Assembly (NCBI GenBank): GCA_021784755.1
Contig: JAJYHM010000060.1
Location: 1-41,374 of the forward strand
Direction: 5' to 3'
DNA length: 41,374 bases
From: Pseudomonadota bacterium
Lineage (GTDB): Bacteria; Pseudomonadota; Gammaproteobacteria; Acidiferrobacterales; Acidiferrobacteraceae
Part shown: positions 1 to 41,374 of the stretch, piece after piece
How positions within the stretch are numbered: position 1 is the stretch's first letter
How the letters are laid out: every line of letters starts with the position of its first letter
Position numbers and translations under genes: made by a program
Notes under the pieces: generated by a model
The model's input: the letters and a program-made list of their open reading frames with translations, nothing else
The model's database searches: none
What the model was told of the DNA's origin: nothing

Positions 1-97
1 TTGGGACTCCAGCGTTTGCGCCAGTGTGTGACCGGGAATTGGGGAAGGGAGACTACTTTAACTTATTGATTTTGCTGGATATACTGACAATATCACA

Positions 98-145
98 GGA
101 TTGTGATTCCGGTTGTCGTGGGTTCGAATCCCATCGCTCACCCCA
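98..145 (+). pseudogene. tRNA-His 3' half, likely attachment-site scar
   Basis: The sequence from the anticodon arm through the T arm to the 3' CCA matches a bacterial tRNA-His. It has a GTG anticodon, the loop TTGTGAT, a GTGGG/CCCAT T stem around TTCGAAT, and a CACCCCA end. The bases upstream of the anticodon stem do not form a D arm or a matching 5' acceptor strand, so the 5' half is missing. Integrases that target tRNA genes leave exactly such a 3'-half duplicate at the distal end of the inserted element. If that happened here, the element lies to the left of the window, with the intact tRNA-His at its other end. No integrase is visible in the window. Confidence 0.75.
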
Positions 146-585
146 ATTTATCAATGACTTATTTGTTCTTCTTAATGAAAAATATAGTGTAGCGGTACAC
201 TGGCGGAACACCCAAGTCGGCGCAAAGTGTACCGGACGACCTCCTGAAGATCCCTTTAAGTAGAGCCAGATAGAGCCCAAAAACGCCCATGGTGTGTCGG
301 TTTTCGTGCGTGAGCTGCCGTGCGGTCTCGTCAGGATCTCAGGAGAGAAACTCTCGGGGGGGTCATTCCCGTGAGCAGGGGTGGGTTCGTTCGCGTGAGC
401 GTCAAGGGGCAGAGGGTATGTGGGCCACCACCTGGCGCCTAGAGCCTGCCCGACGGCTGCGCCCCCGGCGGCTGTGTGGCGGCTCCCGCAGCAAAATAGA
501 GGGCGCGTTCGTTTGGTCAACGAAAGTTGCAACCGTCAACCCCTTGATGCCCCGCCGGCGATATCTGTCTCGCCCTAAAGCGCCG
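146..585. other. non-coding, degraded stretch
   Basis: I see no supportable gene here. Reading frames across it are open only by base composition; one of them runs through the tRNA-His fragment. The only clear structure is a perfect 8-base inverted repeat, GGTACACT (194-201) and AGTGTACC (226-233), which could be the end of a lost insertion sequence. Confidence 0.5.
194..233. repeat. 8-bp inverted repeat, possible IS end
   Basis: GGTACACT at 194-201 is the exact reverse complement of AGTGTACC at 226-233, with 24 bases between. It lies next to the tRNA-His scar in debris-rich DNA. Its origin is not identifiable from this copy alone. Confidence 0.35.
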
Positions 586-990
586 TTAAGTCCCGTCCCG
601 GATCTCGCTCAAAAGATCCGGGTGACGGTCCAAGACCTTTAAGAGTTTCACCAGCGCCAAGGACGGCTTGGTTTTGCCGTTCTCGTAACGCGAAAAGGCA
701 TTGACCCCGCCCCCGAATATCTCCGCCGCCTGCCGTTGATCCAGGTCGAGTTTCTTACGAACCCTGGCAATGTAATCGGGATCGACATAGGCCGCATTCA
801 CTTGGCGCTGAAATTGTCCCAGCAATTCGCTGTAACGGTCGCCGTGCTCGCGGTTTAAGACGATTTCGCCGCAGGCCGGACAAAATTCGCCCGTTACCGC
901 CAAAAGGGTGGTGGTTTCGCCTTTGTAGGTGTAGGGGATATCGCGCGTGTCGGGGATCAATTCCGCCGCGCCACAGCAAGGACACTTCAT
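586..990 (-). CDS. mqsA: MqsA-family antitoxin and autoregulator
   Basis: This is the antitoxin of a type II MqsR/MqsA pair: it binds and neutralises the toxin and represses its own operon. The N-terminal domain carries two CxxC zinc-binding pairs (CPCC near residue 3-6 and CPAC about 34 residues later). The C-terminal half is an XRE-type helix-turn-helix containing IFGGGVNAFSRYENG, nearly identical to the DNA-recognition segment of E. coli MqsA. A start at 996 would overlap the toxin stop as ATGA, but its AGGAG would be only 2 bases away. The ATG at 990 has that AGGAG 8 bases upstream and gives the E. coli-like beginning MKCP, so I chose 990 (134 residues). Zinc ligands and helix-turn-helix look intact, so it is probably functional. 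Confidence 0.93.
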   Translation of the reverse strand: MKCPCCGAAELIPDTRDIPYTYKGETTTLLAVTGEFCPACGEIVLNREHGDRYSELLGQFQRQVNAAYVDPDYIARVRKKLDLDQRQAAEIFGGGVNAFSRYENGKTKPSLALVKLLKVLDRHPDLLSEIRDGT

Positions 991-992
991 AG

Positions 993-1292
993 TCATAGCT
1001 CCTTAAAAGACACGATCAGCACGTCCTCGATCACCGTGAGCTTCAGGTACACATCCGCTTGGTCGGTCCGGGCGTGGTACACGTCTTGCCAGATGCGATG
1101 ATCCGCGTGGGTGGTCATGCTCTTCCGAAAGTGGGTGGGCGACAGCGCCATCACGACCGCGCACATCTCCGTCAGATCAAAAACCCCGACTGCGCGCGCC
1201 CCTTGGAAGGCGCTGGCCGTGGCCCGCACCTGCCCCGCTTCTACCAAGGCCTTCACCACGGAGAGTGGACAGTGGGGGGCGCGTTTCTCCAT
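993..1292 (-). CDS. mqsR: MqsR-family mRNA-cleaving toxin
   Basis: This 99-residue protein closely matches E. coli MqsR (98 residues), a RelE-fold ribonuclease that cuts mRNA mainly at GCU/GCA. It starts MEKR and holds the KSMTT block, the IWQDVY block and the ending VLIVSFKEL. The residues corresponding to E. coli Lys56, Gln68 and Tyr81 are present as Lys57, Gln69 and Tyr82, so it is probably active. The toxin gene precedes the antitoxin gene, the characteristic reversed order of mqsRA. The toxin start has no clear ribosome-binding site, which may keep its translation low. The pair sits beside the tRNA-His scar among gene remnants, consistent with acquisition on a mobile element. Confidence 0.95.
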   Translation of the reverse strand: MEKRAPHCPLSVVKALVEAGQVRATASAFQGARAVGVFDLTEMCAVVMALSPTHFRKSMTTHADHRIWQDVYHARTDQADVYLKLTVIEDVLIVSFKEL

Positions 1293-1300
1293 GGCCGCAT

Positions 1301-1336
1301 AATAACCTAATACGCATTTTTAGCAAGTCGGTTATT
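1301..1336. promoter_or_regulatory. inverted repeat upstream of mqsR, candidate MqsA operator
   Basis: AATAACC (1301-1307) and GGTTATT (1330-1336) form a perfect 7-base inverted repeat just upstream of the mqsR start. E. coli MqsA recognises AACCT/AGGTT half-sites, and the left arm extends to AACCTAA. The 22-base spacing is wider than in E. coli, so the assignment as the autoregulatory operator is an inference from position and half-site resemblance. Confidence 0.4.
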
Positions 1337-1407
1337 TTCTTTCATGGTCAGCGGTTTTGACTTTTCCCCACCGGCAAGGCGGGGCATGGTGAGCGTCACG
1401 TTTTTTT

Positions 1408-1701
1408 AATGTGGACCTATCCGGCGAGGACCTGACACGCGCCTTTGCCGAAACGCGCCTTGCCGAAACGCTGATCGCCACCCTGCGCTCCCAGGGTACG
1501 ATTTTCGTATACAACCAGGCTTTCGAGGGCAGGGGTCCTGCTTAGGCTCGTCGCTCGCTACCCGGACTTGGCGTCGCCCCTCTTGGCGCTCGTCGATCGC
1601 ATGGTTGATCTCCTGCCTTTGACGCGCGAGCATTATTACCACCCAGCCTGAAGAGTTCGTGGTCCATCAAGGCCGTGCTTCCGACGATCGCCCCGGCTCC
1701 G
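1408..1701 (+). pseudogene. DUF2779 protein fragment, frameshifted
   Basis: Three consecutive frames together spell a recognisable DUF2779 segment: LIATLRSQGTIFVYNQAFE in the first, then RYPDLASPLLALVDRMVDLL and TREHYYHP in the second, then SWSIKAVLPTIAP in the third. An in-frame stop at 1543-1545 and at least two frameshifts separate them. DUF2779 proteins are larger and have a nuclease-like fold; both ends are missing here. The right end of the homology coincides with the 3' end of the opposing DUF6788 gene, so an insertion probably cut this gene. It cannot make a working protein. Confidence 0.75.
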
Positions 1702-2005
1702 TCGCCAAATCAATCCAACGGTCCGCCGGCAGCTTCATCTTCTCGTAATTCTTGATCTGCTTTCGCACTTCAGGCAAATCTTCTTTTTTGACGAACTTAC
1801 TGCTGCTCTTTCCCTTGCGCGTGCAACTCAACTGGTAGTAGGGACCATGTTTTTTAGGTGTGTCTGTCTTGCAGATGCATCCCAATTTGCCACATACGTT
1901 GTGCTGTTTTGACAGACTTCGTGGGCGCATATCTCCCAGCGCCACCAACATCTTCTTGGTTTTCTCTATCTGTTTCTCCTGTGTCGTTTCGCGGTTCGTG
2001 GCCAT
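1667..2005 (-). CDS. DUF6788-type IS passenger protein, partial
   Basis: The 112-residue product contains the DUF6788 signature: MRPRSLSKQHNVCGKLGCIC, then KKHGPYYQLS, then a basic FVKKEDLPEVRKQIKNYEKM stretch. This small family is commonly found next to transposase genes; its function is unknown. I chose the ATG at 2005 because the family homology begins just inside it; an in-frame ATG at 2029 is possible and neither has a good ribosome-binding site. The last 10 or so residues (PGRSSEARP) no longer look like the family and read into the antisense of the DUF2779 fragment, so the C-terminus is truncated. The expected partner transposase is absent, so this is a remnant. Confidence 0.6.
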   Translation of the reverse strand: MATNRETTQEKQIEKTKKMLVALGDMRPRSLSKQHNVCGKLGCICKTDTPKKHGPYYQLSCTRKGKSSSKFVKKEDLPEVRKQIKNYEKMKLPADRWIDLATEPGRSSEARP

Positions 2006-2045
2006 GATGAAATAGATCTCTGTTTCCATCGCTGAAACATAGCTC

Positions 2046-2083
2046 GTAGCGTCCGACAGCCGCATAATACTGTCGGAGGCTAC
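2046..2083. repeat. 14-bp inverted repeat at edge of IS remnant
   Basis: The arm at 2046-2059 (GTAGCGTCCGACAG) pairs with 2070-2083 (CTGTCGGAGGCTAC) with 13 of 14 positions complementary and a 10-base loop. It lies just upstream of the DUF6788 gene and probably belongs to the end region of the element that carried it. Confidence 0.45.
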
Positions 2084-2159
2084 GCGCAACTTTGTGAAGA
2101 ATCTAAGCTTTGGAATTATTGTCTGACAGCCGTGCTCGCACTGCGTCCAGCGTGTTCCC

Positions 2160-2562
2160 GTACCCGCACATTGGAGCCAGCCCGCCGGCACGGTTATTCG
2201 TGTTAACACCGGTTTCTATAACCATGCGGGTTTGCTCAGCGACCGTCTTACCAATGGCGAACGCGGCGTACGAAGTTTTACGGCGAAAGCGAAGGGGGTT
2301 TGTTGAAGAACCTCTTTCCCTATTGTCCAGTGGGAGCCTCGTGGTTTGTGACGGGTACCTGGGGAATTTGCCGCCGATGACTATGATGTGGCGCGCATGC
2401 CTGAAGGCCGGGCAGCCTTATTGCTGGCTCGATTTCAATTGCGAGCACTTTGTGCGCTATGCCCGCAGGCTGCGTGCGGAGAGCCCCCAATTACAACAGG
2501 TCGGCGCCATCCTGGGTGTTGCGGGGCTAGCGTTTTTGGCGCTTAAGGTCGCGCGCGCCTGA
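2160..2562 (+). pseudogene. LRAT-like papain-fold protein, frameshifted
   Basis: Two frames join into one LRAT-like (lecithin:retinol acyltransferase/NlpC-P60 relative) protein. The first gives VIRVNTGFYNHAGLLSDR, including the His of the fold. After a shift near 2285-2300 the second gives GFVEEPLSLL, VVCDGYLGNLPP, the catalytic-site block FNCEHFVRYA, and a hydrophobic tail GAILGVAGLAFLALK that looks like a membrane anchor. The catalytic His and Cys would both be present in the unshifted protein. No start codon with a ribosome-binding site serves the first frame, and the 5' end abuts the DUF6788 remnant. It is therefore a broken gene, although the downstream frame alone stays open for about 100 residues. 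Confidence 0.6.
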
Positions 2563-2870
2563 AACGGGTGGAATTCCCCGTGATAATAGCATTGCATGGC
2601 CGCTTTTCTGGTACGTCAAGGGGGAGTACTTGTTTTTGCCTGCACGGCGCAGCGCTGGCGAAATAACGGTGACATAGCTATAGTAGGCAGGGTCCGCGGA
2701 CCGACATTCGTCGCCGGGTCCTTACGTCGAACGCGGCGGTATTCAGGGGCGGCGGAGGGCCGCAAGCTAACGACCTGTCACATGACTCGGCCAGTTTGAC
2801 GCCTAAAACTCCCTTCTTCCGGTAGCGTTTCGGGAATCCTCGCCGGCCGGTTGATGAGGGAATCGCGATG
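2563..2870. other. intergenic stretch without a gene
   Basis: No coding frame here has convincing support. It holds a 12-base perfect palindrome GGTCCGCGGACC (2691-2702). Its right end carries the ribosome-binding region of the next gene. Confidence 0.4.
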
Positions 2871-2884
2871 AAGCGGAGGTGACA

Positions 2885-3322
2885 TTGAAATGTCCTAAAT
2901 GTAATTCCGACCTAGTACCAACAGTTCGCCACAAGATCCCTGTCAATGCCTGCCCATCCTGCAAGGGAATGTGGTTCGAGCGGCAGGACCTCAATCAGTT
3001 GGAAGACGAAGCGTTTGATTTCGGTGACGACGCGAAGGGAACCATAGTTTTCAGTTCCACGCCCACGAGCGCTAAATGCCCGGAGTGTAGCGGGCCGCTT
3101 AAGAGGTTTCAGTATCGTCTTTTTGAACTGGAGATGGAGTTTTGCGAGAAACAGCACGGATACTGGCTCGAGGATGACGAAGACGCCAGGGTTCTGGAAC
3201 TCATGAAAAAAGAGGAAAAGGATTTCGAAAGAAAGGTGCTCGCGGAAAACAAGTGGACGACGACCTTAAAGCAGATGCGCTCGCATTCTTTTCTCAGCAA
3301 GGTACGGGATCTGTTTCATTAG
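2885..3322 (+). CDS. protein with two TFIIB-type zinc ribbons
   Basis: The product of about 145 residues starts with a zinc ribbon of the zf-TFIIB type: CPKC near residue 3, then ACPSCKGMWFERQDLNQLE. A second, less regular ribbon follows, with CPEC at about residue 65 and FCEKQHGYWLEDDE. The C-terminal 45 residues are charged and helical. Such small ribbon proteins are widespread in bacteria and have no settled function. The GGAGG at 2875-2879 lies 5 bases before a TTG at 2885, which decides the start; an in-frame GTG at 2879 overlaps the GGAGG itself and is unlikely. The gene is intact and stands alone between remnants. Confidence 0.7.
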   Translation: MKCPKCNSDLVPTVRHKIPVNACPSCKGMWFERQDLNQLEDEAFDFGDDAKGTIVFSSTPTSAKCPECSGPLKRFQYRLFELEMEFCEKQHGYWLEDDEDARVLELMKKEEKDFERKVLAENKWTTTLKQMRSHSFLSKVRDLFH

Positions 3323-3404
3323 GAAGCTGTTTGGGGACATGTTTAACGGAGTAGTTATTGTTTCGCGGTTTTTCGACTTCCCTTAACGTCGTGGACGCGT
3401 GGCA

Positions 3405-3650
3405 TTTAAGGGCAAGAAGTCTATGGATGGACGCGGGGCCTGGCGCAACAACGTGTTTGTAGAGCGCCTGTGGCGTAGCGTGAAGCACGAACGCGTCTAC
3501 CTCAAGGCCCATGATGGTGTCAGCGCCGCGCGGGCCGACATCGGCCGCTACCTCGGCAAGTTCAACGGGCACCCGGGGTATTCCAGCCTCCATGGCCTCA
3601 CGCCGCTCGAGGCCTCCATGAGTTTGTTCCCAACCCAACTGGATTCCACT
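3405..3650 (+). pseudogene. IS3-family transposase C-terminal fragment
   Basis: The translated segment SMDGRGAWRNNVFVERLWRS, then KHERVYLKAHDGVSAARADI and YSSLHGLTPLEA, matches the last quarter of the IS3-family DDE transposase (rve_3 region), including the catalytic-domain block around NVFVERLW. The first two catalytic Asp regions and the OrfA partner are missing. The typical RRPHSSL block is altered to GHPGYSSL. The frame stays open to 3881 beyond the homology, which is read-through rather than transposase. No terminal repeats are evident. Confidence 0.75.
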
Positions 3651-3798
3651 TACAATTCGGGGAAAGCCGTCCCAATAACCGGGGCCACTTCATTCTACGT
3701 TGCTCCTCATGGCCGGCTAACCTACAAAAGGACGCGAGCGAGAATAGCACATGCTTTCTCAGCGCTACGCCCGCAGTCCGGCCAGCGAAGCGGAAGTT

Positions 3799-6159
3799 TC
3801 ATGGGCTGCCTGGGCCCTCTGCGGCGCCATCCCTTCTTGATGGGACCGGGTCTCCAGTTATCAGGCGAGTGCTGCGCTTAAATGTGAGGTACGCCCAAAA
3901 CCAGCTGAACATCACCGATATTCGGTTTCGCAAACCGACCAGAAGCGCCACATGAATCAGGCCCCAGAGCCACCAGGCCAGGGCTCCGCTGACATTGATC
4001 CGGTTGAAGTTTGCCACCGCGGCTTTCCGCCCGATAGTGGCAAGGCTCCCCATGTGACGGTACTGAAATGGCGGTGGCGCTGGCCGTCCCGTGAGCCTCC
4101 TGGAAAGAACGGTGGCTACGTAGGCGCCACCCTGTTTGGCGGCCGGCGCGAGACCGGGGACCGGTTTGCCTTTCCACGCGTGGGCTAGCGCGGTGTCGCC
4201 GATGACAAAAACGTTCGGGAGATCGGCCACTGACAGGTCCGGTCCGACCATCACGCGCCCGCTACGATCAGAATCGACATTGAGCCACAGCGCTGCGGGT
4301 GACGCCACGACACCGGCCGCCCACAATACAGTGCAAGCGGCAAGTCGGGTCCCGTTTATGAGGACCCCATTCTGGTCGATATGTTCGACCCTGCTCTCGA
4401 GCATGACCTCCACCCCCAACCCTTCAAGAGAGCGCTGCGCCTTTTCCGACAAGACGGCGGGAAAAGTAGGCAGTATGCGGGCAGCGGACTGGACTAGGAC
4501 CACGCGGGCGCACGTGGGATCGAAATGGCGAAACTCATTCTCCATACCATAACGGACCAGTTCAGCGATATCACCCGCCAATTCGACCCCCGTGGGGCCG
4601 CCGCCTACGATAACGAATGTCAGAAGCCCCAGGTGATCCGCGCGATCCTCAGCCGTTTCTGCCCGCTCGAAGGCGGAGAGAATGCGGCGCCGTATTTCCA
4701 CGGCATCATCAAGGGTCTTTAATCCTGGCGCGTACGGGGCCCATTCGTCGCGCCCGAAATAGCTGTGGGATGCGCCTGTCGCAAGCACCAGAAAATCATA
4801 AGACAGGCGCCGCTGGTCTATGAATACAGCCTGCTGCATGGTATCAACGGCAGTCACCTGGCCTAGCATAACCTTGATATTTAAGTTATCACTGAACAAG
4901 CTGCGCACCGTAGACGCGATATCAGCCGGCGATAAAGAAGCCATGGCCACTTGATACAGTAAAGGCTGGAATAAATGGTAGTTATGGCGGTCGATCAAGG
5001 TGACACGCACAGGTGCGCGTGCGAGCCTGGCAGCGCAGGCTAGGCCACCAAAGCCTGCGCCGACGATGACCACATGCGGCGCTCCTTCAAGTGGCGATGT
5101 CTTCTTGTTCTCGATCTTCGAGACGACCGCGGAAATCCCTTGGTCGACCGATAGATGGCCAGGTCCGTAGAGCGCAAGTAGCGCGAGCGTCATAGAGAAA
5201 TAGACATCGGCTGGATCGGCCGCACCGACGATGTGTATTCCGGCCACGATCGCGATCAGCGTGAGCGCAGCGGCACGAGTAAGTAGACCAAAAGCGATGA
5301 GGAGTGCGCCGACAAGTGCCAGTGTAGGTGCGGGAGCAAAATGAGATAGCGAGTGCTCGGGGATGAGCGATTTCAGCGCGCCAGAGATGGGTGTCTCGGC
5401 GCTGACCGCGAGCAGCGCTAAAGCGAGCCATAGTCGGACCAGCAATTGGTAGTACGGCTTCAGGTATCGGGTGATTGCTCGCGCAAGTTTGGTAAGGGTG
5501 GCGGCGAACGGTAGGGCGCTATCCTCCAATCCGCCGGCAAGAATATGATCGATGGATAGCGGCCCCGCGCCGCATACCACAAGCCAGCCGAACAGTACCG
5601 CCGAGTACAGGTTGATATCCAAAGGGACGTAATGGATCTGGACGGCCAGCACGAGAATGAGCATATACAAGGCGGCCCAGCGCGTGGCCAACCCGAGAGC
5701 CAACAATACCGGGATGACCATCTGAATCGCGCCGCTAAGATATGTGGGGCTGAGCGCCTCCACCCATGGAACGGGATAGGTCGCACGCGACAGGTAAGGC
5801 TCAATACTGAGGTGGAACATCCGCAATATGCCTGACACGAAAAAGACCTTCGCGAGCCACAGTCGGATCAAGACGTCTACCACGGGCCCGCTGGATTGCT
5901 CGAGCAGCCGGTAGGCAGCCGTGATGACGCGCGCTGGTCTGGAGATCCACGCCGTTGCGAATGTGCTGAAGAAACGATGCAGTCTGCTCAAGCTATCGGC
6001 CCGTGGTTGTGAACTGTTTGACGAAGTACGGGTCGGGTGACCTATCGAAGCGCTAGCGCCGCGTTTCGCCGATTTAGTCCCTTCAAGGAGGCATAAGTTC
6101 CTATTAGGGCTGGGGTTGGGCGGGTGTCGCGCGCGGGGTCGCTTTCGTTGAGTAGGCAC
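3799..6159 (-). CDS. DoxX-DoxX-NDH-2 fusion: membrane NADH:quinone oxidoreductase
   Basis: The 786-residue protein has three parts. A hydrophobic block at about 95-210 and a second at 240-340 each look like a four-helix DoxX/DoxD unit, and a flavoprotein follows from 360. The flavoprotein resembles type II NADH dehydrogenase: FAD-binding VGAGFGGL (366-373), NAD-binding VGGGPTGVE (518-526), the FAD contact GDTA (654-657) and AAKQGG (673-678). Hydrophobic stretches near 725-760 would anchor it. NDH-2 enzymes move electrons from NADH to quinone without pumping. DoxD/DoxX subunits belong to thiosulfate:quinone oxidoreductase in sulfur oxidisers. The GTG start at 6159 is uncertain: it has no ribosome-binding site and the first 60 residues are low-complexity, so translation may begin later. 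The gene is alone. Confidence 0.85.
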   Translation of the reverse strand: MPTQRKRPRARHPPNPSPNRNLCLLEGTKSAKRGASASIGHPTRTSSNSSQPRADSLSRLHRFFSTFATAWISRPARVITAAYRLLEQSSGPVVDVLIRLWLAKVFFVSGILRMFHLSIEPYLSRATYPVPWVEALSPTYLSGAIQMVIPVLLALGLATRWAALYMLILVLAVQIHYVPLDINLYSAVLFGWLVVCGAGPLSIDHILAGGLEDSALPFAATLTKLARAITRYLKPYYQLLVRLWLALALLAVSAETPISGALKSLIPEHSLSHFAPAPTLALVGALLIAFGLLTRAAALTLIAIVAGIHIVGAADPADVYFSMTLALLALYGPGHLSVDQGISAVVSKIENKKTSPLEGAPHVVIVGAGFGGLACAARLARAPVRVTLIDRHNYHLFQPLLYQVAMASLSPADIASTVRSLFSDNLNIKVMLGQVTAVDTMQQAVFIDQRRLSYDFLVLATGASHSYFGRDEWAPYAPGLKTLDDAVEIRRRILSAFERAETAEDRADHLGLLTFVIVGGGPTGVELAGDIAELVRYGMENEFRHFDPTCARVVLVQSAARILPTFPAVLSEKAQRSLEGLGVEVMLESRVEHIDQNGVLINGTRLAACTVLWAAGVVASPAALWLNVDSDRSGRVMVGPDLSVADLPNVFVIGDTALAHAWKGKPVPGLAPAAKQGGAYVATVLSRRLTGRPAPPPFQYRHMGSLATIGRKAAVANFNRINVSGALAWWLWGLIHVALLVGLRNRISVMFSWFWAYLTFKRSTRLITGDPVPSRRDGAAEGPGSP

Positions 6160-7048
6160 TTTGTTTGGGTAGTCGGGGTTCCGACTGTAACGTACCGGAA
6201 GATGATTACGTCAGAATTGGAAACTGGTGGGCCTTTAACTTCTGTCTCTTGCGTCAAGATGTGGCGGAAGTGCTACCGGGTTTGGGTCGCGTTGGCGGAG
6301 CGGCGATGGAGTTGAAATGCATGTCCAAGGACAGCTAACGGACACGGCTTGCCATCCCCATAGCCCGCGCTGCCGGCTTCCAACACGCGTCTGATTCACT
6401 GCGTCGACAATGACGACCACGGCGGGGAATTCGGTCGGGTGCAATATCCCTATAGGTCCGTGCAGACACGGGACGTGCGCAGCCAGGCGTGAATGCCCAC
6501 GCCTGGCTCGTGGCTTTAGGGACCCTTGGCAACACCCTGCGGGCTCGTACCCGGCAGATGGTAGGCAGGAATTGGCCCCTAGCCGCCTTGGTGCCACATA
6601 GGCACGCAGCGCGGCAAGTGACGAGCGCAAAGCGAGGCTGGGGTAGGGCTCGCGCGTGGGGCGTTTTGCGATGACGAATGGCGCGCATGAAGCGCCCCGA
6701 TATGCCAAAACCGCATGTCGGCATAAGGGCGCGGGGCGATGGTGGACCGTGCGAGGCGGGCCGACCCAAAGCCGGAAGGCGTGAGGTTCAGCGCCTAACT
6801 TTGTTTGAGCTCGCATCAGAAGCTCTGCATAATTGAGCGCAATATTTTTGGCGCTCGGCGCACGCCAAGCGGCGGGTTGCCCGTATGAGGCCCGGCGGGT
6901 TCACGCGGCCACCTTTGGGCCAATGCGCAGCCACCTGTCAAGCGGCCTTTTGCCGCGCTGTTCAGGCGCATTTGGAGGCTGGAAAAAATACGGTGCGTCT
7001 CTCAGATACAAGGGAGTATTTCCTAGAGCCCATCGATGCGCGTAACTG
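6160..7048. other. long intergenic region with a strong hairpin
   Basis: About 890 bases with no recognisable gene on either strand. Long frames on the minus strand (6235-6816) are Arg/Pro-rich and show no family motif or start signals, so I do not call them. The main structure is the hairpin at 6481-6508. Confidence 0.5.
6481..6508. repeat. perfect 11-bp hairpin
   Basis: AGCCAGGCGTG (6481-6491) and CACGCCTGGCT (6498-6508) are exact reverse complements around a 6-base loop. There is no T-tract on either side, so it is not a standard intrinsic terminator. It could be a REP-like element or a remnant IS end. Confidence 0.5.
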
Positions 7049-8650
7049 GTGGCGGCGTCAGCGCTGCGCCTGCGCAAGATGGGTGCGCTCACGCGCGTGA
7101 AGGACTCTGGAGGACCAGCAGCGCAAAATTTCTGGGCGGTCGCCTTGGTGGTGGCCTTTGCGGCGTTCATGGAGGTCCTCGATCTCACGATCGTCAATGT
7201 CTCTTTACTGCATATCATGGGCAGTATGGCTGTCTCTCAGAACAAGGCGATCTGGGTCCTTACGGCCTACACCATGACCAATGCGATTATTTTGCCCTTG
7301 AGCGGCTGGCTTGCCACGAGGCTCGGACGCAAGCGATACTTCATGGGGTGCATAGCCGCGTTCTCGGTGACATCGCTCTTATGCGGCCTGAGCCCAAATT
7401 TTTCGACGCTGGTTATATTCCGAGCCTTGCAAGGCATTGCCGGCGGCGGGCTGCAACCGAATGCCCAAGCCATTCTGACGGATGCGGCACCTGCCGCGAA
7501 ACGTGGAATGGCGTTTGCGGTCTATGGCATGGCTGTAGTCTTCGCCCCAGCCATTGGCCCCACGGTCGGGGGCTGGATCACTGACCACATCGGTTGGCGC
7601 TGGATTTTTCTCATCAACGTCCCGATCGGGCTCTTGATTCTGCCCTTAGTGCAAGCGCTGGTCCACGACCCGGAATCTTTCGCCCAGGCACGCGGCGCGC
7701 AGCTTGCGTCTTCACGCCGCGCGGATTTCGTGGGCTTCGCGCTCATCACCCTGGGCCTTGGCCTCATGCAGGTGGTGCTTGACCGAGGCCAACAAGACGG
7801 CTGGTTTGCGTCCCTTCCCATAGTCACCATGACTATCACGTGGATCCTGGCGCTTGCGTTTTTTGTCGTTCGGGAGTGGCGCAAGACAGATCCGATCGTC
7901 GATCTGCGGCTTCTTCGTGATCCAGGCTTCGCTGCTGGCAATGTTCTTATGTTTATGCTTGGCGCGCTGCTTCTTGGTAGCACAGCTCTGCTACCCCTCT
8001 TTATGCAGTCGCTCTTGGGCTACACGGCCGTCGACGCCGGTCTCGTTCTCTCCCCGGGGGGGCTGGTCATCATGGCGTTGATGCCTGTCGTGGGGCAGCT
8101 TATTTCGCGTCTCGACGCCCGCGTTCTGATAGTGAGCGGTCTCTGTGTCAGTGGCTTTGCAACGTTGCTCATGACGCATTTCGACACCCATACGGGATTT
8201 GCAACGCTTGTGTGGACACGCGCTATTCAAGCGGCGGGGCTCGCATTTTTGTTTATTCCCATCAACACACTGGCGTTCTCGTCCCTGCCCGCGGCCAAGT
8301 CGAGCAATGCCTCAGCCATCATCAATATGTCGCGGAATATCGGGGGTAGCGTAGGCATGTCGATCGCCGCAACGATCCTTGCGCGGCGTGCCCAGTACCA
8401 TCAAAGCCAGCTCGTGCAGCGCATCACGCCCTATAACGCAGACGTGCACACTTACCTCGCAGCAGTCCAGAATGCCATCGGCCACCCCGCTCCCATGGCT
8501 GCGCTTGCCCACCTTTATATGGTAGTGGTGCGCCAGTCCGAGACGCTCGCTTACATAGATGACTTCGAACTCATGGGAATTTTGTTTTTTGCCTGCCTGC
8601 CGCTCGTGTTGCTTTTTCGGCGTGGGAGGCCCGCGGTAGACAGCAAATGA
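7049..8650 (+). CDS. DHA2-family MFS drug efflux transporter (EmrB/QacA type)
   Basis: The 533-residue product is a 14-helix proton-driven exporter of the DHA2 family. It has the family motif LDLTIVNVSLLHI in the first helix, a helix 2-3 loop GWLATRLGRKRYF with the motif-A basic residues, and the antiporter motif C as APAIGPTVGGW in helix 5. EmrB partners usually work with an EmrA membrane-fusion protein and an outer-membrane channel; neither is next to it, so the export route and substrate are unknown. The GTG at 7049 has no good ribosome-binding site; an in-frame ATG at 7079 is an equally plausible start and would remove only 10 residues. The gene is monocistronic, with long spacers on both sides. 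Confidence 0.88.
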   Translation: MAASALRLRKMGALTRVKDSGGPAAQNFWAVALVVAFAAFMEVLDLTIVNVSLLHIMGSMAVSQNKAIWVLTAYTMTNAIILPLSGWLATRLGRKRYFMGCIAAFSVTSLLCGLSPNFSTLVIFRALQGIAGGGLQPNAQAILTDAAPAAKRGMAFAVYGMAVVFAPAIGPTVGGWITDHIGWRWIFLINVPIGLLILPLVQALVHDPESFAQARGAQLASSRRADFVGFALITLGLGLMQVVLDRGQQDGWFASLPIVTMTITWILALAFFVVREWRKTDPIVDLRLLRDPGFAAGNVLMFMLGALLLGSTALLPLFMQSLLGYTAVDAGLVLSPGGLVIMALMPVVGQLISRLDARVLIVSGLCVSGFATLLMTHFDTHTGFATLVWTRAIQAAGLAFLFIPINTLAFSSLPAAKSSNASAIINMSRNIGGSVGMSIAATILARRAQYHQSQLVQRITPYNADVHTYLAAVQNAIGHPAPMAALAHLYMVVVRQSETLAYIDDFELMGILFFACLPLVLLFRRGRPAVDSK

Positions 8651-9174
8651 AAGTGGCCCAGAGGTCAGATCGAGGCGGGGTAGAGGTAGCGGGAGGGCCT
8701 AAGGTGTTTCCCGAAAGAATATATATGGGCTTATATGCTTCCTCCGCGAGCGTGTTCCCATGGTCTGGCCCGTTAGACGCTCAAAGGCGTTCGGCCCCAT
8801 GCTCCGGCACGATGCACGCCAAGCCCTGCCGTCCAAGGAGGAAGGATAGCGCGCCCGGTAGCAAGATATCGTATAAATCAGGTTAGGTAGCCTCTGAAAA
8901 TCGCGCGCGGTTAACGCGTTCCGGACTGAGGCGGGCTACGGTCGGTAGACTTCGCTTGCACAGAATCCTGACCACCGCCCGAGATGCCGTTGACTGTACG
9001 TGCCATCAGATGCGGCGCCAACTGTATTGAGAGGGACCACTGTCGCCGCTCTGCAATCTCAATGGCCTATCCTTGGAGATGGGTTGGCGGTAAACCGTAG
9101 CTTACGGACCCCACCCCACGGGCAGATTGAGAGTCGCCGTATCTGAAGGTCATCAACAGCAAAAGGACATGCTC
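8651..9174. other. intergenic stretch without a gene
   Basis: No coding frame with motif or start-signal support. The end of this stretch holds the AAAGGA ribosome-binding site of the methyltransferase gene. No clear promoter pair or terminator is visible. Confidence 0.4.
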
Positions 9175-9894
9175 ATGATTTCGGAAAATCATCGTACCTA
9201 CAACGAACCTTGGCTGGACGAACGGACGCGCCGACGTCCAGTAGGTGCTGGCCACGGCATTGATGTGGCAAGCCAACGCGCGGACGACCTGGATGAGCGT
9301 TGCCTAGCCTTCCTCGATGCGCGGTTCGCATGCAACCCCACCGTACGCCCCTCGGCCTTGGATCTGGCCTGCGGGCAGGGCGGACAGGCGCTACGCATGG
9401 CCGCGGGCGGGGTGCAAGTCACCGCCGTCGATCGATTGGATCAAGGTACCGCGCTGCAACGTGCAGCCTCCGGCCAAGCCCTCTGGCAGCCGCCAGTCTT
9501 TGTGCAGGCCGATTTCCGGGCCTTACCCCATACCTTGCCAGGCGCCCCCTATGACGCAATCGTTTGTCAGCGGGCCATCCACTATGTGAGCTATGACGAG
9601 GCCCTGACTGCCTTGCAGTGCTGGCTGCGTCACTTGAAGCCCGGTGGGCGGATATTCCTGTCGGCTTCGGGACTTACATCAGAATTGGGGCGCGGTTATC
9701 CCCATTGGGGACGACCCGTCGCGGAGCGTTGGGCCAGACTTGCCCCCGCTATGGCCGATCGGCATGACATCCGGCAGCCCGTGTGCCTCTATGAGGCCAT
9801 GGATCTCGTTAACCTCTTGCACGCCGCAGGTTTCGGGATCGCCGAGGTATTCCGATCACCTTTCGGAAACGTGAAGGCGGTAGCGTTTGTCTAA
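9175..9894 (+). CDS. class I SAM-dependent methyltransferase
   Basis: The 239-residue protein has the class I methyltransferase core. Motif I is ALDLACGQGGQALRMA, followed by VTAVDRL (motif II acidic end replaced by Asp-Arg), QADFRALP, the motif IV block YDAIVCQRAIHYV, and LRHLKPGGRIFLSASG. The fold binds S-adenosylmethionine; the methyl acceptor cannot be inferred. It resembles small soluble enzymes of the tellurite-resistance/UbiE-like kind. Translation could begin at a TTG at 9127 or an ATG at 9169, but the GGA of AAAGGA lies 7 bases before the ATG at 9175, which I prefer. No operon partner is present. Confidence 0.8.
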   Translation: MISENHRTYNEPWLDERTRRRPVGAGHGIDVASQRADDLDERCLAFLDARFACNPTVRPSALDLACGQGGQALRMAAGGVQVTAVDRLDQGTALQRAASGQALWQPPVFVQADFRALPHTLPGAPYDAIVCQRAIHYVSYDEALTALQCWLRHLKPGGRIFLSASGLTSELGRGYPHWGRPVAERWARLAPAMADRHDIRQPVCLYEAMDLVNLLHAAGFGIAEVFRSPFGNVKAVAFV

Positions 9895-10312
9895 GTCCTT
9901 ATGCCGCACGGACTCGATCCTGGCCGTGTGGGCCCTGGCAGCAGCGAAGCCCAACGCCTTACGGCAGAGACCCCTCGAAGTGCGGGGCCGGCTTTCTGAC
10001 ATCGATCAAGAAGCGAGCAAAGCGCGGCCCCTACGATGGACATAGCCGCTTTCGCGATGGGGTGGGTTGCGCGAGCGGGTGGCCAAGCTTCGGCAGGTCC
10101 TCCATTGCCATTAGGCAAAGTGCGTCCGGACGTACTGGACGCCGCAGCCTCATTCCCGTCCGCCCCGCCATCTGACTTATAGCCAATCTTACAGGCCGTT
10201 ATGAGGCACCACGGTGCACTTACCTTGACATGCTTATAGGCTAGGCCATTATTACGGGGGAAAACGCTACGAATATTACCAGACGAGATAATAATAAAAG
10301 GGAGGTGGAATT
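9895..10312. other. intergenic region carrying the promoter of the M48 gene
   Basis: No gene is visible. Near its right end are a promoter-like pair and a strong ribosome-binding site leading into the protease gene. The left part shows no recognisable element. Confidence 0.4.
10225..10252 (+). promoter_or_regulatory. candidate sigma-70 promoter for the M48-pilin gene
   Basis: TTGACA (10225-10230) is a perfect -35. With a 16-base spacer, CATTAT (10247-10252) matches 4 of 6 consensus -10 positions. Transcription would start near 10259, giving an untranslated leader of about 50 bases before the GTG start. Confidence 0.5.
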
Positions 10313-11536
10313 GTGAGAGAAACGATATTTCCGCGTGACAAAACCCTGACGGCCCTGTCGCTGACGATCGGGGTTCTTTTTTGGATTGGGGTCGTTTGGG
10401 CAGTATCGCGCATCGGAACCGTGGCATGGAGCATGATGATCGGCATTGTCGTAGTCGCGCTCGTGGTCGGGTCGATCTTGTACCTCTTCGTACAGTCCGC
10501 AGCTATCGCCCACCTGAGAGGTAACGCGACCGAAGTGACTGAAGGCCAACTCCCGAATCTCTATAATCAACTCACAGCATGCTGTGATGTGCTGAGCGTG
10601 CCGCATCGGCCCACCATGTATATACGGAACGGAAACGGCGTATTGAACGCCTTCGCAACTCGGTTCCTCGGGCATAAGTACGTGATTCTCTTGTCAAGCA
10701 TAGTCGACGCGATGGGCGGGAGCCCAAACGGTGTCCGGTTTTATATCGGACACGAGCTTGGGCATGTGTTGCGGCACGACAATCCCCTGGTAATGCTCGC
10801 GCGCTGGCCAGCCCTGCGGCTGCCGCTCTTGGGCGCTGCATTCTCGCGCGCGCGCGAGACCACCTGTGATCGTCATGGTCTCGCCTGTAGCGAATCACCG
10901 GAAATGGCGGCTCGGTCTCTCGCGGCGCTGTCAGCCGGCGCGATGCACTGGAGCGACGTCTCGCTTGACGGATATCGGCGACAAATGATCGCAGCGCGGG
11001 GTTTCTGGGATTCCTTTCACGAGCTGCTATCCAGTTACCCGTGGACCGCTAAGCGTATCCTGAGAGTCCTGGACGAGGCACCCGACATGCCGCGTCGAAA
11101 TCCCTTCGCGTATCTTATGGCCGCGTTCGTGCCTTACGCTGGGCAAGGTATAGGCGCTGCGGTGGGGTTGATCATGTACATTTACGTGGTCGGCATAGTG
11201 GCGGCGATCGCGATCCCTCAATACCACATGTATGTAACCCGCGCGATGCTCGCGCAGGCCGCGGCTGAGTCGCAGCCGGCCCGGCAACAACTGGCCCAAT
11301 ACTATCTTTCTGAAGGAGCGGTTCCCCAGACCTTGAAAGTTGCAGGGATCGCCCGGCATCTGCCGAACGGGGTACAGCTTGCGCTCAACCCACACGGCAT
11401 GGTGCTGACTGTGCGTGCGCCATCCGGCACGCTCATTTTTACACCCAGACGGCCGGGTGATGGCGGGCCGATCATGTGGACATGTGTGGGTGGCCCTGGG
11501 GTGACGCCCAAGGAATTAGGGCCCACCTGCCATTGA
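10313..11536 (+). CDS. M48 metalloprotease fused to a type IV pilin-like domain
   Basis: The 407-residue protein starts with two transmembrane helices (about 12-34 and 41-62). An M48 zinc peptidase domain follows, with the zinc site HELGH (His147, Glu148, His151) and a third ligand, Glu182, in the typical ExxxD context (Glu182, Asp186). After about residue 280 it changes character: a hydrophobic segment ends in IVAAIAIPQYHMYVTRA, the usual shape of a mature pilin N-terminal helix. Then come a pilin-like helix, a beta-rich part with GTLIFTPRRPGDGG and IMWTC, and a second Cys five residues from... the C-terminal region (Cys391 and Cys406), matching the C-terminal disulfide loop of pilins. The GTG start is set by GGGAGG about 7 bases upstream. 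The domain pairing suggests a membrane quality-control protease using the pilin domain as a sensor or scaffold; that role is inference. Confidence 0.85.
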   Translation: MRETIFPRDKTLTALSLTIGVLFWIGVVWAVSRIGTVAWSMMIGIVVVALVVGSILYLFVQSAAIAHLRGNATEVTEGQLPNLYNQLTACCDVLSVPHRPTMYIRNGNGVLNAFATRFLGHKYVILLSSIVDAMGGSPNGVRFYIGHELGHVLRHDNPLVMLARWPALRLPLLGAAFSRARETTCDRHGLACSESPEMAARSLAALSAGAMHWSDVSLDGYRRQMIAARGFWDSFHELLSSYPWTAKRILRVLDEAPDMPRRNPFAYLMAAFVPYAGQGIGAAVGLIMYIYVVGIVAAIAIPQYHMYVTRAMLAQAAAESQPARQQLAQYYLSEGAVPQTLKVAGIARHLPNGVQLALNPHGMVLTVRAPSGTLIFTPRRPGDGGPIMWTCVGGPGVTPKELGPTCH

Positions 11537-12242
11537 GGGCGTCCGTGGTTTGAGTGGGGCATAGGCGATTGCGGGTCGCGTGCCCCTAGTGCCGTTGGGC
11601 TGAGATCGGCTTGGACGAGAGAGGGGCGTGCGGCCTCGTCATAGCGGATGGACTGTTTCCGGGAGGGATCCAAGCGCATTGCCGGGCATGTGCATCCATT
11701 GGACGCCAAACTCTTCGCGGCAGACACACAACACCAGGCTTACCATCGCGCGGCCGCCTCTTGAACCGGCACGATATCGGCTTCCCATATCTGGCCCTTG
11801 CGATGGATCCCTTAAGGGGGCAGTCGTATGCCTCCTGAAGGCCCATACAGGCCCAAGGGCGCGGTTCGGGGGGGGGCACCGAAGACTCGGGCGGGCAGTC
11901 GGGGGGCTGCGGGCGCGGCGATGCCTTTCAAGGGTGATGTCCGCGCAGGAGGGCGTCACGAGCACGCGGGCTCGCGCCGGGGGAGTTTTGGCGTCCCAGT
12001 TTCGCATGTTCTTTTTGGGGGCTACTATTATCGGAGGTCTGCGAATACCGACTGCGCTTCGGCGGTATTCGGGCACGGACCTCGTCCTTAGGCTGTGCGG
12101 GGCGTAATGCAGTGTCGCGCGATGACGGTAGAGTGCGTCGCGCTCACATCAAAAAAGAGCGGTTCAGTGGTTGGTTGGTCTGGGTAAAGGATATTGATGG
12201 CCCATTGGCTGGCGAGCTGCAGGGCGCAGGGGAGGATTAAGG
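11537..12242. other. long intergenic region with one stem-loop
   Basis: About 700 bases with no supportable gene; minus-strand frames here are Arg/Pro-rich and show no family motif. It contains a 9-base inverted repeat at 12042-12071 and, at its right end, a purine-rich ribosome-binding region for the membrane-protein gene. Confidence 0.4.
12042..12071. repeat. 9-bp inverted repeat
   Basis: CGAATACCG (12042-12050) and CGGTATTCG (12063-12071) are exact reverse complements separated by 12 bases. No T-tract follows. Its role is unknown. Confidence 0.4.
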
Positions 12243-12878
12243 ATGGCTTTTGACGCAGCTCCATGGCTCGGACCCCTGGGTCCTATGGATGGCAGACTCG
12301 TAAAAGAGAGTCGCGAGCTTGCCGCGAGGTCGCCGCAGGTCTTCGTGAAGGCGGCGGTCCTATGGGCGCTACTAAGCGCTTGTATCGCAGTGGTGCAAGG
12401 GCGGGTTCAACCCATGGTATATGGGCGGGAGAATATGGGCGGCTCGCTCGTGGCCGAGATGTTGATGTTTTTTCTTGGGCTGGTCCTGGCTCTGCTCGTG
12501 GACGGATGGCTCAGTCGCTGGGCGCTTTACCGCATAAGCCGTCGGCAACCCTTGTCGGTCTCGGAGGCCCCTTTGTATACGCTGCAGCCCGGGATATGGG
12601 CTGGGCTTGCTTCGGTGAATTTTCTAGCGGCTGCCGCGCGCCTTGTGACCCTTATCTTGTCCCTCGCTGGGCTTGCCCCCACGACAGTTGGCGCGGTGGC
12701 GACGGCCCTGGGGCTCTCGGCAACCTTTCTCGGATTGCGTGCTATGGGCATCTTCTATCGCCTGCGCCAGCCTGGATTGTTCGTATGGTCTGTCTTGTGG
12801 CCACCGCTTGCGTTAGCAGCGATCATGATGGCGGTCGCCATAGTGAGCGGCCAGATACCCAAGTTTCACGCTATGTAG
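12243..12878 (+). CDS. Yip1-like multi-pass membrane protein
   Basis: The 211-residue protein has about five hydrophobic segments (around 38-52, 72-92, 115-140, 145-168 and 182-203) and no signal peptide. The layout, with a short soluble N-terminus and helices rich in Ala, Leu and Gly, resembles bacterial Yip1-family proteins, but no decisive motif is present. The start is supported by an AGGATTAAGG stretch directly upstream of the ATG. A second long frame in the same stretch (12263-12919) is Arg/Gly-rich and lacks start signals, so I reject it. No partner gene adjoins it. Confidence 0.6.
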   Translation: MAFDAAPWLGPLGPMDGRLVKESRELAARSPQVFVKAAVLWALLSACIAVVQGRVQPMVYGRENMGGSLVAEMLMFFLGLVLALLVDGWLSRWALYRISRRQPLSVSEAPLYTLQPGIWAGLASVNFLAAAARLVTLILSLAGLAPTTVGAVATALGLSATFLGLRAMGIFYRLRQPGLFVWSVLWPPLALAAIMMAVAIVSGQIPKFHAM

Positions 12879-13267
12879 GGCAGGGCTTACATGGTCGGCG
12901 CGACCGCAGACAAGCGTAGTTAGTGTGGGACGGCGGCGAATGGGTCCAGACGGGAGGTTGATCGAGGCGGCGGACCCGCTGGATACTGGAGCAAGACGCG
13001 GCTCAAGATCGCACACATCGTCTCGATTATGCGCGCGCGATCCAGTAAAGGTCGGGGGGAGGCCGTGCTGCGACCGGTAGCTAGCCCAGAGGCCAGCTTA
13101 TCCGAACGCGGCGTAGACCCAGGGCCCCCACTCTCGCGGGGCGGGCCCCTAAGCCCGCGTCGTCAAGGTCGGCGGTTTTTGAGGTTGGGGGGCAGAGGAT
13201 GGGTGTCGAGCAGTTGGCCCGGCTTCGGCTTGACAGGGACGCAGGCGCGTTTACAATGCACGGGTCT
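12879..13267. other. intergenic region carrying the tRNA promoter
   Basis: No gene is visible in these 390 bases. The right end holds the strong promoter of the tRNA-Gly/tRNA-Cys unit. Confidence 0.5.
13230..13257 (+). promoter_or_regulatory. sigma-70 promoter of the tRNA-Gly/tRNA-Cys unit
   Basis: TTGACA (13230-13235) and TACAAT (13252-13257) are separated by 16 bases. The -35 is perfect and the -10 matches 5 of 6. The predicted start lies a few bases upstream of the tRNA-Gly 5' end at 13268. Confidence 0.75.
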
Positions 13268-13342
13268 GCGGGAATAGCTCAGTGGTAGAGCACAACCTTG
13301 CCAAGGTTGGGGTCGCGAGTTCGAATCTCGTTTCCCGCTCCA
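13268..13342 (+). tRNA. tRNA-Gly(GCC)
   Basis: The cloverleaf folds well: acceptor GCGGGAA/TTCCCGC, D arm with AGCTCAGTGGTAGAGC, anticodon loop with GCC, T loop TTCGAAT, discriminator T and encoded CCA. It is the first gene of a Gly-Cys pair, an order also seen in the E. coli glyW-cysT-leuZ unit; no tRNA-Leu follows here. Confidence 0.97.
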
Positions 13343-13390
13343 ATTCTTCTCGCCCGGAATCGGGTCTCCTCGTCGTAACGCTAAGCTTAA

Positions 13391-13464
13391 GGCTGGGTGG
13401 CAGAGTGGTGATGCAGCGGCCTGCAAAGCCGTCAATGCCGGTTCGATTCCGGCCCCAGCCTCCA
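13391..13464 (+). tRNA. tRNA-Cys(GCA)
   Basis: Acceptor GGCTGGG pairs with CCCAGCC, the anticodon loop is CTGCAAA (GCA), the T arm is GCCGG/CCGGC around TTCGATT, and the discriminator is T, an identity element for cysteine, followed by CCA. It lies 48 bases after tRNA-Gly without an intervening promoter. Its 3' half is partly duplicated at about 26.1 kb. Confidence 0.97.
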
Positions 13465-13715
13465 CTAATTCCATATAAAAACACCGGGTTAGGAAAACGC
13501 GCCGACGGCGCGATTGCGACATGTTTCTAGCTGAGTGTCCCTGGATTGTCCTGCCAACTCCATTGATGGATGTAGATTGCTTCGCACCAGCAATTCCAAT
13601 CTGAACTCGCCCCCACCGTAGTGCTGGTGTGTCGCCAGAACGCCTCCGCCCCGCCATAGCGAAAGACAAGCTCGTTCCAGGCGGACACAACCCACAATCC
13701 GCAGTCTCGGTGTAT

Positions 13716-14231
13716 TTATGCCAAGGCGCTGGTACCGATAAGCGCCAAAAAGGCCTCTATAATCGCGGCCGGGGGCGGTGGGCAGCCGGCGATGGTGATA
13801 TCGACGGGGATCACTGCGTCCACTCTACCCACGGTGGCGTAATTCGCATGAAAAATACCGCGGCCCATTGCGCAATCGCCGAGAGCCAGCACGCGCTTAG
13901 GGTCAGCTAGGGCTTCATAGGTCATCAGTAATGCGGGGACCATATGACGCGAAACGGGTCCTGTGACCATGAGAATATCAGCGTGCCGGGGGCTCGCCAC
14001 AAAATGTATGCCAAGACCCTCCAGGTTATAGTAGGGATTGTTGACGGCATGAATCTCGAGTTCGCAGCCGTTACATGACCCGGCATCGACATGGCGCACG
14101 GCAAGGGCTCGACCGAGTTGACGGAGGAGCGCGCGGCTTGATTCGTAAGCGTCCTGAGCGAAACGTTCGGGAACAGATCTGGGGATAGTGACGATACCTG
14201 TGGCGATAAGGCGTCTGATCAGTTTGTGCAT
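13716..14231 (-). CDS. HyfI/NuoB-like small subunit of Ehr-type complex
   Basis: The 171-residue protein is the electron-transfer small subunit of complex-I/hydrogenase-4-like complexes. All four cysteines for the proximal [4Fe-4S] cluster are present: Cys53 and Cys56 in GSCNGCE, Cys120 in GDC, and Cys150 in GCPP. The N-terminal 40 residues are basic and lack a signal peptide, as expected for a cytoplasmic-face subunit. It is the last gene of a six-gene minus-strand operon, 7 bases after the large-subunit gene, with GAGG 5 bases before its ATG. Intact cluster ligands mean electrons can still pass through this subunit, although the partner large subunit has lost its NiFe site. Confidence 0.9.
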   Translation of the reverse strand: MHKLIRRLIATGIVTIPRSVPERFAQDAYESSRALLRQLGRALAVRHVDAGSCNGCELEIHAVNNPYYNLEGLGIHFVASPRHADILMVTGPVSRHMVPALLMTYEALADPKRVLALGDCAMGRGIFHANYATVGRVDAVIPVDITIAGCPPPPAAIIEAFLALIGTSALA

Positions 14232-14238
14232 ATGAGCC

Positions 14239-15786
14239 TCAGAGATCGTGACCGCTATAGGCGAGATTGAATGATGTATTGATCAAGGGGAAATCAGGTA
14301 CGAGGTTTCCGATCACAGCCTGCTCAAGTAATGGCCAATTCTGCCAAGAAGGGTCGTGGATGTGGACGTGATGTAAGCCATCGGGGGCCGCTCTTTCGAT
14401 AGCAACGAATACTTCTCCGCGCCAACCTTCAACACAGCCGAGCCCCTGCTTCCCCGTGGCCATCGGGGGCGCACTGATCAGCGGGCCTTCTGGTAAATCC
14501 GCCAGGATGTGGCGCATCAGACGTAGCGACTCAGAGATTTCATCGAAGCGCAGCGCAACGCGGGCCGCCACATCGCCTTGCCTGCGGGTAGCGATCCGAG
14601 GGGCTAGCGTGTCATAAGGGGGACTTGGGAATTCCGTACGTATATCGCGAGCAAGGCCGCTTGCGCGCGCCGCGAGTCCTACCCCGCCCAAAGCTTCAAT
14701 TCGCGCGGCCGTAAGGCACCCTATACCGAGAAAGCGTTCCTGCAGACCCGCGTGGTCGGCCAATATGTCCTGAAGAATACGCACGGCCTGTTCCAGGTCG
14801 TTGCATTCGTGTTCCATCTGCGCCCGATCCTGGTGAGTGAGGTCATGCGCTACCCCGCCGGGAACGATAGCATCCATTAAGTATCTGTGACCCCAAAGGC
14901 GCTGGTGCGTCTGTATCCAGCGCTCCTTCAAAAGCGAAAACTGGGTCTGGCCAAAGGCGAGGCCACCATCATTGCTCAAAGCGCCGATATTCCCCAAATG
15001 ATTGGCGATGCGCTCACGCTCCAAGAGCAGGCCTCGCAACCACTCAGCTCGTGCGGGTACCACGCAACCACTCATAGCCTCGACGGCCATCGCATAGGCC
15101 CAAGTATAGGCGACCGTGCTGTCGGCACACATACGACCCGCCAGCCGTGCACCTTCGATAAGCCCAAGGGATTCAAACCGCTTTTCAACACCTTTATGGG
15201 CATAAGCCAAACGCTCTTCCAGGCGCATGATCTCATCGCCGACGATAGCTAGCCGAAAGTGCCCTGGCTCAATCGTGCCGGCGTGTACGGGACCGACACC
15301 CATTTCGTGGATGCCGTCGCCTTTTACCCTGACAAACGCGTAACTCTCCTCGTGGCCACCAGGCGTTGCGGCCGATACCGTGAAATCGCGCCGTAGAGGA
15401 AATTCTCGGGCCAGCCACGCCCCATGGCGGAGCCAGGGGCGCGTATCGGACGCACCAGACGATGCTCCCAAGAGGTCGTAAATTGCCCGCTGTCGACGGA
15501 TAGCTGCGGGAAAAATATCGCTTACGTCAGGGTAATTCGGGTTCGTCTCATCCATGCCGTAGCTAATCCAGAGCCAGTGGTCGGCAAACAGCAATACGGC
15601 GTGTACCATAAACTCGGCCTGTTCGGGCCGTGCGTCAGTCGCCCAAAGTGCGATCAGGCGCCCAGTGGCCTCGCGGCATTGTAAAAAGACGTCACGCCAT
15701 TGGCTTTTGTCCACGCGTGCGCGATAGGTAGGCGCTATCCCTTTTACGGATTCCCATGGAATGTCCTGCCAAAGCGGTGTTTTCAT
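14239..15786 (-). CDS. HyfG/NuoCD-like large subunit lacking the NiFe site
   Basis: The 515-residue protein joins a NuoC-like domain (about 1-150) to a NuoD/HycE-like domain (about 160-515), like the large subunit of formate hydrogenlyase. True group 4 hydrogenases carry CGxC in the N-terminal half and DPCxxC at the C-terminus. Here the first site reads RMCADSTVAY (Cys220 kept, second Cys replaced by Ser223) and the C-terminus reads INTSFNLAYSGHDL with no Cys. NiFe cannot be bound in the normal way, so this is not a hydrogenase. Other family blocks such as EMGVGPVHAGTIEPGHFR and EERLAYAHKGVEKRF are kept, so the fold and the contact with the small subunit look preserved. That pattern fits Ehr complexes, whose reaction is unknown. 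Confidence 0.88.
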   Translation of the reverse strand: MKTPLWQDIPWESVKGIAPTYRARVDKSQWRDVFLQCREATGRLIALWATDARPEQAEFMVHAVLLFADHWLWISYGMDETNPNYPDVSDIFPAAIRRQRAIYDLLGASSGASDTRPWLRHGAWLAREFPLRRDFTVSAATPGGHEESYAFVRVKGDGIHEMGVGPVHAGTIEPGHFRLAIVGDEIMRLEERLAYAHKGVEKRFESLGLIEGARLAGRMCADSTVAYTWAYAMAVEAMSGCVVPARAEWLRGLLLERERIANHLGNIGALSNDGGLAFGQTQFSLLKERWIQTHQRLWGHRYLMDAIVPGGVAHDLTHQDRAQMEHECNDLEQAVRILQDILADHAGLQERFLGIGCLTAARIEALGGVGLAARASGLARDIRTEFPSPPYDTLAPRIATRRQGDVAARVALRFDEISESLRLMRHILADLPEGPLISAPPMATGKQGLGCVEGWRGEVFVAIERAAPDGLHHVHIHDPSWQNWPLLEQAVIGNLVPDFPLINTSFNLAYSGHDL

Positions 15787-15801
15787 CGGATCTTTAAGTC
15801 C

Positions 15802-17250
15802 CTAGCGGTGTATCATTCCCGCCACATGCGTATACCAAGACGCAAGGATCGGTGGGATATAGAGCCCCAACATCAGCACTAAACCTAAATGAATGAATGA
15901 GGGGATAAGTGACGGAGGGCTCGGCGCCTTGGGCACGTTACTGGCCCCGAACACCATAGATTGGGTCTTGCCAAAAATGGCGGCGAAGGCGACCCCCAGG
16001 CCCAAGATGAGGAATGGTAAGGACCAAGGTTCCTGGTGAATAGCTGCCGTCAGAATAAGAAACTCACTGGTAAATACGCCAAACGGCGGAATGCCAAGAA
16101 TTGCAAGGCTGCCTAGCATCAAACTCCAACCCATCCCCGGATTACGTTCCAAGAGACCGTGAATTTGGTCGATTTGCTGGGTGCCGGCTTTTTGCGCTAC
16201 GTGGCCGCTGCTAAAGAATAGCGAAGATTTGGTGAGGGAATGAACCGTCATGTGGAGGAGGGCGGCAAAGCTCGCAAGCGGTCCGCCCATCCCAAAGGCA
16301 AACGTGGCAAGCCCCATGTGTTCAATGGACGAGTAGGAAAACAGCCGTTTTATGTCTCGCTGCCGCGAAAGGGAGAAGGCAGATACGAGCAGCGAAATCA
16401 AACCAAAGCCCATCATGAGTGCTCCTGGCCAATTGTCGTGCAATGAGCCATCGGCTAGGACCTTGAAGCGGACAATCGCGTAGAGCGCCACGTTCAAAAG
16501 CAGTCCCGAAAGAATGGCGGATATGGGTGTCGGACCTTCTGCGTGCGCATCAGGGAGCCAGTTGTGCATGGGGACGAGACCGACCTTGGTTCCGTAGCCA
16601 ACTATCAGAAAAACGAAGGCCACGCTGACGATCGTCGGATCAAGATGTCCTTTGATCTGGTTGAGTCGCGTCCACAGTAGACCGTTATGGGGGCCGATAA
16701 CACTGTGGGCCGAGAAGTACAGCAAAATAGTGCCAAACAGTGCGAAGGCTATGCCCACTCCGCAGAGAATAAAATATTTCCATGCTGCCTCGAGGCTCGC
16801 CGGCGTTCTGTATAGGCTAACAAGCAAAGCCGTGCTAAGTGTTGCACCTTCCATCGCCACCCAGAGGATGCCAATGTTGTTGGTCAGGAGTGCAAGGAGC
16901 ATGGTGAATGAAAACAGTTGGTACATGCTGTGATAAAGGCGCAGGCGCGCGGCTGTAACCCGGCCCGAATAACGTTCGATCCGCATATAGGCCCTGCTGA
17001 ATATCGCAGTAGTCATAGCGACGAAGGCAGTGAGATCTACCAAAAAAATATTAAATGGGTCGACAGAGAACTGTGCGTCGTGAGTAAGCCAAGGGCCGTG
17101 GACGATAATGCGTTGTGTGAGGACTATGGCTGCCGCTAATGTCGTCAGGCTAAAGGCCGCGTTCGCAATAAAAGCGTGCTCGCGATGTCCAAAGAGCCCC
17201 AAATAAGCGGCGCCTATGAGTGGGATGGCCAAGATCCAAAGCAGAGACAT
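15802..17250 (-). CDS. hyfF: HyfF-like antiporter subunit (NuoM/N type)
   Basis: This 482-residue membrane protein of about 14 helices belongs to the Mrp-antiporter-like subunits that drive ion pumping in complex I and energy-converting hydrogenases. It keeps the key residues: Glu134 in VAMEGATLS (helix 5) and Lys222 in GTKVGLVPMHNWLPDAHA (helix 7), so pumping capacity appears intact. The preceding stop and this start are interlocked (TAGTGATG); GAGGA 6 bases upstream favours the ATG at 17250 over the GTG at 17253. The product fits HyfF by length and by its position after HyfE. No HyfD homologue is present in the operon. Confidence 0.9.
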   Translation of the reverse strand: MSLLWILAIPLIGAAYLGLFGHREHAFIANAAFSLTTLAAAIVLTQRIIVHGPWLTHDAQFSVDPFNIFLVDLTAFVAMTTAIFSRAYMRIERYSGRVTAARLRLYHSMYQLFSFTMLLALLTNNIGILWVAMEGATLSTALLVSLYRTPASLEAAWKYFILCGVGIAFALFGTILLYFSAHSVIGPHNGLLWTRLNQIKGHLDPTIVSVAFVFLIVGYGTKVGLVPMHNWLPDAHAEGPTPISAILSGLLLNVALYAIVRFKVLADGSLHDNWPGALMMGFGLISLLVSAFSLSRQRDIKRLFSYSSIEHMGLATFAFGMGGPLASFAALLHMTVHSLTKSSLFFSSGHVAQKAGTQQIDQIHGLLERNPGMGWSLMLGSLAILGIPPFGVFTSEFLILTAAIHQEPWSLPFLILGLGVAFAAIFGKTQSMVFGASNVPKAPSPPSLIPSFIHLGLVLMLGLYIPPILASWYTHVAGMIHR

Positions 17251-17252
17251 CA

Positions 17253-17906
17253 CTAATCCTCGTGTCTGTCTAGGTAGTTCAGCTCGAGGCTGTCGAACTG
17301 CTCGCGTATATGAAAGAAGAATACGCCGAGGATAAATACGCCGACGATGACATCTAGGGCGATTCCGAGTTCTATGACCATGGGCATTCCGTAGGTGACA
17401 CTCGTTGCAGCGAATATCAGGCCATTTTCGAGCGCCAAAAAGCCGATCACTTGGGAAATGGCCGTTGCGCGCAGGATCATCATGAGAGAGGACAGAAGAA
17501 CGCTCGCTAAAGCGATGCCCAAGGTATTGTGGTTGATGGTGCCGGCGAGCTCCGACAGGGGGAGGGAGGCGTTAAACGCGAAGATCACAAGCCCAAGACC
17601 TAGGAGCATGATGGTGGGGATGTAGAGGATGGTCTCGCGATCCCACTGGACTTGGAGCTTGCGAACCAAGCGGCGCAAGAGCCAGGGAACTGCGATCACC
17701 TTAAGGATAAGATTCAGACCTGCCGAAAAATAGAGCTTGGGCTGGTCGGTTCCATAAGCGACGACGCCTATGCTAAGGCCAAGGATGAGGCCTTGGAGGG
17801 CGTAGAGATTGATGAGATTGGCGAGACGCCTTTGGGAAAGCATGGCAAAGGCCACGAGCAGAAAGAGGGCGGCCAGCATATTGATGGCTTGAGCAAAGAG
17901 AGGCAT
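17253..17906 (-). CDS. hyfE: HyfE-like membrane subunit (NuoK-related)
   Basis: The 217-residue protein has about six transmembrane helices. The first three resemble NuoK, and the remainder is the extension typical of hydrogenase-4 component E. Recognisable parts are NLINLYALQGLILG, GLNLILKVIAVPWLLRRL and FLALENGLIFAATSVTYGMP; the last contains the conserved Glu (LALENG) that corresponds to a proton-path residue in NuoK. It starts 3 bases after the HyfC gene and runs into HyfF with an overlapping stop/start, so the three are translated from one message. Confidence 0.9.
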   Translation of the reverse strand: MPLFAQAINMLAALFLLVAFAMLSQRRLANLINLYALQGLILGLSIGVVAYGTDQPKLYFSAGLNLILKVIAVPWLLRRLVRKLQVQWDRETILYIPTIMLLGLGLVIFAFNASLPLSELAGTINHNTLGIALASVLLSSLMMILRATAISQVIGFLALENGLIFAATSVTYGMPMVIELGIALDVIVGVFILGVFFFHIREQFDSLELNYLDRHED

Positions 17907-17909
17907 GGC

Positions 17910-18857
17910 TCATGCCCCCAAAAGAAAATGCACAAGGAGGCCGAGTACGGCCAGCATAAAGGCAGTACCGAGGAACTCCGGAATGCGAAAGAGGCGCATT
18001 TTGGCAAGGAGCGTCTCAAGGAGTGCCAATCCGGCGCCCGCCGCTATGACTTTGACGACAAAAATGGCCAGCGCCAGAGGAAAGTGTGCCCAATGCCCGC
18101 TTCTTGCAATGCCCCAAGGAACGAACAAGGCTATACCGATAGCGATGTAGGTGAGAAGTTTGATGGCGCTGGCCCATTCGATTAATGCCAAGTAGCGGCC
18201 TGAGTATTCGAGATCGAGAGCCCCGTGAATCATGGTTAATTCGAGGTGCGTGTCCGGATTGTCGACGGGGATGCGCCCATTCTCGGCTAATAACACCATG
18301 GTAAAGGCCACCGCCGCGAAGGCCATGCTCGGATAGAGGACAAGGCGTGCTGCGGTAAGGCTCATCACGATAACTGTAAGCGACGTGGAATGACTGATGA
18401 GGGCGGGTGTAAAGAGCACGATGAGTAGCGCCGGTTCTGCCAAAAAACCTACCAACATCTCACGCCTAGCGCCCATGCTGCCAAACGCTGTGCCCACGTC
18501 CATGGCGGCAAGGGCGGCAAAAATGCGAGTAAAGGCAAAGATTCCGACCAGGGCGATGGCGTCTGCGACCGGTGCGAACGGAAGCCCTGTAGAAAACATG
18601 GGCACAATCGCCCCCGCAAGCGCCATACCGCCAAATAGGATATAGGGCGCGATTCGAAACAGCAGTGAGGCCTCGTGTGCCATGACCGGACTCTTGTGGA
18701 AAAGTTTGCGCAGGACACGATAAGGCTGGAGGAGTCCGGCACCGGATCTGTTGGCAAACCAAGCGCGGCATTGGCCGATCCATCCGGCAAGCAGCGGTGC
18801 TGCGCCTACGACGAGGACGAATTGTGTGAGTTGCAGCGGTATTTCGCGGGCGTTCAT
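17910..18857 (-). CDS. hyfC: HyfC-like membrane subunit (NuoH type)
   Basis: This 315-residue, roughly eight-helix protein is the NuoH/HyfC-type subunit that connects the hydrophilic module to the antiporter subunits. Family blocks include QPYRVLRKLFHKSP near residue 45, the acidic loop PVDNPDTHLELTMIHGALDLEYSG (split here as PVDNPDTHLELTMIH and ALDLEYSG), and Glu/Asp-rich junction residues that contact the quinone-like region in complex I. It overlaps the HyfB gene by the four bases ATGA, indicating coupled translation. Confidence 0.9.
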   Translation of the reverse strand: MNAREIPLQLTQFVLVVGAAPLLAGWIGQCRAWFANRSGAGLLQPYRVLRKLFHKSPVMAHEASLLFRIAPYILFGGMALAGAIVPMFSTGLPFAPVADAIALVGIFAFTRIFAALAAMDVGTAFGSMGARREMLVGFLAEPALLIVLFTPALISHSTSLTVIVMSLTAARLVLYPSMAFAAVAFTMVLLAENGRIPVDNPDTHLELTMIHGALDLEYSGRYLALIEWASAIKLLTYIAIGIALFVPWGIARSGHWAHFPLALAIFVVKVIAAGAGLALLETLLAKMRLFRIPEFLGTAFMLAVLGLLVHFLLGA

Positions 18858-20890
18858 GGTGCGAGCACCAGCAGAACCAGGAGGGTCGCAAAGGAGTACA
18901 GAAGATAGATGGCAATGCGGCGTCGACGCAGAAGCGCCACAAGTCCCGTCATCCAGCTCACGGCCCGCGCCAGGGGTAGGTAGAGTCCGTGCCAGGTGAG
19001 ATCTTCGATCTCGCTTCGATAAACTGGCGTCTGGTCATCTGCTGTGGGTAGGGTGCGGCGTATGCGTAGAAACGAAACAAAGATATGACTGATGGGCTGA
19101 CCAAATCCTTCCGCCGTGTCTTGCATTCTGGCGGTCAGGGATGGGTAGCCGCAGTTCCAGATCGCGCTGCGGCGAATGGGTTTACGAAATAGGATACGTA
19201 CGGCCGTAAAGGTCATAAGGACAGTCAGGCCAATGGCCCCGAGAAAGACCCAAGGGATGTAGCTTGCGTGCGCGACGTCAATGGGTGCGAGCAAAAACCA
19301 GTGGTGCGGTGAGTGGCCATGAGCGTTTGCCGGGAGACCCGCTATGAGTAACGCTAAAGTCGGCTTGAATATCCGAATGACGACCGCCGGGAAAAGACCC
19401 AAGAGCAGACAGCCCAAGGCCAAGTAGGTCAGCGCGGCCCGTTCCCAGGGATCGCCATCGATGCGGGTAGCGGGGCTTTTTTGGGGCTCGCGGGCGCGTC
19501 CCAGAAAAACGATGCCATAGAATTTCACCATGACGTAAGCGGCTAGCCCGGCGACGAGAGCCACGACCGCAGCTCCCAGGGGCACCGCCATGCTGAGGTA
19601 GGGGTGAGGAAACGAGGTCGCACCCAAAAAGGCTTGCAGCAACAGCCATTCAGAGACAAAACCATTCAGGGGCGGTACGCCGGCGATTGCGAGAGTCCCT
19701 AAGAGCATTGTAAAGGCAACCCAGGGCATACGATGAATAAGGCCGCCTAGTTTTCCGAGGTGGCGTTCACCGGTTGCGTGAAGGACGGATCCGCTGCCCA
19801 AAAATAGCAGACTCTTAAAGAAGGCATGATTGAGGCAATGATAAAGCGTGGCGGTCAGCGCCAAGGCTGCGAGCACCGTCATGTGGTAGGACAGAAAAAG
19901 GATCGTGAGCCCAACACCGGCCAGGATAAGCCCCATGTTTTCTATGGAGGAGTAGGCCAAAAGGCGCTTCATATCGCTTTGGACGGCTGAGTAGATGGCG
20001 CCAAATAAGGCTGTCATAAGACCAATCAGGAGAGTCGTTACCCCCCACCACCAGACTTGAGCATGGAGCAGATCAAAAACCACCCGCAAAATCCCATAGA
20101 CGCCGAGCTTGAGTAAGACACCGCTGAGAAGCGCGGATATGGGGGAGGGGGCTACCGGGTGGGCCTCAGGCAACCAGACATGTAATGGTATAAGCCCGAT
20201 TTTTGCGCCGAATCCGAATAGGGCCAGGAAGAACACCGCACTGGCAAGGCCTGTAGGCAGAGTACTGTCCCGCATGGCGTGAAAGGTATACCCGGCCCCG
20301 ATGCCGTGATGCGCCGAGGCTTGCATGATAGCAAAAGCCAACAAGATGGCGAGCGCCCCCACATGCTCGATCAGGAGGTATAGGAAACCGGCCTTCCGCA
20401 CCGCCACTTCCTGATGGTCGGTTACCACCAAGAAGTAGGAGGAAAGCGCCATCGTTTCCCATGCCACCATAAAAACATAGGCGTCATCAGCCAAAAAGAA
20501 GAGGGCGATACTGGCCAATAGAATGTGGTACTGAAGGGCCATGCGCGCCCCCGCTGGATAGCGGGCGTGTTTGAGATAGCCGGTCGTATAGAGAGAGACG
20601 GAAAAAGTGGTGGCACCAAAAAGTATAATGAAGATCGCAGAAAGAGCGTCTAGCCGTAAATGAAAAGGCAGCCCAGGGAGGCCAAGGGGGAGCACACAAA
20701 CTTGCGGTGCCCTCGTTATCGCCAGAAAACCGGCCACACACAGGGCCAGACTCCCCAAGGAACCGACAAAAAAGAGTGAGCGAATAACTTCAGGATAGCG
20801 GGAAACCGCGACGCTTGCCAAAGCGAGCGCGAGCCATAGCACCAGGGTTCCTAGGACAATTTCCAGCGGGAGCCCGAGCGATCCACTCAT
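18854..20890 (-). CDS. hyfB: HyfB-like antiporter subunit (NuoL type)
   Basis: The first operon gene encodes a 678-residue membrane protein, the large antiporter-like subunit with a C-terminal extension as in NuoL/HyfB. The pumping residues are kept: Glu145 in MVAWETMALSSY and Lys230 in FGAKIGLIPLHVWLPEAHP. A TTG at 20893 is directly followed by an ATG at 20890; I prefer the ATG, which has a weak GGA 7 bases upstream. The gene is transcribed away from a kfrA-like gene, and about 100 bases of AT-rich DNA with a long palindrome separate the two. No hyfA, hyfD or hyfH, no formate dehydrogenase and no hydrogenase maturation genes accompany the operon. Confidence 0.9.
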   Translation of the reverse strand: MSGSLGLPLEIVLGTLVLWLALALASVAVSRYPEVIRSLFFVGSLGSLALCVAGFLAITRAPQVCVLPLGLPGLPFHLRLDALSAIFIILFGATTFSVSLYTTGYLKHARYPAGARMALQYHILLASIALFFLADDAYVFMVAWETMALSSYFLVVTDHQEVAVRKAGFLYLLIEHVGALAILLAFAIMQASAHHGIGAGYTFHAMRDSTLPTGLASAVFFLALFGFGAKIGLIPLHVWLPEAHPVAPSPISALLSGVLLKLGVYGILRVVFDLLHAQVWWWGVTTLLIGLMTALFGAIYSAVQSDMKRLLAYSSIENMGLILAGVGLTILFLSYHMTVLAALALTATLYHCLNHAFFKSLLFLGSGSVLHATGERHLGKLGGLIHRMPWVAFTMLLGTLAIAGVPPLNGFVSEWLLLQAFLGATSFPHPYLSMAVPLGAAVVALVAGLAAYVMVKFYGIVFLGRAREPQKSPATRIDGDPWERAALTYLALGCLLLGLFPAVVIRIFKPTLALLIAGLPANAHGHSPHHWFLLAPIDVAHASYIPWVFLGAIGLTVLMTFTAVRILFRKPIRRSAIWNCGYPSLTARMQDTAEGFGQPISHIFVSFLRIRRTLPTADDQTPVYRSEIEDLTWHGLYLPLARAVSWMTGLVALLRRRRIAIYLLYSFATLLVLLVLAP

Positions 20891-20940
20891 CAACGCATCC
20901 GCCTCAAAGCCATCGCCCGCCTGTTTTAAGGAAATCTAGC

Positions 20941-20964
20941 ATATTACGCTATATAATGTAATAT
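20941..20964. promoter_or_regulatory. 24-bp imperfect palindrome between hyfB and kfrA, candidate KfrA operator
   Basis: ATATTAC (20941-20947) and GTAATAT (20958-20964) flank the self-complementary core TATATA (20950-20955); 20 of 24 positions are symmetric. It includes a TATAAT (20952-20957) that could serve as the -10 for kfrA. Plasmid KfrA proteins bind long palindromes at their own promoter, and this site lies midway between the divergent genes, so it could control both. The binding is inferred. Confidence 0.6.
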
Positions 20965-20996
20965 ATCATAATCTTCCTATTCACGAGTGTCACGTT

Positions 20997-21476
20997 ATGC
21001 CACGTACTGGGGTTACGAGAAGTCAGGTGTTCGAGGTTGCCGATCGCTTGGCTCAAAGTGGCTTACCTCCTACGGTGGTCACGGTTCGAGGCGATCTTGG
21101 CAAGGGGAGCTTTACTACAATCAACCAGCATCTCAGCGAATGGAAGGCCTTGAAGTGGCAGGCGGATGGGCAATCCACGACCATACCGCCGAGGGTTGAA
21201 GCCAAGATGAACGAATTGTTGGCGACACTTTGGACGTTCGCGTCTCATGAGGCCAACCAAAATATCGATAAGATCCGTGAAGCGGCCTTGCGGGACGTCG
21301 CGGATTTTCAGAGTCAGCTTCAAGATGCGGGCCAACAACTCGAGGCTCTTATCAAGGAGCGACAAGAACTTCAGGCGCAATTGGCGAAGGCCCATGCGGT
21401 AACTGAAGAATTGGGTCGGCAAGTCGTACAATTCGCGCAAATAACGTCCGCACGTGACGCAAAAGACGGCGGGTGA
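20997..21476 (+). CDS. KfrA-like DNA-binding protein
   Basis: The 159-residue protein begins with the KfrA N-terminal DNA-binding domain: VTRSQVFEVADRLAQSGLPP, then TVRGDLGKGSFTTINQHLSEW (family block ending in HLSEWKA), residues about 7-55. The rest, from about 70 to 145, is a Gln/Glu/Ala-rich coiled coil, as in plasmid KfrA but much shorter. KfrA proteins are autorepressors of plasmid backbone genes; finding one divergent from a chromosomal respiratory-type operon suggests it became the operon's local regulator or marks the region as plasmid-derived. The ATG has no Shine-Dalgarno sequence. Confidence 0.8.
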   Translation: MPRTGVTRSQVFEVADRLAQSGLPPTVVTVRGDLGKGSFTTINQHLSEWKALKWQADGQSTTIPPRVEAKMNELLATLWTFASHEANQNIDKIREAALRDVADFQSQLQDAGQQLEALIKERQELQAQLAKAHAVTEELGRQVVQFAQITSARDAKDGG

Positions 21477-22156
21477 TGCGCAAGGAGTGCAGTGCTGTCA
21501 CGTGAGCGTCGCGTTTGATGTGCGCGCAAGGACGTGCTACGCGGGCCACGCTGGCGCAGGCGTGAGCGGGATGGCACCGCGAGAGGGCCGTTAAGTCTCG
21601 CGTTACCCATCATCCGGGTCTGTCAGCTGAGGGATCGGGATACTGGGTAATCGGCCGTCCAAAATTGACCGGGCGTGCGGCAAGCCTCGTCCCTTGAGAG
21701 TGGTTGTTTTTGTCACGTTGTGCCTATTCCTTTTTGGTGTGAGGGAGGGTTCATGACGCTGCTGTCCCCGCCGTTCGCGGCACTGCTCCTCAAGCAGCAT
21801 TCTGTTGAGGTAGCGGGTGTCCCAAAGCCTAAGTCTCACGGGTTTCTGCGCAGAGGGCCCGTATCAAGTGGAGACAGGATTCGGTATTCGGGAAGATTCG
21901 CGCTATCCAGGTGCGGCGTTTGGTGTCCTCAGTTACGCGCTCGAACCTACCTGTCGACATCATGGGCTTGTGGTGGATCCGGGGCAGCCGGCAGAAGGTC
22001 GGAGTCTCGCCGCTGTTGTCCTCGATCCAATGAGTAAGCTTTGGGTACTGACCGGACTATCGTGTAAGGCGCGGGTAAGCGTCTGACCATCCCACATTTC
22101 TAGTCACGCAAGACCTGATGCATCCTTTTTGTCGTTGTGACAAAAAGGTATTCCTT
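21477..22156. other. remnant-rich stretch between kfrA and IS66 debris
   Basis: There is no intact recognisable gene in these 680 bases. It holds one possible frameshifted unknown gene (21753-22086, listed separately) and otherwise nothing identifiable. Confidence 0.4.
21753..22086 (+). pseudogene. unrecognised gene, apparently frameshifted
   Basis: A strong ribosome-binding site GAGGGAGG stands 4 bases before the ATG at 21753, which opens MTLLSPPFAALLLKQHSVEV. Soon after, the plausible protein continues in another frame: GPYQVETGFGIREDSRYPGA, then SYALEPTCRHHGLVVDPGQP and LDPMSKLWVLTGLSCKARV. Residue composition in the second frame is protein-like, whereas the first frame becomes Arg/Ser/Cys-rich after about residue 35. 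A single frameshift near 21810-21840 would join them into a product of about 110 residues. I do not recognise the family. Confidence 0.3.
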
Positions 22157-22396
22157 ATGACAAAAAACGAGAAGGCCCTATATTGGCAGCGCCATGTCGC
22201 CGATTGTCAGGCGAGCGGTCTCTCAGGCCGAGCCTATGCCAAGCGCGCCGGCATTTCTGTGTCAGGTCTCTGCTATTGGCGTAAGCGCATCGCAGCAAGC
22301 CCGGAGGCGAGCGCGAGCCGGGCCGGCGCAGACGCGGCCTTTCTGCCCGTCCATCTCGGGCCCTCCAGGGCGATGGGCCCATCAAAAGGCGAGTAA
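22157..22396 (+). pseudogene. IS66 TnpA-like accessory protein, truncated
   Basis: The 79-residue frame matches the N-terminal part of IS66-family TnpA: MTKNEKALYWQRHVADCQAS, GLSGRAYAKRAGIS (helix-turn-helix) and GLCYWRKRI, then a linker to the usual FLPVHL motif. It stops before the C-terminal half, and no TnpB or TnpC follows. A longer in-frame start at 22118 adds 13 unrelated residues. It is a leftover of an IS66 element upstream of the ATPase gene. Confidence 0.7.
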
Positions 22397-22481
22397 GCTA
22401 TCTTTTGACCGGGCGCACAAGAAGCGCACCACTGCTCGTCGTGCAACTGTACACTAAGCGCGGTCGTGCAAGCGGGGGCAT

Positions 22482-24773
22482 ATGGTTGTAGAAAATGGTT
22501 TAAGTAGCGTCGAGGCGCAGCAGCGTCTGGAGAAATACGGGCCCAACGCCATCGAAGAAGTGCCACAGAAGATGTGGTGGCTATTTCTACGAAAACTCTG
22601 GGATCCCGTGCCATGGATGCTGGAGATCACGTTGATTCTCGAGATGGTTCTCGGCAGGTTGGTGGAGGCCTTGATCATCGGTTCGCTGCTGCTTTTCAAC
22701 GCCGCCCTCGCATTCCGTCAGGAACATAAGGCCCAGAACGCATTGCATGCGCTAAAGAAGCGCCTCCATGTCAAAGCGCGCGTATATCGCGATGGGCAGT
22801 GGCGCAGCATCGCCGCTCATGACCTCGTGCCCGGCGATCTGGCTCATGTCCGTGTCGGGGACATTGTGCCGGCAGACATGGTTCTAACAGACGGCCACGT
22901 CCTCGTGGATCAATCGGCCCTCACTGGGGAATCCATGCCGGTCGACCGGACAGTCGCCTCGGTGGTCTATTCCGCTTCGATCATTCGTCGGGGCGAAGCC
23001 AGCGGGACAATAATCGCAACGGGCGCCCTAAGCTATTTTGGCAAGACCGCCGAACTGGTCCGGACCGCTGGATCGAAAAGCCATCTCGAAGAACTTGTGT
23101 TAGGCATTGTGCGCTATCTCGTGATCATGGATGGGTTTCTGGTAGCTGCCATTTTGATTTATGCGACCTTAGAGCATATGCCTTTGGCAGAAATCCTTCC
23201 TTTTGCCCTTATTCTTTTTGTGGCGTCGGTACCGGTTGCCCTTCCGGCGACGTTTACCTTGGCCACCGCCATGGCCTCCCTGGGCCTCGCGCAGCGAGGC
23301 GTTCTGGTAACGCGTCTCGCTGCTATAGAGGAAGCGGCGGCCATGAGCGATCTTTGCACCGATAAAACGGGGACCCTGACCCAGAATAGGCTCAGCTTAG
23401 TGGCGAGTAGCCCCATGGGCGACGCGACCGCGGTCGAGCTTTTGTCCATGGCATCCGTTGCCAGCGATGATGCCACGCAAGACCCCATTGATCTGACGAT
23501 ACTGGGCGCGGCGCAGGACCAAAAGATAACGATACCGCAACGGCTCGTTTTTACACCGTTTGATCCAGCCACAAAACGCTCTGAGGCCTCGTTACAGGTA
23601 GAGGGGGTGCCATGGGTGGCCATGAAAGGTGCGCCTCAGGTCATTGCCGCGCTGACCAAGACAGAGGATTGGGGACGAATGGCTGAAGACCTAGCGTTCC
23701 AGGGCGCGCGAGTCCTTGCGGTAGCGGCCGGGCCCGTGGGGGCACCGCATTTTCTTGGTCTCTTGGCGTTGGCGGACCCCATCCGCCCGGATGCGCCGCA
23801 GACTTTGCGGGCTCTCCAGGGGTTTGGTGTGCGTGTGCGGATGGTGACTGGGGATAATGTAGCCACCGCAAAGGCTGTCGCCACAACGCTAGGATTGGCA
23901 GATACTGTCTGTGACCGATCCGATGTTGGCAGAGACTGCTCGGTCTACGCGGGAGTATTCCCGGAAGATAAATTTCACTTGGTACAGCGCCTGCAGCAGC
24001 AACACAAAGTCGTCGGTATGACCGGGGATGGTGTAAATGATGCGCCCGCCTTAAAACAAGCGGAGGTGGGGATTGCAGTAGAGAGCGCCACCGATGTCGC
24101 CAAAGCGGCGGCGAGCTTGGTTTTGACGAATCCCGGCCTCGCCGGGGTCGCAGACGCTGTAGAGACTGGTCGGCGAGTCTACCAGAGGCTGCTGACATAC
24201 ACCCTTAATAAGATCATAAAAACCTTCCAGGTGGCGTTGTTCTTGAGTTTCGGGCTATTGGTCTTTCGGCGCTTCGTTATCACCCCGATTCTTGTCCTCT
24301 TACTTCTCTTTGCCAATGATTTTGTCACGATGTCGCTGGCTCGTGATCATGTACGGCCTTCGCGCGCACCAGATCGGTGGGATATTCATGCGCTCATATT
24401 TTCTTCGCTTGTGATGGCAATGGCGTGGATTGCGTATATTTTTGGTGTTTACCTGGTCGGGCGCGCAATGGGCTTGCCACTACCTGCCGTGCAGACCCTG
24501 GATTTCCTGGGTCTTGTGTTCTCGGGCCTCGCGAATGTCCTGCTCGTGCGCGAACGCGGCCATATCTGGAGCTCCCGTCCAGGCGCATTGCTGCTCTGGG
24601 CGATTATGGGGGATATCGTCATAGTCAGCCTTCTGGCACAAAATCGCCTCCTGATGGCACGAATCCCGCTGACTGTAACCACTGGATTACTCTTCGCGAC
24701 CATCCTATATACATTAATATTGGATCAGGTGAAGGTGCCCATGCTGCGGCGACTGTCAAAAGCAGAGACCTGA
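22482..24773 (+). CDS. P3A-type plasma-membrane H+-ATPase
   Basis: The 763-residue protein is a P-type ATPase of the proton-exporting P3A group. In order it has an N-terminal GLSSVEAQQRLEKYGPNAI segment, the actuator motif TGES (148-151), the ion-binding helix PVALP (251-255), the phosphorylation site DKTGT (Asp294), MKGAPQ of the nucleotide domain, and the hinge TGDGVNDAP (514-522). Ten helices are expected. PVALP and overall size match fungal/archaeal-like H+ pumps rather than Ca2+ or heavy-metal pumps; there is no N-terminal metal-binding domain. In an acidophile it would export protons at the cost of ATP; that role is inferred. The ATG is preceded by GCGGGGG. Confidence 0.9.
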   Translation: MVVENGLSSVEAQQRLEKYGPNAIEEVPQKMWWLFLRKLWDPVPWMLEITLILEMVLGRLVEALIIGSLLLFNAALAFRQEHKAQNALHALKKRLHVKARVYRDGQWRSIAAHDLVPGDLAHVRVGDIVPADMVLTDGHVLVDQSALTGESMPVDRTVASVVYSASIIRRGEASGTIIATGALSYFGKTAELVRTAGSKSHLEELVLGIVRYLVIMDGFLVAAILIYATLEHMPLAEILPFALILFVASVPVALPATFTLATAMASLGLAQRGVLVTRLAAIEEAAAMSDLCTDKTGTLTQNRLSLVASSPMGDATAVELLSMASVASDDATQDPIDLTILGAAQDQKITIPQRLVFTPFDPATKRSEASLQVEGVPWVAMKGAPQVIAALTKTEDWGRMAEDLAFQGARVLAVAAGPVGAPHFLGLLALADPIRPDAPQTLRALQGFGVRVRMVTGDNVATAKAVATTLGLADTVCDRSDVGRDCSVYAGVFPEDKFHLVQRLQQQHKVVGMTGDGVNDAPALKQAEVGIAVESATDVAKAAASLVLTNPGLAGVADAVETGRRVYQRLLTYTLNKIIKTFQVALFLSFGLLVFRRFVITPILVLLLLFANDFVTMSLARDHVRPSRAPDRWDIHALIFSSLVMAMAWIAYIFGVYLVGRAMGLPLPAVQTLDFLGLVFSGLANVLLVRERGHIWSSRPGALLLWAIMGDIVIVSLLAQNRLLMARIPLTVTTGLLFATILYTLILDQVKVPMLRRLSKAET

Positions 24774-25370
24774 CGATCACAGTGGCCTTCGCCACGTGGG
24801 TAGATTACTTCACCATGAGGTGGGTGAGGGGATTTTGGATGTACGGCGCTTTGGAGAGGGGTTCAGGAATAGACGTAGCGACGGTGGATGGGACATCACG
24901 ACGTGTGGTCTCGGGGGACATCTGGTGGGCGAACGGCGGTCGGTACAGGCGGGAACGAGAGATGCGCGATGGAACCTGCCATACCGCAACAAGGTTTAGG
25001 GGTAAGGTAGGTTGGTGATACGTTGGGGATTCGTGGGTATATCGGTGGGCGGCGTGGCGGAGTTTCGTGTGGCTTGAGGAGAGGATTGAGAATAGACAAG
25101 GATAGAGAATAGACATCGATCAAGCGTAGCTACATAGGGGCTCGTATCATGTTGTCGCATAGGGCGCACGGTGTGCGATACGCATGGGCCGGACACTACT
25201 GGGGGCAAAGAGGGACGGGGCTAGTATTCCCTCGTACCAGGCGGAACGTGTGGGCGCTATACTCTCACGGGCATGTATAGAAATACAGTTTTCGAAATAT
25301 GTATGGCGAAGACTGGGGCGGGCGCATATCCTGACGAAATGCGTCACTTTATGGAAAAGAGGGATCGAGC
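24774..25370. other. G-rich, gene-free spacer
   Basis: No gene is supported in these 600 bases. The plus strand is strongly G-rich over C from about 24815 to 25215 (for example 25 G against 10 C in 24841-24900). It contains two copies of GAGAATAGACA (25088-25098 and 25105-25115). GTGGC-CTTC-GCCAC (24782-24795) right after the ATPase stop is a small hairpin without a T-tract. Confidence 0.45.
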
Positions 25371-25817
25371 GTGTATAAAAATATCTTGGTGGCGATTGAC
25401 GGCAGTAATACCTCCACATTGGCGCTTCGGGAGGCCATTAACGTGGCCAAGGAACAATCGGCGCGATTGCGGCTCGTTCATGTGATCGATATGTCCCCGT
25501 TTACCACGGCAGATACTGGCCTCATAGACGATGCTAAGCTGGAAGAGGTCCTATTCAAGGCAGGGCAGACTATCATGGATGAGGCAGTGGGTGAGGTGCA
25601 GAAGGCCGGTCTCAAGGTCGAGACGATATTACCTCAGAACCTCAATCAGCGTATTGGCACGGTTATCGTGGACGAGGCGAAGCGCTGGGGCGCGGATCTC
25701 ATCGTGATAGGTACTCATGGTCGACGTGGTATACAGCATTTCGTTTTAGGCAGCGTGGCCGAGCAAGTGTCTCGCGCCGCAACCCATCCCGTGCTGTTAA
25801 TCCCGAGTCGACGATAG
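25371..25817 (+). CDS. universal stress protein, UspA family
   Basis: The 148-residue protein is a single-domain universal stress protein. It begins MYKNILVAIDGSNTSTLAL and ends with the ATP-binding signature GTHGRRGIQHFVLGS (G-x2-G-x9-G-S form), so it belongs to the ATP-binding class. Such proteins help survival under starvation, acid or respiratory stress. The start is the GTG at 25371, preceded by GAGGGA. It follows the H+-ATPase at a distance, and both fit acid-stress physiology, but the 600-base gap argues against one operon. Confidence 0.93.
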   Translation: MYKNILVAIDGSNTSTLALREAINVAKEQSARLRLVHVIDMSPFTTADTGLIDDAKLEEVLFKAGQTIMDEAVGEVQKAGLKVETILPQNLNQRIGTVIVDEAKRWGADLIVIGTHGRRGIQHFVLGSVAEQVSRAATHPVLLIPSRR

Positions 25818-26349
25818 GTTTGCTCGGTGGATCCACGTCTGGTGCGAGCGTCGATCCGAGAAGATACGAAAATGCCGAAATCGCTCGGTTCACTTCCTAC
25901 AGGGAAGGCCGATGGAGTCTTCTGGCACGTTCTCGTGGCGCAAGTGGGCATCAAAGGGCACGCCCTGCAGTTGAGTCCGCCTTTCAACCGCGCACGCATA
26001 GCCCCGCTTACAACGTTGTACGGCTTTATGGGGGCAGATTTATAGGCGCAGAAACACGTGGATTGCTAACGGCAATTATTGAGTTCCCGGCATTCTGCAA
26101 GGTGGTGGGTTTCGGTTCGATTCCGGCCCCAACCTTTAATCTCCGAGTCGTCTCACTGGAATGCTGCATCTTGGGAGCGCTCGCGGGCAACGCGGTCTCG
26201 TCCGAATGTCCTGGCAAGCTGAGTCCGCGATGCGGAATCTCTGCGTACGATGTGGCCGGGGCTTATGGTGGCATCGAGTCTGTGCCGATTCCGGAGGCGT
26301 GCCGTACCGCATGGATTGGGGCGCTCATTTCGAGCATCGAGGGGAGTAG
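25818..26349. other. intergenic region with a tRNA-Cys-like remnant
   Basis: A long plus-strand frame (25820-26419) crosses this stretch but runs antisense through tRNA-Lys and lacks family motifs, so I reject it. The only interpretable element is the tRNA-Cys-like sequence at 26060-26138. Confidence 0.5.
26060..26138 (+). pseudogene. degenerate tRNA-Cys-like remnant
   Basis: The stretch 26113-26131 is identical over 19 bases to the T-arm/acceptor part of the tRNA-Cys at 13439-13457. The anticodon-loop sequence CTGCAA (26095-26100) lies exactly 18 bases upstream in both copies. Over the 44-base 3' half 33 positions match. The acceptor stem, the T stem and the final CCA are broken (TTA replaces CCA), so it is not a working tRNA. 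Confidence 0.55.
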
Positions 26350-26425
26350 TGGTGGGCCGTCCAGGGCTCGAACCTGGGACCACCTGATTAAGAGTCAGCT
26401 GCTCTACCAACTGAGCTAACGGCCC
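26350..26425 (-). tRNA. tRNA-Lys(CTT)
   Basis: Reverse-strand cloverleaf: acceptor GGGCCGT/ACGGCCC, D arm TAGCTCAGTTGGTAGAGC, anticodon loop CTCTTAA (CTT), T arm CCAGG/CCTGG around TTCGAGC, and encoded CCA. The first anticodon-stem pair (27-43) is a G-G mismatch; the rest pairs well. Confidence 0.95.
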
Positions 26426-26785
26426 GCATGCCCCGCGAAGTATAAAGCCTTTTCAGAAGACGGCAAGCCCAGGCGAAAAAACGGTTGCCTCGAGGGCGAC
26501 CGTGTGTCGACCGAAACCCTTTAGGGAATGCTCGCATGGGGGCATCCCGTGGGCCTACATCTCCCCGCCGTGCTAGGCTGCGTCCCGAATTATGCGCCGC
26601 CAGATCAGCCCGGCTGCGGGGTACCGATGGCAGTGATCGGGGCTCGACCCGGACCAGTTTTTGGGGCCAACCGGATCGTTCCGCAGGCACCCGCGACAGC
26701 CCGGATTCGGGGCGATGTTGCCGCGCCGTCGCGGGGCGCCTAGAATAGCGCGTTTGCCGATACGGTCGAGCGGGGAAACCTATAC
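26426..26785. other. spacer between divergent tRNA-Lys and hflK
   Basis: No gene is supported in these 360 bases. The left edge contains the tRNA-Lys promoter (minus strand). Transcription of hflK must also start in this stretch, but no clear promoter pair stands out. No hflX or hfq homologue is present at this position. Confidence 0.45.
26439..26466 (-). promoter_or_regulatory. sigma-70 promoter of tRNA-Lys
   Basis: On the minus strand TTGCCG (26466-26461) and TATACT (26444-26439) are separated by 16 bases. The predicted start falls several bases before the tRNA 5' end at 26425. Confidence 0.6.
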
Positions 26786-27865
26786 GTGGGATGGAACGAT
26801 CCGGGGAGGGGCCAGGATCCGTGGGGACGTAAGAGCGGCGCCGGACCTTTTGACCTTGATGCCATCATCCAGCGCCTATGGCGCAGGCTGCGCCGACACA
26901 GGGGCGCACCGCCCCGTTGGGTTTTTGGTGTCACGGGCTTTGCGGTCATAGCTGGGTGGCTGGTCACAGGCTTCTATAGCGTGCCGCAGGGAGACCGGGC
27001 GGTCTTGCTGGAGATGGGGCGCGCTACCCGCGTGGTCCGCCCTGGCGCGCACTGGCGTTGGCCGACGCCGCTTGCGAGCGACCGGGTCGTAAGTATTCGG
27101 CAGGTTCATGTGGTGGCGGTGGGCTACCGGCCGATGTCGAAGCTCTACGAGGGGGAGCCCGCGCCCGCCGAAGCGGCCATGTTGACCGGCGACCAGGGCG
27201 TGGTGCGTCTACAATTTGCGGTCCAGTACCGGATCGTCGATCCGCGTCGCTACCTCTTCAATATCGATCATCCCCGCAAGACCATCACCCGCGCCGCCGA
27301 GGCCGTGATGCGCCAGGCAGTGGCCGATAGCCCCTCGAGCGATCTTGGCGGAAGCCAACAACGTCCGCTGGAGGCATCTACCAAGGCCGGTCTGCAGCGC
27401 CTGTTGGACCGCTACCGCGCGGGAGTCCATATCGTTGCCATCAAGATTCAGAAGGCAACGCCCCCGAAGACCGTGCTTGCGGCCATCGAGAAGGTCGTAC
27501 GGGCGCGGGAGGATGTGAAGAGATACATGAGTGAGGCCCAAGCCTACAGCGACTCCGTAATCCCGAAGGCACGCAGCGACGGAGCGACTCAGGTCGACCG
27601 CGCCTACGCCTATCGCGCGCGCGTGGTCGCGAAGGCCGAGGCAAATTCCGCCCGCTTCTTGGCCTTGGCTAGGATCTATGCACGTGCGCCGTTTGTAACC
27701 CGCGAACGGCTTTTGATCGACGCCATGACGCAGGTCTATCGCAAAGCCCATAAGGTCGTGTTGTCAGGTGGCAGCCACGCGGTCATCCATATACCGATGG
27801 CGCCGCCCACGCCCGCGGCCGTTGCCCCCAAGGTATCTGAGCCTAAGGCCGGGGGGCGCCCGTGA
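26786..27865 (+). CDS. hflK: HflK, FtsH protease modulator
   Basis: The 359-residue SPFH/prohibitin-family protein forms, with HflC, a periplasm-facing cage around the FtsH protease and regulates its access to membrane substrates. It shows a Gly/Asp-rich cytoplasmic N-terminus (WNDPGRGQDPWG), one transmembrane helix at about 47-65, then the SPFH domain beginning VPQGDRAVLLEMGRATRVVR with PGAHWRWPTP, and a long helical part ending near 330. The GTG start at 26786 is preceded by GGGGAAA. The gene ends inside the hflC start (GTGA overlap). In other gammaproteobacteria hfq and hflX usually precede it; here they do not. Confidence 0.95.
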   Translation: MGWNDPGRGQDPWGRKSGAGPFDLDAIIQRLWRRLRRHRGAPPRWVFGVTGFAVIAGWLVTGFYSVPQGDRAVLLEMGRATRVVRPGAHWRWPTPLASDRVVSIRQVHVVAVGYRPMSKLYEGEPAPAEAAMLTGDQGVVRLQFAVQYRIVDPRRYLFNIDHPRKTITRAAEAVMRQAVADSPSSDLGGSQQRPLEASTKAGLQRLLDRYRAGVHIVAIKIQKATPPKTVLAAIEKVVRAREDVKRYMSEAQAYSDSVIPKARSDGATQVDRAYAYRARVVAKAEANSARFLALARIYARAPFVTRERLLIDAMTQVYRKAHKVVLSGGSHAVIHIPMAPPTPAAVAPKVSEPKAGGRP

Positions 27866-28731
27866 AGATGCGTGCGTTGTGGCCCTTTGCTTTGGGGCTG
27901 GCCTTCTTGGTGGCGCTTCTTGATGCAACCCTCTACCAAGTCGACGCGGGACAAAGCGCGGTGGTAACGTCTTTTGGTCGCATCGTGCAAAGCCGAGTGG
28001 GGTCGGGGATGCACGCGAAGATCCCGTTTGTCCAGGACGCCCACATCTTTGATGCGCGTCTCGTCAATCTGCGTGTAGAACCCCAGGCCTTGCTTACGAA
28101 GGGACACAAACGGGTGCTCCTCGACGCGTTCGTGGAGTACCGGATCACAAGCTTTCGGCGCTACCTCGCTACCACCGGCGGCTCGACGCACAAGGCCCAG
28201 GAGCGGATACACGAGGCGGCCATTACGGAGTTTAGGCGATTCTTCGGTGCGCGCACGCTGGCCCAGATCCTCACGGGTCAGGATATCAAATCGTTGCAAG
28301 AAGGCCTGTCGGCGCAAGTCGCGCGTTACGGGATTGCGATCGCCGATGTGCGAATTCAGCGCCTGGGGCTAGGCGACCGGGTCGTCGATGCGATCGAGAA
28401 GCGGATGGCCGCGGATCAGCTCGCGCATGCCGCGCAGCTAGAGGCGCGCGGCATGGCGCAGGCCGCTAAGCTGCGGGGGAAAGCCGACCGCAAACGTGCC
28501 AAGATCCTCGCTGCAGCTTACGAAAAGGCAGGCATCATTCGCGGGCAGGCGCAGGCCCGTGCCGGCACCCTGTATGCTGCGGCCTACGGGCGCGACCCGC
28601 GCTTCTTCGTGTTTTACAAGAGTCTACGCGCCTATGTGCGAAGCTTCGCCGATTCCCAGACGACGCTCGTTATGGGGCCCAATAGCGGATTTCTGCGTTT
28701 TTTAAAAAACCAAGGACCATATCATAAATGA
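27862..28731 (+). CDS. hflC: HflC, FtsH protease modulator
   Basis: This 289-residue partner of HflK has an N-terminal transmembrane helix (about 5-22) followed by the SPFH domain: YQVDAGQSAVVTSFGRIVQS, GLGDRVVDAIEKRMAA and the Ala/Arg-rich coiled coil with AKLRGKADRKRAKILAAAYE. It keeps the C-terminal FFVFYKSLRAY block typical of HflC. The GTG overlaps the hflK stop by four bases, so the two subunits are translationally coupled. It is of usual length. Confidence 0.95.
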   Translation: MKMRALWPFALGLAFLVALLDATLYQVDAGQSAVVTSFGRIVQSRVGSGMHAKIPFVQDAHIFDARLVNLRVEPQALLTKGHKRVLLDAFVEYRITSFRRYLATTGGSTHKAQERIHEAAITEFRRFFGARTLAQILTGQDIKSLQEGLSAQVARYGIAIADVRIQRLGLGDRVVDAIEKRMAADQLAHAAQLEARGMAQAAKLRGKADRKRAKILAAAYEKAGIIRGQAQARAGTLYAAAYGRDPRFFVFYKSLRAYVRSFADSQTTLVMGPNSGFLRFLKNQGPYHK

Positions 28732-28762
28732 CATCCTTTGGAATCCCGGGGGAGACGCGAAC

Positions 28763-31247
<2,485 letters not shown>

Positions 31248-31270
31248 CTGATCTAAAAGCACACCGGACT

Positions 31271-31357
31271 TGGTACCGAGGAGAGGACTTGAACCTCCAC
31301 GGGGTTACCCCCACTAGCACCTGAAGCTAGCGCGTCTACCAATTCCGCCACCCCGGC
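31271..31357 (-). tRNA. tRNA-Leu(CAG)
   Basis: Reverse-strand class II tRNA of 87 bases: acceptor GCCGGGG/CCTCGGT, anticodon stem CTAGC/GCTAG with loop TTCAGGT (CAG), a long variable arm TGGGGGTAACCCCG, T loop TTCAAGT, discriminator A and encoded CCA. It lies on the strand opposite to purA and rnr, between the two. Confidence 0.95.
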
Positions 31358-31380
31358 CCGGCATGCCTTTAAGGCCGGCG

Positions 31381-31409
31381 ACTCTACCGAGAACAGGACA
31401 CGATGTCAA
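31381..31409 (-). promoter_or_regulatory. sigma-70 promoter of tRNA-Leu overlapping the rnr start
   Basis: On the minus strand TTGACA (31409-31404) and TAGAGT (31386-31381) are 17 bases apart, a near-consensus pair. Transcription would begin near 31374, about 17 bases before the tRNA 5' end. The -35 covers the first codons of rnr (ATG at 31403-31405). Confidence 0.7.
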
Positions 31410-33652
31410 CGCAAAACGACCCACCATCTTTCCGCGATCCCATGGCCGAGCGCGAGGCCCAAACCTACGAGTTTCCAGTACCAAGCCGCGAAGCGGTTAT
31501 GGCCTATCTTGCTTCGCAGGACGAGCCCGTGCCGCTGCGCCAACTCCTCGAAGACATGGGCGTGAGCGGCGAGCGCGACGTGGAATCATTCGGCCGGCGG
31601 CTGCGCGCCATGGAGCGCGATGGCCAACTTCTCAAGAATCGCCGCGGGCGCTACGGACTCGTGCAGCGCATGGACTTGATCAAGGGACGCGTCATCGGCC
31701 ATCCCGACGGATTCGGGTTTCTCGCCCGCGAGGACGGTAATGACGACCTCTTCATTCCAGCTCGCGAGATGCGCAAAGTCCTGCATGGCGACCACGTGGT
31801 AGTGCATGTCGCGAGCCTCGATGCTCGTGGCCGTGGGGAATGCCTCATTGTGGAGGTCCTCGAGCGTGGCCAACGCCAGGTCGTCGGCCGCTACTGCAAG
31901 GAGCGTGGCGTAGCGTTCGTGAACGCCGACGACCGGCGGATTGGGCGGGATATCATGATCGCCGAGGATGCGGACTCGGTGGCCGCCGAAGCGGGTCAAA
32001 TCGTAGTCTGCGAGATCCTTGAGCAGCCGACCGCCAAGACCCCGCCCATGGGGCGTGTCGTCGAGGTGCTCGGCGATCGAGCGGCCCCCGGTATGGAGAT
32101 CGCGATCGCCTTACGCAAATACGACCTCCCGCATGAGTTTTCGCAGGCGGTCCAAAACGAAGTGGCGGGGCTTGCTCCGACGATAGATGCCCAGGAGGCG
32201 GCGCGCCGCGAGGATTTGCGGGATATTCCGCTCGTCACCATAGATGGCGAGGATGCGCGCGATTTCGATGACGCCGTGTACTGCGAAAAGACCCGTGGCG
32301 GGTGGCGGCTGGTGGTGGCGATCGCGGATGTCTCCTATTACGTGCAACCGGGCACCAAGCTCGATGAGGAGGCCCAGGCGCGCGGGAACTCCGTCTATTT
32401 CCCCAAGGCCGTGATCCCCATGCTTCCGGAGGTGCTGTCGAACGGCCTTTGTTCCTTGAACCCGGACGTCGACCGGCTGTGTATGGCTTGCGAGATCGAG
32501 ATGGACAAGGGCGGGGCCTTCAAGAGCTACCGCTTCTTCGAGGCGGTCATGCGCTCCCGCGCCCGTCTCACCTACACAGAAGTGGCCGCGATCATCGCCG
32601 GCGATGAAGAGGCCACCGCGCGACGGGCACCGCTCGTGCCGGCCATCAAGGCCCTACACCGGCTTTATGAAGTATTGCATGCCGCACGCGCGAAGCGCGG
32701 ATCGGTCGATTTCGAGCTCCCTGAAACACGCATCGTCTTCGATGCCAATCGCAAGATCGAGCGCATAGAACCGCTCGTTCGTAATGACGCCCATAAGCTC
32801 ATCGAGGAATGCATGCTTGCCGCCAATGTCTGCGCGGCGCAATTCTTGATTGATCGGGAGGCGCCAGCACTCTTTCGGGTGCATGCAGGGCCCTCGGCGC
32901 AGAAATTGAAGGACCTGCGGGTCATGCTGTTCGAGATGGGACTCGAGTTGAAGGGCGGAGACAAGCCGAGTGCCAAGGATTACGCCGCCTTGCTCGCGAA
33001 GGCGCCGCCAGGACCCGAAGGTCGGTTGTTACAGACGCTCCTTTTGCGAAGCCTGAGCCAGGCCGTGTACGGCCCCGACGACATCGGCCACTTCGCCTTG
33101 GGCTACGAACACTACACGCACTTTACGTCACCCATACGGCGCTACCCGGATCTGATCGTCCATAGGGCCATCAAGGGTGCGCTTGGGAAAGGGCCTGTGT
33201 CGCGTCCCGAAGGATCCATGAAGGCCGCAGGCGAGCATTGCTCGTTCACCGAACGGCGGGCGGACGATGCCACGCGCGACGTGATCCGCTCCCTGAAGAC
33301 CGAGTATATGGCCGACAAGGTCGGACAGGAGTTTGATGCGATCGTAAGCGGCGTCATGGCCTTCGGTTTGTTTGTCGAACTGGCCGACATTTATGTCGAT
33401 GGTCTCGTGCACGTCTCGTCGCTCGGTCACGATTACTACCACTTCGATCCGGCCCATCACCGTATGGTTGGCGAACGGACCGGGCAGCATTATCGGCTCG
33501 GGGACCCGGTGCGGGTCCGCCTCCTGCGCGTCGACGTGGATGAAGGGAAGATTGATTTCGAGCTCGTAGCTACCGCTGTGGCCACAGGCGAGAAGCCCCA
33601 ACCCAAGGGGCCTACGCGCAGCAAACGGCGCCGCAGGTCGCGTCGTGGATGA
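31403..33652 (+). CDS. rnr: RNase R, 3'-5' exoribonuclease
   Basis: The 749-residue enzyme degrades structured RNA from the 3' end. It has an N-terminal winged-helix region (about 25-85), cold-shock domains (about 90-240), the catalytic RNB domain with IDGEDARDFDDAVY (metal-binding Asp281, Asp287, Asp289 and Asp290), an S1 domain around 645-730 with FDAIVSGVMAFGLFVEL, and a basic tail QPKGPTRSKRRRRSRRG. Length is a little shorter than E. coli RNase R (813). AGGA lies 5 bases before the ATG. The end overlaps rlmB by 8 bases, the usual rnr-rlmB pairing. Confidence 0.97.
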   Translation: MSTQNDPPSFRDPMAEREAQTYEFPVPSREAVMAYLASQDEPVPLRQLLEDMGVSGERDVESFGRRLRAMERDGQLLKNRRGRYGLVQRMDLIKGRVIGHPDGFGFLAREDGNDDLFIPAREMRKVLHGDHVVVHVASLDARGRGECLIVEVLERGQRQVVGRYCKERGVAFVNADDRRIGRDIMIAEDADSVAAEAGQIVVCEILEQPTAKTPPMGRVVEVLGDRAAPGMEIAIALRKYDLPHEFSQAVQNEVAGLAPTIDAQEAARREDLRDIPLVTIDGEDARDFDDAVYCEKTRGGWRLVVAIADVSYYVQPGTKLDEEAQARGNSVYFPKAVIPMLPEVLSNGLCSLNPDVDRLCMACEIEMDKGGAFKSYRFFEAVMRSRARLTYTEVAAIIAGDEEATARRAPLVPAIKALHRLYEVLHAARAKRGSVDFELPETRIVFDANRKIERIEPLVRNDAHKLIEECMLAANVCAAQFLIDREAPALFRVHAGPSAQKLKDLRVMLFEMGLELKGGDKPSAKDYAALLAKAPPGPEGRLLQTLLLRSLSQAVYGPDDIGHFALGYEHYTHFTSPIRRYPDLIVHRAIKGALGKGPVSRPEGSMKAAGEHCSFTERRADDATRDVIRSLKTEYMADKVGQEFDAIVSGVMAFGLFVELADIYVDGLVHVSSLGHDYYHFDPAHHRMVGERTGQHYRLGDPVRVRLLRVDVDEGKIDFELVATAVATGEKPQPKGPTRSKRRRRSRRG

Positions 33653-34406
33653 CGCCATCCCCGAGGATCTGATCGCCGGGCCGCATGCCGTGTCGGCAGC
33701 CCTGAAGACCCATCCCGAGACCATAGACTGTGTGTGGGTCGCGAAGGAGCGTGCGGACGACCGCGTGCACGACATCTTAACCCTTGCGCGTAGTGCCCAT
33801 GTGGTGGTGCGCCGCGCGCCGCGGGTAGCCCTCGACCGGCTGGCGCCGGGCCTTGCGCACCAAGGCGTGCTGGCCCGGCGGCGCCCCGTGGAGCGCCCGC
33901 GGGAAGAAGACCTGGCGGCTCACCTCCAGGGCCTGGAGCGGCCTCTGGTGTTGGTTTTGGACGGCGTTCAGGATCCGCACAACCTTGGCGCCTGTCTGCG
34001 TAGCGCCGAGGCGGCTGGGGTCGATCTCGTCATCGTTCCGCGGCATGCCCGCGCCCCCTTGTCGGCGGTGGCGTCACGCGCCGCCTGCGGCGCGGCGGAA
34101 CGCGTACCTCTTTATGAGGTAGCGAACCTGTCACGCGCCCTGCGCGCCCTGAAAGAGGCGGGGTTCTGGTTGATCGGTGCCACCGCCGACGCGGACCAGT
34201 CGCTGCACACATGCGTGCTGCCGGCCCCGACGGCCTGGGTCCTGGGTGGAGAGGGATCAGGTTTGCGGCGGCTCACGCGCGAAGCCTGCGACCTCCTGGT
34301 CCGTATCCCCATGTGCGGGCAGGCGGAAAGCCTGAACGTGTCGGTGGCGACCAGCCTCTGCCTCTATGAAAGCGTGCGCGCACGCTCGATCAACGCGCCA
34401 GGCTAA
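33645..34406 (+). CDS. rlmB: RlmB, 23S rRNA Gm2251 2'-O-methyltransferase
   Basis: The 253-residue SpoU-family (SPOUT) methyltransferase modifies G2251 in the peptidyl-transferase loop of 23S rRNA. The N-terminal substrate-binding domain begins IAGPHAVSAALKTHPETIDC. The C-terminal knot has motif 1 DGVQDPHNLGACLRSAEAAG, motif 2 VLGGEGSGLRRLTR and motif 3 IPMCGQAESLNVSVATSL. It overlaps the end of rnr, so it is translated from the same message, and is followed by the ribosomal-protein promoter region. Confidence 0.96.
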   Translation: MDDAIPEDLIAGPHAVSAALKTHPETIDCVWVAKERADDRVHDILTLARSAHVVVRRAPRVALDRLAPGLAHQGVLARRRPVERPREEDLAAHLQGLERPLVLVLDGVQDPHNLGACLRSAEAAGVDLVIVPRHARAPLSAVASRAACGAAERVPLYEVANLSRALRALKEAGFWLIGATADADQSLHTCVLPAPTAWVLGGEGSGLRRLTREACDLLVRIPMCGQAESLNVSVATSLCLYESVRARSINAPG

Positions 34407-34413
34407 CCGGAAA

Positions 34414-34442
34414 TTGCGTTGACCCCCATAAATCTCTAGAAT
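34414..34442 (+). promoter_or_regulatory. candidate promoter of the rpsF operon
   Basis: TTGCGT (34414-34419) and TAGAAT (34437-34442) are 17 bases apart just after rlmB ends. Transcription would start near 34449, directly before the leader hairpin. Confidence 0.55.
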
Positions 34443-34456
34443 GGCGCCCGCACCTT

Positions 34457-34479
34457 GCCTGTGACAACGGGTCACAGGC
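34457..34479 (+). promoter_or_regulatory. perfect hairpin in the rpsF leader
   Basis: GCCTGTGAC (34457-34465) and GTCACAGGC (34471-34479) pair perfectly around AACGG, 23 bases before the rpsF ATG. No T-run follows, so it is not a standard terminator. Many bacteria carry an RNA structure here that binds the S6:S18 pair for autoregulation; this hairpin is a candidate, but I cannot confirm the known internal-loop features. Confidence 0.5.
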
Positions 34480-34502
34480 TTTACAGCCATAAGGGGCCTT
34501 TC

Positions 34503-34901
34503 ATGCGTCATTACGAAATCGTATTTCTGGTCCATCCGGACCAGAGCGAGCAAGTGCCCGCCATGATCGAGCGCTACCGCTCGCTCATAGAAGGCGGGGA
34601 CGGCCGCATCCACCGACTTGAGGACTGGGGCCGCCGGCAGCTCGCCTATCCCATCAACAAAGTCCACAAGGCCCACTACGTGCTCATGAACATCGAGTGC
34701 GCGCCCGCCGTGCTCCAGGAGCTCGAGACCTCGTTCAAGTTCAACGACGCCGTAATCCGCACGCTGACGCTGGCGCGCGATGAGGCAGTGACCGCGCCGT
34801 CGCCGCTGGCCAAGGAAAACCAGGACGCCGCGGCCAAGCCTGTGCGCGTGCGCGCCGACGAAGACGGACTCGAGCGGGATGCCGCCGAGGCCTCGGCATA
34901 A
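34503..34901 (+). CDS. rpsF: 30S ribosomal protein S6
   Basis: The 132-residue protein begins [20 protein letters not shown] and carries the family blocks [20 protein letters not shown] and [17 protein letters not shown]. The last 35 residues form an Ala/Glu/Asp-rich tail as in many proteobacterial S6 proteins. S6 binds S18 and the central domain of 16S rRNA. AAGGGG stands about 7 bases before the ATG at 34503; an in-frame ATG at 34455 would lie inside the leader region before the hairpin and is not used. Confidence 0.97.
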
Positions 34902-34913
34902 GAGGAGAGGATC

Positions 34914-35141
34914 ATGTCGCGCTTTTTTCGCCGTAAGAAGTTCTGCCGATTTACCGCCGAAGGCACAGTCGAGATCGATTACAAAGATCTTGCCACGCTG
35001 AAGGCCTACATTACCGAGACCGGTAAGATCATTCCGAGCCGCAACACCGGCACCAAGGCCCGCTACCAGCGTCAGCTGGCGCGTGCCGTCAAGCTCGCCC
35101 GACACCTGGCGCTCTTGCCCTACAGCGACGCACATAACTAA
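34914..35141 (+). CDS. rpsR: 30S ribosomal protein S18
   Basis: This 75-residue protein is S18, which pairs with S6 on the 30S platform. Typical blocks are the basic N-terminus [35 protein letters not shown] and [20 protein letters not shown] ending in [14 protein letters not shown] lies before the ATG, 12 bases after rpsF. It is of full length. Confidence 0.98.
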
Positions 35142-35152
35142 GGGATCGCCCC

Positions 35153-35602
35153 ATGCAGATCATTCTCCTTGAGAAAGTCCGTAACCTGGGCGACCTGGGC
35201 GACCAAGTGACGGTAAAACCAGGCTTTGGCCGCAACTTCTTGATCCCGACCGGTAAGGCGGTCCGTGCAACCCCCGAAAACAAGGCACGCTTCGAGGCCG
35301 AACGCGCCGAGCGCGAGCGGCGCCAGCAGGAGCACCTCGCGGCCGCCCGCGCACGCGGCGAGCGCCTGAACGGTGCGACCGTGCAGCTGGCGCGCAAGGC
35401 AGGCGAAGAGGGCCGGATTTTCGGTTCGGTCGGGACCACCGACATTGCCGACGCCCTGGTGGCCTCCGGCTTCGAAGTGGCCAAGGCCGAGATCGAGTTG
35501 CCCGATGGCCCCTTGAAGTCCGTGGGTGATCACGAGCTTCATGTGAGCCTGCACGCTGAGGTTACGGCAACCATCATCGTTTCGATCGTCGCTGAATCCT
35601 AA
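35153..35602 (+). CDS. rplI: 50S ribosomal protein L9
   Basis: The 149-residue L9 protein has the N-terminal domain MQIILLEKVRNLGDLGDQVT with KPGFGRNFLIPTGKA, a long central helix rich in Glu/Arg/Ala, and the C-terminal domain with GRIFGSVGTTDIADALVASG. L9 binds 23S rRNA near the L1 stalk and limits frameshifting. It starts 11 bases after rpsR, forming the standard S6-S18-L9 order. Confidence 0.98.
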   Translation: MQIILLEKVRNLGDLGDQVTVKPGFGRNFLIPTGKAVRATPENKARFEAERAERERRQQEHLAAARARGERLNGATVQLARKAGEEGRIFGSVGTTDIADALVASGFEVAKAEIELPDGPLKSVGDHELHVSLHAEVTATIIVSIVAES

Positions 35603-35635
35603 GGGCGCCTCCTACGCGCGCGCAAAGGTCGCTCC

Positions 35636-37033
35636 ATGACCGATAAGACTGCCGCAGGCATGGCGCGCGCCCGCGGGAACTTGGGTGCGCATATGCGCGT
35701 TGCGCCGCAATCCGTGGAGGCCGAACAGGCGGTACTGGGCGGCCTGCTCTTGGATGCGCGCGCCTGGGACCGTATCGCCGACCGCCTTTCCGAAATCGAC
35801 TTCTACCGCCGCGAGCATCAAGTAATCTTCGCGGTGGTGGCAGCACTGAATGCGGAGGGGCGGCCGGTCGATATCGTCACGGTGAGCGAACGTCTTGGGA
35901 CCGAGGCCTTGGAGGCCATCGGTGGTCTCGGGTATCTCGGGTCGCTCGCGGAGAACACCCCGAGCGCCAACAATATCCAGGCCTATGCTGACATCGTCCG
36001 CGAGCGCGCCCTGGTCCGGCGCCTGATCGAAGTCGTAAACGACATCGGTGAGAAGGCCTATCAGCCGGAAGGACGCAGCGCGGTCGAACTCCTGGACTAC
36101 GCCGAGCGCGGCGTATTCGCCATCACCGAAAGCGGTACCCGACGCGGAGGCTTTAGGCCCCTGAAGTCGCTTTTGACCGCAGCGGTCGATCGTATCGATA
36201 CCCTGTTTCGCTCCAACACCACCATCACGGGTGTGGCCACGGGTTTCGCCGACCTCGACAATATGACCTCAGGTCTGCAACCTGGGGATCTCGTGATCGT
36301 GGCGGGGCGGCCGTCCATGGGCAAGACCGCATTTGCCCTGAACATCGCCGAGAACGCAGCCGTGGGGCTGAAGCTGCCAGTTGCGATCTTCAGTCTCGAG
36401 ATGCCGGGCGAGCAACTCGCCATGCGTCTCATGTCATCCCTCGGGCGCATCAATGCCCACAGGCTTCGCACCGGCAAGCTCGAGGATGAGGACTGGCCGC
36501 GGCTCACTTCGGCAGTCGGCATGTTGGCAGAGGCCCCGGTCTATATCGACGATACCCCCGCGCTTACCCCCCTGGAACTGCGTGCGCGCAGTCGGCGGCT
36601 CATGCGCGAACATGGGCTGGGTCTCATCGTCGTCGACTATCTACAGCTCATGCAGGGCCCGGAAAGTACCGAGAACCGGGCCACGGAAATATCCGGTATT
36701 ACACGTGCTCTCAAGAGCTTAGCTAAGGAACTTAATGTTCCACTTATAGCGCTCTCGCAGTTGAACCGGTCGCTCGAGCAGCGACCCAACAAGCGTCCGG
36801 TGATGTCTGACCTGCGCGAATCCGGGGCCATCGAGCAAGACGCGGATGTGATCTTCTTCATCTATCGCGACGAGGTCTATAACGAGGAAAGCGAGGACAA
36901 GGGCACGGCGGAGATCATCATTGGCAAGCAGCGTAACGGGCCGATCGGGAAGGCCCGGCTTACGTATCTTGGGGAATACACGCGCTTCGAAAACCACGCG
37001 GATGTGCACGGCTACGAAGGACCCTATGCATGA
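35636..37033 (+). CDS. dnaB: DnaB, replicative DNA helicase
   Basis: The 465-residue hexameric helicase unwinds DNA at the replication fork. The N-terminal domain (about 20-125) starts RVAPQSVEAEQAVLGGLLLD; the RecA-like C-terminal domain has Walker A AGRPSMGKTAF (223-233), Walker B LIVVDYLQLMQG near 325, and the family end SDLRESGAIEQDADVIFFIY. No intein is present. Its stop overlaps the alr start (ATGA). It follows rplI by 33 bases, the common rplI-dnaB-alr arrangement. Confidence 0.98.
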   Translation: MTDKTAAGMARARGNLGAHMRVAPQSVEAEQAVLGGLLLDARAWDRIADRLSEIDFYRREHQVIFAVVAALNAEGRPVDIVTVSERLGTEALEAIGGLGYLGSLAENTPSANNIQAYADIVRERALVRRLIEVVNDIGEKAYQPEGRSAVELLDYAERGVFAITESGTRRGGFRPLKSLLTAAVDRIDTLFRSNTTITGVATGFADLDNMTSGLQPGDLVIVAGRPSMGKTAFALNIAENAAVGLKLPVAIFSLEMPGEQLAMRLMSSLGRINAHRLRTGKLEDEDWPRLTSAVGMLAEAPVYIDDTPALTPLELRARSRRLMREHGLGLIVVDYLQLMQGPESTENRATEISGITRALKSLAKELNVPLIALSQLNRSLEQRPNKRPVMSDLRESGAIEQDADVIFFIYRDEVYNEESEDKGTAEIIIGKQRNGPIGKARLTYLGEYTRFENHADVHGYEGPYA

Positions 37034-38100
37034 GGCCTGCGTACGCCTCGCTCGACGCGCCAGCGCTGCGCCATAACCTCGCTCAGGTCCGGGAACTCAC
37101 CGGCGCGCGCGTCATGGCCATCGTCAAAGCCAACGGTTATGGCCACGGCTTGGTGTGGGTGGCGAAGAGTCTGACGGGCGCGGACGCCTTCGGCGTAGCG
37201 AGCCTGGAGGAGGGCCTGGAGTTACGCGCAGCCGGGATTCAGCAGGAGATCTGCCTCCTCGAAGGCTTCTTCGAAGCCGCCGAGATCCCCATCATTCTGC
37301 GCGAAGGGTTCACGCCCGTCATTCACGATCATCATCAGCTCGAGGCCTTGAGGCGCGTGCGAAGCGAAAACCGCTGCGACGCCTGGATCAAGGTCGACAC
37401 CGGCATGCATCGTCTGGGTTTCGGGCCTGCCGAGGTCCCCGCCGTGGCCGCAGACCTCGCGACTTTGCCCTTCATCGGTCGTCTGGGGCTCTTGTCGCAT
37501 CTGGCCTGCGCGGAGGATTTCGCCTCGCCCGTCACCGCGCTCCAGATCGAGGCTCTGGGGGGCCTGTCGCTTCCGGGCTTTCGGCGCAGCCTCGCCAATT
37601 CGGCCGGCATCATGGGCTGGCCCGCTGCACATGCCGACTGGGTGCGGCCCGGGCTTATGCTTTATGGGGCCTCGCCCCTGGGCCGGACCGGACCTCAGCC
37701 TCCTGTGGCCTTGAAGCCTGTCATGACGCTACGCAGCCGCCTGATCAGTGTGCGCCGCCGCAAGGAAGGCGACGCGATCGGTTACGGGGGGGATTATCGT
37801 TGCCGTGAGGACATGCTGGTGGGGGTCGTGGGGGTCGGGTACGGCGATGGTTATCCCCGCGAATTCCGGGGTGCGGTATCAGTCCTCGTGCGCGGCCTGC
37901 GGGCGCCTGTCATCGGTCGCGTCTCCATGGACATGTTGACGGTGGATTTGCGCGGTGTGGCGGACGCGCAGGTCGGTGACGAGGTGATTTTGTGGGGAGA
38001 GGGTCTGCCGGTCGAAGAGGTTGCGCAGGCGGCGGGCACGATCCCCTACAGACTGCTCTGTGGACTGACGCAACGACTTCCGCGTCGCGAGTGCCCGTGA
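37030..38100 (+). CDS. alr: Alr, alanine racemase
   Basis: The 356-residue PLP enzyme makes D-alanine for peptidoglycan. The N-terminal barrel has the PLP-binding lysine in AIVKANGYGHG (Lys33), and the C-terminal part has the catalytic tyrosine segment AIGYGGDYRC and the SMDMLTVDL block. The ATG overlaps the dnaB stop and the gene end overlaps the radA start, indicating a tightly coupled operon. It is single and not paired with a D-amino-acid dehydrogenase, so the biosynthetic role is favoured. Confidence 0.97.
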   Translation: MRPAYASLDAPALRHNLAQVRELTGARVMAIVKANGYGHGLVWVAKSLTGADAFGVASLEEGLELRAAGIQQEICLLEGFFEAAEIPIILREGFTPVIHDHHQLEALRRVRSENRCDAWIKVDTGMHRLGFGPAEVPAVAADLATLPFIGRLGLLSHLACAEDFASPVTALQIEALGGLSLPGFRRSLANSAGIMGWPAAHADWVRPGLMLYGASPLGRTGPQPPVALKPVMTLRSRLISVRRRKEGDAIGYGGDYRCREDMLVGVVGVGYGDGYPREFRGAVSVLVRGLRAPVIGRVSMDMLTVDLRGVADAQVGDEVILWGEGLPVEEVAQAAGTIPYRLLCGLTQRLPRRECP

Positions 38101-39443
38101 AGGCGCGCAGTTATTACCAATGCCGCGAATGCGGCGCCCGCGCCGCCCAGTGGGCCGGGCGTTGCGATTCCTGCGCGGCCTGGAACACGCTGGTTGAAGT
38201 GGGGGGCGCCAACCCCCCGCCCCCGGGTGCGATCACCAAGCGCGCAGTGCCACTCTCGGAGGTGCGATGCGAGACCGTGGAGCGGTGGTCGACGGGCTTG
38301 AGCGAACTCGATCGCGTCCTCGGGGGAGGGGTCGTGCCCGGGTCTGTGGTGCTCTTGGGCGGGGATCCCGGTATCGGCAAATCCACCATCCTGATCCAGA
38401 CCCTGGCGTCCATGAGCACAGACCTGAGCGCCCTTTATGTGACCGGCGAGGAGTCGGCCGCGCAAGTAGCGCTCCGCGCGCGGCGGCTGGGCCTGAAGAC
38501 CCAGCGCATGAAGCTCTTAGCCGAGACTAATGTGGACGCGATCATAGCCCAGGCCCGTCTCGAGAACCCGCGGGCGCTTGTTATCGATTCGATCCAGACG
38601 GTGTTTCTTCCGCAGCTCTCCCAGGCGCCCGGCAGCGTGGCCCAAGTCCGAGAGGCCGCCGCCACCCTGGTGCGCTTCGCCAAGGAGACCGATACCGCGC
38701 TTTTTCTGGTTGGGCATGTGACCAAGGAAGGGCAGCTCGCCGGCCCCCGCGTGCTCGAGCATATGGTCGATGCCGTCCTCTACTTCGAGGGCGACAGCGG
38801 AAGCCGCTACCGCCTGATCCGCGCCATCAAGAATCGCTTCGGGGCGGTGAACGAGATCGGCGTGTTTGTCATGACGGAAGGGGGGCTGCGCGAAGTGACC
38901 AATCCTTCGGCCCTGTTTCTGCGACAGGATGCCCGCAATGCCCCCGGGAGCGTCATATTAGTGACGCAGGAGGGCACCCGGCCCCTGCTCGTCGAGGTTC
39001 AGGCCTTGATCGATGAAAGCCCCGGCGCAAATCCGCGGCGGGTCGCGCTCGGCTTGGACAGCCAGCGGCTGGGCATGTTGCTCGCGCTTTTGCATCGCCA
39101 CGGCGGGCATGCCACATCGCGTCACGATGTCTTCGTCAACGTAGCGGGGGGCGTGCGGGTGACAGAGACCGCGTCCGATCTCGCGGTCTTGCTGGCTTGC
39201 ACCTCGAGTCTCTTGGATTGCCCCGTGCCGCGCGATCTCGTGGTGTTTGGGGAGGTGGGGCTGGCCGGCGAGATGCGGCCGGTGCCACGCGGCCAGGAGC
39301 GGCTGCGCGAGGCCGCAAAACTCGGCTTCAAGCGCGCCATTGTGCCCGCTGCGAACGTTCCCAAACGGCGCTCCGAGGGGGATATTGCCGTGTTCGGCGC
39401 ACGGCAGCTGCGCGAGGCTTTGGCGCATTTTTTGCAGCCCTAA
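38097..39443 (+). CDS. radA: RadA, DNA repair branch-migration ATPase
   Basis: The 448-residue protein processes recombination intermediates. It has an N-terminal zinc finger (Cys9, Cys12, Cys23, Cys26), a RecA-like ATPase with Walker A GGDPGIGKST (88-97), the RadA-specific KNRFG motif in AIKNRFGAVNEIG, and a Lon-like C-terminal domain without the catalytic serine-lysine function. Translation begins at GTG 38097, which overlaps the alr stop (GTGA); a longer in-frame start at 37992 would overlap alr extensively and is rejected because the zinc-finger start fits the family length. Confidence 0.96.
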   Translation: MKARSYYQCRECGARAAQWAGRCDSCAAWNTLVEVGGANPPPPGAITKRAVPLSEVRCETVERWSTGLSELDRVLGGGVVPGSVVLLGGDPGIGKSTILIQTLASMSTDLSALYVTGEESAAQVALRARRLGLKTQRMKLLAETNVDAIIAQARLENPRALVIDSIQTVFLPQLSQAPGSVAQVREAAATLVRFAKETDTALFLVGHVTKEGQLAGPRVLEHMVDAVLYFEGDSGSRYRLIRAIKNRFGAVNEIGVFVMTEGGLREVTNPSALFLRQDARNAPGSVILVTQEGTRPLLVEVQALIDESPGANPRRVALGLDSQRLGMLLALLHRHGGHATSRHDVFVNVAGGVRVTETASDLAVLLACTSSLLDCPVPRDLVVFGEVGLAGEMRPVPRGQERLREAAKLGFKRAIVPAANVPKRRSEGDIAVFGARQLREALAHFLQP

Positions 39444-39513
39444 GGGGTATTTTCACGGCCCAATTTGTGACCCGGTGAAGAAACTGGGCACCGCGGGTCC
39501 AGGAGGCAACGGC

Positions 39514-41130
39514 ATGACACAGAGCGGGAAACGGGCAGAGCGGGGCGGCGCCGACGTGGCGGGGCATGCGCAGTTGCCGGCCAAGGCCCTTCACGCCATG
39601 ACTCCGGCGCGTTTCGGGACGGCGTGTGTGCTCGCGGGGATGGGGTTTGCGCTGCTTGCGCGCCTAGGGATGGGCCTATCGGGGACCCAGGGCCCCGGCA
39701 CGTTCTTGAGTCCTTTTCTCGTGGGATGGTTCGGCGCCAAGATCGGGTTCTGGCGCGCAGCCGCAATTCAGGGGGGCGTGGTCCTCATGGGCGCGGCGAT
39801 CGCCATAGGGCAGTGGCGCGCAACGAGGCGCCGCAAATCGGCGGCAAGCGCCGAACCCCCGCGGATGCTCCAGGCCCCACGCGCGACCTTCCTGCGAACG
39901 CTGGAGCGCATCGTGGCTGCCCACAATGAACGCCCCTACAACCTCATCCTCTTTGACATCGATGGCTTTCGGATACTGAATGATCGGCATGGACCCGAGG
40001 CCTGCGACGACCTTCTGATCTGTGTTAAACGGCAGCTCGCCACAGCCTTACCGGAAAACGCCCGTTTAGCGCGATTCGGAAGCGATGAATTCCTGGCGTT
40101 CATACCCGGAATGACTTGCGACGAGGCCCTCTCCTTGGCGCACGAGGTCGTGGAATCCGTGGCTGGACGCCGCTTCGATGTCGGCACCGGGACGCTGCGC
40201 ACGACTATGAGCGCGGGGCTTGCGGCCTTTCCGGAGAGCGCACATAACTTGCGGGACGCCATCAGTCAGGCGACCTCGGCCCTCCAGGAGGCCAAGAGCG
40301 GCGGGCGGGGGGCGGTGGTCGCCGCCCAACACAATAAGAACGGGCTCTGCCGCCTTGGCGCCGAGGTGGAATCAGCCCTGGGCGAGCATCGTGTTCACCC
40401 CGCTTACCAACCGATTATCGATTTACGCACCGGTCGCCCGGTGGCCGAAGAGGGTTTGGCGCGTATCGTTCTGCCTGGGGGTGAGATCCTGGGCGCCGAT
40501 GCGTTCATGAATGCCGCCACCGATCTCAGGCTCGCGAGCCGGATCGACGAGCGCCTCATAGAGCAGACGCTGGACCGGTGCCGCGAGCAGGCCCGCCGAG
40601 GGGATAGGCGCCTGCGATTCATCAATGTCTCGGCCGCACTCCTGCAGGAACGAGACCTGCTTCAGCAGATCGCCTTCACTTTTACCGGATGCGATATCCT
40701 GGGGGATCTCACCGGAAGCCGCAATCCGCTGGTAGTCGAGATCACCGAGCGCGAACTGCTGCGCGATCCGGCGGCCGCCCTGCACGCCTTGCAACCGCTG
40801 CTCGATATCGGCGTGCGACTGGCTATCGACGACTTCGGCAGTGGTTATTCCTCGTTCCTGTACCTCACCTCGCTCCCGGTGTCCTTCCTGAAGGTCGAGA
40901 TGGCGCTCTTGAAGACGGCACGCGCGAGCGAGCGCGCACGTTCCATCCTGAAAGGCATAAAAGCCATAGCCCAAGACCTCAACATCCTCACCATAGCCGA
41001 GGGCATAGAGGACGAGGAGCTCGCCAACATCGCGCGCGACCATGGCATCGATTGGGGGCAGGGGTTCTATTTTGGGCGCCCCGCGCTTGAGCCGGCCATA
41101 TCGGTCGATATCTCTGAAAAGATCGCGTAA
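39514..41130 (+). CDS. membrane-anchored degenerate GGDEF-EAL protein
   Basis: The 538-residue protein has two hydrophobic segments near 33-53 and 84-100, a GGDEF-type domain (about 140-275) and an EAL-type domain (about 285-530). The GGDEF signature is GSDEF (189-193), with one Gly replaced. In the EAL domain the signature reads EEGL (312-315) instead of EAL, whereas several metal/catalytic blocks remain: VEITERE, DDFGSGYSS (439-447), AEGIEDEE with Glu496, and QGFYFGRP (516-523); the usual Asp after LKI is Glu in LKVEM. It may therefore be an inactive or partly active c-di-GMP protein or receptor. AGGAGG 7 bases before the ATG at 39514 sets the start; longer frames back to 39247 are in radA. 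Confidence 0.85.
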   Translation: MTQSGKRAERGGADVAGHAQLPAKALHAMTPARFGTACVLAGMGFALLARLGMGLSGTQGPGTFLSPFLVGWFGAKIGFWRAAAIQGGVVLMGAAIAIGQWRATRRRKSAASAEPPRMLQAPRATFLRTLERIVAAHNERPYNLILFDIDGFRILNDRHGPEACDDLLICVKRQLATALPENARLARFGSDEFLAFIPGMTCDEALSLAHEVVESVAGRRFDVGTGTLRTTMSAGLAAFPESAHNLRDAISQATSALQEAKSGGRGAVVAAQHNKNGLCRLGAEVESALGEHRVHPAYQPIIDLRTGRPVAEEGLARIVLPGGEILGADAFMNAATDLRLASRIDERLIEQTLDRCREQARRGDRRLRFINVSAALLQERDLLQQIAFTFTGCDILGDLTGSRNPLVVEITERELLRDPAAALHALQPLLDIGVRLAIDDFGSGYSSFLYLTSLPVSFLKVEMALLKTARASERARSILKGIKAIAQDLNILTIAEGIEDEELANIARDHGIDWGQGFYFGRPALEPAISVDISEKIA

Positions 41131-41374
41131 CAGTCTTTCTTCATCATAGCATCGCAAGCCTGGGTGCTTTCGAAACCGATGGAGGCGTTACGCGTAGGTA
41201 GGCCGATCTCAGTTTTTAAGATTAGGGGCGGCACTTATGTGCGCGCTCGTATAATCATGGCGCCATTTTTGTGCACAAAGACAAAGATAAGGGCAGTGGC
41301 CACGATGCACCGCGGACTGCCGTCTTCTTTTTTGTTAGCGCAGGCCCGTTCGCGCAGGGCGCGCGCGGCGCAAG
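41131..41374. other. intergenic end of window with a possible promoter
   Basis: After the GGDEF-EAL gene there is a TATAAT at 41250-41255 without a good -35, and an AAGGG shortly before an ATG at 41305. The ATG opens a frame (MHRGLPSSFLLAQARSRRAR) that runs to the end of the window; it may be the start of a next gene, but 23 residues are too few to identify it. Confidence 0.3.

Follow-up and report, generated by a model that had tools for sequence, protein, structure and literature searches.

A hydrogenase-related (Ehr-type) membrane complex without a NiFe site in the Acidiferrobacteraceae, and its gene neighbours in relatives

What is the task of a membrane complex that is built like a group 4 hydrogenase, when its large subunit is without the ligands of the NiFe site? 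The question is raised by a stretch of 41,374 nucleotides from a bacterium of the Acidiferrobacteraceae (contig JAJYHM010000060.1), called the window below, in which six intact genes of a hyf-type membrane complex follow one another on the minus strand (20893-13716, in the order HyfB-C-E-F-G-I). All six reading frames are open in the ORF list of the window, and profile searches with NCBIfam and Pfam assigned the subunits to their families; a divergent gene lies upstream.

18854-20893, minus strand: HyfB, distal antiporter subunit of the NuoL/HycC type, 679 aa (NF005086, 780.8 bits, cut-off 667)
17910-18857, minus strand: HyfC, anchor of the NuoH/HycD type (PF00146; alignment)
17253-17906, minus strand: HyfE, small membrane subunit, 217 aa (NF008556, hydrogenase 4 membrane subunit, 4.9e-23, below the curated cut-off; 142 aligned)
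15802-17253, minus strand: HyfF, second antiporter subunit (NF005045, 806.7 bits, cut-off 543; 148 aligned)
14239-15786, minus strand: HyfG, large subunit (NuoC+NuoD-like), 515 aa, without the NiFe ligand set (closest solved structures FHL HycE, 7z0s, 3.1e-58, and MBH, 6cfw, 4.1e-30)
13716-14231, minus strand: HyfI, small subunit with one [4Fe-4S] site (PF01058, 4.6e-28)
20997-21476, plus strand: KfrA_N-type DNA-binding protein, divergent, a possible regulator (PF11740, 1.2e-22); a relative is present at 9 of 29 order-set loci

The fold of HyfG has 7z0s_E as its top Foldseek match, and the complex resembles E. coli FHL and hydrogenase 4 (HycE 7z0s; the hyf operon) in fold, subunit order, the CxxC cluster motif of the small subunit and a Glu and a His in the pocket. 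Unlike these, it is without NiFe ligands, HyfA, HyfD, HyfH and HyfJ, formate dehydrogenase, a nearby maturation protease and the C-terminal extension, as HyfG ends in the alignment where HycE continues. In the window, tblastn gave no match to E. coli FdhF, HycB, HydN (HyfA-like), HyfH, HycI, HypA or HypB. HyfD as a query matches the other antiporters and cannot discriminate, yet only two antiporter-type ORFs are present (ORF list and Pfam). Beyond the window, tblastn found HycI near none of 206 loci, and HycI, HypA and HypB at none of 195 loci of the window's type (type A, six genes B-C-E-F-G-I). Thus the sequence-only reading, which had described six consecutive genes without HyfD, HyfH, or ferredoxin-like, formate dehydrogenase or maturation genes, holds for the window.

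The pocket in which NiFe would sit is marked by three features of HyfG:

15118-15135, minus strand: Arg218-Met-Cys-Ala-Asp222-Ser223, in place of the first NiFe CxxC (alignment)
14242-14280, minus strand: C-terminus NTSFNLAYSGHDL, in place of the second CxxC (alignment)
15268-15270, minus strand: Glu173, counterpart of MbhL Glu21, invariant (133/133; alignment to 6cfw)

Aligned with E. coli HycE and HyfG, the RMCADS of residues 218-223 stands against RVCGIC and the C-terminal AYSG against CYSC, with the four cysteines represented by Cys220, Ser223, Ala509 and Gly512, respectively. Among 133 related large subunits none retains more than one of the four (0 in 107, 1 in 26), and the same holds for 16 type-A sequences of a smaller set; the 133 hold three contigs twice (L083-L085), and without the duplicates the remaining 130 give the same picture. 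As position 220 is a Cys in only part of the group (Ser 99, Cys 24, Ala 9, Val 1), the alignment indicates that Cys220 is not a functional ligand left over. The pocket itself is strongly conserved. Its near-invariant set comprises Glu173, His168 and Asp222 (each 133/133), Arg218 (132/133), His176, and Asn503, Tyr510 and Asp514 (each in all 131 sequences with letters there, two being gapped), and Asp222, standing in type A where the first CxxC was, is the only member that hydrogenases lack. The AlphaFold model of HyfG, with a mean pLDDT of 77.9, falls below 50 in two stretches (residues 143-197 and 499-515), too low for the geometry of the pocket to be read from it.

The only large subunit in the set with all four cysteines (RICGVC, CYSC), left out of the counts above, belongs to a separate NiFe-type group 4 hydrogenase, whose gene (1788-3569 of locus L113) lies directly upstream of an Ehr operon. 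It is 31% identical to the window's HyfG and 37% to the nearest type B sequence, and shares GPIHAGIIEPGHF, NKSF and Tyr510 with the former. It also ends without the C-terminal extension, which makes the absence of this extension a weak marker.

Outside HyfG, the cluster ligands and the antiporter Glu and Lys are in place:

14064-14075, minus strand: HyfI Cys53-x-x-Cys56, hydrogenase-type spacing (alignment)
13872-13874, minus strand: HyfI Cys120 (alignment)
13782-13784, minus strand: HyfI Cys150 (alignment)
20456-20458, minus strand: HyfB Glu146, conserved (alignment of 133 HyfB)
20201-20203, minus strand: HyfB Lys231, conserved (alignment of 133 HyfB)
16849-16851, minus strand: HyfF Glu135, conserved (148 aligned)
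16585-16587, minus strand: HyfF Lys223, conserved (148 aligned)

In HyfI all four cysteines of the [4Fe-4S] site are invariant (141 of 141 aligned), and HyfC has the loop DNPxTHLELTMIHxAxxLEYS as well as conserved acidic residues. The sequence-only reading had named the same HyfI cysteines, and Cys220 as the sole survivor of the NiFe set, correctly; its antiporter Glu and Lys are present, though each had been numbered one too low. Close homologues with the missing cysteines, by which this copy would be merely mutated, did not appear among the 133. Group-4-type large and small subunits combined with complex-I-type membrane subunits (profiles, fold), and the consistent loss of the NiFe-binding CxxC across the group, mark the complex, judged by its genes, as a member of the energy-converting hydrogenase-related (Ehr) group and not a mutated hydrogenase. 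The earlier proposal of an Ehr-type module without hydrogen chemistry is thus supported by group-wide cysteine loss and by conservation of cluster and antiporter residues. The module is probably ion-translocating; translocation coupled to a redox reaction, which the literature consulted suspects for Ehr, is suspected here from the conserved residues.

By their published descriptions, the Ehr of Geobacter, Sulfobacillus and comammox Nitrospira resemble the window's complex in group-4-like large and small subunits and antiporter-type subunits; in the sections cited, their function is called not known (PMC7894505, PMC4378227, PMC10284858), and the NiFe motifs are stated to be absent for the latter two (PMC4378227, PMC10284858). 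The hyfBCEFGI genes of A. ferrooxidans (DN052_15040-15065), classed as non-hydrogenase by HydDB in the published passage seen, form the same set and are likened by gene content alone, as are hyfBCEFG of A. caldus. Of 370 genomes sampled from this class, 52 carry type-A Ehr. In a quick tree with long branches and unsure deep joins it is separate from E. coli HyfG/HycE, NuoC and the host's own NuoD (rows L083-L085 were excluded, L156 is absent, and row L245, the second, divergent copy of that locus, is to be ignored). The window's genome also encodes a second, different Ehr.

What is new here is the context of the operon in relatives: in several lineages its neighbours again include SulP anion transporters, carbonic-anhydrase-like genes and RuBisCO. 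In an evenly drawn sample of the class, 4 of 52 genomes have SulP within 10 kb, where 0.52 are expected on the assumption of uniform placement and with contig ends ignored; in 3 genomes it is a neighbour on the same strand (0.03 expected). The test is partly post hoc, since it was the order and named loci that first drew attention to SulP, before it was counted in this sample. On the same strand as the operon, SulP adjoins it or is one gene away in 12 tree rows, which needs at least 10 changes; the control family PF00999 has none within 10 kb among the matches listed. For RuBisCO, 6 of 28 genomes have it no more than 40 kb away, against 1.29 expected under the same assumptions. How far the matches of RuBisCO, PF00999 and PF00484 lie from HyfG was judged by eye, as was the overlap with DabA, and genes at the relatives' loci were called with weight on homology, longest-ORF calling being unreliable.

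A CsoSCA-like protein that retains C-x-D-x-R...H...C lies within about 2.5 kb at 6 loci. The copy at L142 is 69-73% identical to those of the order set, and the accompanying HyfG only 44-46%, which shows that the CsoSCA-like protein and Ehr were joined more than once; a poor structure model of this protein (50.6, three sequences) was left unused. Five loci have gamma-carbonic-anhydrase-like genes, and those of Thiobacillus and Sulfuricella combine SulP, Ehr, carbonic-anhydrase-like, RuBisCO and CbbQ/O/R-like genes, the Cbb names being based on position together with VWA, AAA-type and LysR matches that fall short of the curated cut-offs. SulP proteins can transport sulfate or dicarboxylates; seven SulP genes in these genomes lie within 1.2 kb of a beta-carbonic anhydrase, and this proximity favours bicarbonate as a substrate of SulP. 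Further neighbour clusters are MetG, an ApbC/Mrp-like ATPase, DUF1275 and DNA polymerase III. In A. caldus, hyfBCEFG adjoins a beta-carbonic anhydrase according to the section cited (PMC3826726). A linkage of PF00484 to Ehr is rejected for the 52 genomes, none of which has such a gene within 10 kb of HyfG; one in G049 sits in a group of RuBisCO genes at a distance of about 11.5 kb.

These recurrent neighbours suggest a role of the complex in inorganic-carbon or pH balance. I give a probability of roughly 0.4 to the reading that the complex is intact, with its NiFe site replaced by another selected pocket, and serves the inorganic-carbon or pH economy of the cell. Several observations weigh against a carbon role. 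The majority of Ehr loci have no inorganic-carbon neighbour (SulP by tblastn at 3/29, 12/80, 3/49 and 1/36 loci, by Pfam at 4/49), nor is one annotated in any of six plasmid regions read, for instance from Rhizobium. The window has no SulP, carbonic-anhydrase-like or RuBisCO neighbours, and its genome is without SulP and already has DabA near RuBisCO. A strict link to autotrophy is unsupported, as Ehr does not track RuBisCO (28/52 with RuBisCO vs. 153/318, p = 0.46; 17 genomes of the 198, whose matches were weak at E above 1e-90, were excluded by reading). It neither tracks nor avoids DabA (16/52 vs. 96/370 overall).

As to mechanism, the complex would unite the proton-pumping membrane arm and the one-cluster peripheral arm of a group 4 (Hyf/FHL-like) hydrogenase. 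On the model of complex I and MBH, HyfI may be the docking site of a soluble low-potential carrier; the HyfI cluster would hand electrons to the HyfG pocket, and a proton-coupled reaction there would move charge via HyfC into HyfB and HyfF. The context in relatives would place this beside a SulP transporter (bicarbonate-type) or a carbonic anhydrase.

Alternatively, the complex may be a general ion- or pH-stress pump with incidental neighbours. A small HTH gene precedes hyfB at 14/49 and 10/36 loci, as it does in four of the six plasmid regions read, and 18 of 80 named loci have spermidine-synthase-like neighbours; the repeated linkage to SulP and the invariant redox cluster and pocket make such a pump rather unlikely. 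Somewhat less credit is due to a formate-linked Ehr, in which HyfI is supplied by a formate dehydrogenase with genes elsewhere and the energy is conserved by the complex, as proposed in the sections cited for Margulisbacteria (PMC6349859), Geobacter (PMC7894505), A. ferrooxidans (PMC7735108) and vent Epsilonproteobacteria (PMC3958643). I set the formate partner aside, as tblastn found FdhF-like genes near only 4 of 195 type-A loci (NuoF-like near 1, NuoE-like near 0), and no formate dehydrogenase in the window.

A quinone-reactive mini complex I would explain the matches of HyfG to NuoD models (NF004739, 3.4e-57) and its NuoCD fold. However, none of the 133 HyfG has the quinone-binding Tyr87 of Nqo4, the position being Gly or Ala throughout, and the stretch of His38 is a hydrogenase-type IEPGH (residues as named in the cited part of PMC7684303), an NADH arm is missing, and the host's own complex I is encoded apart, at G000:C45. 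This disposes of the window's genes as a module of a nuo operon elsewhere, an objection that the sequence-only reading had raised against itself, and a quinone-reactive complex is improbable.

A further alternative is a sulfane sulfur reductase that works like archaeal MBS (6u8y), whose proximal cluster itself cleaves polysulfide. MBS has likewise lost the NiFe set and the quinone residues, and some Ehr hosts are named sulfur oxidisers, e.g. Thiobacillus and Sulfuricella. But hosts also include Burkholderia, Cupriavidus (C. metallidurans CH34 carries type A) and Rhizobium (as does R. johnstonii 3841), and no ferredoxin-like subunit is encoded in the window operon. HyfI has CNGC spacing and four hydrogenase-spaced cysteines, in conflict with the shortened, three-ligand loop of MBS, so that an MBS-like cluster is rejected. 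The counterpart of MbhL Glu21, a residue whose role is described in the cited part of PMC7684303, the source also for the MBS motifs, is invariant in HyfG and missing from MBS; sulfur reduction is very improbable. A decayed hydrogenase, for which only the missing ligands speak, is refuted by six open frames and by a pocket strongly conserved over 133 sequences equally without NiFe ligands.

With the cyanobacterial NDH-1MS and the DAB complexes, which hydrate CO2, the Ehr complex shares a complex-I-type antiporter arm and, in some relatives, carbonic-anhydrase-like neighbours; unlike them, the window's operon adjoins no carbonic anhydrase gene and its redox cluster is conserved. A DabA subunit (beta-carbonic-anhydrase-like, with an antiporter subunit) is absent from the window ORFs scanned, the DabA of this genome lying at C72 near RuBisCO. 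It is a doubtful extension of the inorganic-carbon reading that type-A Ehr might be a third complex-I-derived inorganic-carbon machine beside these two, in which pmf or low-potential electrons drive CO2 hydration or bicarbonate retention with SulP and CsoSCA- or gamma-type carbonic anhydrases; if true, the complex would have CO2 alone to act on in the window's host, where SulP is absent. Type-A Ehr is widespread, while the function of Ehr is called unknown in the literature consulted, and an answer would tell how the fold of complex I came to be reused once its metal or quinone site had been lost. The conserved pocket, and the recurrence of RuBisCO, carbonic-anhydrase-like proteins and bicarbonate-type transporters near the operon, offer a hypothesis open to testing by gene deletion.

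The six minus-strand hyf genes described in the sequence-only reading are real, and form contiguous open reading frames. The features of the window discussed here are:

20893-13716, minus strand: operon hyfB-hyfC-hyfE-hyfF-hyfG-hyfI
22482-24773 and 25371-25817, upstream of the operon: a P-ATPase of the plasma-membrane H+-efflux type (TIGR01647 above cut-off) and a universal stress protein
3799-6159: a single 786-aa ORF with matches to DoxX and to an NDH-2-type pyridine nucleotide-disulphide oxidoreductase

HyfB and HyfF score above the curated NCBIfam cut-offs as hydrogenase 4 subunits, NuoD models match the large subunit HyfG with scores under the cut-offs, and the small subunit HyfI passes one NuoB subfamily cut-off. 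Pfam agrees on the operon families, with no match for HyfE. Among solved structures, HyfG comes nearest to HycE of the E. coli formate hydrogenlyase (7z0s, 3.1e-58) and to the P. furiosus membrane hydrogenase, MBH (6cfw, 4.1e-30); Foldseek with its AlphaFold model returns 7z0s_E at the top (5.9e-33), and the nearest relatives of HyfI are MbhJ and HycG. By identity, the operon is of a known kind, an energy-converting hydrogenase-related (Ehr) complex, and ordinary in that respect.

In the alignment of 133 HyfG sequences from the six-gene group that includes the window (type A; at least 440 residues each, three contigs present twice), the four NiFe ligand positions are occupied as follows: Ser 99, Cys 24, Ala 9 and Val 1 at the first; Ser 116, Thr 12, Ala 3 and Cys 2 at the second; Ser 92, Ala 30, Asn 8, Thr 1 and two gaps at the third; Gly 130, Ala 1 and two gaps at the fourth. 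If this copy were merely mutated, related homologues should hold the missing cysteines; none of the 133 has two or more, 26 having one and 107 zero. The remaining Cys220 is indeed present in the window, but it is variable in the group (Cys in 24/133). The surrounding pocket is nearly invariant in type A, with Glu173, His168 and Asp222 in 133/133, His176 and Arg218 in 132/133, and Asn503, Tyr510 and Asp514 in 131/131. This conservation across 133 sequences rules out a decayed site; the pocket is a different site under selection.

Glu173 corresponds to MbhL Glu21, which a passage in PMC7684303 names as key for proton reduction and as missing from the sulfane sulfur reductase MBS. E. coli HycE and HyfG have equivalents of Glu173, His168, His176, Arg218, Tyr510 and Asp514, whereas Asp222 has no counterpart in either, and the complex I quinone residues are replaced in type A. 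HycE continues into a C-terminal extension where the window's HyfG ends, the point at which HycE is cleaved. The extension-less C-terminus is no marker of metal loss, because a NiFe-type relative on a betaproteobacterial contig (L113) also ends there. This group-4 large subunit (L113, 1788-3569) immediately precedes an Ehr operon, has all four cysteines (RICGVC, CYSC) with a HyfH-like match beside it, lacks the extension like the Ehr large subunit next to it, and shares 31% identity with HyfG of the window and 37% with the closest sequence of type B, a separate Ehr group. The locus is a natural side-by-side pair of a four-cysteine large subunit and an Ehr operon without those cysteines.

The other residues singled out earlier are retained: the [4Fe-4S] cysteines of HyfI in 141/141 aligned sequences, with hydrogenase-type spacing, and the antiporter Glu and Lys in HyfB and HyfF at 97% or more, as are acidic residues of HyfC. 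Analogy with the complex I superfamily suggests that the window's Ehr may be ion-coupled.

A search of the window's own genome gave three relatives: the operon itself, a second Ehr (contig C64; L071, 7898-15058) and NuoD. The complex is not a module of a nuo operon elsewhere, as NuoD is separate on contig C45, where ORFs resembling NuoB, C and E adjoin it. The second Ehr is type B, with a ferredoxin-like part fused onto its small subunit, RVSGVGSV at the large-subunit site and a DUF190 gene following, as in 10/11 type-B loci. Matches at 1e-10 occur in 40/57 genomes of the order (sorted by identity, type A in 36 and type B in 12), and type A at 1e-60 in 52/370 genomes of an evenly drawn class sample; 61 plasmid records carry a relative. 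A quick tree separates the two types and places the window in a clade of 14 rows from its own family. Pairs of Ehr-like large subunits, about 15 kb apart or less, occur in L112 (both type A), L146, L245 and plasmid NZ_LR594673.1 (L254), where a 4Fe-4S binding protein gene follows one of the two.

Neighbours were surveyed in 29 order, 80 named, 49 class-sample and 36 phylum-sample type-A loci. The commonest in the class and phylum sets is a small HTH gene before hyfB (14/49 and 10/36; named 0/80), directly so in L201 (3681-3953) and relatives, with a conserved GRGVRLK-like tail. A spermidine-synthase-like gene is near the operon in 18/80 named loci, mostly Betaproteobacteria (e.g. L097, 4027-4851), and Methylovirgula plasmid pHY1 (L251) has an F0F1 ATP synthase operon with AtpI/AtpZ-type genes close by.

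SulP anion transporters were found near type A by tblastn in 3/29 order, 12/80 named, 3/49 class and 1/36 phylum loci, and a Pfam search of the class set added L210. A same-strand SulP adjoins the operon or lies one gene off in 12/165 type-A tree rows, a distribution that takes at least 10 changes to explain on the tree. In L184 SulP adjoins HyfF-HyfG, and HyfB, C and E were not called in the vicinity, the operon being rearranged or badly called. Thiobacillus and Sulfuricella loci group SulP, Ehr, CsoSCA-like and/or gamma-carbonic anhydrase (CA)-like, CbbO-, CbbQ- and CbbR-like genes and RuBisCO; in L240 a gamma-CA-like gene lies 13 bp before hyfB, preceded by a CitMHS-type transporter and a STAS protein. 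The free-standing CsoSCA-like family (~350 aa; L057 7235-8365, L059, L060 10154-11248, L106, L126, L142) keeps Cys51-x-Asp53-x-Arg55, His111 and Cys121 in 6/6 aligned, and is a distant relative, since TIGR02701 scores far under its cut-off and CsoSCA_cat is passed narrowly by the L126 copy and failed by that of L060. The L142 copy and those of the order set, from distant hosts, are 69-73% identical, the HyfG of those loci only 44-46%.

By partly post hoc statistics that assume uniform placement, SulP lies within 10 kb of type A in 4/52 class-sample genomes (G214, G390, G412, G417) against 0.52 expected (P 0.002), as a same-strand neighbour in 3 against 0.03 (gaps 242, 359 and 228 bases), and RuBisCO within 40 kb in 6/28 against 1.29 (P 0.002) and within 10 kb in 2 against 0.33; the control family PF00999 had none within 10 kb among the matches listed. 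SulP genes also lie 103-1188 bp from a PF00484 beta-CA in 6/52 Ehr genomes.

RuBisCO within 40 kb (four families): G040, G049, G172, G363, G394, G416
SulP-beta-CA pairs (genome:contig): G067:C42, G171:C41, G174:C1 (two), G271:C3, G376:C89, G417:C2

However, Ehr occurs independently of RuBisCO (28/52 Ehr genomes vs 153/318, p 0.46) and of DabA (16/52 vs 96/370 overall). No PF00484 beta-CA lies within 10 kb of HyfG in the 52 class-sample genomes, the window's own clade showed neither SulP nor CA-like genes as neighbours, and neither SulP nor CA is annotated in six plasmid Ehr regions (0/6). The window's genome lacks SulP but encodes DabA and, at three places, RuBisCO. Given the missing link in presence, these negatives and the HTH gene as commonest neighbour in the class and phylum sets, a role in inorganic-carbon or pH economy is a lead for a subset of type A, and would reach the window through homology only.

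Passages in PMC10284858, PMC4378227 and PMC10432482 state the function of Ehr as unknown. The comparison with the DAB inorganic-carbon system draws on PMC13144422. According to parts of PMC3826726, A. caldus has a hyf cluster beside a beta-CA and carbon-fixation genes near a core hyf copy, both taken for hydrogenases; beyond this, none of the papers searched ties an Ehr without the NiFe site to inorganic carbon or to SulP, and a text search of the carbon-toolkit paper PMC10880623 gave zero occurrences of hyf or hydrogenase. In A. ferrooxidans, a section of PMC7735108 gives the hyfBCEFGI large subunit as non-hydrogenase by HydDB, with no subunit identified on H2. The interest of the window's Ehr is that it is intact and sharply defined, with a conserved replacement pocket, and that it comes with a lead, open to testing, as to what Ehr complexes do.
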